In this document: positions 1 through 64,000 of the stretch, piece after piece
Position numbering within the stretch: position 1 is the stretch's first letter
How the letters are laid out: each line of letters begins with the position of its first letter
Source: Vibrio crassostreae
Lineage (GTDB): Bacteria; Pseudomonadota; Gammaproteobacteria; Enterobacterales; Vibrionaceae
Direction of reading: 5' to 3'
DNA length: 64,000 nucleotides
Assembly: GCF_024347415.1 (NCBI RefSeq)
Contig: NZ_AP025477.1
Location: forward strand, 868,001-932,000
Translations under genes and position numbers: made by a program
Notes under the pieces: model-generated
Told to the model about the DNA's origin: nothing
Database searches by the model: none
The model's input: the letters and a program-made list of their open reading frames with translations, nothing else

Positions 1-1990
1 TCTCGCCTTCGCCTGTACCCGCTGCACATTCAGATTGATTTGGTAGCGCAGCTCGACCCCAAAGACCATTCTCACCACCCGTTACACCTTGCCAACCACG
101 CGTGTAGTAAGGCACACCGATGTTAATACGACCTGCTGGCATAGAACCACGGAAGTAATGGTAAGCCCAATCCGTGTTCAGATAACCGATACCACCGTAA
201 GCCGCAGTGCCGTAAACGTTCCACTGTGCTAACTCTGAATCTTTACCTGTATCAAACAAGGCAGCGTTATGACCAACGTGATCGTTCCATGCACCGTGAA
301 GGTCGTAAGACATGATGTTTACGTAATCGAGATACTTGGTTACATCGAATGTTTCCATACCGCGCAATAGGTAACCAGAAGAAGGAGCCGCGATAGTTAA
401 CATGTAATGATTGCCATCTTCAGCAGACGCTACATCAAGCTTCTCACGCAGCACTTTCATCAATACTTGGTACGAAGCCCATAGGTACTGACGACGTGGT
501 TCCATGAAGTCTTTGTCGTACGGGTTACCAGCACCCGCCATTGAGGTTGGGTATTCGTAATCGATATCCAAACCATCGAACTGGTATTTACGAAGCATTT
601 CTACCGCGGAAGTCGCGAATGTTTCAATACCTTGGTGATTAATAGAACCATCAGCGTTGGTCGTCATGGTGTAGAAACCACCATCAGCCACTCGGCTTCC
701 GTCAGTCGCGAAGTGGCCGCCTGTTTCAGCCCAACCACCGATTGAGATTAACGTTTTAACACCGTGTTTTTTCTTCGCGGTTGCGAGTGCACCAAAGTGA
801 CCTTTAAAACCTAATGCAGGATCAATTTCCACGCCCGGCCACTCTTTACCTACAGCAGCATTATTTGGGTCATTTACATCACCCACATTTACTTTGCCGT
901 CTGAACCGATGCTCACGAAGGCATAGTTAATGTGTGTAAGTTGTTCCCAAGGGATGTCATTTACTAGGTAAGCGGCTTGTGGGTCATCCCCTGCACGCCA
1001 ACTGGTGAAGTAACCAATCACACGACGTGGGTGATCCGCACCCATCTTCTCACGGCCTTCATCATCGTAAATCGTACAGTAAGGGACATCGATACCTTGC
1101 GTTTGATACAAGCCATCAGGTCGACAAGTGCTCACCGTTGGAGCGCCGTTAACTGTCAAAGAAGCAAGTGCTGAATCAGTCGTTGCGCCTTGGTTGTCTG
1201 TCGCTTTCGCGTAAACCGCTAGAGAGCCTGCTTGAGTGGTTGTGTAATCTAGCGTGTATGGGCTTGTTGCAGCTGTACCCACAAGAGCACCCGCTACGTA
1301 GAAATCAACCTTATCAACCGTACCATCGCTGTCTGCTGCCATTGCAGTTAGTGTGACTACACCACCAACATCAACAGATGTCGCTGAAAGGGCAACTGAA
1401 ACTGTTGGCGCTTCATTACCTGGTTGTGCTGAATCAACAGAAACAGAAACCACACTTGCAACACTTGCTGCGCCTTCATTATCCGTTGCAACAACTGAAA
1501 CTTGATGGTTACCAGACGTTGCAGCCCAAGCCGCCTCAAATGGTGCCGCTGTCACTACTGCAACCGACGAACCATCGACAAAGAATTCTACCGAAGCAAC
1601 ACTGCCATCAGAGTCGAGTGCTGTTGCGCTAAGTACCACATTATCACCTTCAACAATCACATCGGATGCCGTTGGCGCTGTTAACGAAGCGGTTGGCGCT
1701 TCATTTGGTGTACCGCCGCCTCCATTGCCACTACACACATCCAGTTTTTTCCACTGTGCGTAATCACCTTCAAATTGGCTCGGGTTGTTGTTTTGATTCC
1801 AGTAATTCGCTGAGTACGCGCTGCCGTCATGTGAAACCTGATCACCACCGGTGTATACCGTGGCTGAGTCCCACGTTTCTAACGTTGAACAATCAACAGC
1901 CGCATAACTGTTGAACGCCATTAAGCATGACGCGGTTAGAGTACTGAGTGTAAAAACCTTCTTGGCCACTCTTCCTTGGTTTAGGTGCAT
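1..1990 (-). CDS. Secreted GH18 chitinase, C-terminus cut off by the window edge
   Basis: Reading leftwards from the ATG at 1990 the frame stays open to base 1 (663 codons) without a stop. The product starts with a signal peptide (basic N-terminus, hydrophobic core, AFNSYA cleavage region), then a chitin-binding module of the CBM5/12 type with its typical tryptophans ([19 protein letters not shown]), two Ig-like modules of about 90 residues each beginning NEAPT, and a GH18 catalytic domain. The GH18 active-site motif [11 protein letters not shown] is visible, with the proton-donor glutamate at about residue 479, and SIGGW is the conserved substrate-binding strand. It should hydrolyse chitin outside the cell. 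A ribosome site (AAGGGA) lies 9 bases before the ATG. Family assignment is firm; the missing C-terminus may hold further binding modules. Confidence 0.95.
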
Positions 1991-2441
1991 GTTAGCTATC
2001 CCTTAAGTTGTTGTTTCAAGATGTTTAATCTAAATGGCATTTTCCTCACCACTTAAATCTCTTCGCAAAACAACTGTAGGTAACAGCGCCAATTAAACAC
2101 CTAAAATATTCAGTATTTATAAAATGACTCGCATTAATTTGTTTATAGCATGCAATGAGTCGACACTTATTTTGCACCAACAACTAATATTAATTTATTT
2201 CGGAAAGCTAAAAAATAATGTCTCAAAAATCGGAAATGTGATTTGGATTCGAGAAAAAAATCCGTATCAAAACTAGCCAAAAAGTAGTGATTTAAAGGCG
2301 ATTTGGGATTCTTTTGGGAATTCGCCCACTTTTTGATAACAAATGTGTTAGTATCGGCGGCTTTTTTGACAAACCTCACATTTCCATGCAAGTGTGGGAG
2401 AAATACATAGGCTTGAAAGAGCCAAATATAGCGAAGAAATA
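1991..2441. other. Divergent intergenic region, chitinase / BCCT transporter
   Basis: About 450 AT-rich bases between two divergent genes. It must hold both promoters. I see no convincing operator, RNA gene or small reading frame with a ribosome site. Confidence 0.6.
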
Positions 2442-4028
2442 ATGTCCAACTTGACGCAAGTCGCCAACGAAAACATCAACGCAGAATCTACTTCTATCGA
2501 TTTCAATAAAGCTCAATCTCTGGGTGAAAAACTGGAACTCGGAAACCCAGTCTTTTGGCTTAGTGGCAGTTTTTTAACCCTCTTTGTCATCCTCGCTTTC
2601 ACCAACACCTCCGTGTTGTCCGAACTTGTTAACATCGGCTTCAGTTACTCAACTAAGTGGTTCGGTGCTTTCTGGCAAGTCCTACTACTTCTCAACTTCA
2701 TTATCGGTTTAGTGCTTGCACTAGGTCGCACCGGCCACGTTCGCTTAGGAACGCTTGCCCTACCTGAAATGACCACCTTCAAATGGATGTCTATCGTCCT
2801 ATGTACGCTGCTAGCTGGCGGCGGTGTGTTCTGGGCAGCCGCAGAGCCTATTGCTCACTTTGTTTCGGCTCCGCCACTTTATGGCAACGCTGATCCACAA
2901 GCGATGGCGTTTAACGCTCTATCACAATCTTTCATGCATTGGGGTTTCCTTGCATGGGCAATCTTAGGTGGCTTGTCTTCTATCGTGTTAATGCATCTGC
3001 ATTACGACAAAGGCCTTCCTCTTAAGCCTCGCACTCTGCTTTACCCTGTACTTGGCGACAAGGCAATCAACAGCTGGGTGGGTAACGTAGTAGACGCATG
3101 CAGCATTGTTGCTGTAGCCGCAGGTACTATCGGCCCTATCGGTTTCCTTGGTCTACAAATCAGCTACGCATTGAGCGAACTGTTTGGTATTTCAGACAGC
3201 TTTGCAACTCAAAGTGTCATTATTATCTTTGCTATCGCTATGTACACATTGTCTGCATTAAGTGGCGTGAACAAAGGCATCCAACTGGTTAGCCGTTACA
3301 ACATCATCTTGTCTGTGTGTCTAATCGGCTACATCCTTCTAGTAGGCCCAACAAGCTTCATCGTTGACGGTTACCTACAAGGCATGGGTGAAATGATTGA
3401 TAACTTCATCCCAATGGCGCTTTACCGCCAAGATACAGCATGGCTAGGTGGCTGGACTGTGTTCTTCTGGGGGTGGTTCTTAGGTTACGGTCCAATGATG
3501 GCTATCTTCATTGCTCGCATCTCTCGTGGCCGCACTATTCGCCAAATGATCGTATCTATCAGCATCGTTGCACCGCTTGTAACGTGTTTCTGGTTCAGCA
3601 TCGTTGGTGGTAGTGGTTTAGCGTTTGAATTAGAGAACCCAGGTGTGATTTCTAGCGCGTTCGAAGGGTTCAACCTTCCAGCAGTTCTTCTAGCAATTAC
3701 TGCGCAACTGCCGTTCCCTACTCTGATTGCGATTCTGTTCCTTATCCTGACGACCACGTTTATCGTGACGACAGGTGACTCAATGACTTACACAATCAGT
3801 GTAGTAATGACGGGCACAACAGAGCCGAATGCAGCAGTACGTACCTTCTGGGGTATCATCATGGGTGCCGTAGCTATTGCACTTATCTCGATGGGCTCTG
3901 GCGGCATCTCTGCTCTACAGTCATTTATTGTGATCACAGCCGTTCCTGTATCGTTTATCTTGCTGCCGTGTTTATGGCACGCACCGAAGATCGCGAAGCA
4001 GATGGCAAGAGATCAAGGCATCGCTTAA
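2442..4028 (+). CDS. BCCT-family (betaine/carnitine/choline type) transporter
   Basis: A roughly 528-residue inner-membrane protein with about 12 hydrophobic segments. The family signature is clear: GGWTVFFWGWFLGYGP followed by IFIARISRGRTIRQ. The family imports quaternary ammonium compounds or related sulfonium osmolytes using sodium or proton gradients, or exchanges them. In betaine carriers the signature normally reads close to FYWAWWxxWSP; here the second W of the pair is F and the later W is Y, so the substrate may differ from glycine betaine. The frame is open from a GTG at 2394, but the ATG at 2442 (MSNLTQ) gives the usual N-terminus and is preceded by GAAGAA. It stands alone, ending in a bidirectional terminator. 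The substrate is unknown. Confidence 0.9.
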   Translation: MSNLTQVANENINAESTSIDFNKAQSLGEKLELGNPVFWLSGSFLTLFVILAFTNTSVLSELVNIGFSYSTKWFGAFWQVLLLLNFIIGLVLALGRTGHVRLGTLALPEMTTFKWMSIVLCTLLAGGGVFWAAAEPIAHFVSAPPLYGNADPQAMAFNALSQSFMHWGFLAWAILGGLSSIVLMHLHYDKGLPLKPRTLLYPVLGDKAINSWVGNVVDACSIVAVAAGTIGPIGFLGLQISYALSELFGISDSFATQSVIIIFAIAMYTLSALSGVNKGIQLVSRYNIILSVCLIGYILLVGPTSFIVDGYLQGMGEMIDNFIPMALYRQDTAWLGGWTVFFWGWFLGYGPMMAIFIARISRGRTIRQMIVSISIVAPLVTCFWFSIVGGSGLAFELENPGVISSAFEGFNLPAVLLAITAQLPFPTLIAILFLILTTTFIVTTGDSMTYTISVVMTGTTEPNAAVRTFWGIIMGAVAIALISMGSGGISALQSFIVITAVPVSFILLPCLWHAPKIAKQMARDQGIA

Positions 4029-4061
4029 TTCCTAATCCGATTTAGTTTCGGTTAGCCTTTA

Positions 4062-4106
4062 AAACGAAAAAGCCACTCAAGTGATTCACCTGAGTGGCTT
4101 TGTTTT
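4062..4106. terminator. Bidirectional terminator after BCCT gene and RidA gene
   Basis: Perfect 8-bp stem GCCACTCA/TGAGTGGC (4072-4079 with 4091-4098) flanked by an A-rich tract on the left and TTTGTTTT on the right, so it can stop transcription from both converging genes. Confidence 0.8.
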
Positions 4107-4156
4107 ATCTGTTCGTTACTTGTATTGACGAAGCTTATTTCTACCGATAGTTCGGC

Positions 4157-4519
4157 TTATTGAAACTTTTCACCCGCAGCAACCATAAACGACATCTCAA
4201 CCAATAGCTCTGGGTTTGCCAGTTCAGCTTTTACACACGCTCGGCTTGGTGCACTACCTTCAGGGAACCATGAATCCCACACTTCGTTCAGTGCATCGAA
4301 GTTCGCGAAATTTGTTAGGTAAATTGTCACCGACAATACGCGAGATTTATCGCTGTCGACCAAGCTCATCATTTCTTCAGCTTGATCAAAAATTTGCTGA
4401 ACCTGGCTCTTAATTCCTGCCGATGTATCCGTCTCTGGTACTTCAACAAAGCTTGCGATGCCATTAAATACGGTTACATCTGACCAACGCTTGGTCGGGT
4501 TAATTCTATGGATTTTCAC
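4157..4519 (-). CDS. RidA/YjgF-family protein, single domain
   Basis: A 120-residue protein of the size and pattern of the RidA (reactive intermediate deaminase) family, which hydrolyses enamine/imine products of PLP enzymes. The C-terminal motif SRACVKAELANPELLVEM keeps the conserved substrate-carboxylate arginine, and the glutamate that corresponds to E120 of E. coli RidA is present (VEM), so it is probably catalytic. It differs from the classic RidA sequence and belongs to one of the Rid subfamilies; I cannot say which. It converges with the BCCT gene and is followed upstream by a PhzF-like gene on the same strand, 111 bases away, which may or may not be cotranscribed. Confidence 0.85.
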   Translation of the reverse strand: MKIHRINPTKRWSDVTVFNGIASFVEVPETDTSAGIKSQVQQIFDQAEEMMSLVDSDKSRVLSVTIYLTNFANFDALNEVWDSWFPEGSAPSRACVKAELANPELLVEMSFMVAAGEKFQ

Positions 4520-4630
4520 GTGCGATTCTCTTCTTATAATTAGGATTTACGTCAGCGTAATCTAATCCAAATTCCTAATATTGAGAACAAAAATTAGATC
4601 GCGCTATAGTTCTTAGACTCAATACCCTTG

Positions 4631-5395
4631 TCACTGACGGCATTCAACTCTAGCAGAGACTATGATCGATGAAGTTACTCCCTTCTCCACTTCAAAATAC
4701 CCACCAGCACTAGAAAGCTGACGAACTGAGAGTTTGTCTTTTCCTAGCTTATCGAACCAATATGGGGCCAGTGAACATTGCGCAGATCCGGTTGCTAAAT
4801 CCTCTAAAATGCCGATCTTCGGTGCAAAATAACGAAGTACATAACCGTCATCCGAGCTTTGAGCGGTCACCATGACAGCATGCAGGTCATTGATTTTTTT
4901 ATACTGTTCAAAATCAGGAGTAAAATTCCTTACTGCTTCCTCTGAATCCAACACTAATACTAAATCTCTTGTCGAGAATACATCGACAACGGGCTGATTC
5001 AAAGCCGACAGATCAATTGGAGCATCGCTCCGCTCAACATAAGGTTTACCATTCCAGCTTGGCAGTTCCAATCGAGATAGGCCGTCTTTTCTAGAAATCA
5101 CGACCTGTCCATAATCACTGTTTAAAGTAACCTCTTCAAACTTATACCGCTCGATCAAATCAGTACCAGCACCCAAACTACCATGACCACACAGGTTTAT
5201 CTCACCATCTATTGCAAACCAACGGATGTCGAACTGACTTCCCGATTTCTTCACAAAAGCAGTAATAGGCTGTGCTAGTTGATGTGTTATTTCTAATAGT
5301 TCCGAATCTGCTAACCATTGCTCTAATTCAACAACCCCACAAGGATTCCCTTTCGCCGACTCTCCACTAAAAGCATCATATATAAGTGCGTTGAT
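4631..5395 (-). CDS. PhzF-family isomerase-like protein with probable ATC start
   Basis: PhzF/DapF-fold protein. Conserved blocks are YDAFSGESAKGNPCGVVE at the N-terminus, LCGHGSLGAG in the middle and ILEDLATGSAQCSLAPYW near the end. The first ATG/GTG/TTG start (GTG at 5254) would delete the first 47 residues, which are clearly part of the fold. The frame is open back to a TAA just upstream, and the only start that fits is ATC at 5393-5395, placed 7 bases after a strong AAGGAG site. That gives 254 residues, close to the family length. The residue matching the catalytic Glu of PhzF (SETAFV in typical members) appears to be Ile (PITAFV), so classic PhzF isomerase activity is doubtful. Alternatives are a start-codon mutation (decaying gene) or a sequencing error. 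Confidence 0.75.
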   Translation of the reverse strand: MNALIYDAFSGESAKGNPCGVVELEQWLADSELLEITHQLAQPITAFVKKSGSQFDIRWFAIDGEINLCGHGSLGAGTDLIERYKFEEVTLNSDYGQVVISRKDGLSRLELPSWNGKPYVERSDAPIDLSALNQPVVDVFSTRDLVLVLDSEEAVRNFTPDFEQYKKINDLHAVMVTAQSSDDGYVLRYFAPKIGILEDLATGSAQCSLAPYWFDKLGKDKLSVRQLSSAGGYFEVEKGVTSSIIVSARVECRQ

Positions 5396-5586
5396 AACTT
5401 ATCTCCTTGTTTCATCTTCTAAAGATTTTAATAAAAACTATCATTTCACTTTTTAAATAAATCATTGATATATATGACATTAAAATGCCAAGTGTAATAA
5501 TTCATAAGAAGGAGTAATACTCTCATAGTGAAATTAATTTTGCACTAGTGCGGTCATGTTTTAGGACTTATTAATGGAGTACTTTT

Positions 5587-6033
5587 ATGCATGTTCAAAC
5601 CTATGATTTAAAACAGAGCAATGTGGGATATAACCTTGGTGTGATTGGCGTAGCATTAGTGCTCGCTTGGATTGGTATCTACAAGTTTACGCCAACTGAA
5701 GCGATGCTCATTGAACCACTAATCGCAAATCATCCTGCAATGAACTGGCTTTACAATTTATTCTCAGTCCAAGCCGTATCTAACATGGTTGGTGGTGCTG
5801 AAATCATTGTCGCGATCGGACTGATGATTGGATTTAAAAAGCCGAAAGTGGCGTTTTATTCTGGCATTGCGGCGGCGGCTATCTTTGTTGTGACGCTGAG
5901 CTTTCTAGTTACCACGCCAAACGCTTGGAAAGTATCGGATGGTATTTTGGTTACTAACTTCTTCTTAGTGAAAGATATCCTATTTTTAGCAATCGCGATC
6001 AGTATTATCGAACGCAATAAACCTCAAAAGTAA
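5587..6033 (+). CDS. DUF417 / YkgB (RclC)-like inner-membrane protein
   Basis: A 148-residue membrane protein with four predicted transmembrane segments and the family motif WIGIYKFTPTEAMLIEPLI. It resembles E. coli RclC (YkgB), part of the reactive-chlorine resistance regulon; the molecular function of the family is not established. A ribosome-binding site (AATGGAG) precedes the ATG. It is transcribed alone, with its own intergenic region on the left (5396-5586) and a hairpin on the right. No RclR-like regulator or RclA-like reductase is next to it, so the link to chlorine stress is by family only. Confidence 0.85.
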   Translation: MHVQTYDLKQSNVGYNLGVIGVALVLAWIGIYKFTPTEAMLIEPLIANHPAMNWLYNLFSVQAVSNMVGGAEIIVAIGLMIGFKKPKVAFYSGIAAAAIFVVTLSFLVTTPNAWKVSDGILVTNFFLVKDILFLAIAISIIERNKPQK

Positions 6034-6107
6034 CGATAAAGCAATAAGGTTACCCTAAATCTAGAAGACACTTTAAACCAAGAAGTAACCTTGAAACAAA
6101 AAGACTC

Positions 6108-6137
6108 GAAGCTGGCTAGAAGGATGCTGCCAGCTTC
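6108..6137. terminator. Hairpin between converging genes
   Basis: Perfect 9-bp stem GAAGCTGGC/GCCAGCTTC (6108-6116 with 6129-6137, 12-base loop) between the DUF417 gene and a converging acetyltransferase gene. T-runs are weak on both sides, so the terminator role is inferred from position. Confidence 0.6.
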
Positions 6138-6151
6138 TGATGTTTAAAGTT

Positions 6152-6628
6152 TTACTCTGCACTAGCATCGTGATTGAAGCATTGTCTCGTTACCAAGCCC
6201 CATTTTTCGTCCTGATATTGATCTTCCACGTAGTTACCTGATGTGTAGTCATTAACGACCTCTCTCCAGAACTTAACTGCATGCTCTGCACCCAGTACTT
6301 GCTTGATCTCCCAACTGCCTTTTAGATGTTCAAACAGCTCACAGATAAACCGTTTCCCTACTTTGTTTTTTCGAAAATAAGGGACGACATAGAAATCGCA
6401 TATCTCAAACTCATTTGGCGCTTTGGTTTCAATGGCTGTCAAAGCAGCAGGAACTCCATCAATGTAGAGTAAGTAACCTGTTACGGCATCACCAAGCGTC
6501 GGATAAATCTCAAACAAGCCATACTCGTCTGGTTTATCTCCGATGATCTTTGAAAACTCGGCGGCATAACCCTGATATAGATTCGCGTATACCTGTTGAT
6601 TACCACTATAGACTGTCACGATGTTCAT
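6152..6628 (-). CDS. GNAT-family N-acetyltransferase
   Basis: A 158-residue GNAT-fold protein. The acetyl-CoA binding region is EICDFYVVPYFRKNKVGKRF (about residues 92-111), a slightly altered Q/RxxGxG/A motif (RKNKVGK). The substrate cannot be predicted. It is the first of six GNAT genes within 18 kb of this window. Confidence 0.85.
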   Translation of the reverse strand: MNIVTVYSGNQQVYANLYQGYAAEFSKIIGDKPDEYGLFEIYPTLGDAVTGYLLYIDGVPAALTAIETKAPNEFEICDFYVVPYFRKNKVGKRFICELFEHLKGSWEIKQVLGAEHAVKFWREVVNDYTSGNYVEDQYQDEKWGLVTRQCFNHDASAE

Positions 6629-6733
6629 AAACTGATCTCTGTATTGTTTCGCACCACAACTGATGTGAGCTCATCTTGTCTAAATCTATTATCTCATTGA
6701 TGATAGAACAAATAATACATCTCAAACATTCAC

Positions 6734-7252
6734 TTAAGAAAGTATCGCCTTTCGGTAATAATGAGCATCTTGAGCCTTCCCTTTGAACACGGCGTAACTT
6801 TCAACGCGCTCAACTAAATCAAATCCTGTATTGGATAGGATTTTATTTGACCCTACATTACCCACTAGCGCATAGGCATCAACATATTTAAGGGAAGAGT
6901 GCTCGGCCAAGTAGATAAGTACCTTTCTCACCGCATTGGACGCAATACCTTTAGAACCAAATGCGTGACCTACTCGATAACCTAGTTCTCCACTTTCAGT
7001 GTTCTGGTCGATATCACGAACGTTGATTCGCCCACAAATAGTGCCATTAGCGTCTTTGATCAACATAGGAATCATATCGCCATTGTCATATTCTTTTAGA
7101 AAGCTTATAACTTGCTCGGCAACACCCGCATTTGAATAAAAACGGTCTTCTCTAGCTGGAACAAATTGCTCAAACCATTCTCTATTTTCGACTTCAAACT
7201 CCAATAAATTACTGACATCGCTTGGGTGAAGTAAGTGTAAAAATATATCCAT
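6734..7252 (-). CDS. GNAT acetyltransferase, RimJ/RimL-like
   Basis: About 172 residues with the RimJ/RimL-type layout: CGRINVRDID strand, GELGYRVGHAFGSKGIASNAV (acetyl-CoA loop) and a C-terminal NVGSNKILSNTGFDLV motif typical of this subgroup. Such enzymes acetylate N-terminal amines of ribosomal proteins or small molecules; this one cannot be assigned a substrate. The ATG at 7252 (MDIFLH) is preferred to a TTG two codons earlier. Confidence 0.85.
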   Translation of the reverse strand: MDIFLHLLHPSDVSNLLEFEVENREWFEQFVPAREDRFYSNAGVAEQVISFLKEYDNGDMIPMLIKDANGTICGRINVRDIDQNTESGELGYRVGHAFGSKGIASNAVRKVLIYLAEHSSLKYVDAYALVGNVGSNKILSNTGFDLVERVESYAVFKGKAQDAHYYRKAILS

Positions 7253-7322
7253 AATCAATACTCTGATGCTTATCTAAAAAGCCGCACCTTACGATTCATA
7301 CATCTCAGCTTGTCTTCTGAAT

Positions 7323-7787
7323 CTAAGGTAAGTCTCTTAACTTCTTAGCAGGGTTACCTGCATAGATACCTTTCTCGGTGATGTCTTTGGTCACCACACT
7401 GCCCGCGCCGATTACCACCCCTTCGCAAATGCTGACAGACAACACTGTCGCATTGGAACCGATGGTAACGTTATTTGCGATAACAGTTCGTCCCCAACTG
7501 TCTGGGTTTGGATCTGGCTTGCCATCTTTAAACAAGTCATTCGCGAACATCACCCCGTGCCCAACAAAGCAGTCACTTCCGATCGTCACATACTCACAAA
7601 TAAAGGTATGAGACTGAATCTTACTTCTGTCACCGATAACCGAGTTCTTTTGAATTTCTACAAAAGGGCCAACGAACACATCATCTTTAAGCTCACAGCC
7701 ATAAACGTTGCTTGGTTCGATGATAGTGACATTTTCGCCACACGTAATATCAGTAATCTGCGCCTTTAAAACTCTAGGACTTGCCAT
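7323..7787 (-). CDS. Left-handed beta-helix (hexapeptide repeat) acyltransferase
   Basis: A 154-residue protein made almost wholly of hexapeptide repeats ([LIV]-G-x4), e.g. NVTIGSNATVLSVSICEGVV and VIGAGSVVTKDI, ending with IYAGNPAKKLRDL. This is the WbbJ/sugar O- or N-acetyltransferase type that uses acetyl-CoA to modify sugars of surface polysaccharide or nucleotide-sugars. The start at 7787 (MASPRV) sits just after a strong AGAGGAAG ribosome site, so it is preferred over an ATG eight codons further out. No polysaccharide genes lie nearby, so the acceptor is unknown. Confidence 0.85.
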   Translation of the reverse strand: MASPRVLKAQITDITCGENVTIIEPSNVYGCELKDDVFVGPFVEIQKNSVIGDRSKIQSHTFICEYVTIGSDCFVGHGVMFANDLFKDGKPDPNPDSWGRTVIANNVTIGSNATVLSVSICEGVVIGAGSVVTKDITEKGIYAGNPAKKLRDLP

Positions 7788-7900
7788 ACTTCCTCTCGAC
7801 ATTGGCGTCATAATTCAACCTAAGCGATTGTGCCTTATGCATTAAAGTGCATCAAATAGATGTATTGAGAGTTGGCAGTGGATCAAAGATTCTGCATAAG

Positions 7901-8050
7901 TTAAAACAAGCCAACCAACACGACTGACAACAGTATGCCTCCGATAAAACTTGGGACATGAAATGGGCGAGCTTTAGATTTTACGTACTCTTTCTGAAGT
8001 TCTTCTTGGTAAGTTTTGACAGCAAGTTCTTTTACGTAGTTATTTTGCAT
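7901..8050 (-). CDS. Small membrane peptide, 49 residues
   Basis: Short frame starting at the ATG complementary to 8048-8050, preceded at good spacing by AAGGAGC. The product begins MQNNYVKELAVKTYQEE (charged, helical) and ends in a single hydrophobic stretch FIGGILLSVVLVGLF, so it is probably a tail-anchored inner-membrane peptide. I do not recognise a family. The ribosome site and sensible composition support it being real; conservation would be the test. Confidence 0.6.
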   Translation of the reverse strand: MQNNYVKELAVKTYQEELQKEYVKSKARPFHVPSFIGGILLSVVLVGLF

Positions 8051-8143
8051 AATAAGCTCCTTTTAAATGAGTAAAAGAAGCTTAAGACTTGAAGTTAGGT
8101 TGAGGTAAAGTGAAAATTCAAATTAATCGGCATGTTTGTCTTG

Positions 8144-8500
8144 CTACTCAATAATGACTCTGAATACATCGTTATTCACACCACCAACATCCACTAACTC
8201 TCCGGGCTTCATAACAAGCGAGGCGTTTAGTTGTCGTGTTGAACGCGGCTCTTTCTTTTCTCGAATCACGAGTATATCGACGAAGTAGCCAGGGTCTTGC
8301 TTACGTATTGCCCCTGAAAAAGTCACGCTTTCAGCCCTATCAGCGAGCACTGAACTAAATGTTTTATCTTCTAAAACACCCGCAGAGATCGACGTATTAC
8401 CATAAAAAAGAGTGACAGTTGTTGGGTCAGGAGCTAACTCTGGTTTGGATGAACAACCCATCAGGGCTAGGCACAACAGTAAAATAATTCGAAATTGCAT
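8144..8500 (-). CDS. Putative lipoprotein, function unknown
   Basis: 118 residues. The N-terminus MQFRIILLLCLALMGC is a lipoprotein signal with lipobox LALMGC; lipidation is expected at Cys16. The mature part has no motif that I recognise and looks beta-rich. It lies between the small membrane peptide and a DJ-1/PfpI gene on the same strand, but the 56-base gap to the latter does not prove an operon. Confidence 0.75.
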   Translation of the reverse strand: MQFRIILLLCLALMGCSSKPELAPDPTTVTLFYGNTSISAGVLEDKTFSSVLADRAESVTFSGAIRKQDPGYFVDILVIREKKEPRSTRQLNASLVMKPGELVDVGGVNNDVFRVIIE

Positions 8501-8556
8501 AAACTGGTTTTCTTTCTCTCGTTAAACGCTTTTTGTAAAAATACCATAACGATGAT

Positions 8557-9210
8557 TTAACTCACCGCGTCTGTAAGCTCAGCTTTGAATGACTTGTTGT
8601 GTAAGTTATCAGCCTCTGCAGACTGGATGGTTCTAGAGATAAGCTCTTCGAAGAGCTCTAACTGCCCTGCAGGGATGAGCTGATTTTGTATCGCCCTACG
8701 TTTGTTAGAATCAAATAACCGCTCGGCCACCCAACCAATTAAGTAGACCAGAGAAAGGCACCCACCAGCTGTAGCAATGTTGCCTTCGATGACTAGAGGT
8801 AGATCTTGAACATCTCCACCCATCGCTTCTAATGTTGGTTTTGCATGCGGATTTGTTGTTAGCCTCTTGCCTTTAAGTAAACCGAGTTCGTGCAACACAA
8901 AAGATCCAGCGCAAATCGACCCGATTAACTGCTCGCTCGGATCCAACTGTAATGAGTTCATGAACTCTGGTTCTCTCAATGCAGCCGGAATACCACGATA
9001 ACCACTTGTGATCAGCACAACGTCTTGCTGCGCAACTTCACTCAAATGACCATCGATTTTCACGGTCATACCCAAATGTGAGCGATGCTCGAGCTTGGTT
9101 CCGAGAACCTTAACCTCCCAAGAGTCCGTCGTTCTTCCTAGTAAGTCATACATCAAGAAGAAGTCTACATCGGTGAAGTCATCAAATAATACGATTCCGA
9201 CTTTGTACAT
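8557..9210 (-). CDS. DJ-1/PfpI-family (class I glutamine amidotransferase-like) protein
   Basis: 217 residues. The N-terminus VGIVLFDDFTDVDFFLMYDLL and the nucleophile elbow GSICAGSFVLHELGLLKGKR place it in the DJ-1/PfpI superfamily; Cys100 is the expected nucleophile, with His118 (TTNPHAKP) nearby. It resembles the isonitrile-hydratase/AraC-N-terminal branch rather than Hsp31. It has no HTH domain, so it is an enzyme rather than a regulator. The reaction is unknown; relatives act on isonitriles or reactive aldehydes. Confidence 0.85.
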   Translation of the reverse strand: MYKVGIVLFDDFTDVDFFLMYDLLGRTTDSWEVKVLGTKLEHRSHLGMTVKIDGHLSEVAQQDVVLITSGYRGIPAALREPEFMNSLQLDPSEQLIGSICAGSFVLHELGLLKGKRLTTNPHAKPTLEAMGGDVQDLPLVIEGNIATAGGCLSLVYLIGWVAERLFDSNKRRAIQNQLIPAGQLELFEELISRTIQSAEADNLHNKSFKAELTDAVS

Positions 9211-9325
9211 AATACATGCCCTTGCTGATTACTCTCGAAAGATAAGAAGCGTTAATAGTGATGCGTTTGATAGAAAGGTGATATTAACCACCACACACTT
9301 GAGGTCAAACTCGATCCACAATTAT

Positions 9326-9790
9326 TTATGACCCCAAGGTAACAGCGACGAAGTTAGCCCATTTTCTTTTTACTTCAGGAGTCAACGCTAGTGTAAATTC
9401 ATAACCTAAGTGATTCTCACGTGTTATTTCAAACCCTAATCGCTTATGAAACTGCACCGACAGTTCATTTAGGCGTAAAACATTGCTTACTAATACCCTT
9501 GAATCGCGCTCTTTCAGTATATTTACAATGCCACGAAATAGAGCAAGAAAAGCGGCTTTACTTCTATAGTCTGGGTGTACCACAAACATAGGGACAAACC
9601 ACTTTCCATCCCCTAAATCACTCAACGTTGTGTAGCCAATTAGCTTATTCTGTCGCCGATATTCGACAAGCAGTCCTTGTTCCATTGATTGAGTGCGCAA
9701 TGCTAAATACACATCTCTATCTACTGGAAAGCCCGCTTCTTTTGAAATTGACTCTAATGTCATCAAGTCCAGCTCTAAATATTCTTCCAT
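9326..9790 (-). CDS. GNAT-family N-acetyltransferase
   Basis: 154 residues with a GNAT core: FVPMFVVHPDYRSKAAFLALFRGI (beta4-alpha3; the acetyl-CoA loop is RSKAA, which lacks the usual glycines) and LSVQFHKRLGFEI (beta5). The degenerate loop means activity is uncertain. Ribosome site AGAGG precedes the ATG. Confidence 0.75.
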   Translation of the reverse strand: MEEYLELDLMTLESISKEAGFPVDRDVYLALRTQSMEQGLLVEYRRQNKLIGYTTLSDLGDGKWFVPMFVVHPDYRSKAAFLALFRGIVNILKERDSRVLVSNVLRLNELSVQFHKRLGFEITRENHLGYEFTLALTPEVKRKWANFVAVTLGS

Positions 9791-9809
9791 TACTGCCTCT
9801 TACCCGTAC

Positions 9810-10160
9810 TTAAAAGAATTGCAGAACAAAGCACGCAATAAACGCCGGTAAGCCAGCAATGAATAACACTAAGCCCGTTTGATAATTCATTCGATAGTCT
9901 TCTTGTTGGTCTTTAGCAAAATCGTGCCCGTCGACCATTTTGTAGACTTTGTCTGTAATAGGATCATCTAAGCGCGTTGTTTTGCTATGAACGCCTCCCT
10001 CCCACAGAAGTTTTGCCAATATCCAAATGACAATAACGACAAAAAATAAGAAGTCGACGAGTCGAGTAGAAGCAAAGAAAGGAAAAAACTGCGACAGCAC
10101 ATAAACGACCATTGCAGCCATCAAATTGATAAGCACCACTTTCTTTAACAAATCGAGCAA
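9810..10160 (-). CDS. Inner-membrane protein of unknown function
   Basis: 116 residues with three hydrophobic segments (about residues 8-30, 34-52 and 95-115) and a charged middle part. No family recognised. The TTG start at 10160 is convincing because AGGAGG stands 5 bases before it. The end is 19 bases from the start of the next GNAT gene, so the two may be cotranscribed. Confidence 0.7.
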   Translation of the reverse strand: MLDLLKKVVLINLMAAMVVYVLSQFFPFFASTRLVDFLFFVVIVIWILAKLLWEGGVHSKTTRLDDPITDKVYKMVDGHDFAKDQQEDYRMNYQTGLVLFIAGLPAFIACFVLQFF

Positions 10161-10301
10161 ATGAACCTCCTCCAGAATCTTAGTACCTCAATAACAGGTA
10201 TTTATAAAATTTAGATTTCTCGGTCAATCAAAAATTATGCGCAAGATTGCACTATATGAAGTGCCGCATGTTTAACAACCTTTATTGCTGATAGGAAGCA
10301 T

Positions 10302-10430
10302 TACACCGCTCGTGGGGATGTATTGAGGTGGCGCTTACATTCGCGCCCAACTTGTGATGAATTGGAGTCATTGATTCGGTATACACTGTCGCTTAATCGC
10401 AGGCCTTCAAACTGAATCAGCTCTAATTCC
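10302..10430 (-). pseudogene. Remnant of a yqhC-like AraC regulator (C-terminal 41 codons)
   Basis: Base by base, 120 positions here align without gaps to the 3' end of yqhC at 12365-12484, with about 89 identical by hand count. Read leftwards the frame is intact and ends in the same place with the same stop: ELIQFEGLRLSDSVYRINDS...KRHLNTSPRAV, against ELIQLEGLRINDAARRVGYS...KRHFNTTPRAV in yqhC. Key HTH residues are lost (the GYSSPSQFSREF core is scrambled), and upstream the similarity stops. It is therefore a decayed piece, not a gene. It lies just downstream of the triple-RidA gene, which is thus bracketed by two copies of the yqhC 3' end. The rest of 10161-10485 shows nothing else. Confidence 0.8.
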
Positions 10431-10485
10431 AAGTTAGGAAATAGAGCCGAAATTTCAACGCTGTTATCGATGTGTGTAACGATGT

Positions 10486-11733
10486 TTAAGCAACAATGTC
10501 TTGTGGAGGTGTACCTTCGCAGTTAGAAACGACGGCATCAATTTGAATTAAAGCGTTCATAGGAATCTCTGAAACCCCAACCACCGTTCTTGCCGGTAAA
10601 TCAGCATTAAAGAACGTAGTGTAGATTTCGTTCACCGCATCAATATCTGAAACATCTTTAAGCTGAATATTAATTTTCACCGTATCGTCCATGCTGTGGT
10701 CAACACTTTCAATGATCGCCTTAATATTCTTAAGACATTGTTCAGTTTGCTCTTTTATACCACCAGCAACCACTTCATTGGTTTTCGGATCTACAGGCAG
10801 TTGACCTGAAATATGATTGTAGTGAGAGAAAGCGACTGTGTGCGAATAAGCCATAAATGGCGCATCAACCGTATTATTAGCTTCGATAACCAGTAAGCGA
10901 GTGTCTTCTGGCAGTTGTGGCGGTGTACCGTCGCCATGTGAAACGGATGTATCAATTTGAATTAAAGCGCCCATTGGTAGTTCAGCGGCATTAACAACCG
11001 TTCGCGCTGGAACATAACTTGGGAAGAACTTAGTACAAGCTTCGTTTACCTTTTCTGCATCTTCGATATCTTTTAGGTAAATAGTGGTTTTAACCACGTC
11101 ATTCATGACATGACCGATGCTCTCTAGAATCGTTTTAATGTTTGCTAAACATTGTGTCGTTTGTTCTGTGATACCACCTGAAACCAACTCACCTGTATTT
11201 ACATCGATAGGCAATTGAGCCGAAAGGTTGTTGTAGTGAGAAAAAGCCGCTGTTTGCGTAGAGACAACACTATGCGGAGCGTTATCTGTATTTCTTGATA
11301 CCTTTACCAGCGCGCAAGGTGCTTGTGGTTTAGTGCCTTCGCCGTTTGAAATCAGCGCATCCATTTGCACTAGCGCGTCGCTATTCGGTAGCGCAGCTAC
11401 GCCCACAACTGTGCGTGTAGGAAGACTATTGTTGAAGAAGCTTTTGTAAACTTCATCGATAGCATCGATATCAGAAATATTCTTAACGAAAACATTAATC
11501 TTTACGACATCATCCATAACATGGTCGATGCTTTCAACAATGGCCTTAATATTATTCAAGCATTGTACTGCTTGGTCTTTAATATCACCAATCACAACTT
11601 CACCTGTTTTAGGATCGACAGGTAATTGAGCTGAAAAGTTATTATAATGAGAAAAAGCGACCGTTTGTGTAGATACAGAATTAATTGGTGCATTTTCAGT
11701 ATTTCTTGAAATTTTAATGATATCGCTACTCAT
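10486..11733 (-). CDS. Protein of three tandem RidA-like domains
   Basis: 415 residues from the ATG at 11733 (MSSDIIKISRN; AAGGAT upstream). Three RidA-fold units of about 135 residues repeat the same landmarks: AFSHYNN(F/L/H), (F/L/I)SAQLP or SGQLP, QCLxNIK, and (T/A)RTVVxxxxLP...ALxQxD. RidA-family proteins normally are one domain and form trimers, so one chain may fold as an intramolecular trimer. The conserved Arg is kept in each unit (LPTRTVV, VPARTVV, LPARTVV), but the position of E120 of E. coli RidA is Gln in all three (VQM, IQI, IQI), so ordinary deaminase activity is not assured. The units are clearly duplicates but well diverged. Possibly a scavenger or sensor of reactive metabolites, given the aldehyde-responsive neighbours. 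Confidence 0.85.
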   Translation of the reverse strand: MSSDIIKISRNTENAPINSVSTQTVAFSHYNNFSAQLPVDPKTGEVVIGDIKDQAVQCLNNIKAIVESIDHVMDDVVKINVFVKNISDIDAIDEVYKSFFNNSLPTRTVVGVAALPNSDALVQMDALISNGEGTKPQAPCALVKVSRNTDNAPHSVVSTQTAAFSHYNNLSAQLPIDVNTGELVSGGITEQTTQCLANIKTILESIGHVMNDVVKTTIYLKDIEDAEKVNEACTKFFPSYVPARTVVNAAELPMGALIQIDTSVSHGDGTPPQLPEDTRLLVIEANNTVDAPFMAYSHTVAFSHYNHISGQLPVDPKTNEVVAGGIKEQTEQCLKNIKAIIESVDHSMDDTVKINIQLKDVSDIDAVNEIYTTFFNADLPARTVVGVSEIPMNALIQIDAVVSNCEGTPPQDIVA

Positions 11734-12046
11734 CGGAATTATCCTTTTAATAATATAGTAATACGTGTTTATGTGGAACAATCGTATTGGAAAGAATGAT
11801 TGAAGTAGCGCCATGTTAAGTGAATTATTTTAGGGTAAACGTGATACCTGTCAGACTCTAAGGTGACTATAAATCAGCAGGTTATAGAATAATTAGTCAT
11901 CACACGACTAAATATCCGTCACATTTGGCTTTATCAACTGCTAAATTCTCTTTAATTTTTAAACTATTCAATAATATTGAATACTCTCTCAGATAATTCT
12001 ATGAGTTATTCCAAAAATTTAGATGCTGTTTGATAGGTTGTTCACA

Positions 12047-12145
12047 ATAAAACAGCCTTATTATCAGAACCATTGAACTACCACAGAAATATCCTGCATA
12101 AACTCTTAAGCAATTTAACTAATTATTTTAAAGAGGCTGTTTTAT
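12047..12145. repeat. 99-bp element with perfect 12-bp terminal inverted repeats
   Basis: ATAAAACAGCCT at 12047-12058 is the exact reverse complement of AGGCTGTTTTAT at 12134-12145. The 75-base interior is AT-rich and has no reading frame. It may be a miniature mobile element remnant or only a long hairpin; no clear target-site duplication is visible. Confidence 0.5.
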
Positions 12146-12304
12146 ACAAGTACGTTAATAATATGTTCGATACTCAAATGCCAATAGTCTAACAACACCC
12201 ATTATTAGATACATATCCTCATATAATTAAACAATTGAGAAGCCTAGGGTAACAGCAGAGAAAGGTGGTTGTGATACTAAGAAGTGGTGCTTTCTAAAAT
12301 GAAG

Positions 12305-12332
12305 ATGGCGTCAGACGAATTATCGACGCCAT
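12305..12332 (-). terminator. Probable yqhC terminator
   Basis: Perfect 8-bp stem ATGGCGTC/GACGCCAT (12305-12312 with 12325-12332), read leftwards it is followed by CTTCATTTTAG. Lies 30 bases past the yqhC stop. Confidence 0.6.
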
Positions 12333-12362
12333 AGCTTTCGGGACATAAATATTGAGTAAAAA

Positions 12363-13247
12363 CTAAACCGCTCTTGGGGTGGTATTGAAGTGGCGCTTAA
12401 ATTCGCGGCTGAATTGGGATGGACTGGAGTAGCCGACTCGGCGCGCGGCATCGTTGATTCGTAGGCCTTCTAACTGGATCAGCTCTTTGGCTTTGTTGAG
12501 CCTTACCTTCTTCAAGTATTGAAGTGGCGATTCAAAGGTGACGTTACGGAAAGCATTATGGAAAGCAGACACACTCATGTTCGCTTCATCGGCTAGCGAT
12601 TGAACGGTAATGGTTTGGTCATACTCTTCATGTACTTTAGACAGTGCTTTGGCAACACGTGCGTAATGGCCGTCGTGATGGGCGAGATCGAATAGCACAC
12701 GCCCTTCTGAACCGGTTAGTGCGCGATAAACAATTTCGCTGACCATGGCATCACCCAATATGTTGGCTTCGATGTCGCAATGCAGCATTTTCACCAATCG
12801 AGTAAAACTTTCTAGCATTTGCTCTTCCATCGGCGTGGACTCTAAGCCGCTAGAATTCTGTTTGTGCTTATTGCAGTAGCTCTCAAGAAAGCCTTGGTCT
12901 TCTAACTTTTTTACCAAGCTGTGCAAACGTTGAGAGTCAATGTTGATAGATAAACCAAGTAATGGTTCGCCATTAACAGGCAAGGCCTCACACTCCAACG
13001 GCATTGGCACACCTACTACAAGGTAATCTCCTGCTGCGTAAGTTACTGGGCGTTCGCCAATATAGATGTTCTTTTTACCTTGCCCGAGCATTATGATGCC
13101 AGATTGGTAAGTAAAAGGCTGACGCTGATTGCCACCGCTGCTTCTATATAACCACACGCCGTCAATTTCTGTTTCTCTGATCCCTTCGAGATCATCCCAA
13201 CCTTTGTGTTCTACATAAGACTGTAACAACTGCGCGAGTGTTTTCAT
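12363..13247 (-). CDS. yqhC: AraC-family regulator YqhC, activator of yqhD
   Basis: About 294 residues from the ATG at 13247 (MKTLAQLLQSYVEHKGW), which gives the usual N-terminus; an upstream ATG at 13328 would add an unusual hydrophobic leader. The first two thirds are an AraC-type N-terminal domain (QSGIIMLGQGKKNIYIGERPVTYAAGDYLVVGVPMP region), followed by two helix-turn-helix motifs: VQSLADEANMSVSAFHNAFR and INDAARRVGYSSPSQFSREFKRHF. Its position, divergent from yqhD, and the domain layout match E. coli YqhC, which switches on yqhD in response to aldehydes such as glyoxal. The divergent region 13248-13440 should carry its operator, though I cannot define it. Confidence 0.85.
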   Translation of the reverse strand: MKTLAQLLQSYVEHKGWDDLEGIRETEIDGVWLYRSSGGNQRQPFTYQSGIIMLGQGKKNIYIGERPVTYAAGDYLVVGVPMPLECEALPVNGEPLLGLSINIDSQRLHSLVKKLEDQGFLESYCNKHKQNSSGLESTPMEEQMLESFTRLVKMLHCDIEANILGDAMVSEIVYRALTGSEGRVLFDLAHHDGHYARVAKALSKVHEEYDQTITVQSLADEANMSVSAFHNAFRNVTFESPLQYLKKVRLNKAKELIQLEGLRINDAARRVGYSSPSQFSREFKRHFNTTPRAV

Positions 13248-13440
13248 AAGTGGCGACTTTCCATTCCAAGTGCTAAGAGTAAGTAAGCTAAAGCAGAGAA
13301 AGAATATCAATTTTGTAGAAATAGGCAATTTATTTGGAGGATCAGCTCTTCATCACCCTAGATTACTGTACTAATATGCAAATATAGAAATTGAGCAATC
13401 AAATAAAATAACAAATTGAGCTTTACACAAGGAATCTCTA

Positions 13441-14589
13441 ATGCAATTCACTTATGTTAACCCTACAGTTATCCACTTCGGCCAAGGCCAAATCAACGCT
13501 ATCAGCCAAGCGGTTGATACTTCGAAGAAAGTACTAGTCATCTACGGTGGCGGTTCAATCAAAAACAATGGTGTTTACGACCAAGTAGTCGCATCTCTTA
13601 AAGATCACGCTTGGATTGAATTTTCTGGTGTTGAAGCAAACCCAACCAAAGAAACGCTAGATAAAGCCGTCGCTCTTGTTAAACAAGAAAACGTAGAATT
13701 CATTATCGCTGTTGGCGGTGGTTCGGTAATCGATGGTTCTAAGTATGTTGCTGCAGCGGCTAAATACGACGGTGACGGTTGGGACATCCTAGCGGGCAAA
13801 CACCAAGTAACAGAAGCGACGCCAATCGGCGCAGTGCTGACGCTTCCTGCTACAGGGTCTGAATCTAACATGGGTGCAGTAATCACTCGTAAAGCAACTC
13901 AAGAAAAACTGGCATTCATGAACCCTGCGGTGCAGCCTAAGTTTGCAGTAATGGACCCAGATGTAATGAAGTCTCTGCCTGAACGCCAACTAGTTAATGG
14001 TTTAGTTGATGCTTGGGTACACGTATGTGAGCAATACATCACAATGCCAACAGACGCGATGGTTCAAGACGGTTACGCAGAAACTCTGCTGAAAAACCTA
14101 CTTGTACTGGGTAAGCAATACGACGAGCGTGACAACGACGCATGGCGTGCCAACCTAATGTGGACAGCAAACCAAGCGCTTAACGGCCTGATTGGTACGG
14201 GTGTTCCTCAAGATTGGGCAACACACATGATTGGCCACGAGTTCACAGCACTATGGCACGTAGACCACGCACGCTCACTTGCGATTGTTCAACCTTCACT
14301 ACTTCGTAACCAAATCGAAGCGAAGCGTTGCAAGCTTGAGCAAATGGGTCGTAACGTATTTGGCCTAGAAGCGGGCGCAGATTTAGCCGAGCGCACTATC
14401 GATGCAATCGAAGCGTTCTACCACAGCCTAGACGTTGCAACTATGTTCGACGGCTACGAAACAAACAAAGAAACAGCGATCGACAATGTTGTCGCTCAAC
14501 TTGAATCACATGGCTACCTGCAACTTGGCGAAAACCAAGCAATCACGCCAGAGAAGACTCGTGAAATTCTAGAGTCTGCGATTCAATAG
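13441..14589 (+). CDS. yqhD: NADPH-dependent aldehyde reductase YqhD (iron-type alcohol dehydrogenase)
   Basis: 382 residues, colinear with E. coli YqhD. The nucleotide-binding motifs YGGGSIKNNG (residues 36-45) and AVGGGSVIDGSK are present, as is LPATGSESNMGAVI. The four metal ligands of E. coli YqhD (D194, H198, H267, H281) fall here on D190, H194, H262 and H276 with the same spacing (VDAWVHV; THM...WHVDH). The enzyme reduces a wide range of short-chain aldehydes in the cytoplasm and protects against peroxidation products. Ribosome site AAGGA precedes the ATG. Transcribed alone to a clear terminator at 14697. Confidence 0.95.
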   Translation: MQFTYVNPTVIHFGQGQINAISQAVDTSKKVLVIYGGGSIKNNGVYDQVVASLKDHAWIEFSGVEANPTKETLDKAVALVKQENVEFIIAVGGGSVIDGSKYVAAAAKYDGDGWDILAGKHQVTEATPIGAVLTLPATGSESNMGAVITRKATQEKLAFMNPAVQPKFAVMDPDVMKSLPERQLVNGLVDAWVHVCEQYITMPTDAMVQDGYAETLLKNLLVLGKQYDERDNDAWRANLMWTANQALNGLIGTGVPQDWATHMIGHEFTALWHVDHARSLAIVQPSLLRNQIEAKRCKLEQMGRNVFGLEAGADLAERTIDAIEAFYHSLDVATMFDGYETNKETAIDNVVAQLESHGYLQLGENQAITPEKTREILESAIQ

Positions 14590-14696
14590 CGTTCAAAATT
14601 AGAGCAAGGAAAACAAGGTTCTAAGGAAAATCGTCATAATCTAAAAATTTATGCCGTGAAACTGAACCAAATTCTTTGCCCTTGCGTATATCCTCA

Positions 14697-14726
14697 AGCA
14701 GCGTCCAAATCAGGCGCTGCTTTTTT
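14697..14726 (+). terminator. Rho-independent terminator of yqhD
   Basis: 7-bp stem AGCAGCG/CGCTGCT (14697-14703 with 14715-14721) followed directly by a run of six T. Confidence 0.85.
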
Positions 14727-14824
14727 ATTTGCCCTACAAGATGCTATTAAATTCTCATAAGTCCCTAATTTTATGTGCAATCATATTTCTATATTGTTAA
14801 GGTAAACCTGTCTCTTTACTAGGT

Positions 14825-15571
14825 ATGAACAACGATTTGAACAATCTCAAGGAAATGGTTAAGTTTAAGTCACTTAACAAGTGGTATGGTGATTTTCATG
14901 CCCTAAAGGATATCGATTTAAATATTGAACAAGGAGAGATAGTGGTGATTTGCGGGCCGTCAGGTTCGGGTAAATCAACCTTGATCCGTTGTATCAATCA
15001 GCTAGAACCTTTCGAGAGTGGCGAGCTTTCTGTGTTAGATCAAGCACTTCCGAGCAAATTTAACACCCCAGGCCAAGTTGGGATGGTGTTTCAGCACTTT
15101 CATTTATTCCCCCATCTTACTGTGCTTGAGAACTTAACTTTGTCCCCAATTCGTACGCTTAAAAAAAGTAAACACGAAGCCGAGAAGCTTGCAATGCACT
15201 ATCTTGAGCGTGTACACATCGCAGAACAAGCCAACAAATACCCAGTGCAACTCTCTGGCGGTCAGCAACAACGCGTGGCTATCGCCCGTTCTCTATGTAT
15301 GAAGCCGGAATTACTCTTGTTCGACGAACCAACTTCAGCGCTTGATCCGGAGATGATCAACGAAGTGCTCGATGTAATGGTTGAACTGGCGAGTGAAGGT
15401 ATCACCATGGTGTGTGTGACCCATGAAATGGGCTTTGCGAAACAAGTGGCCGACCGTGTTATCTTCATGGATGAAGGACAAATTGTGGAATCGAATACGC
15501 CACAAGCGCTCTTTGAAAACCCTCAACATGAACGTACTCAAGCGTTCCTAAATCAGATCCTGACTTATTGA
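14825..15571 (+). CDS. Polar amino-acid ABC importer, ATP-binding subunit
   Basis: 248 residues, GlnQ/GltL type. Walker [11 protein letters not shown]-loop [11 protein letters not shown], signature [15 protein letters not shown], Walker [16 protein letters not shown] and the His loop VTHEM are all intact, and the [15 protein letters not shown] stretch is typical of polar amino-acid importers. It powers the importer formed with the next three genes. The start is uncertain: the first ATG (14825) has little ribosome site, and an in-frame ATG 11 codons later ([14 protein letters not shown]) fits the family start but has AAGGAA too close. Confidence 0.92.
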
Positions 15572-16368
15572 TGTTGATTCGAATTATTAAACCCGCCCTA
15601 TCCGCTTTGGTACAGATTGTTGTACTGGTGGCTGCTGTTGTATGGATTCTCGATTCTGGTGCACAAACCATGGGATACAGCTGGCAATGGGAGCGCGTGC
15701 CAGACTATATTGCTTTCTATGAAGATGGCGAATGGTGGCCTGCTGAATTAGTTGAAGGGCTACTGGTTACCATCAATATTTCTCTGATTTCTTTGGTCGC
15801 GACGCTGATTATTGGTTTAACGACAGCGCTATTGAGAAACTCAAATTCTGTGGTTGGACGTACCCTAGCCACCAGCTATGTTGAGTTGATTCGTAATACG
15901 CCGTTATTAGTACAAATTTATTTGCTCTATTTTGTATTTGGCCCCGTATTAGGGCTGGATCGCTTTAGCACTGCCATTTTAGCCTTGGCACTTTTCCAAG
16001 GTGCTTACACCGCCGAGATATTCCGTGCCGGTTTAAATGGTATTGCGAGAGGACAATTTGAAGCAGCTCAATCCTTGGGATTATCAAAGACCTATACTTA
16101 CTGGGATGTGATTCTTCCTCAGGTGGTGCAACGCACCTTGCCACCTTTGACCAATGAAGTGATCTCTCTAATTAAAAACTCTTCGATTGTGAGTGTCATG
16201 GCTATTTTCGACCTGACAACCGAAGCCAGAAACATTGTTTCTGAAACCGCGATGCCATTCGAGATTTGGTTCTCTGTGGCGATCATTTATCTTGCTCTTA
16301 CACTTTCACTTTCTGCCGTTGCTGCTTGGCTTGAGCATAAGCTCGGAGCTAACTGGCGAACACAATAA
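15571..16368 (+). CDS. Polar amino-acid ABC importer, permease subunit 1
   Basis: About 265 residues with five to six transmembrane segments and the ABC permease loop AEIFRAGLNGIARGQFEAAQ (EAA motif), of the His/Glu/Gln/Arg/Lys importer type. The ATG at 15571 overlaps the ATPase stop by one base (TGATG), indicating translational coupling. A periplasmic loop between the first two helices is larger than in short family members. Confidence 0.9.
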   Translation: MLIRIIKPALSALVQIVVLVAAVVWILDSGAQTMGYSWQWERVPDYIAFYEDGEWWPAELVEGLLVTINISLISLVATLIIGLTTALLRNSNSVVGRTLATSYVELIRNTPLLVQIYLLYFVFGPVLGLDRFSTAILALALFQGAYTAEIFRAGLNGIARGQFEAAQSLGLSKTYTYWDVILPQVVQRTLPPLTNEVISLIKNSSIVSVMAIFDLTTEARNIVSETAMPFEIWFSVAIIYLALTLSLSAVAAWLEHKLGANWRTQ

Positions 16369-16380
16369 GGATTTATCAGC

Positions 16381-17190
16381 ATGAAGCTATTTAAAACCGC
16401 GATTACAGCCCTACTTGCGCTTGCCGTAAGTTTGCCTGCACTTGCTTCTGAAACGCCTAACCTCGATAAAATCAACGAACGTGGCTCACTGCGCGTTGGT
16501 ATGTCGACATTTGTTCCTTGGGCGATGCGTAACAAACAAGGCGATCTCGTTGGCTTTGAAATCGACGTGGCGAAACGCCTTGCCGAAGATTCAGGTTGGA
16601 AAGTCGAATTTGTACCTACGGCATGGGACGGCATTATCCCTTCTCTATTATCGAAGAAGTTTGATGTGATCATCGGCGGTATGTCTATTACTGAAGCGCG
16701 AGCTAAAAGCGTACTGTTCACTGAACCATACTCGCACTCTGGTGTTCAACTGGCTGCTAATAAAGAGCTAGCGGAAGGTTTTACTCAGATCTCTGATTTT
16801 GATTCTCGTCGCGTGAAAATTGCTGCTCGTCGTGGTGCGTTCACAGTTCAAGTGGCTCGTGAAACCTTCCCTAAAGCGAAAGTTCTACAGTTCGATGACG
16901 ATGCTCAAGCATTCCAAGAAGTGTTAAACGGCAACGCGCACGCGGTTATCGCGTCTAGCCCGAAACCAGAACACGAAGCGATCAAAAACGCAGACACGCT
17001 ATTTATTCCATTTGAAGAGCGTCTATCCAAAGGTAACGAAGCATTTGCAGTTCGCCTGGGTGAAACTGACAAGGCAGAGTTCTTCAACGAATGGATCAAA
17101 GCACGTACTGAAGACGGTTGGTTGAAAGAGCGTTACGAGTACTGGTTCTCTACTTTAGATTGGCAAGACCAGATTGCTCAAGGTCAGTAA
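16381..17190 (+). CDS. Polar amino-acid ABC importer, periplasmic binding protein
   Basis: 269 residues. A classic signal peptide (MKLFKTAITALLALAVSLPALA) precedes a family 3 solute-binding domain: RGSLRVGMSTFVPWAMRN, GFEIDVAKRLAED, WDGIIPSLLSKKFDVIIGGM and ITEARAKSVLFTEPY are the standard blocks. The conserved Arg of the amino-acid carboxylate pocket is probably in TEARAKSVLF. The ligand is a polar amino acid, but which one cannot be read from the sequence. AAGGA ribosome site 11 bases before the ATG. Confidence 0.92.
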   Translation: MKLFKTAITALLALAVSLPALASETPNLDKINERGSLRVGMSTFVPWAMRNKQGDLVGFEIDVAKRLAEDSGWKVEFVPTAWDGIIPSLLSKKFDVIIGGMSITEARAKSVLFTEPYSHSGVQLAANKELAEGFTQISDFDSRRVKIAARRGAFTVQVARETFPKAKVLQFDDDAQAFQEVLNGNAHAVIASSPKPEHEAIKNADTLFIPFEERLSKGNEAFAVRLGETDKAEFFNEWIKARTEDGWLKERYEYWFSTLDWQDQIAQGQ

Positions 17191-17241
17191 TCTGAAGTTG
17201 AGCTCACTTTTTAATATGAGCTAATCTGTCGAATCTAAATC

Positions 17242-17268
17242 AAGGCAGTGCACTGTTTGCACTGCCTT
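17242..17268 (+). promoter_or_regulatory. Intra-operon hairpin between binding-protein and permease genes
   Basis: Perfect 11-bp stem AAGGCAGTGCA/TGCACTGCCTT with a 5-base loop, not followed by a T-run. Such hairpins after binding-protein genes often protect the upstream mRNA from exonucleases and reduce downstream expression; that role is inferred. Confidence 0.6.
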
Positions 17269-17367
17269 CTCATCGACGATTTAAGTAGCCTTTTTAAGTA
17301 GCTTTATTTGATTCGTCTTAGATCCAAGCAACAACCCAATAATAATTAATGTTTAAACAGGAATGAC

Positions 17368-18294
17368 GTGAGTAGTACTAGCGCATTAACAACACCTAAG
17401 CCCAACGTTCATATGAAGCCTTGGTATCAACGCCTTACTCTTTTAGATGGTGTGTTACTCGCTGTCATTTGTGTGTTTGCAGGCTGGCTTTATTATCGCT
17501 CTGCTGTTGGTATTAACTACCAGTGGCGCTGGGAAGATGCGTTTACCCTGATTTTTATTCCGCCATCCGAAGGTAACGTCCCGTACTTTTTCCAAGGCTT
17601 GATCGCCACACTGCGCTTGAGTGTCTGGAGCATAGTGTTAGCACTCTCTTTTGGCACATTACTTGGCGTCGCAAGGCACTCCAAAATCGCTTTCTTCAGA
17701 ACGCCTGCACTGATTTTTATCCAGTTGGTTCGAAATATTCCGCCACTGGTGTTTGTCTTCATCTTCTATTTCTTCGTTTCTAACCAACTGATTCCATTAC
17801 TTGGTTTAGAAAGTATCTTACGTGAACATAATGGCGAGATTAACGCTGTTCAAGGTTTCCTGTTCGGCCCAGCTAACCTTTGGGAAAACTTAGCATCTGG
17901 TGTTATTTGTATTGGTTTGCTCTCTTCGGCTTATATTGCGGAAGTGATTCGAGCGGGTTTAGAAGGTATTCCTAAAGGCCAATGGGAAGCCGCCGATTCA
18001 CTTGGCTTGTCTGCATTGTCTAAGTATCGATTTGTGGTTGGACCGCAAGTATTAACGGCCATCACACCGCCATTGGCTGGCCAAGCGATCTCCTTGGTTA
18101 AAGACACGTCGATTGTGTCTCTAATTTCCATCCAAGAGATGACTTTTGTTGGTACTGAGATGGCCAACTCTTCCGGTTTGATCTTCGAGATCTGGCTGAT
18201 TGTTGGCTTCGTATATTTTACTTTGTGCTTTGCACTTTCGCGTCTATTCAAAGTGATTGAGCAGCGTTCTAGCGCCTACCTTAACCATCAGTAA
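17368..18294 (+). CDS. Polar amino-acid ABC importer, permease subunit 2
   Basis: 308 residues, larger than permease 1, with a hydrophilic N-terminus, an extended loop (about residues 145-180) and the EAA loop AEVIRAGLEGIPKGQWEAADSLG. It should pair with permease 1 in the membrane. A GTG start at 17368 follows CAGGAA; an internal ATG at codon 16 is possible. It is separated from the binding-protein gene by 177 bases containing a hairpin, so it may be expressed at a lower level or from its own promoter. Confidence 0.88.
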   Translation: MSSTSALTTPKPNVHMKPWYQRLTLLDGVLLAVICVFAGWLYYRSAVGINYQWRWEDAFTLIFIPPSEGNVPYFFQGLIATLRLSVWSIVLALSFGTLLGVARHSKIAFFRTPALIFIQLVRNIPPLVFVFIFYFFVSNQLIPLLGLESILREHNGEINAVQGFLFGPANLWENLASGVICIGLLSSAYIAEVIRAGLEGIPKGQWEAADSLGLSALSKYRFVVGPQVLTAITPPLAGQAISLVKDTSIVSLISIQEMTFVGTEMANSSGLIFEIWLIVGFVYFTLCFALSRLFKVIEQRSSAYLNHQ

Positions 18295-18486
18295 CACCAT
18301 TAATCAAAAGTATCGACTCGCCCGACCATTCATTGCCCTTATCAATTTCACCTGATTGGTTTAAGCTATTGACTAATCAGGATTTATCTCTTCATATTTC
18401 TTCTTAGAAACACAGCAAAATACTCGCCTAATCACTATACTTAAAGTATCGAACTGCGTTGATTCTTCTCAAGGACATCACTCAAC

Positions 18487-19431
18487 ATGGACAATCATAA
18501 AGAAAGAGCTTTTTACGCTGTTGTTGGCGCCTTGGTTGGCGACGCCGCTTCAATGGGGCTGCACTGGCTGTATGACCAAGAGAGAATCTTACACGTAGCG
18601 GGTTTTGAGCCAGAGTTTCGCTCACCGAATCAGTTCGATTACCAAGACAAGGGCTACTTTGCGCACCAAGGTAAAACCGCAGGTGAACAATCGCAATACG
18701 GTGCTCAGCTCTTGGCGATGGTCGACAGCTTAGTCGACAATAAAGAATACGATGAAGCGAGTTACATCAAACACTTCCGCTTCTGGTTTGATTTTGGTGG
18801 CAGTTGGCGAGGTTACATTGATAAAGCCACTCGTATGAGCTTGCTGAACATCCATCAATTAGAACTAGAGAACGCCCCAATTACAGCTTGTGGCGCAGAC
18901 GACACGCAGCTCCCCGCAGTGTCAAAGATCATTCCATTAGTGGCGTGTACTTATACCTCTCATACCTTACCAGCGATGGTAGAGAGCGCGGTACGAGTGA
19001 CCAACAACAACGACAAAGCCGTGGAATGGGCGCAAGCCATCACCCTGTTGATTCAAGCTGCGATACAAGGTAATTCACCACTACAGTCGGTAGAAATAGT
19101 GCGACAAACTTGCAGCAGATTTATACATGATCAAATCGATGAAGCATTGGCTGAACCTGAGCTTTCAATAACAGATGCCGCGAAGAAGTTCGGATTGCAT
19201 TGTGAATTGAGTGCCGCGTTTCCACTGTTGATTCGCATCATTGCGGGTGCTCAGAGCTTTAAACAAGCTATTCGAGATAACATCTTATGTGGCGGTGATA
19301 GCTGCGGTCGTGCGATCGTGATTGGCGCGGTATTAGCGACTTGCTTCTATGAAGAAGACGGAGCGATTCCAACAGAATGGCTAAACCAAGTCGAACTCAA
19401 TGGTGGTGTTTTGTCTTTGCCGATTGAGTGA
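18487..19431 (+). CDS. ADP-ribosylglycohydrolase-family (crystallin J1-like) protein
   Basis: 314 residues of the DraG/ARH fold. The first metal-site motif is AVVGALVGDAASMGLHWLYD near the N-terminus, and the C-terminal motif is CGGDSCGRAIVIGAVLA. Active ARH hydrolases normally have GGDxDT here to bind two magnesium ions; the second Asp and Thr are replaced (SCGR), as in the crystallin-J1 branch, so removal of ADP-ribose from proteins is uncertain. It stands alone between an amino-acid importer and a converging LysR gene. AAGGAC lies about 10 bases before the ATG. Confidence 0.82.
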   Translation: MDNHKERAFYAVVGALVGDAASMGLHWLYDQERILHVAGFEPEFRSPNQFDYQDKGYFAHQGKTAGEQSQYGAQLLAMVDSLVDNKEYDEASYIKHFRFWFDFGGSWRGYIDKATRMSLLNIHQLELENAPITACGADDTQLPAVSKIIPLVACTYTSHTLPAMVESAVRVTNNNDKAVEWAQAITLLIQAAIQGNSPLQSVEIVRQTCSRFIHDQIDEALAEPELSITDAAKKFGLHCELSAAFPLLIRIIAGAQSFKQAIRDNILCGGDSCGRAIVIGAVLATCFYEEDGAIPTEWLNQVELNGGVLSLPIE

Positions 19432-19497
19432 TTCCCACAATAACGAACTAAAGTCTGACATAAGACAAGCACACTTCTAGGTCGGAGACTGTCGTTC

Positions 19498-20382
19498 CTA
19501 TAAGGTTGGAACACACTGTGACAACTCATTCTTTAGCCAAACCACAAACGGGCTTTCTGGTTCATCGTGCTTGTCATCTTGTGTGAGCAATATGTACTGA
19601 TGACCGGAAGGCACAAAGCCGAACGGTGCGATTAAGTTGCCTCTATTCAAATCATCAACCACCAATGGATAAGAGCCAAGAGCCGCTCCTAACCCATCAA
19701 CGGCCGCTTGAAAGCAAAAATAGAAGTGTGCAAAGGTTTGGTTTGAAATAGCTTGCGGCACCATTCGGCTATCAAATTCACTATCTTTGGTGATGGATGC
19801 CCAGTGGCTCCAAGCGTTTGGTCGCGTGCTGCTGTGCAGTAATTTTACATCGGCTAACTTGTCTTTGACCTGTTGCCAGTAATCAGGCGAGAACACAGGG
19901 CCAACCCACTCTTCAACTAACGGAATCTGTTTATAATGCTCGATTACGTTGAAGTCGTCTCGGCGAATGGCCATATCTAATCCAGTTGCGCCTAATGTCA
20001 CAGGTCCACCTGCGGTAGACAATCGGACATCAATTCCGGATTCGTTATAGAAATCACCGAGTCGAGGCATTAACCAACGCATGGTCAATGTGGGTTCGCA
20101 TGAAACCTCCAACGCGTGATGATTCAGCTGATTAAGCTTGTGGACTCCAGTTTCCAAGGCTTGGAACGCTTGCTCTGTGTAACCTTTGAGTAGTTCCCCC
20201 TCTTTGGTGAGACACACATTCCTGCCCTGTTTATAGAACAAGGCGTGAGATAAGTGATTTTCCAATACCTTGATCTGCTTACTCACTGCGCCATGTGTGA
20301 TATTGAGTTTATCCGCCGCATCACTGTAACTGCTCGAATGCGCTGCTATGTGGAAAGTATGAAATGCTTTCAAATGTCTCAT
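19498..20382 (-). CDS. LysR-family transcriptional regulator (GcvA-like)
   Basis: 294 residues. N-terminal winged HTH at about residues 5-62 (SSSYSDAADKLNITHGAVSKQIKVLE), then a substrate-binding-like effector domain with the GcvA-type pattern (PTLTMRWLMPRLGDFY, GLDMAIRRDDF, GLGAALGSYPLVVDDL). It is divergent from a LysE-type exporter gene 102 bases away and is the likely regulator of that gene. The co-inducer is unknown but probably an amino acid. Confidence 0.9.
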   Translation of the reverse strand: MRHLKAFHTFHIAAHSSSYSDAADKLNITHGAVSKQIKVLENHLSHALFYKQGRNVCLTKEGELLKGYTEQAFQALETGVHKLNQLNHHALEVSCEPTLTMRWLMPRLGDFYNESGIDVRLSTAGGPVTLGATGLDMAIRRDDFNVIEHYKQIPLVEEWVGPVFSPDYWQQVKDKLADVKLLHSSTRPNAWSHWASITKDSEFDSRMVPQAISNQTFAHFYFCFQAAVDGLGAALGSYPLVVDDLNRGNLIAPFGFVPSGHQYILLTQDDKHDEPESPFVVWLKNELSQCVPTL

Positions 20383-20484
20383 GTGTGATTTTTTCTCACA
20401 GATAGATGGAGTTCATTTCGATTATAGGCAGCAATAAAAAACCATACAATGCTCGCTCATCAAATATAAAGAGTTGGAGTTATT

Positions 20485-21096
20485 ATGGAGTGGTTAAGCC
20501 TAGCAGTATTGGGACTATTGATTGTTATTAGTCCAGGAGCTGATTTCGTTTTAGTTTTGAAAAACAGTGTCAATCAAGGAAGACAAGCAGGGATTTGGAC
20601 TGCAATAGGTGTGAGTTTAGCGATTTGTGTTCACATCAGTTATTCAATGCTTGGGATCAGTTACTTAATCTCACAGAATGAGCAGCTGTTTGACATGATC
20701 AGATACGCAGGTGCAGCCTATCTTATTTATCTAGGGCTAAAAGGTATCTTGAGTGCGGACAACAAGCTTGCACCGATGGAAGATGCAAAACAAAGCACCA
20801 ATGTTTGGCGCTATTTAGCCCAAGGCTTTTTATGTAACGTGCTCAACCCAAAAACCATGTTGTTCTTCTTGAGCATCTTCAGCCAAGTCATCTCACCTGA
20901 TGCAGAAAACCAGCATGTCGCACTCGGCTATGGACTTTACATGATCGTTCTTCACGGCTTATGGTTTGGAATTGTCGCTATGCTGTTTACTTCGAATACA
21001 TTGCAAAAGCATCTATTGAGAGCAAAGAAAAGGCTTAATCAAGCGTGTGGATTTGGCTTAGTGACGTTCGGAGCACTATTGGCGGTTAAGTCTTAA
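20485..21096 (+). CDS. LysE/RhtB-family amino-acid exporter
   Basis: 203 residues, six hydrophobic segments, with the N-terminal family motif ISPGADFVLVLKNSVNQGRQAGIWTA (read in parts: SPGADF, GRQAGIWTAIG) and the mid-protein CNVLNPKTMLFFLSIF motif. The family exports amino acids or their derivatives by proton antiport. The LysR neighbour suggests induction by the exported compound. GGAG 5 bases before the ATG. Confidence 0.9.
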   Translation: MEWLSLAVLGLLIVISPGADFVLVLKNSVNQGRQAGIWTAIGVSLAICVHISYSMLGISYLISQNEQLFDMIRYAGAAYLIYLGLKGILSADNKLAPMEDAKQSTNVWRYLAQGFLCNVLNPKTMLFFLSIFSQVISPDAENQHVALGYGLYMIVLHGLWFGIVAMLFTSNTLQKHLLRAKKRLNQACGFGLVTFGALLAVKS

Positions 21097-21111
21097 ATAG
21101 AAGCTAAAACT

Positions 21112-21148
21112 AATAAACTCAATGATACAGTGTTCCATTGAGTTTATT
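21112..21148 (+). terminator. Terminator of the LysE-type gene
   Basis: Perfect 13-bp stem AATAAACTCAATG/CATTGAGTTTATT (21112-21124 with 21136-21148, 11-base loop) followed by TTA. It may also serve the converging lipoprotein gene. Confidence 0.75.
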
Positions 21149-21209
21149 TACAATTTCCAGCTAAGTTAACCAGTTTTAAGGCAGCTAATACTTTGGAGCC
21201 AACGAACGA

Positions 21210-21770
21210 TTAGAGCTGCTGACTCTTGGGAGTTTCTATATTCCACCCTTCACCGATAGTATCTGATACCGCAAGCAGACCCTCAAGGTAAATGGAAACT
21301 TCTTCACTTGATTCAACTGTGAAATAAAAGTCCTTCTCAGTTTCCTGAGCAGCAAAGATTAGGTCATCAGTTAAAGTCAATGTGTTGGGTTTAACCATGT
21401 ACTCACTCGACATTTCGATAGAGTGGTAACGTTTATATCCGTCTACAGCGATCCCTCTTGGAACATTGCAGCGTGCTTCTTTAACAACGTAACTACCTGG
21501 CTTGATATTATCAAACAATACGTACTCTAGATCTTCGTAGACTGTCATTCTCAACGTCTCCGGCTCTTGAGCGAGTTCATCACCAATCTTTTCGTACATT
21601 AGAATCGAAAAAGTATCACACGGATAAACACTACCAACCTTAATGATCTTCGTAGTAATACCAATAGCTCCATCTCCATGAGGAGCAGATAGAGTATTCG
21701 ACGCATTATGAGGTAACGTCATACAACCCGTTAAGCCAGCTACCAAAGCCATTGGCAGAAAACGTTTCAT
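21210..21770 (-). CDS. Putative lipoprotein, function unknown
   Basis: 186 residues with lipoprotein signal MKRFLPMALVAGLTGC (lipobox GLTGC, Cys16). The mature region is predicted beta-rich, with no motif that I recognise. Ribosome site AAAGGC before the ATG. Single gene; no functional hint from neighbours. Confidence 0.75.
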   Translation of the reverse strand: MKRFLPMALVAGLTGCMTLPHNASNTLSAPHGDGAIGITTKIIKVGSVYPCDTFSILMYEKIGDELAQEPETLRMTVYEDLEYVLFDNIKPGSYVVKEARCNVPRGIAVDGYKRYHSIEMSSEYMVKPNTLTLTDDLIFAAQETEKDFYFTVESSEEVSIYLEGLLAVSDTIGEGWNIETPKSQQL

Positions 21771-21985
21771 ATAAAGCCTTTATTCTTATCAATGTAATTA
21801 TTCGGCGACCCTATCATTAAAAATACAGACCGAAAACACAGATTGATAAAATATTGATATGGTTAGCATTATTTTATAATTCAGCTGACAATTCTCATAT
21901 TTACACGCCATCTGTTGGAAAGATTAAGGCAACTATCTGATGGAGGTACAGGCTAAAGGAATGAGTTAATCTCAATTATTACAAA

Positions 21986-22417
21986 CTATTCACGCCACAT
22001 ATAAACAAACTGATCGTTTTGCGAGGTGATTTCGAAGCCAAACCTTAAATACAACTCCCCAACTCGATTACCTTGTAAATAACACAACGCCACAGGCTTA
22101 TTGAGTTTGGCTGCTTGAGCTAAGCAATCCATTAAAACTTGGCTACCAATACCTTTGCCATGGTATTCGGGCAGTAGGAAGAACCGACAAAAATAGAAGT
22201 GCTCGCCTTTGTCTTGCAACAACACACTACCAATCGCTTTACCCTGATATTCAATGATTTCAGGCCGTTCTTCTGCCCACTCTTCGGCATGTATATCTCG
22301 TTGAATCTGCTCGTCCCAGCCAAAAACAGCTTTGATTGGCTCAAATTCAGCCGCCTTTTTTAGCTCGAACAGAAATTCATAATCTGATGACTGAGCGGGT
22401 CTTGTCGAATACTTCAA
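21986..22417 (-). CDS. GNAT-family N-acetyltransferase
   Basis: About 143 residues. Core motif FFLLPEYHGKGIGSQVLMDCLAQA contains a perfect Q/RxxGxG-type loop (HGKGIG), followed by YLRFGFEI. The TTG at 22417 (KYSTRPAQSSDYEFLFELK) is preferred as start because GGAG stands 5 bases upstream and it gives the normal family N-terminus; an earlier TTG at 22438 lacks a ribosome site. Substrate unknown. Confidence 0.85.
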   Translation of the reverse strand: MKYSTRPAQSSDYEFLFELKKAAEFEPIKAVFGWDEQIQRDIHAEEWAEERPEIIEYQGKAIGSVLLQDKGEHFYFCRFFLLPEYHGKGIGSQVLMDCLAQAAKLNKPVALCYLQGNRVGELYLRFGFEITSQNDQFVYMWRE

Positions 22418-22537
22418 AATATCTCCAACAATAATCAATGAACTATAACTAATGAATCAGAATCACCAGCGGCTTCATTTCCAAAAAACTCGCTCACGAT
22501 AAGCAAGTGAGAATTGGAAGGTGCCATGCTTCAGTGT

Positions 22538-23032
22538 TCATTTAGGGTTTAGTTGATAGCGTAGAACTTCGTGTTTATCTTGCTCTGAGTAAAAGGTATT
22601 TAAGAACTGCCCACCACACTTCTCAATCACTTTTTGCGAAGCAATATTGCCGTACTCACAGGTAATAATAGCGTTTTCGGTAAGTACGTGACGTTGAACC
22701 CAAGACAACATATGACTTGCGATACCTTGTCCTCTCGCTTGTGACAAAGTCTCGTAGCCTATATGGCCGATAACGTCATGAATGTATTCACTGGTGCCAT
22801 GACGAACTCTTATGACACCAAGGATTTGACCAGAGTCGATACAAAAATACGTAGAAGCAGGCGTCCAACCTTCTGGCAGTTCCTCACCTTTTGAATAAGC
22901 GACTCGCCTTTTTAAATACGCATCACTACTGTCAGAAATACCTGTATAAATATCTAACCCATCCTCAGAGCAAGCATTCACATAGCGATGAAAGGCTCTT
23001 GAGTGCGAAATATTAGCTTTGACCATGTCCAT
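22538..23032 (-). CDS. GNAT-family N-acetyltransferase
   Basis: About 164 residues from the ATG at 23032 (MDMVKANISHSR, AGGAA upstream). It shows GHIGYETLSQARGQGIASHML (acetyl-CoA loop ARGQGIA) and the C-terminal NIASQKVIEKCGGQF motif of acetyltransferases that act on small amines. Its end is 48 bases from the start of the next GNAT coding frame if read from here, so the two may be paralogous neighbours in one transcript. Confidence 0.85.
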   Translation of the reverse strand: MDMVKANISHSRAFHRYVNACSEDGLDIYTGISDSSDAYLKRRVAYSKGEELPEGWTPASTYFCIDSGQILGVIRVRHGTSEYIHDVIGHIGYETLSQARGQGIASHMLSWVQRHVLTENAIITCEYGNIASQKVIEKCGGQFLNTFYSEQDKHEVLRYQLNPK

Positions 23033-23079
23033 ATAGTTTCGATTCCTAGTTACTGCTCTTTCGGGTTTAGCTATCAAGC

Positions 23080-23502
23080 CTAAGCTAAGTGCATGGTGTA
23101 TTCTTGATGCCCTGTATGTTCATCAACTTGTTCACTCACAATAGAGAATCCTTGGGACAAGTAGAACTCAATCGTCGCTTGGTTCTCTTTATACACATTC
23201 AATGACAAGTTCAGACATTCAAGCTTCGCGTGTTGGATAAGTTGCTTACCAATACCACTGCCTTGATGTTCTGTACTGACAAAGATCGCCGCTAAGATCC
23301 CTTCATAAAGCGAATAAAAGCCACGAACCTCACCGTCTACTTGATACACGTAAGTTGTTGATGCCGGAATATATAGGTCACGCATATTAGCTACTTGCGA
23401 CTCCCAAAACTCAGGAGCCACAAAGTCATGGGCCTTTATCGAGGCGGTTAACCAAATATCTAAAACAGCTTCAATATCATTTGGGTTGTACTCTCTAATC
23501 AT
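23080..23502 (-). CDS. GNAT acetyltransferase, YjaB-like
   Basis: 140 residues. IREYNPNDIEAVLDIWLTASIKAHDF at the start (shown in part: IREYNPNDIEAVLDIW), FVSTEHQGSGIGKQLIQHAK as the acetyl-CoA loop, and NVYKENQATIEFYLSQGF as the last core strand match the small GNAT group that includes E. coli YjaB. Substrate unknown. Confidence 0.85.
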   Translation of the reverse strand: MIREYNPNDIEAVLDIWLTASIKAHDFVAPEFWESQVANMRDLYIPASTTYVYQVDGEVRGFYSLYEGILAAIFVSTEHQGSGIGKQLIQHAKLECLNLSLNVYKENQATIEFYLSQGFSIVSEQVDEHTGHQEYTMHLA

Positions 23503-23637
23503 CTTAATTCTCAGGCAATTAATATTGTTTAATGGGCTAACCAGTATGCCAAGAAGCGACTTAAACCTATTGAAGATTTACGACAATGTCCCAGTCAGAA
23601 TTATTGAACGGCAATGATAGATCAATACCATTGGCCG

Positions 23638-23976
23638 CTATTGCTTCTTAACGTACTTCGCCGTAACAAGCATTTCACCGCCACCATCCAGCTTGCAATC
23701 TAACTGGTGATCTTTGCCTTCATTGATTCGTCTGATTACTGCTTTAGTGCCGATTTTCAGTACAGAAGAACTGCCTTTGATTTTTAGATCTTTAATGAAG
23801 GTAACTTTATCGCCACTTTCCAATACAACGCCATTTACGTCCTTAACACGCGCGGCTTCTCTTTCTAAACGCTCTTCTTCTGGATTCCATTCATAGGCAC
23901 ACTCAGGGCAGATCAGGTTGTTTTGGTCTGGGTAGACATATTCAGATTGGCATTGCGGACAAGGAGGTAAAGACAT
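23638..23976 (-). CDS. yjdM: YjdM/PhnA-family zinc-ribbon protein
   Basis: 112 residues. An N-terminal zinc ribbon of four cysteines (CPQC and CPEC, residues 6-9 and about 23-26) is followed by the PhnA-type domain with GDKVTFIKDLKIKGSSSVLKIGT and the C-terminal TAKYVKK. The family was once called alkylphosphonate uptake protein, a name that is not supported; its biochemical role is unclear. No phosphonate genes are nearby. Confidence 0.88.
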   Translation of the reverse strand: MSLPPCPQCQSEYVYPDQNNLICPECAYEWNPEEERLEREAARVKDVNGVVLESGDKVTFIKDLKIKGSSSVLKIGTKAVIRRINEGKDHQLDCKLDGGGEMLVTAKYVKKQ

Positions 23977-24100
23977 ACGTTAATACTTCATTTAAATAGA
24001 ATTTGTTCTATTTTAATGACTCTTGTTAGGCTTAGCGAGCACAAATCGAACCAATTATCTCAAGATAATCCTAACGTCGGAAAAGAGCAGTCCTAAAACG

Positions 24101-24130
24101 AACAAACACAGCCGCTAAGCTGTGTTTGTT
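24101..24130. terminator. Strong hairpin after the ThrE-type gene
   Basis: Perfect 12-bp stem AACAAACACAGC/GCTGTGTTTGTT with a 6-base loop. Read leftwards it is followed by CGTTTTAGG; the T-run is short. It lies 43 bases past the exporter stop. Confidence 0.65.
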
Positions 24131-24173
24131 GAAGAAACGAAGTTGCCTGAGCGGCAGTAGTAACCTAGTGAGA

Positions 24174-25337
24174 TTAACGCTCTACTTTTGGCGAGTAGAT
24201 CGAGTACGCGGTGATTTGCCCTGCCACGATTGCCGAGAACATGAATAACGCCGATAAACCGATACTCGGGATCGGCAAGATAGATTGTTCAAACACCGAT
24301 TGGCTCGCACTCACCAATACACGGCTACCCGGAACCAAGATGATGATACCCTGCACGATATAAATAGAGCCGGTGAGCTCCATCTTTTTAGCAATCCAAG
24401 TGCCGTACAAAGTAATAAGAACGGTGGTTACCCAAGTACCGACAACCCAACCACTATCAAAACCAAGATAGAATGGACCCCACATGCCCAGAACCGCAAC
24501 TGGCAATCCGAGTAGGATGTCTTTAGGGCGAGCATTGAACATCACACCGATAGATACTGAGATCAACACTAAGCCTGATATGTGCATCCACATCGGTACC
24601 GCATTGGTATAGTCGATAGAAACCGCTTGTCCCCATATTGCTTCACCAATATTGAGACCCATGATAATCCCAACAAACAGCTTGATCAGCGTTAAGGCGC
24701 TCTGCCCTAGCAAGCTGGTACCAGAGACGAGATCATTAAACGCCAAACACTCTAATGCGTTGGCTATGGATAACCCGGGGACAAACAAGACGATCGAGGC
24801 GATACACAACGCCCACACCGGAATCGGTAACCCTGTACTCGCCAAAAACGCCACGAAGATACCCGTTAACAATGCAGAGATGAACTCAACCGCGATAGCG
24901 CGACGTGAATGAAGAACTTGCTGACATATCCAAACCATCAAACCCAATAACGCAGAAAAACCAACCGCTTCCAACGTACTACCCACCAGCATCAAATACG
25001 CAGGCGGAATCCCCATATTGGCAAGTGCAGTCACAAATTTAGAATAACCGACAGGTTCTGGTACAGGCTCACTGCTCGGTTGGTTAATACGAATGATCGT
25101 ATTGGCCAACAAACTCAGGTTAATTGACGCAGGCTTTAGACGCTTAAGAATAACGGCGTTGTTATCGTCTGGAAATTGATAGTTAATCGCAGTTGGCGTT
25201 GCTTGGATCATCACGTCAACACCATGCTTTTTTGCATAGAATTGAGTGTATTTCTCTAGCTTGTAAGGAGCACAGCCACTGCGGTGAAGAGTGTCACCAA
25301 TTTCAACAATTTTGTTAATTCGGAACTGAGAAGGCAT
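24174..25337 (-). CDS. ThrE-type threonine/serine exporter
   Basis: About 387 residues from the ATG at 25337 (MPSQFRINKIVEIGDTLHRSGCAPYKLEKY). An N-terminal soluble part (residues 1-115) with the ThrE pattern RSGxxxYxxE precedes about ten hydrophobic segments; FVPGLSIANALECLAFNDLVSGTSLLGQ carries the conserved family block (shown in part: VPGLSIANAL, NDLVSGTS), and IIILVPGSRVLVSAS is its repeat in the second half. ThrE of Corynebacterium exports threonine and serine. The frame extends to a TTG at 25418, but the extension does not look like the family N-terminus. Confidence 0.85.
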   Translation of the reverse strand: MPSQFRINKIVEIGDTLHRSGCAPYKLEKYTQFYAKKHGVDVMIQATPTAINYQFPDDNNAVILKRLKPASINLSLLANTIIRINQPSSEPVPEPVGYSKFVTALANMGIPPAYLMLVGSTLEAVGFSALLGLMVWICQQVLHSRRAIAVEFISALLTGIFVAFLASTGLPIPVWALCIASIVLFVPGLSIANALECLAFNDLVSGTSLLGQSALTLIKLFVGIIMGLNIGEAIWGQAVSIDYTNAVPMWMHISGLVLISVSIGVMFNARPKDILLGLPVAVLGMWGPFYLGFDSGWVVGTWVTTVLITLYGTWIAKKMELTGSIYIVQGIIILVPGSRVLVSASQSVFEQSILPIPSIGLSALFMFSAIVAGQITAYSIYSPKVER

Positions 25338-25861
25338 GGGTATTTTAGGGGAGACAAAATGTGCGGCAAATGTACCAAACGATAGACGGAATGACGAGAC
25401 TTTTGCGTAAATTATCAACTGAACTCGTTACTTTTTTCTGCAAAGGCTTAGAAGTGCCTATATCTCTACTCATTTGGGATTAGTTTACTGAATGTGTTGA
25501 CCGGCTGATAAGTTAAATTTATGCATTCAGATTGTTATTAGTGAACGCCAAAATACAAATAAAAAGCAGTTTATGTTAACACTCCGAATCCCTCAATTTG
25601 CATGGATTTTATTACAAACTAGCACCGCCCAAGCAGGTTTATAAATCAGCCCAAATTTGTCTCAAAAATAGCGGAGCATGTTCTGCTATTTCTCGCCCTC
25701 TGTTTAACGAGAGTTTAGTCACACTTTATTCACTCTGAAAATGCCGAACATGATGGAAAAACTAGCGGAGTGGTGGTTATGCGAGCACTTAGAATAAAAA
25801 TGAAAGAAAAAGGTTTCGTTTTCAGTTAGATGTGGCATTATCAAACTCGTTAAGACGATGT
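25338..25861. other. Intergenic region before the tRNA pair
   Basis: About 520 bases with the promoters of the ThrE-type gene (leftwards) and of the tRNA genes (rightwards). A few very short frames are present, none convincing. I cannot define the tRNA promoter with confidence. Confidence 0.5.
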
Positions 25862-25936
<75 letters not shown>

Positions 25937-25973
25937 GTCTCTTAATGCCTCAGTCTTACTCATAAGACAGTGT

Positions 25974-26048
<75 letters not shown>

Positions 26049-26291
26049 ATTTATTTAAGCTTTATACAGCCAAAGCTCTATCTACGCCTCTTCAAAATTA
26101 TCTATTGCCCTAAAATTAAGCCCGTTAACTTCCTATATCGCTCCACATTTGACTCCTGCTGTCAGTCATCTTTACACTACTGATGCTTATATTAGATTTC
26201 AAAATTATTCTAATTTAATAACCTTGGTCAATATCCGAAAAAATAGTTATGTTAATGTGCGCCAATTATAAACAACCAAAAAACAATAAAA

Positions 26292-26549
26292 ATGTTTAAA
26301 AGCAATGAGTTAATCATAAACATCGAAGCAATTAACACTGCTCTAGCAAAAGTTGAGAATGCCAATAAAATTCAGCTAGATACATTGAAAGGTTATGTGA
26401 ACAGCGAACCTGAACAGGCTGTACTGGCTTTTCGATCGCTAAATGAAGCTGAATCAATCGACGACAAACTGAAAAAGATCATGTCAGAGTTACCGCACCT
26501 GAGCGGCGAAGCACACCACCTGCTTGAAACTTCTATCTTGCTACAGTGA
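26292..26549 (+). CDS. Small hypothetical protein
   Basis: 85 residues, largely helical and acidic (MFKSNELIINIEAINTALAK...), no signal peptide, no membrane segment and no recognised motif. There is no clear ribosome site (the upstream sequence is A-rich: ACAATAAAA), which lowers confidence, but the composition is protein-like and the frame fills most of an otherwise empty interval downstream of the tRNAs. Confidence 0.6.
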   Translation: MFKSNELIINIEAINTALAKVENANKIQLDTLKGYVNSEPEQAVLAFRSLNEAESIDDKLKKIMSELPHLSGEAHHLLETSILLQ

Positions 26550-26710
26550 TTCTAGCTATAGATAAGCCTCAGCCAATACAAGTTAGTTCATGTATTCCTG
26601 GACAGGTTGAGACTTATCTTTAACTGAACACAGCATTTAATCAATGACTTAGCGGTCACACAAAGCTGTACTGATTGGTTGAAATGAATAGGTGATGTAA
26701 GGCCCTCGGA

Positions 26711-27196
26711 TTACTCCCAAAAGTTCCACCACTTTTTGCTGTTTTCTTCACGCTGCTGTTGGCCTTTTTCTGACCCTTTTCCTTCTTCTTTACGCTCTTG
26801 TTCCGCTTTCTTGTCTTTCTGCTTTTCTAATCCCGACTTTTCTTCGTCATTATCCATATCATCTTTAAGCTTTTCTTTCTTATCTTTGAGCTTTTCTTTA
26901 CTTTCTTCGAGTGCTTCTTTTTCGTCTTCTAAATCATCAAGCTCTTTATCTAACTTCTTCTTGTCTTTCTTATTCTTACTTTTCTTCGCTTTCTTCTTTT
27001 TCTCTTCGATCATCGAATCAAGCTGCTTCTCACGATCATCAATTTCACCTTCAACTTTTTTTGCCTCAGCGAATGTTTTTACTTCTTCTAAATCGGGCTT
27101 ACCTTTGCCTGCCCATTCAGGTTTAGCAGCAACACTGTGAGTCGACCAAGCTAATAAAGCACTTGATACTGCAAGCACTAGAACTGTCTTATTCAT
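26711..27196 (-). CDS. Exported, highly charged coiled-coil protein
   Basis: 161 residues. A signal peptide (MNKTVLVLAVSSALLAWS...SVAA) is followed by PEWAGKGKPDLEEVKTF and then about 110 residues made mostly of Lys, Glu and Asp in heptad-like order, ending in KKWWNFWE. It should be a periplasmic or outer-surface rod. Function unknown. It lies 112 bases downstream of the copper operon and separated from it by a hairpin, so it is probably independent. Confidence 0.7.
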   Translation of the reverse strand: MNKTVLVLAVSSALLAWSTHSVAAKPEWAGKGKPDLEEVKTFAEAKKVEGEIDDREKQLDSMIEEKKKKAKKSKNKKDKKKLDKELDDLEDEKEALEESKEKLKDKKEKLKDDMDNDEEKSGLEKQKDKKAEQERKEEGKGSEKGQQQREENSKKWWNFWE

Positions 27197-27258
27197 CCTT
27201 AAACTCCTATTCCTTTAGTCTTTTAAACCTAATACCTAAATAACACTAAAACAAGGTA

Positions 27259-27296
27259 GCCATACCTAGCAGTCATCTCTTTGAGCTAGATATGGC
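27259..27296 (-). terminator. Hairpin ending the copper operon
   Basis: Interrupted 12-bp stem GCCATACCTAGC/GCTAGATATGGC (27259-27270 with 27285-27296, one mismatch). Read leftwards it is followed by TACCTTGTTTTAG. Position just after the cupredoxin stop supports a terminator. Confidence 0.6.
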
Positions 27297-27308
27297 ATCT
27301 GTATCACC

Positions 27309-27848
27309 TTATAACGTTAACGCTTTGATCATACCCGCTTCCGCATGCCCTGGGATATTGCACGCAAACTCTACCTTATTGTCACCATGGAAATGCCACA
27401 GCAGCTGCTTCGCTTTACCAGGCTTAACCGTGACTGTACTGCCCGAGTCATGAGCGTGATTACCCATATTTTTCATCATTTCACGGTGCTCTAATTGCTC
27501 TGAGGCAGAACCAATCGAAAATTCGTGGTCAATCTTGCCTGTATTCATCACCACAAACTGAACTACGTCATTAGGCTCAATATCGACCTTGTTCTTAAAG
27601 GTGATTTTCATATCGTCACTTAGCAGAACATGAACCACTTTATCCGGCTTTGCGCCTGTCGCAGGCATACCCACTTCAGACATACCTTCCATATTCATCA
27701 TCGAATGGTCCATCTTTCCATCCTTCATCATGCTGTGATCCATTTTTCCACTCTCCATCATCGAGTGATCCATATTTGAGTGGTCCATTTCAGCAAAAGC
27801 CGTTGCAGTAGTTAATGTCAGTGCAATCGCAATAAGTGTCTTTTTCAT
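27309..27848 (-). CDS. Periplasmic Met-rich cupredoxin (CopI-like)
   Basis: 179 residues. Signal peptide MKKTLIAIALTLTTATAFA, then a stretch with repeated MDHSxM units (residues 21-50) that should bind Cu(I), then a cupredoxin domain. The type-1 copper ligands are in place: His in KIDHEFSIG, then Cys, His and Met in FACNIPGHAEAGM. It is the last gene of the copper-efflux cluster, 106 bases after cusA with a hairpin between. It probably binds or oxidises copper in the periplasm and may hand it to the CusCBA pump. Confidence 0.88.
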   Translation of the reverse strand: MKKTLIAIALTLTTATAFAEMDHSNMDHSMMESGKMDHSMMKDGKMDHSMMNMEGMSEVGMPATGAKPDKVVHVLLSDDMKITFKNKVDIEPNDVVQFVVMNTGKIDHEFSIGSASEQLEHREMMKNMGNHAHDSGSTVTVKPGKAKQLLWHFHGDNKVEFACNIPGHAEAGMIKALTL

Positions 27849-27907
27849 GATCGTTCCTTAGAATAATTCAGTTATTTATTTGTTAGTTTCACATGTTCAT
27901 GTGGTAC

Positions 27908-27940
27908 GCCCTTACTCACTCTGTTTTGATAAGTAAGGGC
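27908..27940 (-). promoter_or_regulatory. Hairpin between cusA and the cupredoxin gene
   Basis: Perfect 9-bp stem GCCCTTACT/AGTAAGGGC with a 15-base loop, in the gap after the cusA stop. It could be an attenuator or an mRNA-stability element that sets different levels for the two genes. Confidence 0.55.
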
Positions 27941-27954
27941 TAGTAATCAATACG

Positions 27955-30900
27955 TTATTTGTTTGTCTCGTTTTGGCTGTGCGTAATCTCACGCTGCTTC
28001 CAAAGTTTAAAGATCGCAGGTAGCACCAATAACGTGAGCAATAACGCAGACGCCATTCCGCCAATCATCGGCGCGGCAATTCGTTGCATCACTTCCGAAC
28101 CAGTACCCTCGCCATACATGATTGGAATTAGGCCAATGATCACCGTAAGAACCGTCATCATTACTGGACGAACACGAAGCCCTGCCCCTTCACGAATGGC
28201 ATCCGTTAGGTCAGCTTGTTGAAGTGTTTGTTGGTTCTCCTCTGCATCGAGCTTTTTGTAGTGCCACGCTTGATTGAGATAAACCAACATGATCACTCCG
28301 ATTTCAACCGCAACCCCCGCAAGGGCAATAAAGCCAACGCCGACCGCGATAGAGAAGTTGTAATTGAGGTAATGCATCAACCACAAACCACCCACCATAG
28401 CCAAAGGAAGCGTTGCCATGATCATCATCACTTCACCGACCCGTCGGAAGCTCAGGTAAAGCAACAGCATGATGATGGCGATGGTGATAGGCACAACGAC
28501 ACTCAAACGCTCCTTCGCACGCTCCATGTATTCGTATTGACCAGACCAAGCGAGCGAGTAACCCGCCGGTAATACAACTTGTTCGGCAACGACTTTTTGC
28601 GCTTCAGCCACGTAAGAACCTAAGTCACGACCATCAATGTCCACGAACACCCAACCGTTAGGGCGTGCGTTCTCCGTTTTGATCATCGGTGGGCCATCTT
28701 CATAACGAATATCCGCGACATCAGACAGTGCAATACGAGCTCCGTTTGGTGTCACCAATGGCAAGTTCTGCAACTTAACGACAGAATCACGATAGCTTTG
28801 TGGGTAACGGACATTGATTGGATAACGCTCTAGCCCCTCAACGGTTTCACCCACGTTCATGCCACCAACCGCAGTCGAGATAACCTGTTGCACTTCTTTA
28901 ATGCTCAAGCCATATCGCGCAGCCGAGCGACGTTTAATGTCTATCGTCACATAACGACCGCCCGCAACACGCTCGGCGTAGACAGAAGCCGTACCACTGA
29001 CACCATTTAAGATAGGTTCAAGCTGAGAGCCAATTTTCTCGATAACGTTAAGATCAGGCCCCGCTATCTTTATTCCGATTGGCGTTTTGATACCGGTCGC
29101 TAGCATGTCGATACGAGTCTTGATTGGCATAACCCACGCGTTCGTTAAACCGGGAAACTGAATCAGATCATCGAACTCTTTTCGTAACGACTCAGTAGTG
29201 ACACCGTCACGCCATTCATCTCTTGGTTTAAGCTGAATAACCGTTTCAATCATGGTCAGTGGCGCAGGATCGGTTGCTGTCTCTGCTCGGCCAATTTTGC
29301 CCCACGTGGTTTCGACTTCTGGAATGGTTTTGATGAGCTTGTTGGTTTGTTGCAACAACTCACGAGCCTTACCTATTGAGATACCCGGATACGTGGTTGG
29401 CATGTACATCAAATCCCCTTCGTCCAAAGGAGGGATGAATTCACTACCAAGCTTACTGGTTGGGTGATAAGCAGACGCCATTAAGCCAAGTGCGATAACA
29501 ATCATCACCTTTGGATATTTTAGGCTGAGGTTTAGAAGCGGTTTGTACATCGCCACTAGGCTACGGTTTACTGGGTTTTTATGTTCAGGTAGCACGTTAC
29601 CGCGAATGAAATAACCCATTAACACAGGTACCAGCGTTATTGCCAAACCGGCTGCAGCCGCCATTGCATACGTCTTCGTAAATGCAAGTGGCGAGAACAT
29701 CTTGCCTTCTTGCCCTTCTAGCGCGAACACAGGCACAAAGCTCAAGGTAATGATAATCAGAGAGAAGAACAGCGGTGCACCAACTTCTTCTGCTGCCTTA
29801 CCAATCACCTGCCAACGGTTTTTGTCAGTGAGCGGAGTCCGTTCAATGTGTTTATGAACGTTCTCAATCATCACGATGGCTCCATCTACCATGGCGCCAA
29901 TCGCAATCGCTATTCCGCCAAGAGACATGATGTTGGCGTTAATACCCTGCCAATGCATCACAATGAATGCACCCAAGATACCGACAGGCAGACTTAGTGC
30001 GATAACCAACGACGAGCGGATATGGAACAAGAACAGCGCACACACGACGGCGACCACGATGAACTCTTCAGCCAGTTTCTTCCATAGGTTTTCAACGGCT
30101 GAATCAATCAAAGTAGAGCGGTCATAAGTCGCGACAATCTCGACACCATCAGGTAAGCCGGCTTGCAGCTCAGCGAGTTTGGATTTAACCGAGTCGATCA
30201 CTTCACTGGCATTTTCACCAAAGCGCATCACGATAACGCCGCCAACAGCTTCGCCCTCACCATTGAGTTCAGAGATACCGCGACGCATCTGTGGGCCAAG
30301 GTTAATATCGGCAATATCACCCAATAACAGTGGAGTACCTTTGTCGGTCACTTTTAACGGCAGAGATTGAATGTCTTCGATGCTTGTGAGGTAGCCGGTC
30401 GTACGAACCATATGTTCGGCTTCGGCAATCTCGACAACAGACGCACCGGTTTCTTGATTACCATCCTGGATTGCCTTGTTGACTTGCTGAAGCGTTAGGT
30501 CGTAAGCACGTAACTTGGCAGGATCTATCTGAACCTGATACTGCTTCACCATGCCGCCAACAGTCGCCACTTCAGATACGCCCTCAACGGTTTGCAGCTC
30601 ATACTTCAAGAACCAATCTTGCAGGCTACGAAGATCCGCTAAGTCATGCTGACCGGTTTTATCTTGCAACACATAGCTGTAAACCCAGCCCACACCAGTT
30701 GCATCTGGCCCTAATGTTGGCTTAGCACTTGATGGTAAGTTAGGGGCTACTTGGCTTAAGTACTCCAACACTCGTGAACGCGCCCAGTACATATCGGTAT
30801 CGTCATTAAAGATGATATAGACATACGAATCGCCAAAGAACGAATAGCCACGAACCGTCTCTGCACCCGGAACGGCTAACATCGCCGTTGTGAGCGGGTA

Positions 30901-31098
30901 GGTCACCTGATCTTCAACTACTTGAGGTGCTTGCCCCGGATAACTGGTTTTGATGATCACCTGAACATCTGACAAATCAGGAATCGCATCTACCGGTGTG
31001 TTTTTAACGCTGTATAAGCCCCCAAATACGATGGCTACAGTGGCAACCAGCACCAAAAAGCGGTTACTGATGGACCAACGAATGATTGCATTGATCAT
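27955..31098 (-). CDS. cusA: CusA-type heavy-metal RND efflux pump
   Basis: 1047 residues, the usual length of HME-RND pumps. Twelve transmembrane segments in two halves, each followed by a large periplasmic domain. The Cu(I)/Ag(I) group is indicated by PPLDEGDLMYMPTTYPGISI and DMLATGIKTPIGIKIAG, which closely follow E. coli CusA, rather than the CzcA type. The proton-relay region MVDGAIVMIENVHKHIE (shown in part) is intact. It pumps Cu(I)/Ag(I) from periplasm or cytoplasm through CusC. The ATG overlaps the cusB stop by four bases (ATGA). Confidence 0.95.
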   Translation of the reverse strand: MINAIIRWSISNRFLVLVATVAIVFGGLYSVKNTPVDAIPDLSDVQVIIKTSYPGQAPQVVEDQVTYPLTTAMLAVPGAETVRGYSFFGDSYVYIIFNDDTDMYWARSRVLEYLSQVAPNLPSSAKPTLGPDATGVGWVYSYVLQDKTGQHDLADLRSLQDWFLKYELQTVEGVSEVATVGGMVKQYQVQIDPAKLRAYDLTLQQVNKAIQDGNQETGASVVEIAEAEHMVRTTGYLTSIEDIQSLPLKVTDKGTPLLLGDIADINLGPQMRRGISELNGEGEAVGGVIVMRFGENASEVIDSVKSKLAELQAGLPDGVEIVATYDRSTLIDSAVENLWKKLAEEFIVVAVVCALFLFHIRSSLVIALSLPVGILGAFIVMHWQGINANIMSLGGIAIAIGAMVDGAIVMIENVHKHIERTPLTDKNRWQVIGKAAEEVGAPLFFSLIIITLSFVPVFALEGQEGKMFSPLAFTKTYAMAAAAGLAITLVPVLMGYFIRGNVLPEHKNPVNRSLVAMYKPLLNLSLKYPKVMIVIALGLMASAYHPTSKLGSEFIPPLDEGDLMYMPTTYPGISIGKARELLQQTNKLIKTIPEVETTWGKIGRAETATDPAPLTMIETVIQLKPRDEWRDGVTTESLRKEFDDLIQFPGLTNAWVMPIKTRIDMLATGIKTPIGIKIAGPDLNVIEKIGSQLEPILNGVSGTASVYAERVAGGRYVTIDIKRRSAARYGLSIKEVQQVISTAVGGMNVGETVEGLERYPINVRYPQSYRDSVVKLQNLPLVTPNGARIALSDVADIRYEDGPPMIKTENARPNGWVFVDIDGRDLGSYVAEAQKVVAEQVVLPAGYSLAWSGQYEYMERAKERLSVVVPITIAIIMLLLYLSFRRVGEVMMIMATLPLAMVGGLWLMHYLNYNFSIAVGVGFIALAGVAVEIGVIMLVYLNQAWHYKKLDAEENQQTLQQADLTDAIREGAGLRVRPVMMTVLTVIIGLIPIMYGEGTGSEVMQRIAAPMIGGMASALLLTLLVLPAIFKLWKQREITHSQNETNK

Positions 31099-32834
31099 AG
31101 TTCGCCCTCACCCATGCGATTCGTCGGTTCGAGAGACTTGAGCACATAATCCGACCCTTGCTTCACAATTAGAAACCGAACACTTTGACCCTCGGCAAAC
31201 TCGGATAAATCGAGGTCATCACTGACTTGGAAGTTCATTTCGCCCGCTTTCCAATCCCATTCAGGCACTGGCTTGTGATTTACCGTGATCATTCCGAAGT
31301 CTGCCATCAGCATTGTGATGTCTCCCTTCACCCACACTTCGCCCGCCATTTGATGCTCGCTGACCTTATAATCAACGACTTCATACTGGCCTGAATCTGT
31401 TTTCATCATCTCAAAATCAACGACTTGCCCACGCTTCACGTCAGCCATATCTAAGCCTTCTGCGAAGGTAAAGTTCATCACCATGCCCGGCCAATCCCAT
31501 TCAGGTACAGGTTGGTGATTGATGGTCGCCATACGACTGCCTTGCATCACATCTGCAATTTCACCTTTTGCCCAAACTGTTTCGGCTTGCTCTTCAACGC
31601 CATTGATTCGCGACAAATCAGCGGATTGGCTAGATTCAGAATCCAACATGAAGTGCGCAGAGGTGACAATATGTTCACCTTGTTCAAGCCCTTGCAACAC
31701 CTCGATCTTCTCGCCAGCTTCACGCCCTACTTCAATGCGTGCTGAACGGTATTTTCCCTCACCTTCGGACAACACCACTCGAGTCATTCCACCTGAATGG
31801 ATAACCGATGATCTTGGTATGGTAAGTACGGCATCATCACTGATTGGCTTCAACGCAATATTGGCGAACATGTTCGGTTTGAGTTCGCCATTAGGGTTCG
31901 AGAACTTCAAACGAACGCGTAAAGTTCGAGTTTTCGGGTCTAGGATTGGGTATACATAATCGACGTTGCCCTGCCACTCCTTACCGGGAATCGCATCCAG
32001 TGTCATCTCTGCATTACTGCCCGATGAGATCCAGTGTGCTTGGCGTTCAAACACTTCGGCATCAACCCAAACTTCGCCTAGAGGGCCAGCACTAATTACC
32101 GCTTGCGCAGGTGAAAGGTAGCCGCCCTCACGAATATTGAGACTCGCAATTACGCCATTAGCAGGTGCTTTGATTTCTATGGTTTGTGAGGATTTACCTC
32201 GGCGAGTGATCGAACGAATCTGAGCTTTATCGACACCCAAGGTGATCAAGCGCTCGGTGGAACCTTTTATCAATCCTTTGCGACCCGTTTTGTACGCACT
32301 AAGTAACTCTTCTTGTGCCTTAACCAACTCTGGAGAATAAAGTGTGAACAGCACATCGCCCTTATTTACCTTCTCACCGACAGCATTGATATAAAGCTTC
32401 TCAACCCAGCCAGCTGCTCTTACGTTGGTTTGCCACAATGTACTTTCATCAAACGCCACATAACCCACGGTTTCAATCCGAGGAGACAGCGGTTCGAAGT
32501 TAACTTTCGCTGTTTTGACACCCAGATTATTTTCTACCGACGGATCGATAAACACAGTTCCTGCTTTGTCTGAACCACCACTTAAGTCATCGGCATAAAC
32601 AGGGATTAAATCCATCCCCATAGGTGACTGACCCGGTTTATCACGCTGATAGTTTGGGTCCATTGGCGCCACCCAATACAGAGGTTCGTCCTTGGCCTGT
32701 TTACTGACATCTGCGTCTGTACTCGTTGCCATTGCTGACATGTCGTGTGCTGGATTAATTAGAAAATGGTTCACACCAAAACCCAATGCACCACCTACCA
32801 ATAAAGCGATAGTCGCTACTTTTACTGAACTCAT
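31095..32834 (-). CDS. cusB: CusB-type membrane-fusion protein with two fused CusF-like domains
   Basis: 579 residues, about 170 longer than E. coli CusB. Order: N-terminal membrane anchor; heavy-metal-binding segment around residues 52-80 (APMDPNYQRDKPGQSPMGMDLIPVYA in family style, with Cys replaced); barrel-sandwich and beta-barrel domains; then two CusF-like domains (about 420-495 and 500-575). CusF binds Cu(I) through His, Trp and two Met in H-x7-W-x2-M-x-M. Domain 1 has this exactly (HQPVPEWDWPGMVM). Domain 2 keeps His, Trp and the last Met but has Gly in place of the first Met (HKPVPEWDWKAGEM). The protein links CusA to CusC and may also act as its own metallochaperone; no separate cusF is present in the cluster. 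Confidence 0.93.
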   Translation of the reverse strand: MSSVKVATIALLVGGALGFGVNHFLINPAHDMSAMATSTDADVSKQAKDEPLYWVAPMDPNYQRDKPGQSPMGMDLIPVYADDLSGGSDKAGTVFIDPSVENNLGVKTAKVNFEPLSPRIETVGYVAFDESTLWQTNVRAAGWVEKLYINAVGEKVNKGDVLFTLYSPELVKAQEELLSAYKTGRKGLIKGSTERLITLGVDKAQIRSITRRGKSSQTIEIKAPANGVIASLNIREGGYLSPAQAVISAGPLGEVWVDAEVFERQAHWISSGSNAEMTLDAIPGKEWQGNVDYVYPILDPKTRTLRVRLKFSNPNGELKPNMFANIALKPISDDAVLTIPRSSVIHSGGMTRVVLSEGEGKYRSARIEVGREAGEKIEVLQGLEQGEHIVTSAHFMLDSESSQSADLSRINGVEEQAETVWAKGEIADVMQGSRMATINHQPVPEWDWPGMVMNFTFAEGLDMADVKRGQVVDFEMMKTDSGQYEVVDYKVSEHQMAGEVWVKGDITMLMADFGMITVNHKPVPEWDWKAGEMNFQVSDDLDLSEFAEGQSVRFLIVKQGSDYVLKSLEPTNRMGEGEL

Positions 32835-32845
32835 TGTCTATTCCC

Positions 32846-34279
32846 TTATTGATTGGCTGTGTGTTTAGTTGCGCTTGAATTGAGTTGTGGTTGGTTTACT
32901 TGGTATTCAAAACCACTGACCAGTGACGCGAGCTTGCTGTTCACGATATTGAGATCGGTAATCAAACGCTGTTGCTCTAGTTTCAAAGCAAGCTCATCCG
33001 CCGTTGCAGAAATCACATCGTTAAATTGGGCGGTGTTGTTTTGATAACCTCTTTCCACCGCACTAATACGAGCGGCAGTTTGAGGTAACAAGGTTTTTTG
33101 GTAACGTTCTAATCGCTGGATCAGGTTTGATCTGTCCACCAGCAATGCGTTCACTTGTGCGTTCATTTGGGAAAGTAAGGTGTCTTTTTGAGATTTAGCT
33201 GCGCCAACTTGGTACTGAGCCGCAGACAAGTTCTTGTCTTGTCGGTTGCCCGTAAACAGAGGGATATCAACTGTGAGATAAGCACTAACAAGATCAGAGG
33301 CAGGTTCGCCAGCCATGTTGTTCGCTTGTCGATGGGCATACATCACTTCCACACCAAACTGAGGTGTATACGCTTGCTCAGCTAGCTCAACCTGAGTTTG
33401 ATTGGAGGAGATACTGACATCGGAGATCTTAACCAAAGGATGGTCAGTCAGTAACTGGTAGTGCTTGGTTGAATCGATATTGGTCGCTAATTTGCTTTCC
33501 AACAACGACCAATCGATTTGGTTAGTTGCATTCAGTACGCCCTGAGAATCAAGAACCTGAGAGCCTAACCAATCAGAACCCAACCATTCAGACAACTGAG
33601 AGATGAGACGGTGTTGAACTTGCTGATTGGCTTGGAGTTTTTCATCAAGCTTACTGACTTGTAGCTGAGCATTAAGTAGGTCTTGTGCTTCACTTTTGCC
33701 TATCGAGTAATTGGTTTGCACATAGTTTTCTAACTCAACCAAGAGGCGTCGGTTTTCACGCATCACACCTTCAGCGACTTGCTGATAGCCCAGTTCAAGC
33801 CATAGCTGCGTCATGCTGTTAGCAACGGTAAGCTCGCGAGCCTGCACTTGAAGAGCTAACCCATCCGCTTGCTGACCAGCTTTTTTCTGCTGAAGATCGA
33901 GTGTATTACCACGCTCAAATTGCTGCATTAGACCAACCGAAATATTGGTCATTGGGTCTTCATCAAACTGGAAGCTATCGACGGGCAATCCACCAAATCC
34001 GACTTTCAATTTCGGATCCATTAAGGTCGCGCTCGCAATACCGGTTTCTCGCATCGCCTGCGACTGAGCAAAGTACTGCTTGCGATTGCTGTCTTGGCTC
34101 AATGCTATCTCAATCAATGTATTGAGTTGCTGTGTTGAGCTCTGTTGATCAGCTTGTGTTGAAGCAGACGCAGCAGCTAAAGCACTGGTTGAAAGAAAAG
34201 CAGCACTCGAAACAAAGGCAACAGCGACCACGACACTCGCGTTTATTCCAAACACGGAGGTTGTTGGTTTTATATTCAC
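32846..34279 (-). CDS. cusC: CusC-type outer-membrane efflux channel (TolC family)
   Basis: 477 residues with two outer-membrane-efflux repeats: long amphipathic helices and beta strands such as LKVGFGGLPVDSFQFDEDPM and QFGVEVMYAHRQANNMAG. A signal peptide ends near ALAAAS. No lipobox Cys, unlike E. coli CusC. GTG start at 34279 with GGA about 8 bases upstream. 11 bases before the cusB ATG, so cotranscribed. Confidence 0.88.
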   Translation of the reverse strand: MNIKPTTSVFGINASVVVAVAFVSSAAFLSTSALAAASASTQADQQSSTQQLNTLIEIALSQDSNRKQYFAQSQAMRETGIASATLMDPKLKVGFGGLPVDSFQFDEDPMTNISVGLMQQFERGNTLDLQQKKAGQQADGLALQVQARELTVANSMTQLWLELGYQQVAEGVMRENRRLLVELENYVQTNYSIGKSEAQDLLNAQLQVSKLDEKLQANQQVQHRLISQLSEWLGSDWLGSQVLDSQGVLNATNQIDWSLLESKLATNIDSTKHYQLLTDHPLVKISDVSISSNQTQVELAEQAYTPQFGVEVMYAHRQANNMAGEPASDLVSAYLTVDIPLFTGNRQDKNLSAAQYQVGAAKSQKDTLLSQMNAQVNALLVDRSNLIQRLERYQKTLLPQTAARISAVERGYQNNTAQFNDVISATADELALKLEQQRLITDLNIVNSKLASLVSGFEYQVNQPQLNSSATKHTANQ

Positions 34280-34372
34280 AATGAATGTCCATATCTTGCG
34301 TTAAATAACGCATATAAAAGATTGGCGTATCAGATTTGTAGCTCTGATATCGTTATGTTTTTAGATATAGAT

Positions 34373-34837
34373 TTATGCGGCAGGTGGGCGTAACAAAGAC
34401 TGAGCACGCGTGACTTTTTGGCCAATAGTGACCGATTGAAAACGAGCTAATGAAAAGGAAAATTGATTAACGGCTTGAACAGCCTGAATTGGATAGGGAC
34501 TTGCAGAACACATTGAGGCACAGCAATCGGCACTCGAACAATGGTTACCCATCATCGAACTGCCGTCTTCGCTCATTGAAGACATATCGCATTGAGCCAT
34601 CAAAGCATGGGCACTCATGTTAGAGTCTTCAGCGTGTACTTTTTCACTCATCACATGACACCCTGCCATTGAATCATTAACCGAAGTATCGCTGTGGTAA
34701 CAAGCCGATTTGCTCGACCCCATTTCCATCATCATTACTTCAGTCATCAAGGCTGAGGAGCTTGAGGCATAGCTAGACATCAACATCGCAATGATGCTGA
34801 AAACAATAATCCAAGTTTTTCGGAATGTGTTTGTCAT
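34373..34837 (-). CDS. Exported Met/Cys/His-rich protein leading the copper operon
   Basis: 154 residues. N-terminal hydrophobic segment WIIVFSIIAMLMSSYASSSS (signal peptide or anchor), then a region crowded with possible soft-metal ligands: MTEVMMMEMG, SKSACYHS, MAGCHVM, MGNHCSSADCCASMCSA. The C-terminus SLLRPPAA is unlike the rest. I do not recognise the family. Being first in the operon, directly behind the metal-type promoter and 93 bases before cusC, it is likely a periplasmic copper-binding or sensing protein. AAAGG ribosome site. Confidence 0.75.
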   Translation of the reverse strand: MTNTFRKTWIIVFSIIAMLMSSYASSSSALMTEVMMMEMGSSKSACYHSDTSVNDSMAGCHVMSEKVHAEDSNMSAHALMAQCDMSSMSEDGSSMMGNHCSSADCCASMCSASPYPIQAVQAVNQFSFSLARFQSVTIGQKVTRAQSLLRPPAA

Positions 34838-34862
34838 AGTTTACCTTTGAATTTACACCGCA

Positions 34863-34893
34863 ACTATAAACGTTACCCTTAGGGTAAGGTCAA
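34863..34893 (-). promoter_or_regulatory. CueR/MerR-type promoter of the copper operon
   Basis: Read leftwards: TTGACC (-35, 34888-34893), a 19-base spacer, then TATAGT (-10, 34863-34868). The spacer contains a perfect 7-bp dyad about one base, TTACCCT-T-AGGGTAA (34873-34887). Spacers of 19-20 bases with a dyad are the hallmark of promoters remodelled by MerR-family activators; CueR boxes have the CCTTxCC...GGxAAGG style. The predicted transcript start is about 20 bases before the ATG at 34837. No MerR-family gene lies in the window. Confidence 0.82.
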
Positions 34894-35070
34894 GTTCATT
34901 ACTCAATATCTTTAACCAATAACCGAATGAATATTCAACACGCTTTACACTAAAGTGAGAGAGTCGTTTGATTTAAGGGAATTTTCTTTAAAAATTATCT
35001 CATTAGCTCGCTAAACCTCGATCTGTGTATTTTACTTAGATAAGAATAATAGAGATTCACGGATGAAAAG

Positions 35071-38000
35071 ATGACTAAAAAAAACAGCGTCAAAAAAAGC
35101 GAAAAGCTCGATAAAAAAGAGCAAACTAAAACCCAGTCCGCAAATACTGTAAAACAGAAAAAACCTAAGAAAGTTCGATTGCATTCGAAACTTAAGGTCA
35201 ATGTACCTCTGACTCAGTCTTTAATGCTCATTCTACCGTCGCTCGCTAAACACGCTTCAGCTGAAACGGTGAGCCCAACGGATAATTCCACATTGGCTCA
35301 TCAAGATTCCACCAACAATCAAGAAAGTGCAGTTCATCAAAGCGCTGATATTTCTAAAGACGAAAATAAAAAAACCATAACAAGAAATATTCACGATTCA
35401 GATGCTATTGTTGGTCAAGAGTCCTCTTCGACGGGAGGTGAAACGACGCTAAGACCTTCACATCACCTTTCTAGCTCGTCACACCCTCAAGCTCATTACA
35501 TCCCCGCAAGTTCGATTCCTTCTATCGAATCGGGAGGCATAACGGCACCTACTAACAATGTTCCGACAACACCGAGCCTACCAGTAACCTTTACTCCGGA
35601 AGTGATCAAAGGAATATATGGGGAACTGCACGTTGATTCGGGTGGTAAGTACACCTTTGTATTGAACCCTCTTTCACCTCAATACGTTTTGCTACACCAA
35701 AATCAACCCGGCACAGATAAGTTCGTGCTGCACTTATCAAATGGGTCTAGTGTTGTCGTTCAAATACCCGTTACTGGTAAGCAAGACGTTCCTACCATTT
35801 CTGGAGATTTGCACGGCATAGTGACCGAAGATAGCAACGTGGATTCTCACGGGTTACTGAATGCAGCAGGTAAGATTGATGTCGTCGACCCCGACCATGA
35901 TCAAAGCTCTGTGCTTGCTGAAACGATTACCGGAAAATATGGCACGCTGACTATCGACTCTAACGGTGCATGGCACTATCAAGTCGACAATTCACTTCCC
36001 AATATCCAAGCGTTGACCTCACTCACTAGCCTCCATGAGTCGTTTACCATTCACACCAAAGATGGCACTCCTCAAGCGCTTGAAATGACAATTGGCGGCA
36101 TTGACGACAACGCAGTGGTCACGGGGTTAGATACTGGGACTTTGATCGAAGACTCAACATTACACGCTCATGGACAATTAACGGTTTCTGATCTGGATTT
36201 AAACCAAGATCACTTTCAATCCGAACAACTTCAAGGCCATTGGGGCAGCCTATCCATTCAACCAGACGGTTCTTGGACTTACGATTTAGACAACACAAAC
36301 CCGAAGGTACAATCGTTATCGAAAGGCTCCACAGTGACAGACATCATCACTGTTCACTCTGCTGACGGCACACCACACCAAATTACGTTAACGATCAATG
36401 GTACTAATGACAAAGCAGTTATAACTACAGGTTCGGGAGGCTCTCCTCATTCATATTTGATGGGCAGAGTTAAAACAATCGACGGCCAAGTTACCGAAGA
36501 AACCAACCTGACGGCTTCAGGTGTGCTTAACGTAACTGATGTCGATGCTAATCAAGCTCATTTTTCTAATACTGATATCAAAGGTGCACTAGGTACGCTT
36601 CATTTAACCGATAATGGTATTTGGACATACACCCTTGATAACAAGAATCCAACAGTTCAAGCTTTGGGTAAACGTCATTCCGCAACAGATACAATTACTA
36701 TTCATTCTGCAGACGGTACGTCACATCATATTAATATATTCGTCAATGGTACCAACGACGGAGCCCTAATTAGCGGTACTGACACTGGTAAAGTAACTGA
36801 AGAAACGATGTTAACTACGTCGGGGCAATTAAAAATCACAGATGTCGATACCGGTGAAGCGCATTTTTCAAATACGGATATTGCGGGTGCTCTTGGTACG
36901 TTACATCTTACCGATACTGGTGGATGGACTTACGATCTTGATAATACAAACCCTACCGTTCAAGCGTTAGGAAAAGGTTCAACCGCAACTGACACGATTA
37001 CCGTTCATTCTGCCGATGGCACGCCGCATCAAGTGACTATCACAGTAAATGGCACTAATGACAAAGCTACTGTCAGCAGTGCGACCGTTGCTATCAATGA
37101 AACCGACAAAGCGGTAACTACTTCAGGAACATTGACTAGTACCGATGTTGACAATCCAGATAACACATTTACGCCAGACTCCATTGTTGGATCTAATGGT
37201 GATCTCACCATTGATGCCAATGGCCAATGGACCTTCACCGCCAACAGCGCGTTTAATCAATTGAATGTCGGCGATAAGGTCGAAGAAACCTTCACTGTGT
37301 CGTCTGTTGATGGCACACCGTCGACCATCAAGGTCATGATTAACGGCACCAATGACAAAGCCACTGTTAGCAGTGCAACCGTCGCTATAGATGAAACTGA
37401 TAAAGCAGTAACGACATCAGGCACGTTGACCAGTACCGACGTGGATAACCCAGATAATGCGTTTACTCCGGATTCGATTACTGGCACCAACGGTGACCTG
37501 ACTATTGATGCCAATGGTCATTGGTTCTTCACCGCTAACAGCGCATTTAATCAATTAAACGTCAGCGATAAAGTCGAAGAAACCTTCACGGTGTCGTCTG
37601 TAGATGGCACACCGTCCACCATCAAAGTGACGATTAACGGCACTAACGATGCCGCTACTGTCAGCAGTGCGACCGTTGCTATCGATGAAACCGACAAAGC
37701 AGTAACGACTTCAGGAACATTAACTAGCACCGATGTCGATAATCCGGATAATGCGTTCACTCCAGACTCCATTGCAGGCACAAATGGCGACCTCAACATT
37801 GATGCCAATGGTCACTGGGTATTCACCGCTAACAGCGCGTTTAATCAATTGAATGTCGGCGACAAGATCGAAGAGACCTTCACTGTCTCGTCTATTGATG
37901 GCACAGCGTCAACGATCAAAGTGACAATTAATGGCACCAATGATAAAGCGACGGTCAGTACCGCAACGGTCAGTGTGGATGAAACTGACAAAGCGGTAAC

Positions 38001-41000
38001 GACATCAGGCACGTTGACCAGTACTGACGTGGATAATCCAGATAATGCATTCACACCGGATATTATTTCAGGCACCAACGGTGACCTGACTATTGATGCT
38101 AATGGTCATTGGGTCTTCACCGCCAACAGCGCGTTTAATCAACTAAATGTTGGCGATAAAGTAGAAGAAACCTTTACGGTATCGTCGGTTGATGGCACAG
38201 CGTCAACCATCAAAGTGGCGATTAACGGCACTAACGACGCCGCTACTGTCAGCAGTGCGACCGTCGCCATTGATGAAACCGACAGAGCGGTAACCACCTC
38301 AGGCACCCTAACCAGTATCGACGTGGATAACCCAGACAATGCGTTCACACCCGATTCCATTTCCGGTACCAACGGTGATCTCACCATTGATGCCAATGGT
38401 CATTGGGTATTCACAGCTAACAGCGCGTTTAATCAATTGAATGTCGGCGATAAAGTCGAAGAGACCTTCACTGTCTCGTCTATTGATGGCACAGCGTCAA
38501 CGATCAAAGTCACGATTAATGGCACTAACGATGCAGCGACAGTCAGTACCGCAACAGTCAGTGTGGATGAGACTGATAAAGCGGTAACTACCTCAGGCAC
38601 GTTGACCAGTACCGATGTGGATAATCCAGATAATGCATTCACACCGGATTCGATTACTGGCACCAACGGTGACCTGACTATTGATGCTAATGGTCACTGG
38701 AGCTTCACCGCCAACAGTGCGTTTAATCAACTGAACGTTGGCGATAAAGTCGAAGAAACCTTCACGGTGTCGTCTGTAGATGGCACAACGTCCACCATCA
38801 AGGTGACGATCAACGGCACTAACGATGCCGCAACTGTCAGCAGTGCGACCGTTGCCATTGATGAGACCGACAAAGCAGTAACGACATCAGGAACGTTGAC
38901 TAGTACCGATGTAGACAACCCAGACAACACGTTTACGCCAGACTCCATTGTTGGATCTAACGGCGACCTGACTATTGATGCTAATGGGCATTGGGTGTTC
39001 ACCGCCAACAGCGCGTTTAACCAATTAAATGTCGGCGATAAGGTCGAAGAAACCTTCACCGTATCTTCCGTTGACGGCACACCTTCGACCATCAAAATTA
39101 CGATCAATGGCACTAACGATACTCCCGTCATTAAAGCGCAATCTCACTCGGTTATTGAAGGGGGGAGCCTCTTAAATGGACAAATGGTTGGCCATGATAT
39201 AGATGCAGGTGGAACATTGACTTACAGTGCACCGCAAGTCGATGGCTTAGTGATCAACCCAGACGGCAGTTACAGCTTCAACCCTAGTCACTCCACTTAT
39301 CTGTCTTTAGCTTCGGGCATAACAAAAACACTCACTATTCCTGTAACAGTGACTGATGAACATAATGCGAGCAGCACACAAAACCTTTCAATCATAATCA
39401 CCGGGGTAAACAACTCTGCAACGGTAAGCGGTGTCGACTCAGGAGATGTCACTGAAGGCAATGCAGGGCAAGACATGTCCCCAGATTATGCTCAACCTGG
39501 CATGGCATTCCTTGGCCGAAGTACCATACATACCACTGGCAAGCTCAATATTACCGATGTCGATACAGGCGAAGCGGAATTTGACACTCACGGCATTGGG
39601 TTTACTTATTCAGGTCAATACGGCGACCTTCTTCTGAACAAAGATGGTAGTTGGTCATATCATGCTGATACCGGTCAAATTCGCAGTACAGGAGGGCTAA
39701 CCAGCACCCGTGGCACAACGATTGACCAACTGGGGGAAAATCAAACTCTCACAGATACGGTTACCGTATTTACCAAAGATGGAACCTCTCATGACATTGT
39801 TATTACCATCCATGGTAGCAACGACCGCCCTTATTGCGCTTCAGAAGTACAGTTAAACTCAGGGAAAGAAGACTTAGCTCAGACCATTACTTCCACTGAA
39901 CTGTTAGCAAATACCGTAGATGTGGACGCTAATGACGCAGGTCAACTCTCCATTACAAATCTACACGCTGACCATGGTTCAATTCGCGATAACAATGATG
40001 GGACATTTACCTTCACTCCAAATTCGGATTACAACGGTAAAATTCAATTCAGTTATGACGTTAAAGATGCACATGGCGGTGTGACATCAACTTCAGCCTC
40101 TCTTGATCTTGCACCAGTTGACGATGCCGCTGTCATTACCGGACAACATGCCGGTGATATTACTGAAGACAATTTGCAATCGTACCAGAGCGCACTAACT
40201 GTAAAAGGTCATTTGCATGTTGTTGATCCCGATGGTGGTGAGGCTCAGTTTACCAGTGTTACCAAAATAGATGACCCTTACAATACAACTCAGAATGGCT
40301 TATCTATCTCGCCAAATGGAGCTTGGTCCTATGACGTGAACAACAACTTAAGCTCGGTCCAGAATATGGCAGAGGGCGAAACAAAAGATATTGTGTATGA
40401 AGTACAAACGGTTGACGGTACCAAACAACGTATCACGATTACGCTTCACGGCACAAACGATAGCCCAATCTTGCAGTTTACTAGCTATGGCAGTGCAAGT
40501 GCAGGTTCTAATCCTATAAGTACCGATGAAGACAAGGCCATTACCATTTCTATCGATCGATTTGTAGGAGCAGGAAAAGATATTGACCATGGAGATACCC
40601 TCCATATTGAGCAATTACAAGTTGATCATGGAAAAGCTGTTTTATCGGCCGATGGTCAAAGTGTCATCTATACACCAGAAAAAGATTTTAATGGTCACGC
40701 AACATTTACCTATCAAATTGCCGATAGTCATGGCGCTTTGGCAATAAACCCTGCAACAGGACACCCAGGGCTTTCAGGGATGATGATTGATGTGAATGCA
40801 ATGCCAGACAATGCCGTTATTGGCGGTGATATCACTGGTGGCGTTACCGAAGACAAAATGATGGGAATGGCGCTTCTCCAGGCTCATGGAACCCTAACTA
40901 TTACCGATCCCGATGCGGGAGAGGCACAATTCTTACCCAATGATGGCGTACACAATAATGGCTACGAAACAGCTATGGGTGGTCTTGTAACGATTAATCC

Positions 41001-44000
41001 TAAAACAGGTGATTGGTCCTATGTGGTTGATAATTTTAAAACCGAAGTGCAGTCTCTTGGAGCAACAGAAACAGCAGTGGACACGGTAACGATTCACTCA
41101 AAAGACGGTACTGCTCAACAAATTCAAATTACTATCCATGGCGTAAATGATAATCCTACAGTCTCATCAGTGGTTACACTCGCTTCTGGAACTGAAGATA
41201 CTGATCAAACAATACAAGCATCAGACCTTCTTGCTCTTGCGACAGACGTCGACAAAAATGATGCGGGGCAATTAACGCTTGGAGCAATTTCTGTTGATCA
41301 TGGAAGTATTACCGATAATCACGATGGAACCTATACACTCCATCAAGAAGCGAACTATAACGGACAGGTTTCTCTGTCCTATGATATCAAAGATATTCAT
41401 GGCGGTTCAGTGGCCACTTCTGCTTCTCTTCAGCTAGCTGCTGTGAACGATAATCCCGATGTACAACCTTTAACAGACCGTGTTATTGAGGGAGCGACAT
41501 CACCACACCACCTAGATCTGCTAGCAGGCGCAACAGATAAGGAAGGAGACGCTTTAAATATAGAGCAGCTATCTTTTTCAGTAGATGGCGGAAAAAGCTC
41601 TCAATTGCTTCCATCTGGACTATCAATCGCTAAAGATGGTCATACTTTACTGGTCGATGCAACCGACCCTGCATTTAACTACCTCAATGCTGGTCAGCCA
41701 TTGAACATAGTGGCGTCTTACCTTGTGAGTGATGGTCATGGTGGCCAAACTCAGCAAACCGCTGTTCTTACAATTGAAGGGACAGATGACAAAGCGGTAC
41801 TAGTCTCGAATGTCATACAAATGAGTGAAACAGATGCATTACAGAGTGAGTTTACTCGCTATCAAGGTAAGCTGCAGATAATCGACCCTGATACTGGCGA
41901 CAATACTCAATTTCAATTTGGCGGTGTTTATATAGGGCAAGGGTTTCCCCCTGGTGAACTTGATATATGGCCTGATGGGTCATACTCATTCCATTTAGAG
42001 ACAGCTCTTAATCGCCATGCTGATGACTTGGTCAGTAGCTTACACCAAGGGGAGTCAATGGAATTCCCTTATACTGTTAAAACCACTGATGGGCAAACAG
42101 TGACTATCATGGTGAAAGTCATTGGTGAAGACAGCCAAGCAAGAATCGAAGTCGGTCGTTATTCAAGCGTTGACAACCACGTAACTGAAGACCACTTTAC
42201 TCCCGGAAGTACCCATAACCTAATAAGTAGCAGTGGTCATTTACATGTTATCGACCCCGATCATGATCAAGCTGGTTTTATAGCACAAAACATCAATACC
42301 CCGGAAGGTGGTCATTTTCATATAAATGCTCGTGGAAGTTGGGCTTACAATATAGATAACAGCAAGTTACAACACTTAGGTGCTGGTGAAAGCTACCAGA
42401 AAACATTCACCGTAGAATCCATTGATGGTAGTGCCCATCGAGATATTACTGTCACAGTGCATGGTACCAATGATAATCCCGTTATCTCCTCCGCAATATC
42501 TTTACCTGCTGGAGTAGAAGATACAAAGATCATTCTTACTTCACCTCAACTGCTTGCAAATACTACGGATATTGATGACAACGATGCAGGCCAGCTTTCA
42601 ATAGCCAATTTGCAAACCGACCACGGATCCATTTTAGCCAATACCAATGGCACTTTCACCTTTACCCCAGAAGCTAACTACCACGGACAGGTAAAATTCA
42701 CTTATGACGTTAAAGATGCACATGGTGGCATTACACACACAAGTGCGAGCACAACATTGGCAGCGGTTAATGACGCAGGTGTAATCACAGGAGATAAGTC
42801 AGGAACTATCACCGAAGATAGCCACGTACAAGGTGATGCTCAACATACGATTTATACCGTTGGAGTTCTTGATGTCACCGATCCCGATGCTGGGGAAAAT
42901 CATTTCCATGAAAGCCATAATGTGCATGCTCTCCATGACCCATTTGGAGGATCTTTCACCATAGGAAAAGCTGGAGATTGGAGTTATTCCGTTCCTAATG
43001 CCAACGTCCAGCACCTTGCTAAGGATCAGGTAGAGACAGTGCAATACGAAGTGATCACACAAGGTGGCGATAAACAAATCGTTACAGTGAGCATCCACGG
43101 CACCAACGATGATCCAATACTTTCAATCACGCAGACTACGCCAGTTACAGGTACCTTGACTGAAACAGATGTCGATGTAAAAGACACGCATTCTTTCTCA
43201 GTGGTTAGCCCTACCGGACAGTTTGGTGACCTTTCGGTTGATCCAACCTCTGGCGCTTATGTTTACACTCCAAATTCTTCTGTTTCAGGCATGAGCTATA
43301 ATTCAGCCACACACACCTACCATGGCGCTGATGTGTTTGAAGTTAAAGTTGCGGATAATCATGGTGGTGAGTCATCTAGATTCCTCACCTTTGATACCAA
43401 TGGACAAGTCAATCTGATTACAGGGCAGCAACCAACTATCACCACAACAGTACCACAAAACCCCATCGTTACGACGGCGCAACCAAGCCTTCCAACTAGC
43501 AGTAACACGCCACCAAGTAATACGGTTACTGTAGATTTGGTGGCTTCAAGTGATAGCGGAAAATCGGATACAGACAACCTTACAAACAACAATACGCCAA
43601 CAATAACGGGTCACACTGACGTCCCTTACTCACAAGTGACTATTTACGATGGTTTAACCCCGATTGGACATGCGGTATCTGATGGTTCAGGTCAATACAG
43701 TGCTGTGGTCACCAACTTAACGGATGGCGATCACAATCTATCCGCCAAAGCTCTGGCTCCTTCTTCATCGTTGCCTGCAACGTCGCCACTACTTTCAGTA
43801 CATGTTGATACCACTATTGCTCCGCTGACTATCGAGTTAACTCATGACACCGGCAGTAACGCTTCTGACTCGATTACTAGTGGTGGCGCATTAACCATTA
43901 CCGGGCAAGAAGCAGGCGCAACCGTTGAATATTCAACGGACAATGGTCAAACATGGACATCGAGTTTCACGCCACAGCAAGGTTCAAATACCGTAAGTGT

Positions 44001-46431
44001 GAGACAAACTGATACCGCAGGTAATGTGTCCACCAACACGTCATTGAGTTTCACCCTAGATAATTCGATTGCAGCACCAACGGTGTCATTGGTCCAGGAC
44101 ACTGGTCGACATCTAATCAATACACCAGACTTAATCACTCAAGACTCTCAGCTTTCCATTCAAACGGAAGCGGGCGCGAAAATAGAATATTCCAATGACG
44201 GTGGGCACAGTTGGACGGCTGTATTTAACCCAGCAGAAGGTGTAAACAACCTACAGGTAAGACAAACTGATATCGCAGGTAACGTATCGCCAGCGACTCA
44301 TTTTAGCTTTACGCTAGATACAACCCCCGGCACAGTAACCGTAAATCCAATATCGCAAGATAATGCGTTAAATGCGGCTGAGAACAACCAACCACTGGTG
44401 ATCACGGGAACAACTTCGAACGTCGATCCTGGTGATGTCGTGTATGTTATCGTCGGTAATAACCATTTCTATGACGCAACCGTAAAATCAGATGGTTCAT
44501 GGTCATTGACCCTAAGTGCATCTGCTCACCAAAGTATTTTGGCGGCTGACCACGATTACCCAATACAAGTGGGATCCGTGGATGCAGCTGGCAATTCAAC
44601 CCCTCGTATTTCGACTCATTTGTTAGTCGATACACAAAATCCAATTCCACATATCGCTGTTGATTCAGTTACGCAAGATAACGTGCTTAATGCCCTTGAG
44701 TCGGGGCAAAGTATACCGATAACAGGCACGGTGACGGGTGATTATCACACAGGTGATACTGTAAGCTTGAAAATAAACGGAGCGAATATTCCGTCTCTCA
44801 CGGGCACCGTTGATGCGGCTGGGCATTTCTCAATTCCTGTTGCAGGTAACGTATTGGAACGTGCCAATATCCATACTAGCTATGCAAGTGGGCAGGCGGC
44901 ACCCATACACTCTATTGAAGCCACAATACAAACGACCGATGCGGTAGGAAATACAGGAAGTGCTACCACTGGTTCGCAAGTGTTCACCGTTGATACACAA
45001 ATACACATTGGCATTCATACCGACCCTGTCACTGTTGATAACGTGATTAACGATCAAGAGTCCTATTCATCCGTTGATATCACCGGTTCCGTTTCTGGTG
45101 ATTTTAATACTGGAGATGTTGTCACTTTAAATGTAAATGGCATAAAACATACTGGCGCTGTCGATTCACATGGGCACTATTCAATTGCTGTTCCTGGTAG
45201 TGAATTAATTGCAGATGCTGACCAGAAAATTGAAGCCTCAATAGCCGTTACAGATAGCGCAGGTAATAGCGCACACGCCACCACCGATGTGGTTTACCAA
45301 GTCGACACTCAGGTAAGTCTCCCTACGATTACTTTTGAAAGCGCAGGCGCAGACAACTTATACAGCAAAGCTGAAATTGCCCGTGGTGATGCAAACACGA
45401 TCACAGCAACCATTACGCCTCCTGGTGATGCAAAAATTGGCGAGCATATCAATATCAATGGTGTTGACCATGTGCTCGATGCCCACAGTCTACAGAATGG
45501 GTTACAAATAGAAGTTGCACCAGGCTCTCATGTACAAGTGACCATGACTGACGAACACGGTAATACCGCGGGTAGCCAAGGCTTTGCTGCCAGTGCCATA
45601 CCTGATCCGATCATAGTCAAAGCGCCACCGGGAAGTCACCAAGTGTCCGGTTCACTGGGTACACCGCCACTACTCCCATCTTTAACGCCAGTGCCAACTG
45701 CACAACATGGTTGGCGGATTCATCTTCCAGATGGGAGTTATGTAACAAGCCATCACGGTCAATATGGAACATTAACCATTGACCCTCAGACTGGTGATTT
45801 ACACTATCAAGAACAGGCAAATGTACACACAGGGCCACATGGCAGCGCTTCTGGTATTGGCCAACATGAAGACAAGTTCGAAGTTGCATTACAAGGGACA
45901 AATCAAGATGAAGTGGTTGCCCATGTGAACGTTCAAATACTCAGCCACGGCCCGGGAAATAGCGGTAAACTGAATATAGGTACCGAGGTGGTTGATATGA
46001 CAATAACCCCTATTACCCATACCTCACACCCTGCTCCACCACCGCCTCCTCCGGTGTTACATGACGAGCCTGACATGTCTTCGCAAGCAGACTTTACCGT
46101 TACGCAAAGTGATGACAGCTATCTAGATTTGACTCAGCACGCTCACCAAGTACCAGACCAGAAAACCAGTCATCATGGTGCAGCAGCTTATCTGGATGCC
46201 TTGGGCATTAAACCCGATGCGACATCGACAACGGTTGACGATCAACCTGCTGATATGGACATCGTACTAGCACAAGTCGACCAACAAGATGCAGCAACAC
46301 ATGACCAAGCGCACTTAGATATGTCAGACGCGCTTGAACACCATGATGCAAATATCAACCATAACCAAGATGATGAGCATCACCATCACAACGACGTAGA
46401 CGGGCTGCCGGACATAGACCCTAATCCATAA
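35071..46431 (+). CDS. Giant VCBS/cadherin/Ig-like repeat surface protein (putative adhesin)
   Basis: 3786 residues in one open frame. Residues 1-66 are Lys-rich followed by a short hydrophobic stretch ending KHASA. About 240-665: four VCBS-type units (landmarks VTEDS..., DLDNTNP, INGTND). 666-1351: seven near-identical 98-residue units. 1352-2800: mixed VCBS and cadherin-like units (ANTVDVDANDAGQLSI, FTYDVKDAHGG). 2811-3510: Ig-like units of the kind found in large bacterial adhesins (QTDIAGNVSP). A last VCBS-like unit is followed by a Pro run and a 130-residue Asp/His-rich tail (HNQDDEHHHHNDVDG). No Gly-rich RTX nonapeptides are visible. The many DxDxD-type loops suggest calcium binding. 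It converges with a type I secretion operon that probably exports it. Likely role: cell-surface adhesion or biofilm. Ribosome site weak (GGATGAAAAG). Confidence 0.88.
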   Translation: MTKKNSVKKSEKLDKKEQTKTQSANTVKQKKPKKVRLHSKLKVNVPLTQSLMLILPSLAKHASAETVSPTDNSTLAHQDSTNNQESAVHQSADISKDENKKTITRNIHDSDAIVGQESSSTGGETTLRPSHHLSSSSHPQAHYIPASSIPSIESGGITAPTNNVPTTPSLPVTFTPEVIKGIYGELHVDSGGKYTFVLNPLSPQYVLLHQNQPGTDKFVLHLSNGSSVVVQIPVTGKQDVPTISGDLHGIVTEDSNVDSHGLLNAAGKIDVVDPDHDQSSVLAETITGKYGTLTIDSNGAWHYQVDNSLPNIQALTSLTSLHESFTIHTKDGTPQALEMTIGGIDDNAVVTGLDTGTLIEDSTLHAHGQLTVSDLDLNQDHFQSEQLQGHWGSLSIQPDGSWTYDLDNTNPKVQSLSKGSTVTDIITVHSADGTPHQITLTINGTNDKAVITTGSGGSPHSYLMGRVKTIDGQVTEETNLTASGVLNVTDVDANQAHFSNTDIKGALGTLHLTDNGIWTYTLDNKNPTVQALGKRHSATDTITIHSADGTSHHINIFVNGTNDGALISGTDTGKVTEETMLTTSGQLKITDVDTGEAHFSNTDIAGALGTLHLTDTGGWTYDLDNTNPTVQALGKGSTATDTITVHSADGTPHQVTITVNGTNDKATVSSATVAINETDKAVTTSGTLTSTDVDNPDNTFTPDSIVGSNGDLTIDANGQWTFTANSAFNQLNVGDKVEETFTVSSVDGTPSTIKVMINGTNDKATVSSATVAIDETDKAVTTSGTLTSTDVDNPDNAFTPDSITGTNGDLTIDANGHWFFTANSAFNQLNVSDKVEETFTVSSVDGTPSTIKVTINGTNDAATVSSATVAIDETDKAVTTSGTLTSTDVDNPDNAFTPDSIAGTNGDLNIDANGHWVFTANSAFNQLNVGDKIEETFTVSSIDGTASTIKVTINGTNDKATVSTATVSVDETDKAVTTSGTLTSTDVDNPDNAFTPDIISGTNGDLTIDANGHWVFTANSAFNQLNVGDKVEETFTVSSVDGTASTIKVAINGTNDAATVSSATVAIDETDRAVTTSGTLTSIDVDNPDNAFTPDSISGTNGDLTIDANGHWVFTANSAFNQLNVGDKVEETFTVSSIDGTASTIKVTINGTNDAATVSTATVSVDETDKAVTTSGTLTSTDVDNPDNAFTPDSITGTNGDLTIDANGHWSFTANSAFNQLNVGDKVEETFTVSSVDGTTSTIKVTINGTNDAATVSSATVAIDETDKAVTTSGTLTSTDVDNPDNTFTPDSIVGSNGDLTIDANGHWVFTANSAFNQLNVGDKVEETFTVSSVDGTPSTIKITINGTNDTPVIKAQSHSVIEGGSLLNGQMVGHDIDAGGTLTYSAPQVDGLVINPDGSYSFNPSHSTYLSLASGITKTLTIPVTVTDEHNASSTQNLSIIITGVNNSATVSGVDSGDVTEGNAGQDMSPDYAQPGMAFLGRSTIHTTGKLNITDVDTGEAEFDTHGIGFTYSGQYGDLLLNKDGSWSYHADTGQIRSTGGLTSTRGTTIDQLGENQTLTDTVTVFTKDGTSHDIVITIHGSNDRPYCASEVQLNSGKEDLAQTITSTELLANTVDVDANDAGQLSITNLHADHGSIRDNNDGTFTFTPNSDYNGKIQFSYDVKDAHGGVTSTSASLDLAPVDDAAVITGQHAGDITEDNLQSYQSALTVKGHLHVVDPDGGEAQFTSVTKIDDPYNTTQNGLSISPNGAWSYDVNNNLSSVQNMAEGETKDIVYEVQTVDGTKQRITITLHGTNDSPILQFTSYGSASAGSNPISTDEDKAITISIDRFVGAGKDIDHGDTLHIEQLQVDHGKAVLSADGQSVIYTPEKDFNGHATFTYQIADSHGALAINPATGHPGLSGMMIDVNAMPDNAVIGGDITGGVTEDKMMGMALLQAHGTLTITDPDAGEAQFLPNDGVHNNGYETAMGGLVTINPKTGDWSYVVDNFKTEVQSLGATETAVDTVTIHSKDGTAQQIQITIHGVNDNPTVSSVVTLASGTEDTDQTIQASDLLALATDVDKNDAGQLTLGAISVDHGSITDNHDGTYTLHQEANYNGQVSLSYDIKDIHGGSVATSASLQLAAVNDNPDVQPLTDRVIEGATSPHHLDLLAGATDKEGDALNIEQLSFSVDGGKSSQLLPSGLSIAKDGHTLLVDATDPAFNYLNAGQPLNIVASYLVSDGHGGQTQQTAVLTIEGTDDKAVLVSNVIQMSETDALQSEFTRYQGKLQIIDPDTGDNTQFQFGGVYIGQGFPPGELDIWPDGSYSFHLETALNRHADDLVSSLHQGESMEFPYTVKTTDGQTVTIMVKVIGEDSQARIEVGRYSSVDNHVTEDHFTPGSTHNLISSSGHLHVIDPDHDQAGFIAQNINTPEGGHFHINARGSWAYNIDNSKLQHLGAGESYQKTFTVESIDGSAHRDITVTVHGTNDNPVISSAISLPAGVEDTKIILTSPQLLANTTDIDDNDAGQLSIANLQTDHGSILANTNGTFTFTPEANYHGQVKFTYDVKDAHGGITHTSASTTLAAVNDAGVITGDKSGTITEDSHVQGDAQHTIYTVGVLDVTDPDAGENHFHESHNVHALHDPFGGSFTIGKAGDWSYSVPNANVQHLAKDQVETVQYEVITQGGDKQIVTVSIHGTNDDPILSITQTTPVTGTLTETDVDVKDTHSFSVVSPTGQFGDLSVDPTSGAYVYTPNSSVSGMSYNSATHTYHGADVFEVKVADNHGGESSRFLTFDTNGQVNLITGQQPTITTTVPQNPIVTTAQPSLPTSSNTPPSNTVTVDLVASSDSGKSDTDNLTNNNTPTITGHTDVPYSQVTIYDGLTPIGHAVSDGSGQYSAVVTNLTDGDHNLSAKALAPSSSLPATSPLLSVHVDTTIAPLTIELTHDTGSNASDSITSGGALTITGQEAGATVEYSTDNGQTWTSSFTPQQGSNTVSVRQTDTAGNVSTNTSLSFTLDNSIAAPTVSLVQDTGRHLINTPDLITQDSQLSIQTEAGAKIEYSNDGGHSWTAVFNPAEGVNNLQVRQTDIAGNVSPATHFSFTLDTTPGTVTVNPISQDNALNAAENNQPLVITGTTSNVDPGDVVYVIVGNNHFYDATVKSDGSWSLTLSASAHQSILAADHDYPIQVGSVDAAGNSTPRISTHLLVDTQNPIPHIAVDSVTQDNVLNALESGQSIPITGTVTGDYHTGDTVSLKINGANIPSLTGTVDAAGHFSIPVAGNVLERANIHTSYASGQAAPIHSIEATIQTTDAVGNTGSATTGSQVFTVDTQIHIGIHTDPVTVDNVINDQESYSSVDITGSVSGDFNTGDVVTLNVNGIKHTGAVDSHGHYSIAVPGSELIADADQKIEASIAVTDSAGNSAHATTDVVYQVDTQVSLPTITFESAGADNLYSKAEIARGDANTITATITPPGDAKIGEHININGVDHVLDAHSLQNGLQIEVAPGSHVQVTMTDEHGNTAGSQGFAASAIPDPIIVKAPPGSHQVSGSLGTPPLLPSLTPVPTAQHGWRIHLPDGSYVTSHHGQYGTLTIDPQTGDLHYQEQANVHTGPHGSASGIGQHEDKFEVALQGTNQDEVVAHVNVQILSHGPGNSGKLNIGTEVVDMTITPITHTSHPAPPPPPPVLHDEPDMSSQADFTVTQSDDSYLDLTQHAHQVPDQKTSHHGAAAYLDALGIKPDATSTTVDDQPADMDIVLAQVDQQDAATHDQAHLDMSDALEHHDANINHNQDDEHHHHNDVDGLPDIDPNP
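37066..39123 (+). repeat. Seven tandem 294-bp (98-codon) near-identical repeats
   Basis: Exact period 294 bases, seven copies, each starting ATVSSATV or ATVSTATV and ending TINGTND. Copies 4 and 6 share the variant ATVSTATVSVDE, while 1, 2, 3, 5 and 7 have ATVSSATVA. Copies 3-4 and 5-6 look like a duplicated 588-bp pair (both odd copies end SIDGTASTIKVTINGTND). Such DNA-level identity allows copy-number change by recombination. Confidence 0.95.
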
Positions 46432-46453
46432 CATCAACATCAAGTAAGTAAGA

Positions 46454-46476
46454 TCGGGAGTGTTGTCTGCTCCCGA
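46454..46476. other. Hairpin downstream of the giant protein gene
   Basis: 7-bp stem TCGGGAG/CTCCCGA with a 9-base loop, 22 bases past the stop and before the stronger terminator. Confidence 0.5.
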
Positions 46477-46520
46477 AATCTCCTCTAAAGAACATACAAA
46501 ACAAAGAAAATGAAAACCAA

Positions 46521-46547
46521 AAAGGGAGCACATTATGTGCTCCCTTT
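46521..46547. terminator. Bidirectional terminator, giant protein / secretion operon
   Basis: Perfect 12-bp stem AAAGGGAGCACA/TGTGCTCCCTTT with a 3-base loop. T-rich tracts follow in both directions (TTGTTTTTTATT rightwards; TTGGTTTTCATTTTC leftwards), serving both converging transcripts. Confidence 0.88.
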
Positions 46548-46598
46548 ATATTCTTTGTTGTTTTTTATTCGTTTACTCTCAGCAACTCTTTATAGCGA

Positions 46599-47912
46599 TT
46601 ACCTTTCTCCAAATGCAACGCTGATGTTGGTGTAGATCGGCTTCCAAAGGTATTGGAATACAGACTTCTCGCCTGTAGTAATGTCAACTTCGCCCGTCAT
46701 ACCCGGCAAAATAGAAAAGCTCTCAGGATTATCACGGAAGTACGGCGTTTCAACCGATACCACAACCTCATAGTAAATCTCGCCTCGCTCGCTTTGACTG
46801 GTGGTTGGTGAAATACTTTCCACCTCACCTTTCAGCGCCCCAAAGCGACTGTAATCAAACGCGTCAATCTTGATTCGAGTCGGCTGCCCTACACTCACAA
46901 AACCAATATCTCTTGGCGATAAACGAGCTTTAAAGTCAGCTTTCCCACCAACAGGAACGATTTCAACCACAATGCCACCTGGCTGAATAACACCACCGTT
47001 TTGTGTGCTTGGCAGGCTTTGCACCAAGCCTTGTAGCGGTGACACCAACATAGTGTTGGTCAGTTTCGCTTGGCTTGAACGAACTCTGGCATTCAATGCT
47101 GATAAGTCAGATACGGCTTTAGAACGATCGTCGCTGACCTTCGCCTTCGCCTCTGCTAAAAGCTGTTCAATTTTTTGCTCTGTACTGTCTGCTTGCTTGA
47201 TTAACACAGCTTTCTTACCACGAGCTTCTTCGATTTTCTGTTCGATACTGGCCAGTTTTTGTCGCATTTCAAGCACACGTAAGCGTGAAATGTTGCCCGA
47301 TTTATAACCCTTTTCTAGTATATTCAACTCTTGCTTAGTCGCATTTAGCTCTTTCTCATAACTCGGCAAGGCCTTTTCTACACTCCGAAGTTGCTCTGCA
47401 ATTTGCTCGCTCTCTTTCTCAAGCACCACACGTTTTTGGAAGTAGAGGGCTTTCTGCGCGTTCAGTTGCGCTTTTTGTTGGCTAACAATCTCAGGATAAT
47501 CGACCTCGAACTCAGCAAGGCTAGGCTCGCGTTGCTCAAGCAGCGCATTCATACGTTCCACACTGGCTAGAAGCGTCACTTGTTGAGACTTCAATTCTTC
47601 AAGAGCGGTACGTTGGAAAGTGGCATCAAACTCAACAAGTGGCTGACCTTTCTCAACCAACTGACCTTCTTTAACGAGAATTTGCTTTAATTTACCGCCA
47701 ATCGCGCTTTGTAGTACCTGTTTTTCGCCTTCAGGAATCACAGCGCCTTTAGCTTTTGCAATTTCATCCACTTGAGTGACGACAGACCAAGTGGCAAAAG
47801 CGACAACACACAAAGCAACTGACCATGTCGCCAATGCCAATGTACGAGCCGTATTTTGTGATTCAACAAGTTCACCGTAGCGCTTGCCCTTCTCGATAGA
47901 TTGTTTAGCCAT
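46599..47912 (-). CDS. Type I secretion membrane-fusion protein (HlyD/LapC family)
   Basis: About 437 residues from the ATG at 47912, which follows AAGGAG at good spacing and overlaps the stop of the ABC gene by 8 bases. One N-terminal membrane segment (ALCVVAFATWSVV), then the HlyD pattern: AKGAVIPEGEKQVLQSAIGG lipoyl-like half, long coiled coil (about residues 100-300) and a beta-barrel end with VEIVPVGGKADFKARLSPRDIGFV and the terminal membrane-proximal SVFQYLWKPIYT. It bridges the inner-membrane ABC transporter to an outer-membrane TolC. No TolC gene lies in this operon. Confidence 0.9.
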   Translation of the reverse strand: MAKQSIEKGKRYGELVESQNTARTLALATWSVALCVVAFATWSVVTQVDEIAKAKGAVIPEGEKQVLQSAIGGKLKQILVKEGQLVEKGQPLVEFDATFQRTALEELKSQQVTLLASVERMNALLEQREPSLAEFEVDYPEIVSQQKAQLNAQKALYFQKRVVLEKESEQIAEQLRSVEKALPSYEKELNATKQELNILEKGYKSGNISRLRVLEMRQKLASIEQKIEEARGKKAVLIKQADSTEQKIEQLLAEAKAKVSDDRSKAVSDLSALNARVRSSQAKLTNTMLVSPLQGLVQSLPSTQNGGVIQPGGIVVEIVPVGGKADFKARLSPRDIGFVSVGQPTRIKIDAFDYSRFGALKGEVESISPTTSQSERGEIYYEVVVSVETPYFRDNPESFSILPGMTGEVDITTGEKSVFQYLWKPIYTNISVAFGER

Positions 47913-50091
47913 TAGCGACTCCTTGCTTAGACTCTGATTGTTCTTGTTGGGCTGCATCTTGCTGAGCAGACGGGTCTTGTTCTTGGGAAGCTTGCGGCTC
48001 TGAATGCTGTTCCTGATCCAAAGGCTGCTCCGCCTCTAAAGGACCGGCATAAACAACAGCCCCCTCATTTAACACCACGACTTTGTCGGCAAGTTTGATT
48101 AAATCCGGATCGTGAGACGTGTAGATCAACGTTGCTTTTCCTTTTTTCAACTGCACAAACTCACCGAATATACGTTTAGCATTTGGGTGAGCATCAGGCA
48201 CAGGGTTATCCATTAAGAACATTGGGTAGTCATAAACCAGTGCTTTCGCGTCAATAAGGATCTGAGCGACAGTGCCTGACAACATGTCAAACAGGCTATC
48301 CGGTTGGATGCTGCTGATAGAGGTATCCAACCCATCTGGTAACGTGGAGAACCATCGCTTGCCGCCAACCATATCAATGGCTGATATCATTTTCTGCTCT
48401 TCAACTTTATGCCCATCGCTCAACCACTCGCGAATACTCAATGTAAGTAAGTCGGGGTAAGCGGCGCGAATGAAACACCAGTGACGATAGAGCTGTGGGT
48501 CGTATTGAACGAGGTTAACGCCTTCAAGCTCGACCATACCGTTTTGGATAGGCTGTAAACCAGACAACACTTCAATTAATGTCGATTTACCACTACCTGA
48601 AGGGCCTGTAATCGCCACAATATCACCAGCTTCAACATCAAAACTTACCCCATTCAATGCAGGGCGACTCTGTTTAGGGTAACGGAGAGTCACTTGATCT
48701 AACTTCAAGTTCGGAGCAACCGTTGGCAATGGATGATGTTGGTAACTGAATTCACGTTCAGACGGCTGAGACAGAATACGATTTACCTGCAGCTTAGATT
48801 GATTAAAGCTATTAAAGCGCATCGCGCTGTTCGCCAACACCTGCGCAGGCCCAGTTACTTTGGAAATCAACATCATTGAAGCAATCAAGCCACCAGGGGT
48901 CATCACTTGTTCGAAAATAAGTCCAATACCTAAGCCCATGACAGCCAATGTTGAGCCCACTCCGATAAAGTAATAAATAGAGGTGTATCGACTTTGCAGA
49001 ACCGATTGATTAAACGTCACCGTAGAGGCAAGCAGATTGGCCTTTTGGAAACGTTGGATCCAGTGCTCTGAAAACCCAGCACTACGAATAAAGGCAAGCT
49101 TGGATGACAACTCATTAGTCATATTTTGACGATTCGTGCCCGCTACCGTCGATTGCATTGAGCGTTTACTACTCGAACGTATCGAACGCTTAGCTAACAG
49201 GTAATACAGAACCAAAGAGACAATTGGAACCAATACCAGCCAGCCACCTAGCACACCTATCGCAAGAACAAAAATGGCAATGAAAGGCAAATCAAACAAC
49301 GCATTACCGAGTGGTCCTGATAACACACCAGAAATACGCTCAGATAACATCACTTGGTTTTGTTGACTAGACGAAGCTGTTTGCTGGTTTTGAGCATAGC
49401 TATTTCTTAGTAGTCGTTGCACAAGAGATTGAGAGATCTCGCGGCTGACTCGGTTAGACACAGAGGCAAACACTCGGCTGCGCAATGTTCTTAACCAGCC
49501 CATCATCACAAACAACAAGGCTGCGCCAATGGCGATTCCTTGCAGTTCGTGTCCTGCGTCACCGCCAATCACATGGTCATAAATAGACATCGTGATGAAG
49601 GGGACGGCAAGTGCAAACAAGTTGGTGATAAAACTGACCAACAACAATTTAGGAATGATGGGACGAAACGCATGTAACCTTTCGCCAACCCAATCAGGAG
49701 ATGCCTTCTCTAATGGTGGACCTTCGATAACGATGCAAAACTGCGGGACATCGGTGATATCGTCATTGGCGTTAAAAGAGACAAATTGTTTGGATTCCAA
49801 ATGACCAGAGACCAACTCATGTTCGCCAAGCACCAGTAATACTAATTTGTGTTCACCAACTTCATCTAGGTTGGCAACCAAGCGATAGGGCAATGCAAGC
49901 CTGTCGAACAAGGCAAACATATCGTCTATTGATTCAATGCCATTCTCATCGACCCATTGATGTGCGAACAATTGGATATTCGCATTCACTTCCAACTGCT
50001 TGAGGACGGAAAGACTCTCGGTTTCTAAATGGTTCATCACCTCTTTTCGACCATTCGTATCTGCACGGTTGCTAGCATCTAAACGATTCAT
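47905..50091 (-). CDS. Type I secretion ABC half-transporter A, degenerate ATPase (LapB-like)
   Basis: 728 residues. Order: an N-terminal C39-like, non-peptidase domain (about 25-135), six transmembrane segments (about 150-430), a nucleotide-binding domain (about 470-690), and a Gln/Glu-rich tail. Walker A is intact (GPSGSGKST) and the His loop is present (YTSHD). However, the Q-loop Gln is replaced (CFIRAA where VPQ is usual), the signature reads LSGTVAQ instead of LSGGQRQ, and Walker B reads FLMDNP, so the catalytic Glu is Asn. It probably binds ATP but hydrolyses it poorly. Good ribosome site (AGGAGG, 7 bases); the ATG overlaps the upstream ABC gene by four bases. Confidence 0.9.
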   Translation of the reverse strand: MNRLDASNRADTNGRKEVMNHLETESLSVLKQLEVNANIQLFAHQWVDENGIESIDDMFALFDRLALPYRLVANLDEVGEHKLVLLVLGEHELVSGHLESKQFVSFNANDDITDVPQFCIVIEGPPLEKASPDWVGERLHAFRPIIPKLLLVSFITNLFALAVPFITMSIYDHVIGGDAGHELQGIAIGAALLFVMMGWLRTLRSRVFASVSNRVSREISQSLVQRLLRNSYAQNQQTASSSQQNQVMLSERISGVLSGPLGNALFDLPFIAIFVLAIGVLGGWLVLVPIVSLVLYYLLAKRSIRSSSKRSMQSTVAGTNRQNMTNELSSKLAFIRSAGFSEHWIQRFQKANLLASTVTFNQSVLQSRYTSIYYFIGVGSTLAVMGLGIGLIFEQVMTPGGLIASMMLISKVTGPAQVLANSAMRFNSFNQSKLQVNRILSQPSEREFSYQHHPLPTVAPNLKLDQVTLRYPKQSRPALNGVSFDVEAGDIVAITGPSGSGKSTLIEVLSGLQPIQNGMVELEGVNLVQYDPQLYRHWCFIRAAYPDLLTLSIREWLSDGHKVEEQKMISAIDMVGGKRWFSTLPDGLDTSISSIQPDSLFDMLSGTVAQILIDAKALVYDYPMFLMDNPVPDAHPNAKRIFGEFVQLKKGKATLIYTSHDPDLIKLADKVVVLNEGAVVYAGPLEAEQPLDQEQHSEPQASQEQDPSAQQDAAQQEQSESKQGVANG

Positions 50092-51734
50092 ACAATAGCC
50101 TCCTGGTTGTTCTCGCTGTCGACCGCAATAGTTCGACTTTCCACTGTAATGATTCGATTAGCCAATTCGCGAAGTTTAGAATGATAGCTCACCATCAGTA
50201 TCGTGCGTCCTGCCGTCACTTCTTCTTCCAACACCTTAGCTAGGTTTCCAAGGGCATCTAAATCAAGCGAGGAATCTGGCCTTTCTAGCATGATAATGGG
50301 TTTATCACTTGCCAGTTGAGTCGCGATATTGAGCATTTTCACGTTACCCATACTCAGCAGAGACGCACTCGTATGGCCAATTTGTGTCTCTAGTCCATCG
50401 GGTAACCGAGTAATTTCTTTGGTTAAGCCCAAGCGTTTAGCATAGTCATTGGCGCTTTGTGTTCTCTCGGGATCAAAGCCACATAAGTTGTCGAGAATAG
50501 TCCCCGACACCAATTGCCCTTTCACGCCACAGTAGGCAGCAATATTGTTTACTGATGCCATAGAAACGGCTTCGCCATTAATGAAGCACTCACCCGCATT
50601 TAGATCATCAATACCTGCAATCGACGACAATAAATGACTGTTGGTGTGGCGATCCTCACTCTCTAACAATACCAACTCACCTTTATTCAGTGTGACATCT
50701 GCATGAGAGAGTTCACCGTATCTTTCAGCGGTCGCTTGCTTAATTTCCAGCGTCTCAAAGTCAGATAAAGGGGTCTCAGGTTGCTCAGAATCTGAAAACT
50801 CAGATAGTGACAAGTCATTCAATTTTTCTATTGCCTGATTGGCACTGTGTATTGAATTAAGCTTGATTCGAACCCCAACCAGTGCACTCAAAGGCGCAAC
50901 CGCTCTGCCCGATAAGATAGAACATGCCGCCAACCCACCTGTGGTTAACTGACCATCCAACACCCACAAGCTCCCCGTAATCACCAGTAAAACTGACGTC
51001 GCTAATGCAGCAAGCTGAATACATTCTTGGGCGAAGGCGTTCTGTTCTTCTTCTCTCGCTTTAGACTGAGAGCGAACATTATTGAGGGATTTGAACTGAT
51101 TGAAGATTCGAGACTCAACGGCCTGACGTTTGATTCCCTGAATGGTTTGGCTTTGCAAAATTAAGAACGCTTTTCGATCCTGATCATCTCGGGAAGCTTC
51201 TTCACTTAGGCTTTTAACGCGAATAGAAGATAACCAAACGATTCCGAGAGTAATAAGCCAAACTGCCAAAGGTATCGCCACCAGCTCACCGCCAATGTAA
51301 GCCACCAACCCCAAGAAGATCAGTGCAAAAGGTAAGTCGATAAAGCCAGCTATTACCCCACCAGAATACCAGTCTTTGACTTTTGATACGGAGCCTAACC
51401 CTTCTTCCACGCCCCCAACTCCTAGGTGGCGAATATGACCGGATGAAGCATTAGTCACTCTTTCAACTAAGGTTTGGTAGGTCGCTTTCTCGGTATTACT
51501 GGCTGCCGCAGACAAAAGCCAAGTACGCACGAATCGAATCAATGCTTCCATCGCGACGGCCAATGTCGCACCAGCCAATAGTAGAGTGGCGGTACCGTAA
51601 CTTTGGTTAGGTAAAATACGATCGTAAATTTGTAAAACCGTTAATGGAACGGCAAGAGAGAGAAGATTTATGAGTAAAGAAGGCAGTAGGACTTTCCCTA
51701 CCACCCCTTTGTTTTTCATTGAACTTGCGGGCAT
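50088..51734 (-). CDS. Type I secretion ABC half-transporter B, strongly degenerate ATPase
   Basis: About 548 residues from the ATG at 51734 (AAGGA upstream). Six transmembrane segments with the T1SS opening SLLINLLSLAVPLTVLQIYDRILPN and GFIDLPFALIFL, no C39-like domain. The nucleotide-binding domain keeps the fold landmarks (SGTILDNLCGF, LPDGLETQIG, SSLD) but Walker A is lost (LESEDRHTNSH where GxSGSGKST is expected), the Q-loop is lost, the signature reads LLSMGNVK and Walker B reads IIMLERPDSSLD (Asp to Glu, Glu to Arg by direct alignment). His loop His remains (VSYHS). It cannot be a normal ATPase. It is first in the operon and coupled to gene A by ATGA, so a heterodimer is the natural model. 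Confidence 0.88.
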   Translation of the reverse strand: MPASSMKNKGVVGKVLLPSLLINLLSLAVPLTVLQIYDRILPNQSYGTATLLLAGATLAVAMEALIRFVRTWLLSAAASNTEKATYQTLVERVTNASSGHIRHLGVGGVEEGLGSVSKVKDWYSGGVIAGFIDLPFALIFLGLVAYIGGELVAIPLAVWLITLGIVWLSSIRVKSLSEEASRDDQDRKAFLILQSQTIQGIKRQAVESRIFNQFKSLNNVRSQSKAREEEQNAFAQECIQLAALATSVLLVITGSLWVLDGQLTTGGLAACSILSGRAVAPLSALVGVRIKLNSIHSANQAIEKLNDLSLSEFSDSEQPETPLSDFETLEIKQATAERYGELSHADVTLNKGELVLLESEDRHTNSHLLSSIAGIDDLNAGECFINGEAVSMASVNNIAAYCGVKGQLVSGTILDNLCGFDPERTQSANDYAKRLGLTKEITRLPDGLETQIGHTSASLLSMGNVKMLNIATQLASDKPIIMLERPDSSLDLDALGNLAKVLEEEVTAGRTILMVSYHSKLRELANRIITVESRTIAVDSENNQEAIV

Positions 51735-51873
51735 ACACAATCCTTATCCATGCTTATGAAATAAGATTGGTACACCATGTTGACTATTGCAAGGTAACGA
51801 ACTGATTTAACGTGTTTTTCAATATAAATATGACACAGATCTTCCTACACAAATCTTCCGTTCTGTTCGTGCT

Positions 51874-52509
51874 CTACAATCTGTTGTCATAATCCTCAAT
51901 CGCCTGCTTTAGCTTTGAGAAATCCGAGTTACATAAATACGGTTTCAGTGCTTCAAATTTATCTGAGGGCCACTCGTATATTTTGAATGAAATGAGCTCG
52001 TCAATGACGGATTCATCAAAGCGGTATTTGACGACTTTAGCTGGAGAGCCACCAACAATGCTGTAGGGTGCGACGTCTTTTGTCACAACGCTATTCGCTG
52101 CAACCACGGCGCCTTCGCCAATCGTAACGCCGGGCATCACCATCGCTCGCATGCCTAGCCACACCCCATCTTCAATGTGAGTATCACCTTTGCCAATGTA
52201 GGCGTCATCAATGACATCCATAAATGGGTAAAGTGAAAACCAATCGACTCTGTGTGTATGGTTACCGCCCATTAAAATCACAACCTCGGCCCCAATGCAG
52301 ACATAATCACCGATATAGAGCTCGTCGATCTCCCATCGCGGCTCCCACTGGCGGCTGATCTCGTCGCCATGTAAATAGCGCACTACTGACTGTTCAAAGC
52401 CATTATCCCAGCAATCGCTGTAATAACTGTGTTGACCTTTTACGTGAATATTGGGGTTGGTTACGACTTCATGTAGCAACTCGAATTTGGACCAATGCTT
52501 CTTGTGCAT
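51874..52509 (-). CDS. CatB/Vat-family xenobiotic acetyltransferase-like protein
   Basis: 211 residues with a left-handed beta-helix (DYVCIGAEVVILMGGNHTHRVDWFSLYPF; parts such as YVCIGAEVVI and GVWLGMRAMVMPGVTIGEGA are hexapeptide repeats) and the C-terminal SIVGGSPAKVVKYRF motif. The loop GGNHTHRVDWFSLYPF contains the catalytic His of the family. Members acetylate chloramphenicol or streptogramins, but many chromosomal ones act on other hydroxyl acceptors, so resistance should not be assumed. Good ribosome site AGAGG. Confidence 0.85.
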   Translation of the reverse strand: MHKKHWSKFELLHEVVTNPNIHVKGQHSYYSDCWDNGFEQSVVRYLHGDEISRQWEPRWEIDELYIGDYVCIGAEVVILMGGNHTHRVDWFSLYPFMDVIDDAYIGKGDTHIEDGVWLGMRAMVMPGVTIGEGAVVAANSVVTKDVAPYSIVGGSPAKVVKYRFDESVIDELISFKIYEWPSDKFEALKPYLCNSDFSKLKQAIEDYDNRL

Positions 52510-52850
52510 TTTTACCTCTGAATGATCTATTTAGTTTTATCCGTTTAAATATCAAAATGTTCGACGATGCAAATCCAATGTGCACAAACTAACGCCCCAT
52601 AAACACAGGGTTCGCTGGGATGAATAGTGAGTATCGCGCTTAAATCATAGCAATGTCGCTAAAACTAAAGAGTCGTCAGTGGATTCGAGGTTGCTTTAAG
52701 AGAGGAAGTAATTTCAAAGTTTGCTCAGTTTTTTACGATAACTTGGTTGGACAATTTACAGGCTTAGTGTATCTGTTTAACCGCGCCAATTTGACAGGAA
52801 GATGTGATTAATAAGGTTTCAAATTTCATTTCATATAATATGAAATAAAT
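52510..52850. other. Intergenic region with short palindrome
   Basis: About 340 bases without a gene. It contains the promoter of the CatB-like gene and a perfect 17-base palindrome TTTCATATAATATGAAA (52829-52845) of unknown use. Nothing else recognised. Confidence 0.5.
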
Positions 52851-52853
52851 AAA

Positions 52854-52875
52854 AGCCTGCACGATTACACAGGCT
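52854..52875 (-). terminator. Terminator of the flavin oxidoreductase gene
   Basis: 6-bp stem AGCCTG/CAGGCT with a 10-base loop; read leftwards it is followed by TTTTATTTATTTC. Confidence 0.75.
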
Positions 52876-52929
52876 CAAACTTAGACTCAGTTATAAACTC
52901 CGGCTCACGCTTGGAGCTGGGTTCAGCGA

Positions 52930-54042
52930 CTACATACGAGCAAGCTGTACTTTTCTGTCTTTGTTGACCACGCAGAAGTTACCGCGCTTAGTGCGACACT
53001 TAGAGCATCGTTCGCATTCAACAGGACTTTTATCCCCTTCTTTCCAACGCTTCACTAAGTGCGGCTCAGAAAGCAGAGGTCGTGAAAGTGCGAAGTACTC
53101 AATGCCCGTGTTGTTCGCAATCGCTTCGATAGCATCAAAATCCGTCAGGCCGCCAACCGTGATAACTGGGATGTTAACGTCTTGGCTAATTGCGTGGCCG
53201 TATTCATGGAAGTAACCTTCAGCTTGGATAGTAAATCCGTCGTGTGACTCGCCAATCATGGTGTCGGCTTTACCATGAATGTTGCCAGAAACGACAATGC
53301 CATCAACGCCTACTTCTTCAAGCTTTTTACACACCAAACGCGTTTCATCGAAGGTCACACCGCCCTCAAAAAACTCAGAAGCGGTCAGCTTAACCAAGAT
53401 TGGGAAATCGTCGCCAACTAGCTTGCGCGTTGCCGTGTAGATCTCTAGCAAAAATCTCATGCGATTTTCTAAGCTACCGCCGTATTCGTCCTCACGCTGG
53501 TTGTAATAAGGACTTAAGAACTGGTTAATCAGATAGGTATGAGCAGCATGAACCTCAACACCATCAAAACCCGCTTGCTTCGCTCTTAGTGACGCTTTGG
53601 CAAAGGCATCAACGATGTAATCAATATCCTCTTTGGTCATTGCTTTACCCAGTGTCTGTGTCCCTTTTTCTGGAACTTCACTCGGTGCATAGATCACTCG
53701 CTCGCCAAGGTTATACGTGGTTTTCGTGCCACCATAAGCCAATTGCATCACGATTTTAGAGTCGTTGTCGTGCACAAGTTGAGTCAGCTTCTGATACTCT
53801 TCAATGAATGAATCGTTATACATCCCCATCATGCCCGCATTCGGCTTTTCTTCTTCAACGATGTTCGCGTAACCCGTCACGATCAAGCCGACTTCACCTT
53901 GAGCCAACTCTTCATAGATAGCGTAAAGTTTATCTGTCATATGACCATCTTCGGTGGCCATATTTTCCCACGTCGCGCTTCTCATGAAACGGTTCTTTAG
54001 TGTCATCTTGCCAATGTGGGTTTCTGTAAACAATGTGCTCAA
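52930..54042 (-). CDS. NADH:flavin oxidoreductase, old yellow enzyme family
   Basis: About 370 residues, FMN-dependent TIM barrel. Landmarks: LKNRFMRSATWEN near the start, the substrate-binding GFDGVEVHAAHTYLINQFLSP (shown in part: VEVHAAHTYL), RxDEYGGSLENRMRF, and PVITVGGLTD for phosphate binding. The C-terminus has a Cys cluster (CERCSKC...FC), which in this family may bind a metal or iron-sulphur cluster. It reduces activated C=C bonds; the substrate is unknown. The TTG at 54042 is favoured because AGAGGAAG lies just before it; an ATG at 54081 has no good site. Confidence 0.88.
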   Translation of the reverse strand: MSTLFTETHIGKMTLKNRFMRSATWENMATEDGHMTDKLYAIYEELAQGEVGLIVTGYANIVEEEKPNAGMMGMYNDSFIEEYQKLTQLVHDNDSKIVMQLAYGGTKTTYNLGERVIYAPSEVPEKGTQTLGKAMTKEDIDYIVDAFAKASLRAKQAGFDGVEVHAAHTYLINQFLSPYYNQREDEYGGSLENRMRFLLEIYTATRKLVGDDFPILVKLTASEFFEGGVTFDETRLVCKKLEEVGVDGIVVSGNIHGKADTMIGESHDGFTIQAEGYFHEYGHAISQDVNIPVITVGGLTDFDAIEAIANNTGIEYFALSRPLLSEPHLVKRWKEGDKSPVECERCSKCRTKRGNFCVVNKDRKVQLARM

Positions 54043-54283
54043 GTGTCTTCCTCTCAAAATCGTGTTAAGCGAGTTACCCATTACGCATGGGCACTGATTC
54101 TGGCGGATACTACAGAGAATATGGCAGGCAAAACTTAATCTAGATTAAGAGAGCGGCACTCTCATATAAGAAACAGGCAACTATTGCTCACAAAGATAGG
54201 ATTAGGATAGATTCTAAGAATAGGCTCACCCAATCGGTAAGCCTACTCTCAGTTCTAACTATTTAAGACAATACGCAGAAAAG

Positions 54284-54973
54284 CTATTTAAACTCGTAGG
54301 TATAAGATGCGCCAACACTGTTATTTTCACCGAAATCATCCTCAGCAAAGATAGTGAAGAAGTTGAATGACTGGGCATCACTCAGCTTATAGCTAGCGCC
54401 AACGCCCGCCCAATAACCCGAATAGTCATCAGAGCCCATAGAGCCACCGCCAAAACCAATCAGTGACCACTCATCAGTGATCGTTTTTAAGCCAAACGCC
54501 CCAATGTAGCCACCGTGTGTTGAACTCGGCATCAATACATAGTCAGAACCAACATTATCATCATCGAACACGGCCACTTCGCCATCATTATAACTGTAAC
54601 CAGCCATAGGGAAGATTTGCCATCCGAACGGCTCAATGTCGAAATAACTCAGTGGTATAAACGTCCCGATACTGTAGTTATTCTTATAAGCATCGTTGTC
54701 GTATTCAGAGCGGCTAAAGTTGAAATTGACGATGCCCAAAGGCAATAGCCATGAACCACCCACTCGCCACTCTTCGCCATCAGCATTGACACGAGCATTG
54801 ATCATTCGCGCTTCATCAAGCCCGATCGAGCCCGAGAACTTAAGTTCTTCGTTATAAGCAACGCCCGCTTTGGTTACGATTTTAGTCGGATCATCAGGAT
54901 GCTTCTCTTCAGCCAAAGCATCCGTTGAACCCAGTATTACCGAAGTAACAATTAATAAATTACGTAATGTCAT
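54284..54973 (-). CDS. Outer-membrane beta-barrel-like protein, function unknown
   Basis: 229 residues. Signal peptide (MTLRNLLIVTSVILGSTDALA) then alternating-pattern strands rich in Gly, Tyr and Phe and ending YTYEF-K, as in small outer-membrane barrels of 8-10 strands. No family that I recognise. Its ATG overlaps the stop of the FadL-type gene by one base (TAATG), so the two are translated together and probably work on the same substrate. Confidence 0.75.
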   Translation of the reverse strand: MTLRNLLIVTSVILGSTDALAEEKHPDDPTKIVTKAGVAYNEELKFSGSIGLDEARMINARVNADGEEWRVGGSWLLPLGIVNFNFSRSEYDNDAYKNNYSIGTFIPLSYFDIEPFGWQIFPMAGYSYNDGEVAVFDDDNVGSDYVLMPSSTHGGYIGAFGLKTITDEWSLIGFGGGSMGSDDYSGYWAGVGASYKLSDAQSFNFFTIFAEDDFGENNSVGASYTYEFK

Positions 54974-56163
54974 TAGAATGTCGCGCTAACGCCAACAAAG
55001 TGAATGCGGCCATCGAAAGAACCATTCAACAAGTTCACTTGTGAACCTGCCAAGTTTCGGTTCATATCAACTGAACCTAAATCTGCGTATTCATAGAAAA
55101 CGTCAATTAAGATATCATCCCAATAGGTAGATGCTCCTACCGAGTAGCGGTATTGCTCGCCCACTGGAAGGTCAACCCATTGCATTGAAGGATCGTCTTG
55201 TGGTGACGTTTCGTAAGAGAAGCCTGCTTTTAAGCGCCAATCAGAGTTAAGTTGGTAATCCGCACCTACTGCAAACTTCCATACATCATCCCAATCACGT
55301 TCGATTGGAACGCCGCCTAAGTCAGTTGCTCCGAAATCTAATACCGTTTCGTCCCAAGCACTCCAGCGGTGGAATTGAACGCTTGCCAAGAGATCAAGTT
55401 GAGAATTCAATGCATAACTTGCACTGAAGTCAATGATTTCAGGAAGAGCAATATCTGTAGACAAAGAGTTAGCAACATTACCTAAACCTTTCACTTCGTT
55501 ATTAAACTCGTGTTCTAGCTTAGAGCGATAACTGGCACCTAACTTGAGTTTATCTGTAGGCGTGTACATTACACCTAGGTTATACCCGTAAGCCCAATCA
55601 GTATCTTGCTTAGCTGTAAACCCAGAAGTCGACTGCTCGAATGCAGCCCAACTCAATTGAACGCCAGCACCCACTGACCACTGATCATTCAGCTTATAAC
55701 TCAGTGATGGGGTCACTTGCATTGCGGTCAGGGTAATGTCTTCTAGAAGTGCAGCACCCGCCCAATCACTGCCGTAATCAAGGCTTGAACCACCAACAGC
55801 ACCCAGCGCAATACCAAGGTGTAATTTGTCTGTGACTTGGTGAGCATGGAAGGCACCAAATGAAGGCATCACTGAATGAGCTTTGCCGTCTGGATTACCA
55901 TCGTTGTCTTGATATTTCATCTCAAGATCAAACGCCATGGTGTTGATAGTCGTTTTGCTTTCGCCCATGTAAGACATAGTGGCAGGGTTAGTCCACATCG
56001 CAGCAGCAGAGCGAGTATAAACACCGTCACCAGCACCAGTAGTACCAGCATTGGCAACGACAGCTTCTTGCAAAAACAGGCCACTTGCGAAAGCATTTAA
56101 GCTCGTAAAAATTGCGGTGGCAGCTATAGAGTAAATAAAAGTTTTGTTCATCAGATTGCTCAT
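54973..56163 (-). CDS. FadL-type outer-membrane long-chain fatty-acid channel
   Basis: 396 residues. After a signal peptide ending NAFA the mature protein starts SGLFLQEAVVANAGTTGAGDGV, the FadL hatch region, and contains AAAMWTNPATMSYM, the FadL NPA motif that plugs the barrel. The C-terminus VGVSATF ends in Phe, the barrel-assembly signal. It takes up long-chain fatty acids or other hydrophobic compounds. Vibrios carry several FadL paralogues, so the ligand is uncertain. The nearby crotonase would fit fatty-acid breakdown. Confidence 0.9.
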   Translation of the reverse strand: MSNLMNKTFIYSIAATAIFTSLNAFASGLFLQEAVVANAGTTGAGDGVYTRSAAAMWTNPATMSYMGESKTTINTMAFDLEMKYQDNDGNPDGKAHSVMPSFGAFHAHQVTDKLHLGIALGAVGGSSLDYGSDWAGAALLEDITLTAMQVTPSLSYKLNDQWSVGAGVQLSWAAFEQSTSGFTAKQDTDWAYGYNLGVMYTPTDKLKLGASYRSKLEHEFNNEVKGLGNVANSLSTDIALPEIIDFSASYALNSQLDLLASVQFHRWSAWDETVLDFGATDLGGVPIERDWDDVWKFAVGADYQLNSDWRLKAGFSYETSPQDDPSMQWVDLPVGEQYRYSVGASTYWDDILIDVFYEYADLGSVDMNRNLAGSQVNLLNGSFDGRIHFVGVSATF

Positions 56164-56244
56164 TTAGCCTTAGACATTAAATTGTTCTAAGGTTACCGCA
56201 AAGCCTCATAAACAAAAGGAATATCCATTATTCCTGTACAAACG

Positions 56245-57057
56245 CTATTTAAACTTTCTGGCGACGTATGGTCGTGGGTTATCTCGATGAATTTCACGTT
56301 GAGCAGCAATCGCTCGGTTCTTACCCAAAGCGACCTTTATCTGATACCAAGTCTCGTAGAACACAGCCATTCCGGGGCTTGACCACCAAGTTTTGTTGTA
56401 GAGTTTCTTATTAGCAGCGACAACATCTGGCGACCGATTCGCGCACTCAAGTGCCAAAGCATAGGCTTCAGCGTAAGGGTCTTCGGCAACCTTGGTCACC
56501 AGTCCATATTCTTTCGCGGTTTCACAGTCGATCACTTTGGCCGTCATCGCCATTTCTAGGGTGTGATCTTTACGCATCAGCTCTCTAAATGCGATAGCGC
56601 CTCCCATGTCTGGAATCAAACCCCACTTTGCTTCCAATATCGAGAAGTTCGCATCAGGGCTAGCAATTCTAAAGTCACCGCCACTGACCAATTGCAGACC
56701 GCCTCCCCAACAACGACCATGAATCGCAAAAATGACAGGGCATGGAATATCTCGCCAACCCAATGAAAAACGTTGTGCAGCATTAGGCAATGTCGGTAAC
56801 CATTTAAACAACAGCTTCATCGCCCCAGATTTACTGGTTAAAAGGGACTTAACATCAAGCCCTGAACAAAAATCAGGCCCCTCGCCCTTCACTATTACAG
56901 CACGAATCTCAGTGTTCTTTTTCAGCTGAGTCACCATGTTATTCACGCCTTGGAACATTGCCATATCAATAGCATTGAGCTTATCGGGTCGATTCAACAC
57001 AACCGTCGCAATTTGGTTTTCATCGATAGAACAAGTAATACGATCGAGGTTTGGCAT
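56245..57057 (-). CDS. Enoyl-CoA hydratase/isomerase (crotonase) family protein
   Basis: 270 residues of the crotonase fold: VVLNRPDKLNAIDMAMF, the oxyanion-hole motifs FCSGLDVKSLL and IHGRCWGGGLQLVSGGDFRIA, and LEAKWGLIPDMGGAI. Glu in SILEAKWG is at one catalytic position; the second catalytic acid of classical hydratases (usually in PDMGG or GTQR contexts) is an Asp here, so isomerase or hydratase cannot be told apart. AAGGTAG before the ATG. It lies 82 bases upstream of the FadL-type gene on the same strand. Confidence 0.88.
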   Translation of the reverse strand: MPNLDRITCSIDENQIATVVLNRPDKLNAIDMAMFQGVNNMVTQLKKNTEIRAVIVKGEGPDFCSGLDVKSLLTSKSGAMKLLFKWLPTLPNAAQRFSLGWRDIPCPVIFAIHGRCWGGGLQLVSGGDFRIASPDANFSILEAKWGLIPDMGGAIAFRELMRKDHTLEMAMTAKVIDCETAKEYGLVTKVAEDPYAEAYALALECANRSPDVVAANKKLYNKTWWSSPGMAVFYETWYQIKVALGKNRAIAAQREIHRDNPRPYVARKFK

Positions 57058-57182
57058 GGTGGCTACCTTATCAGTGGTCAGACCTTTAGATTATACACTT
57101 TATTAACATATGCCAAACTTGCACATTAAGAAGCGAGAGCTGTGTTGCTTAACGATTCTCCCTTACATAAACGACATCAACA

Positions 57183-57219
57183 AAAAAGCAGTGATGGATC
57201 GCTCCATTCACTGCTTTTT
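57183..57219. terminator. Terminator of the siderophore-uptake operon
   Basis: Stem AAAAAGCAGTGA/TCACTGCTTTTT (57183-57194 with 57108-style partner at 57208-57219), extended by TGGA/TCCA with a one-base bulge and a TCGC loop. A- and T-tracts are part of both arms, so it can act in both directions. Confidence 0.85.
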
Positions 57220-57279
57220 ATTCGTAGCTTTGGTTGCCAATAGCTTTGATTAGCAATGGCTTTAGGTCATGAGCATAAG

Positions 57280-59274
57280 CTATGTTGTTCGAGATTTCAG
57301 TAACAAGAAAATGAAATAACTGCCACCAATAATGGAAACTAACGTACCTGCCGCAAGTTGCGCAGGGAACACCACCACTTGCCCTAACCAATCAGCAAAT
57401 AACATCAATGCCGCACCAATCAAAAACGATAAGATGATCTGTTCACGAACCAAGCGAGCACCAACCATCGCCGCGATATGTGGAGCCAATAGACCAACAA
57501 AGGCGACCGGCCCCATAGTGGTTGTGACCATCGAACATAACACCGCGACAATACACAACAGAGCCACGTAAGCGATGTTGGTGTTCAGCCCTCTAGCACT
57601 CGCAAACTGACGGCCAGTTGCAATTAACGTCACCCAACGACTCAACAGTAAAGCAACACCAATACAAACGGTGATCACGATAGCCATGATCGTTGCAGCA
57701 TCAGGTTCAACACGATACGTAGAGCCAGCTAACCAAGCCAATAAGGTGTATTTCCCCTCACCGACTCGTGTTAAGGAAAATTGTACTAAAGCTTCCAACA
57801 CTGCGGTCAGCGAGATACCGGTCAGAATTAGGATAGACGGAGCAAACTGATGCTTTTTACCAAGGAACAGCAACAAACAAAGTGCAATCGCACTGCCCAA
57901 AAACGCAACCCAAGGGCTTAATGAGTGAATTGAGTATCCCATAAACAAGCTACTGAAAATCAGTGCTAACACCGCACCTGCCGATACACCAAGAATATCC
58001 GGGCTTGCAAGTGGGTTGTAAACGAGCCTTTGTAAAATCACACCTGCCACTGCCAAACCGCCACCAGAAAATATTGCAGTTAACATTCTAGGCCAACGAA
58101 TAGACCATTCAAACGCATCCGGGATAATGAAGTAACCCATATCTGCAGAAGGTTGTAACAATGTGCTTAATGCCAGTAACCCGAAGATCATTCCGCCCAA
58201 CAAGAAATAAGCCAAAGGTGAAATAGACTTTTGCCCTTTAGGCATAGAGAAGAATAGCTGATCTTGGGCTGACATCTGCTTACGAGCAATAATGATCAAA
58301 GCTGGAGCACCAATCACCGCGGTTGCCGTTCCTGTTGGAATCATATCCAAAGACCATTGCGCCAAGAAGATTGCCAAGCTGTCGGTCACACAAAGCAACA
58401 GTGCACCTAACACGCAGCTTGCAATGAGTTCAGATTTCGCCTTTAAAAAGCCCAAATGTCTCGCGATATTTGGCGCAATCAAACCAATAAAGCTGATCAC
58501 ACCCACCGAGGTAATCGACACGGAAACTAGCCAAACGCCAATTGCCATTAGTACAAAGAAGGTCGTGCCGATGTTAAGACCACGTGCAGCAGCCCCTTCC
58601 GTACCAATCGAAAGCAGAGTCAGAACTCTTGGAGCCAACAGGAAAATAGCAAAGATTGGCAGTAACTTAGGCATCAGCCAAAGCACTTGTTCCCAACCGT
58701 TCTGCCCGAGATCACCCGCTCCCCAAACAAACAAGTTTTGCGCATATTGGTCATTAAGCAAAATAATCGCAGTTGCGAATGCGCCTAACAGCAAGTTAAC
58801 TGCCATACCCGCCAAAACAATCGGTAAACCGCTCATATTTTTAATGCCAACAATGGAGACAATCAGACCCATAGCAAGCAGCGCGCCTATCAGCGCAAAC
58901 CAAACCGAATATTGAGCAACCAACATTGGCGCGACCACGTTCAGAATGACCAGACCAAGCCACGCCCCTGATGATGTACCGAGTGTAAGTGGAGACATCA
59001 TGCGGTTCTGCGTTAACTGTTGGAACAAACTACCGATAGTGCCAAGTGTTCCACCAACCAAAATCGCCATCACTAAACGAGGTAAGTTGACATAAATTAA
59101 TGCCATCAACTCGAATGAATCGTCGACCATTTTATTGAATGTAACGATGTCACTGATCTGTGAGACTTGCTGAAACAACTCACCGATAGGGCCAAATTCA
59201 GACTGGCCTAACCATAAATGAATAAGGGCGGCGATAAATAACACCGCCCCCATCATCAAACCACTGGATTTCAT
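57280..59274 (-). CDS. Fused double permease for iron-siderophore uptake (FhuB-like)
   Basis: 664 residues, twice the size of a FecCD permease: two halves (about 1-325 and 345-664), each with about ten transmembrane segments and the family patterns ARGLNIGTTFFV / ARGLNTNIAYVA, SFIGLIAPNIARHLG / AFVGLLAPHIAAMVG and PRLVMAILVGGTLGTIG / PRMLTAIFSGGGLAVAG. FhuB of E. coli has this fused form. The ATG overlaps the binding-protein stop by one base (TAATG). The ATPase partner (FhuC-like) is not in the operon as seen here. Confidence 0.92.
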   Translation of the reverse strand: MKSSGLMMGAVLFIAALIHLWLGQSEFGPIGELFQQVSQISDIVTFNKMVDDSFELMALIYVNLPRLVMAILVGGTLGTIGSLFQQLTQNRMMSPLTLGTSSGAWLGLVILNVVAPMLVAQYSVWFALIGALLAMGLIVSIVGIKNMSGLPIVLAGMAVNLLLGAFATAIILLNDQYAQNLFVWGAGDLGQNGWEQVLWLMPKLLPIFAIFLLAPRVLTLLSIGTEGAAARGLNIGTTFFVLMAIGVWLVSVSITSVGVISFIGLIAPNIARHLGFLKAKSELIASCVLGALLLCVTDSLAIFLAQWSLDMIPTGTATAVIGAPALIIIARKQMSAQDQLFFSMPKGQKSISPLAYFLLGGMIFGLLALSTLLQPSADMGYFIIPDAFEWSIRWPRMLTAIFSGGGLAVAGVILQRLVYNPLASPDILGVSAGAVLALIFSSLFMGYSIHSLSPWVAFLGSAIALCLLLFLGKKHQFAPSILILTGISLTAVLEALVQFSLTRVGEGKYTLLAWLAGSTYRVEPDAATIMAIVITVCIGVALLLSRWVTLIATGRQFASARGLNTNIAYVALLCIVAVLCSMVTTTMGPVAFVGLLAPHIAAMVGARLVREQIILSFLIGAALMLFADWLGQVVVFPAQLAAGTLVSIIGGSYFIFLLLKSRTT

Positions 59275-60212
59275 TACTGCTCCGCTAACGTCAACAACGA
59301 TTGCGCCATCGCTTCTGCGTTATACAAAATCGACATAGCACCGCCGTAGCTCCAACTTGCTGCTACAGGGCTAAATTGACCATTACGAACGAAAGGCATG
59401 CTCTTCCAAACCGGAGAACGATCTAACTTGTCTTGATATGGGAAAGGTTCGAAGTAAAGCGCAATACCACCCTTAACATTCTTAAGCTCGGTCATACGCT
59501 TTTGACTGATGCCCCACTGACTCGCAGGAAGATCCATCGCATTTTCAAAGCCTAGCTGCTCAAGCGCATATTGCGGAATCGAGTTATCACCGTATATGTA
59601 AACCGAAGTCGTACTGGCAAAACGGAAAGAGGTCACTTTCGGCTTGTCGCCCGGATACGCTTTATCTAGTTCAGCTTTTAAAACCTCAAGACGTTCGTCC
59701 ATCGCAGCCAGTTTGTCGTTCGCTTGCTCTTCTTTACCAAGCAATTGGCCTATCTTCTTGAAGTTATCGATAGCCGCCGCCGCATTGCTATGCTGTTCAC
59801 TGTACGTTTGGTAGTAAAGCACGGGCGCGATTTCTGAAAGTCGCTCCTGAAGATCTTTCTGAGGTGAAGCGATAAGAATCACATCAGGGTTTAGCTTCTT
59901 AAGTGCAGAAAAGTTAGGTTCAGTTCGAGTACCAATATCCGCCACACCTTCTGGAATGACAGGTTGAACAACCCAATCGGTGTATCCTGCAATATCTGGC
60001 ACCGCGACTGGCGTTACGCCTAATTCGACCACTTGCTCTGCAATATCCCAGTTAAGCGCAGCCACTCTAACAGGTTGAGCTTCAAGGGTTTTAATCCCCT
60101 CGCTGTCTTCTACTTGAAAGTTGGCCCACGCTTGAGCTGACAACAACAAGCTCAATGAGACAAAGAACGAACTCACTTTAGGAAAACGAGAAGTAAAATA
60201 ATTGGCTTTCAT
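59274..60212 (-). CDS. Periplasmic iron-siderophore binding protein (FhuD/BtuF fold)
   Basis: About 312 residues from the ATG at 60212 (MKANYFTSRFPKVSSFFVSLSLLLSAQAWA, a signal peptide shown in part: FFVSLSLLLSAQAWA). Blocks PVRVAALNWDIAEQVVELGVTPVAVPD, KKLNPDVILIASPQ and ELKNVKGGIALYFEP are typical of siderophore-binding proteins with two lobes joined by a rigid helix. It delivers ferric siderophore from the TonB receptor to the permease. An ATG 17 codons upstream would spoil the signal peptide. Confidence 0.9.
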   Translation of the reverse strand: MKANYFTSRFPKVSSFFVSLSLLLSAQAWANFQVEDSEGIKTLEAQPVRVAALNWDIAEQVVELGVTPVAVPDIAGYTDWVVQPVIPEGVADIGTRTEPNFSALKKLNPDVILIASPQKDLQERLSEIAPVLYYQTYSEQHSNAAAAIDNFKKIGQLLGKEEQANDKLAAMDERLEVLKAELDKAYPGDKPKVTSFRFASTTSVYIYGDNSIPQYALEQLGFENAMDLPASQWGISQKRMTELKNVKGGIALYFEPFPYQDKLDRSPVWKSMPFVRNGQFSPVAASWSYGGAMSILYNAEAMAQSLLTLAEQ

Positions 60213-60293
60213 ATAATCACTGTCACTTTTTAAGTGTTTATTTAACGACAAAAGCAGCCCCACAAGCTGCTTAGATTTATGTATTCAAATGAA

Positions 60294-62441
60294 TTAGAAC
60301 TGGTAGTTCACGCTTAGCTCTACAGACTGCTCTGCGCCAAACCAACAGTTCGATTGGTCGTAACAGGTGTAGTACTCTTCATTAAACAGGTTGTTAACCA
60401 TCAAATTAGCCGTTGCACCAGATAGTGTGTCGCTTACCTCACCTAAGTCGTAACCCAGAGATAAATCGACAACCGTGTAAGACGGCACTTTGCCTTGAGT
60501 GTTTGTCGCATCCATTTCCATCTCACCCATGTAACGAGCGCCAGCACTCCAACGCGTACCTGCCAAAGCACCACCGTACACATAGTAATTACTCCACAAA
60601 TTCGCAGCGTGTGTCGGTACGTAGATTGGTGTCGTTCCTTCAAGGTCAGGGTTTGCATCTTCCGTTACTTCCATATCGACGTATGTATAGCTCGCGTTCA
60701 CATCCCAATCTTCCGTTACAAACCATCGGCCTTCGACTTCCACACCTTGAGAGCGTACTTCACCTAATTGGATCTTAGAACGATATGTCGGATCTGATGG
60801 TTCTGCTGCAATTGAGTCTTTCTTAGTTATATGGAAGTAAGAAGCCGTAACTTGTTGCGACATATCTGGAGACAGGTATTTGATACCCAACTCGACCTGT
60901 TCACCTAGCTGAGGTTTTAAAGAGTTACCATTAATATCAGTACCTGCCGCCGGCTCAAAGCTCGTCGCGTAGCTTACAAACGGAGAAATACCATTATCTA
61001 ACTCATACAAAGCACCTACACGGTAAGAGAACTGATTATGATCGGCTTCTTCTTTTCCATCATAAGTTGGATAAGAGCTATTTTTATCATCGCTTGCCTT
61101 GAACATGTCGTAACGACCACCAGCCAGCAGAACCAATGCGTCGTAGCGAACTTGGTCTTGGAAATATAATCCTAGCTGCTCGGTCGTAATGTCGTGAGAT
61201 TCACGGTAGTTCTCTTGAAGCTGGCTTTTATCCAAAAGGTCATTGTTCGGGTTGTAAGCATCAAACCCATAGAAGCCCGCATTCGCAGTGAATTCTTTGT
61301 ACAGAGAATCACCTGCTAGCTTTAGGTAGTCGACACCGAATAGTAAATTATGTTCTAAGCCACTAATTTCTAGGCGACCTGAAACTTGGTTATCGAGAAT
61401 AAAGCTCTGTGAATCCTCATCCGTACTGTAAGCATTTCGAATTAAACTGCCTGTCGCAGAATTGAAATTAGTCGCGGTGTGGTAAGTATTCTCCTGGTAC
61501 AGAGATGCATCGGTATAGCGAGCGTTCTGAAGAAAAGTCCAATTATCGTTGATTTGATGATTGATCTTATAGCCTAACATCAAGACTTCACGTTCAAAGG
61601 TACTCCAGCTCTTGTCGCCCATGGAGACAGATGGATCACTTGCCTTCAGCACTTCAAGCGGCATTGCGGAGTTAGTACCCATTGACGGATCATTTTGATA
61701 GTAAAGGTTGAAGTTAATAAGTGTTCTATCAGAGACCTGCCAATCTAGTGAAGGAGCAATCACATAGCGCTCTTCTTCGGCGTGATCGACTTGGCTGTCT
61801 TGTTTACGAGCGAGTGCTACCAAGCGGTAAGAAAAGCCACTGTCCCCCAATTGACCTGTTGTATCAATTGACGCTTCCATAAGATTTCTTGAGCCAGTAG
61901 ATACTCCTACTTTTGTGGCCCCGTCTTCTTGCGGCGTCTTTGCAATCATGTTGACCATACCACCCGGTGGCATAGCTCCATACAACACAGACGTAGGGCC
62001 TTTAAACACTTCAACTTGCTGAATCGCAATAGGGTCTATTTGAGGTTGTAAGTTCCAACCAGTAAGGAACGGAAGTACCAAACCATCGTAGTAGCTTTGG
62101 TTATTACTAAAGCCACGAATCGAGAACGTATCGTACATCGTTACTGATGCGCCCTTCTGCTCGGTTACAACACCCGGCGCGTATCTAAGCGCTTGGTTGA
62201 GGGACTTCACACCTCGTTGCTCTAACTGTTCTTCATCAATAACGGTAATACCTTGAGGCGTTTCTTCTGGCTCAAGTGCCGACTTAGTCGCGGTATTACG
62301 ATAGGCTTTACCCATAATCGTAACAGTTTCTACATTCGAATCTGCTGCTGTAGCTGTCTCTTCCGCCAAGGCTTGCGCTGAAAATGCAGTGAGCAACGCC
62401 ACTGCTAGTGATGAATACTTAAAACGAGTGTGAGTGGTCAT
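60294..62441 (-). CDS. TonB-dependent siderophore receptor
   Basis: 715 residues. Signal peptide ending AQALA; a TonB box-like NVETVTIMG; plug domain with PQGITVIDEEQLEQRGVKSL, RYAPGVVTEQKG and FKGPTSVLYGAMPPGGMVNM; then a 22-strand barrel ending VELSVNYQF. FhuA/FoxA/FpvA-like siderophore receptor family; the ligand is probably a hydroxamate-type siderophore in view of the fused FhuB-like permease, but this is inference. Upstream Fur-like site suggests iron control. GAGGGA ribosome site. Confidence 0.93.
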   Translation of the reverse strand: MTTHTRFKYSSLAVALLTAFSAQALAEETATAADSNVETVTIMGKAYRNTATKSALEPEETPQGITVIDEEQLEQRGVKSLNQALRYAPGVVTEQKGASVTMYDTFSIRGFSNNQSYYDGLVLPFLTGWNLQPQIDPIAIQQVEVFKGPTSVLYGAMPPGGMVNMIAKTPQEDGATKVGVSTGSRNLMEASIDTTGQLGDSGFSYRLVALARKQDSQVDHAEEERYVIAPSLDWQVSDRTLINFNLYYQNDPSMGTNSAMPLEVLKASDPSVSMGDKSWSTFEREVLMLGYKINHQINDNWTFLQNARYTDASLYQENTYHTATNFNSATGSLIRNAYSTDEDSQSFILDNQVSGRLEISGLEHNLLFGVDYLKLAGDSLYKEFTANAGFYGFDAYNPNNDLLDKSQLQENYRESHDITTEQLGLYFQDQVRYDALVLLAGGRYDMFKASDDKNSSYPTYDGKEEADHNQFSYRVGALYELDNGISPFVSYATSFEPAAGTDINGNSLKPQLGEQVELGIKYLSPDMSQQVTASYFHITKKDSIAAEPSDPTYRSKIQLGEVRSQGVEVEGRWFVTEDWDVNASYTYVDMEVTEDANPDLEGTTPIYVPTHAANLWSNYYVYGGALAGTRWSAGARYMGEMEMDATNTQGKVPSYTVVDLSLGYDLGEVSDTLSGATANLMVNNLFNEEYYTCYDQSNCWFGAEQSVELSVNYQF

Positions 62442-62472
62442 GATTCCCTCGGTGCCAATGCTTAATATAAAT

Positions 62473-62494
62473 AATAATAAATCTCATTTGCATT
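62473..62494 (-). promoter_or_regulatory. Probable Fur box before the TonB receptor
   Basis: Read leftwards: AATGCAAATGAGATTTATTATT, close to the Fur pattern of alternating GATAAT-like hexamers (AATGAGA...ATTATT). It lies 32-53 bases before the receptor ATG. Confidence 0.55.
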
Positions 62495-62647
62495 GTATGT
62501 ATCTATGAATGGGATAATTAACAATTTGGTGCAAACTCACAAAGAACTTGGCCTATTTTCAATGGAATCAGGTCAATTGCTGATTAAAAGCACAATTTAC
62601 CTTATCAGTAGCAAGGCTTTGCTAGGAAGGGAATGACGAGGATATGA

Positions 62648-63556
62648 CTACGATTTAATAATAGGAACCCAATACTCCATCTCAGCGTCAGAGGCGTGAG
62701 CTTGATAGCCAAATGGGTACACTTCGAGTTCATAGCCATCGACACCGCGATAACCCGAACTCGGTAACCAATTAAGAACAAACCAACTCAAGGTATATCG
62801 CAGGTTCTCTATAGGCCCGCAATGCTTCACCACGGCATAGGTTTGCTTGGGGATAGTCAGCACTTTTAACTTTTCAGAAATTAGACTTGGTAGTTGCGGA
62901 ATTGAAACTTCGTCATCAAGCTCGACACCTGCCCAATAATGAATGTTAGTCCCGTCGAAGCATGACTGAGTGAGATCGATAACACCAATAAACTGCAGTG
63001 CGTTGTCATCGGGCAAACTCACCTCACTTTCCAAGCGTGACCATAACTGAGGGACTTTTTGTGCAAAATCTTGCGTCAGCGAAAACAAGCCGCTGATTTC
63101 TGATGTTATGCCTTTAACAAGGAAAGACTCTCTTTCGTCAATACGAACTTCAACAAAACTCAGAGCGCCTTTTTCTTCTGCGCTGACAGTTTCAGACACT
63201 TGTATCGGCTTTCTTAGCCCTACTCTTTTGCCCGCTTTTCTATATTGGCTTGGGCTTGCCCCAAACATCTGTTTAAACGAACGACTAAAGCTAATCTCTG
63301 AATTGAACCCAAGACCAAGTGCAACATCAATGACACGCTCTTTCCCATCAAGCAACTCTTCAGCCGCCTGACTTAACTTTAGTTCTCTCACATAGTTGGC
63401 CACAGTAAGCCCTGTTTCCGCTTGAAACACTCTTTGCAGTTGCCAGCGAGACCAACAGCTCTGTTTCGCAATATCTTCTAGCGATAGTGCCGAACTAAGG
63501 TTCGCATGGATATAAGCCAATACGCGGCTGATACGGTCAAATGCAGGAGTGTTCAT
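62648..63556 (-). CDS. AraC-family regulator with GyrI-like effector domain
   Basis: 302 residues from the ATG at 63556. Unlike most AraC proteins the two HTH motifs are N-terminal (SLEDIAKQSCWSRWQLQRVF and VIDVALGLGFNSEISFSRSF, residues about 24-110), as in Rob/SoxS-type regulators, followed by a GyrI-like effector-binding domain (about 125-302; PKQTYAVVKHCGPIENL, YRGVDGYELEVYP). Such proteins sense small molecules. Its position between the receptor gene and the next divergent gene suggests control of the siderophore uptake genes, unproven. Confidence 0.88.
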   Translation of the reverse strand: MNTPAFDRISRVLAYIHANLSSALSLEDIAKQSCWSRWQLQRVFQAETGLTVANYVRELKLSQAAEELLDGKERVIDVALGLGFNSEISFSRSFKQMFGASPSQYRKAGKRVGLRKPIQVSETVSAEEKGALSFVEVRIDERESFLVKGITSEISGLFSLTQDFAQKVPQLWSRLESEVSLPDDNALQFIGVIDLTQSCFDGTNIHYWAGVELDDEVSIPQLPSLISEKLKVLTIPKQTYAVVKHCGPIENLRYTLSWFVLNWLPSSGYRGVDGYELEVYPFGYQAHASDAEMEYWVPIIKS

Positions 63557-63740
63557 AGTCACGCTTTTATAATCTCGATAGTGGTAACAATTAAGTCTAT
63601 ACAGGAATACTTTTTAACATTTAAAGCGACTTTTATCACTTAATAATGGCCAAGGCGCATTCAATTTATAAATTTTTCAAACCAAGAGTTCTCTGAAGAG
63701 ATGCACCATTTTGTATGGTTATCGTCAATGAGGTTCGCTA

Positions 63741-63765
63741 TGATAACGCAACTGATTCTCATTTA
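63741..63765 (+). promoter_or_regulatory. Possible Fur box before the last gene
   Basis: TGATAACGCAACTGATTCTCATTTA contains the right half of a Fur site (GATTCTCATT) and a weaker left half. It sits just before the ATG at 63776. Confidence 0.4.
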
Positions 63766-63775
63766 ATGGTTTAAA

Positions 63776-64000
63776 ATGCTTTCCCAGCTGCACAATATTG
63801 CCACTCGTCGCAGAGCCCCCTCCCTGCACCAGAAAATCTTCGCTTACTCAAAACAAATAACGCCTTATCTAAGTGGAAGTTATGGCTCTCTGAGCAGCAA
63901 AAGCATCGCAATGACAAACGATAAGAGCCATATCGAGATCAAACGCGTTTACGATGGCTTAGCGGAAAATCATTCTGAAGCAGGAAAAGCGTATTGGTTG
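63776..64000 (+). CDS. Probable siderophore ferric-iron reductase, N-terminal part
   Basis: An open frame from the ATG at 63776 to the window end (75 codons): MLSQLHNIATRRAPSLHQ..., with SGSYGSLSSKSIAM and HSEAGKAYWL. The last segment resembles the start of the FhuF-like siderophore-iron reductases of Vibrio and Aeromonas, where AYWLTR leads to a CW motif; that recollection is the only basis. Such proteins release iron from hydroxamate siderophores in the cytoplasm. There is no clear ribosome site. The frame is not seen to end, so it is partial. Confidence 0.45.
   Translation, partial: MLSQLHNIATRRRAPSLHQKIFAYSKQITPYLSGSYGSLSSKSIAMTNDKSHIEIKRVYDGLAENHSEAGKAYWL

What the first reader, a model, noticed from the sequence alone, without database searches (positions are those of the whole stretch)
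47905..51734. Two coupled type I secretion ABC genes, both with broken ATPase motifs
Sequence shows: gene A keeps Walker A (GPSGSGKST) but has LSGTVAQ for the signature, Asn for the catalytic Glu (FLMDNP) and no Q-loop Gln. Gene B has no Walker A Lys (LESEDRHTNSH), LLSMGN for the signature, and Glu-Arg (LERP) for Asp-Glu. Frames, ribosome sites and a 4-base ATGA overlap are intact, so they are not decaying genes. Established: in a heterodimer each ATP site takes Walker motifs from one chain and the signature from the other; here both composite sites look impaired. Inference: either a heterodimeric T1SS exporter with non-canonical energetics, or a scaffold that relies on another ABC protein, dedicated to the giant protein next door. 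I know of no described pair of this kind.
Basis: partly seen in the sequence, partly recalled or inferred. Interest (0 to 1): 0.75.

Follow-up and report, generated by a model that had tools for sequence, protein, structure and literature searches.

The report
Exporter pair sharing one catalysis-poor ATP site
Many marine Vibrio bacteria keep a two-protein export gate for a giant surface protein in which the two halves together retain a single site that should hold ATP but lacks the usual parts for burning it, which raises the question of how such a huge protein is pushed out of the cell.

Summary
Genes A (47905-50091) and B (50088-51740) encode two type I secretion ABC proteins with the altered motifs described. 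B, A and an HlyD gene lie together in 25 of 25 fetched relatives, and the giant VCBS protein's C-terminus follows in the 24 whose sequence reaches it. It is not general decay: dN/dS of the ATPase domains is 0.02-0.04 (A) and 0.07-0.16 (B) in six comparisons.

In 41 aligned loci one composite site keeps most binding residues (A: Walker A Lys 41/41, Walker B Asp 41/41, H-loop His 37/41; B: signature Ser 41/41, D-loop Asp 41/41) but has no catalytic Glu or Q-loop Gln (0/41). The opposite site has lost Walker A, Glu and D-loop. A is the Walker half, B the signature half: one shared site, built to bind ATP but poorly equipped to hydrolyse it. Relatives form a graded series.

Best reading: a dedicated giant-adhesin exporter gated by ATP binding, with little or no hydrolysis. 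The energy source is unproven; slow hydrolysis or a partner ATPase remain open.

The parts
50088..51740 (-). gene B: T1SS-type ABC protein without N-terminal CLD, signature half of the pair (550 aa; TTG start, ATG at 51734)
   Evidence: ORF; TIGR03375 E 3e-80, below the family's cut-off; B clade; AF2 model pLDDT 79.9, best PDB match 8dck_A (HlyB), loose (rmsd 7.8)
50634..50666 (-). B: place of Walker A, LESEDRHTNSH, no Lys
   Evidence: Walker A Lys 0 of 41
50343..50360 (-). B: signature, LLSMGN (Ser and second Gly kept)
   Evidence: Ser 41 of 41, second Gly 37 of 41, first Gly 0 of 41
50277..50288 (-). B: Walker B end, LERP, no catalytic Glu
   Evidence: catalytic Glu 0 of 41; Walker B Asp 18 of 41
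50262..50273 (-). B: D-loop SSLD, canonical Asp
   Evidence: Asp 41 of 41
47905..50091 (-). gene A: T1SS-type ABC protein with an N-terminal domain in the place of HlyB's CLD, Walker half of the pair (728 aa)
   Evidence: ORF; TIGR03375 E 3.6e-91, below the cut-off; A clade; AF2 pLDDT 80.5, best PDB match 8dck_A over 687 columns
48580..48606 (-). A: Walker A GPSGSGKST, intact
   Evidence: Lys 41 of 41; G496, G501, K502 invariant in 31 aligned A proteins
48445..48474 (-). A: Q-loop region FIRAAYPDLL, no Gln
   Evidence: Gln 0 of 41
48262..48282 (-). A: signature LSGTVAQ (second Gly lost)
   Evidence: second Gly 0 of 41; Ser 39 of 41
48202..48219 (-). A: Walker B FLMDNP, Asp kept, catalytic Glu replaced by Asn
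   Evidence: Asp 41 of 41; Glu 0 of 41 (Asn 38, Ser 2, Cys 1)
48109..48117 (-). A: H-loop SHD, intact
   Evidence: His 37 of 41, Gln 4
46599..47957 (-). HlyD-family membrane fusion protein (TIGR01843 above cut-off); likely start ATG at 47912
   Evidence: HlyD matched in 25 of 25 loci, in L025 cut by the contig end and in L043 in pieces
46521..46547 (.). terminator-like hairpin between the convergent cargo gene and the operon
   Evidence: consensus scan, both strands: 6 such sites found in the stretch, 5.2 expected from shuffles, so weak evidence
35071..46431 (+). cargo: 3786-aa protein, 21 VCBS and other cadherin/Ig-like repeats, 4 stretches of a Ca2+-stabilised repeat model (best at 3079-3176), no GGxGxD RTX repeats
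   Evidence: C-terminus next to HlyD in 24 of 24 loci that reach it
35140..35280 (+). cargo N-terminal module: Lys-rich stretch then RLHSKLKVNVPLTQSLMLILPSL
   Evidence: 59 of 227 genus genomes, 56 of them carriers of B; letters
46042..46428 (+). cargo C-terminus (GAAAYLDALGI ... Asp/His-rich tail), probable export signal
   Evidence: 47 of 227 genomes, 46 of them carriers of B; signal role is inference

Best explanation
A and B form an obligate heterodimer, the inner-membrane ABC part of a type I secretion system that works with the neighbouring HlyD and probably the cell's shared TolC, and exports the giant VCBS adhesin. The two ATPase domains have divided the labour: A supplies the Walker face, B the signature and D-loop face, of one composite ATP site; the other site is no longer usable. 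The remaining site should bind ATP and close the dimer but has lost the catalytic Glu and the Q-loop Gln, so it hydrolyses little or not at all. I propose that ATP binding opens or loads the gate for one giant molecule (one stroke, few or no repeats), that onward movement is helped by Ca2+-dependent folding of the emerging cadherin/Ig-like repeats outside and possibly by the proton motive force, and that the conserved Lys-rich/hydrophobic N-terminus of the cargo stops it in the machine so it stays on the surface. Shown: conservation pattern, orthology, selection, cargo linkage. Inferred: heterodimer (strongly), ATP binding, lack of turnover, the energy source, the N-terminal stop, TolC.
For: Complementary loss: of 63 ATPase-domain columns (nearly) invariant in 12 canonical proteins, I count from the table (20 diverse loci) 11 kept in A and lost in B, all outside LapB positions 551-638, and 5 kept in B and lost in A, all within 558-638 (the signature/D-loop part); 7 are kept in both, the rest mixed or lost in both. 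In 41 loci Walker A Lys of A is 41/41 while catalytic Glu is 0/41. A, B and the canonical proteins each lie on one side of a branch. Four of 41 A proteins have lost the H-loop His as well (L081-L083, L085), the residue whose mutation leaves under 0.1% activity in HlyB (PMC9751043, passage), yet their frames are open. dN/dS of the ATPase domains is far below 1 in the six comparisons computed. Cargo N-terminal module: 56 of 59 in carriers, Fisher p 4e-31 without correction for kinship. The unit moves: B is on six Vibrio plasmid records, the whole cassette was seen on one of them, and in Ferrimonas. Precedents: ATP binding alone drives one translocation and hydrolysis resets TmrAB (PMC7205462, abstract); loss of C-terminal Ca2+ sites of the giant adhesin SiiE cuts secretion like loss of its ABC protein (PMC12607715, passage).
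Against: No biochemistry. HlyB with Glu replaced (E631Q) is described as impaired, not dead (PMC9751043), so slow hydrolysis is possible, and 37 of 41 A proteins keep the His. The split is not clean: A keeps the signature Ser (39/41) and first Gly (34/41, one of them Ser), B keeps the Walker B Asp in 18/41 and His in 11/41, and the kept site lacks B's first signature Gly and Gln (0/41). B's signature Ser is Pro or Asn in the outer relatives, so the series is not monotone there. All 78 carriers in the genus also encode a LapB-like protein, so a partner engine is available there. The stop function of the cargo N-terminus and Ca2+ binding of its repeats were not tested. The heterodimer was not modelled. 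B's ATPase domain evolves faster than A's, and many dS values exceed 1, so the ratios are rough.
Confidence: 0.45

Rival explanations
1. Ordinary but slow heterodimeric exporter: the single A/B site still hydrolyses ATP slowly through the H-loop His, enough for a low-copy giant cargo.
For: H-loop His kept in 37 of 41 A proteins, Walker A Lys and Walker B Asp in 41 of 41; HlyB E631Q is called impaired while H662A is under 0.1% active (PMC9751043, passage); exporters with a degenerate site are well known (PMC7756269, passages).
Against: Q-loop Gln and catalytic Glu are 0 of 41, and 4 of 41 A proteins lost the His too. Known degenerate heterodimers keep one canonical site (recalled).
Confidence: 0.3
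2. Channel without engine: A/B is the cargo-specific conduit in a mixed complex whose other ABC dimers are canonical and do the hydrolysis, as in the HlyB trimer of dimers where one dimer conducts.
For: HlyB/D is a trimer of dimers in which only one acts as the channel (Zhao 2022 as described in a passage of PMC9751043; the paper itself not seen). All 78 carriers in the genus have a LapB-like match (E 1e-120; motifs of these not inspected); 0 of the 19 genomes without one carry B (hypergeometric 0.0002, or 0.002 without 5 small or incomplete genomes; kinship not corrected).
Against: Base rate of LapB is 208 of 227. Ferrimonas kyonanensis carries the pair at 88-90% identity but its best match to LapB is E 1e-64 at 26% identity; that protein is a peptidase C39-type exporter, and a PrtD-type exporter with its own HlyD is also there. 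Completeness of that genome was not given, and the PrtD-type protein could serve as partner. The cassette has its own HlyD.
Confidence: 0.17
3. Not an exporter: a nucleotide-sensing scaffold or regulator of cargo display.
For: Loss of catalytic residues with kept binding is typical of regulators (general knowledge).
Against: Both transmembrane domains are under stronger constraint than the ATPase domains in all six comparisons; gene order and cargo linkage fit export; A and B models match HlyB over their length.
Confidence: 0.05
4. Decaying or mis-assembled genes.
For: One of 25 loci (L043, also met as G002) has A, B and HlyD in pieces; one genome (G014) lost B and the start of A; L080 and L090 have A split by a stop; G007 and G148 hold only fragments.
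Against: dN/dS 0.02-0.16 in ATPase domains and open frames in the other loci.
Confidence: 0.02

Closest known systems
HlyB/HlyD/TolC hemolysin exporter (T1SS)
   Same: Layout of A, HlyD partner; HlyB (8dck, 7sgr) is the best structural match of both models and the best sequence match of B in the PDB
   Different: HlyB dimers are made of one chain with canonical sites; here two different chains share one site without catalytic Glu or Q-loop Gln, and B has no CLD
LapB/LapC giant-adhesin T1SS with LapD/LapG
   Same: Exports giant repeat adhesins; TIGR03375 is the best model for A and B; the genome has a LapC-LapG-LapD-LapB locus elsewhere
   Different: Cargo here has no GGxGxD and no AAG in its first 200 aa; A and B score far below the TIGR03375 cut-off, which LapB passes, and lie outside the LapB clade
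RtxB/RtxE, the two ABC proteins of the MARTX T1SS
   Same: Two T1SS ABC proteins, both needed (PMC3034196, passages)
   Different: Not compared by sequence here; that both have working sites is recalled, not tested
Degenerate heterodimeric exporters (TM287/288, BmrCD, TmrAB, TAP, CFTR)
   Same: Asymmetric pair with a degenerate site (PMC7756269, passages)
   Different: They keep one catalytic site (recalled); here neither chain has the catalytic Glu and one chain has no Walker A at all
SiiCDF/SiiE
   Same: Non-RTX Ca2+-binding giant adhesin exported by a T1SS (PMC12607715, passages)
   Different: SiiF is a single ABC protein; no SiiAB-like gene among the eight proteins of the locus scanned
BapP cluster of Pseudoalteromonas tunicata
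   Same: Giant Ca2+-dependent adhesin beside a membrane fusion protein and tandem ABC transporter genes (PMC12153261, passages)
   Different: There a separate LolD-like ATPase is encoded in the cluster; here none was seen

Membership tests
T1SS ABC transporter (HlyB/LssB type) | ABC exporter fold with T1SS-family sequence | tested here: met
   Best NCBIfam models are TIGR03375, TIGR01842, TIGR01846 for both; structures nearest HlyB
T1SS ABC transporter (HlyB/LssB type) | Score above the curated cut-off of TIGR03375 | tested here: not met
   306.5 and 270.4 bits against 693.1; the genome's LapB scores 972.8
T1SS ABC transporter (HlyB/LssB type) | HlyD-family adaptor encoded alongside | tested here: met
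   TIGR01843 370 bits, above cut-off; HlyD matched in 25 of 25 loci
T1SS ABC transporter (HlyB/LssB type) | Complete ATPase site (Walker A, Q, signature, catalytic Glu, His) | tested here: not met
   Glu and Gln 0 of 41 in both chains
T1SS ABC transporter (HlyB/LssB type) | Secretes the neighbouring protein through TolC | not testable with these tools
   Needs genetics
Heterodimeric ABC exporter with degenerate site | Two different chains that share sites | tested here: inconclusive
   Complementary residue loss argues for it; no complex modelled
Heterodimeric ABC exporter with degenerate site | One canonical catalytic site | tested here: not met
   Catalytic Glu absent in both chains, 0 of 41
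LapA-type adhesin system | Cargo with RTX repeats and LapG-cleaved di-Ala N-terminal retention module | tested here: not met
   GGxGxD 0 in the window's cargo, AAG absent in its first 200 aa; motif definition recalled
Pseudogene pair | Relaxed selection or broken frames | tested here: not met
   Six comparisons; frames (L043 broken)

The most novel reading that the evidence does not exclude
A protein secretion machine that moves proteins of about 2000-6200 residues (open frames) across two membranes without ATP hydrolysis by its own ABC pair: ATP binding at the single shared site gives one stroke, Ca2+-driven folding outside does the pulling, and the cargo's N-terminus ends the job, so no reset is needed.
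Probability: 0.3. Interest if true: 0.92.

Novelty: new variant of a known kind. Interest (0 to 1): 0.72.

Why it matters
It is a natural experiment on whether type I secretion needs ATP hydrolysis or only ATP binding. The graded series (both Walker faces intact, then one site with Glu, then none) lets the steps be compared within related systems. It may also be under-annotated: in the one record whose annotation I opened, both proteins are called only 'ABC transporter transmembrane domain-containing', and B has that name in five of the six Vibrio plasmid records listed.

Tried and rejected
General decay: rejected. Misaligned motifs: rejected by alignment with 12 canonical proteins and structure match to HlyB. 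LapB as the obligatory engine: weakened by Ferrimonas, not excluded. Sec signal peptide on the cargo: the Ala-Ser-Ala after LPSL in the window is not kept in L075-L077, so I prefer an anchor or stop; inference. dN/dS for the lineage that lost the H-loop His could not be computed, synonymous sites being saturated; A's ATPase domain is 79-90% identical there, B's only 51-71%. For L037 and L041 dS was saturated except B's transmembrane domain in L037. Promoter and terminator scans gave no excess over shuffles. Second pair in the same genome (A2/B2, L019): it joins the A and B sides on very long branches, so kinship is unsure and it is not used.

Rows and limits: stage 3 = 25 loci from genome contigs + window + 15 of the 20 loci; stage 2 = the other 5; stage 1 = 5 of the 6 tandem pairs met outside the genus (L108, near-copy of L096, left out). 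So motifs of A and B were read together in 46 loci plus 5 outside the genus, not in all places. One of the 46 is the Ferrimonas locus. Split A genes (L080, L090) entered only as the piece with the ATPase domain; L043 entered as fragments. Class search: 47 of 369 genomes matched; of 29 loci fetched beside the window's own, 6 were tandem pairs and 23 scored far higher to LapB than to B; 11 of those 23 served as canonical reference. N-terminal and C-terminal cargo counts are by genome; adjacency to B was not checked for every one. The tree is the quick method, midpoint root.
Full report
What is there. On the minus strand, B (50088-51740), A (47905-50091) and an HlyD-family gene (46599-47957, likely start 47912) form a tightly coupled operon: B/A overlap in ATGA behind an AGGAGG and A/HlyD overlap by a few bases. 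A 3786-aa protein with 21 VCBS repeats and matches to a Ca2+-stabilised repeat model near its end reads towards them from the other side. The window is at C2:868001-932000 of a 5.8-Mb genome.

The motifs. Against a canonical LapB from the same genome and 11 other canonical homologues, A and B lack the same residues in 25 of 25 relatives from genome contigs. One (L043) has broken frames and one (L025) ends inside HlyD; the cargo's C-terminus follows in the 24 loci that reach it, at 36-93% identity. One of the six search patterns lay in B's signature, so that motif is partly selected in this set.

Asymmetry. In 41 loci (25 + window + 15 more distant), one composite site keeps most binding residues: in A the A-loop aromatic, Walker A Gly, Gly, Lys, Ser/Thr and Walker B Asp 41/41 each, H-loop His 37/41; in B the signature Ser 41/41, second Gly 37/41, D-loop Asp 41/41. 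The same site has lost the Q-loop Gln 0/41 and catalytic Glu 0/41 (Asn 38, Ser 2, Cys 1), and B's first signature Gly and Gln 0/41. At the opposite site B's Walker A Lys is 0/41, A-loop 1/41, Glu 0/41, and A's second signature Gly and D-loop Asp 0/41; what remains there is A's signature Ser 39/41 and first Gly (or Ser) 34/41, B's Walker B Asp 18/41 and His 11/41. Beyond the motifs, of 63 columns invariant or nearly so in the 12 canonical proteins, I count in the table (20 diverse loci; kept = at least 16, lost = at most 4) 11 kept by A and lost by B, all outside positions 551-638 of LapB, and 5 kept by B and lost by A (558, 563, 601, 610, 638), all inside. A shared A/B site explains this most simply. 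Thirty more B proteins held as whole-genome loci, many of the same species, all lack a GK[ST] P-loop.

History. In 227 genomes of the genus, 78 hold B at E 1e-80 or better, identity 32-100%. Fetching 20 of the more distant places and tandem pairs from 6 genomes of four other families in the class gives a series. In 5 pairs outside the genus both chains have Walker A Lys, Q-loop Gln and Walker B Asp 5/5, Glu in A 5/5 and B 3/5, but altered signatures. In a deep Vibrio branch (L090-L094) B has lost Walker A and both lost the Q-loop Gln, A keeps Glu 5/5 and B 3/5. In the branch of the window Glu is gone from both. A, B and the canonical proteins each fall on one side of a branch (99, 100, 100), but the root is a midpoint, so the direction of change is inference. 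B's signature Ser is Pro or Asn in the relatives and Ser here, so the series is not monotone at that residue.

Selection. dN/dS between the window and six relatives is 0.021-0.042 in A's ATPase domain, 0.071-0.158 in B's, and 0.009-0.032 and 0.023-0.064 in their transmembrane domains; two further relatives were saturated for most parts, and many dS values exceed 1. In the lineage that also lost A's H-loop His (4 of 41 loci) synonymous sites are saturated; in the two comparisons made, A's ATPase domain is 79-90% and B's 51-71% identical.

Cargo link. The cargo's N-terminal module (Lys-rich, then RLHSxLKVNxPLxQSLMxILPSL) is in 59 of 227 genomes at E 0.01, 56 of them carriers; the three others are a genome that lost B and the start of A (G014) and two with fragments (G007, G148). 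The C-terminus is in 47 at E 1e-6, 46 of them carriers. In the five stage-2 loci the cargo reads in the operon's direction and has a different N-terminus. The cargo has no GGxGxD and no AAG in its first 200 residues, so by those marks (recalled) it is not a LapA-type substrate. B is on six Vibrio plasmid records, with the whole cassette in the one I opened, and in Ferrimonas kyonanensis at 88-93% protein identity for B, A and HlyD.

How it may work. A/B should bind one ATP between A's Walker face and B's signature. TmrAB shows that ATP binding alone can drive one translocation and that hydrolysis serves the return (PMC7205462, abstract). HlyB E631Q is impaired and H662A below 0.1% (PMC9751043, passages), so the site here is expected to be slow or dead. 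For a giant molecule that stays in its channel, return is hardly needed. Loss of C-terminal Ca2+ sites in SiiE cuts secretion to the level of a siiF mutant (PMC12607715, passages), which fits a pull from outside; HlyA export also uses the proton motive force (PMC3034196, passage). The alternative that other ABC dimers supply hydrolysis draws on the HlyB trimer of dimers with one conducting dimer (PMC9751043, passage). All 78 carriers have a LapB-like protein against 208 of 227 overall, mild support. Ferrimonas has no close LapB (best 26% identity, a C39-peptidase exporter) but has a PrtD-type exporter with HlyD, so another partner is conceivable.

Structure. Single-chain models (A pLDDT 80.5, pTM 0.64; B 79.9, 0.56) match HlyB best (8dck_A); B's superposition is loose (rmsd 7.8). 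The heterodimer was not modelled.

Print. The listings of ten searches of the open library show no T1SS ABC pair without catalytic Glu; I judged by titles, abstract beginnings and passages. Most subscription papers are not held, so this is weak evidence of novelty. Of the papers cited I saw passages or abstracts only, no whole paper.

Check. On re-reading against the calls I corrected counts and wording (site not wholly erased, Ferrimonas identities, plasmid claim, pattern bias) and confirmed the Lap and Ferrimonas gene names.

Noticed in passing
L019 (same genome C2:515000-530000), A2 5371-7509 (-), B2 7506-9092 (-): A second tandem T1SS-like ABC pair with altered motifs (A2 signature LPNG and no H-loop His; B2 Walker B FDD, signature FSRQV), with genes that look like TolC, HlyD and hybrid histidine kinases (by eye), beside a giant ORF of more than 6100 aa (C2:529628 onward).
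   Followed up: partly
L134 (G014:C117:36000-55900): Natural loss: B and the first about 70 residues of A are gone while HlyD and cargo remain, with a weak CusB-like (21%) match just upstream of A's remainder.
   Followed up: partly
L177 (V. tubiashii plasmid p251) 8004-17626: The whole cassette on a plasmid, in the same stretch as a gene annotated as TcdA/TcdB pore-forming domain-containing.
   Followed up: no
L027 (Ferrimonas kyonanensis): The Vibrio cassette at 88-93% identity near the end of a 505-kb scaffold of another genus: likely horizontal transfer; contamination not formally tested.
   Followed up: partly
L090-L094: Deep branch in which A keeps the catalytic Glu; the cargo is codirectional and has a different N-terminus without the LPSL module.
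   Followed up: partly
window 27955-34837: CusA/CusB/outer-membrane-protein metal efflux genes with a CusB carrying two CusF matches, beyond the start of the cargo gene; whether they travel with the cassette was not tested, as most fetched stretches end inside the cargo gene.
   Followed up: no
L020 (same genome C2:1592000-1602000): LapC-LapG-LapD-LapB locus, whose LapB was used here as reference.
   Followed up: yes
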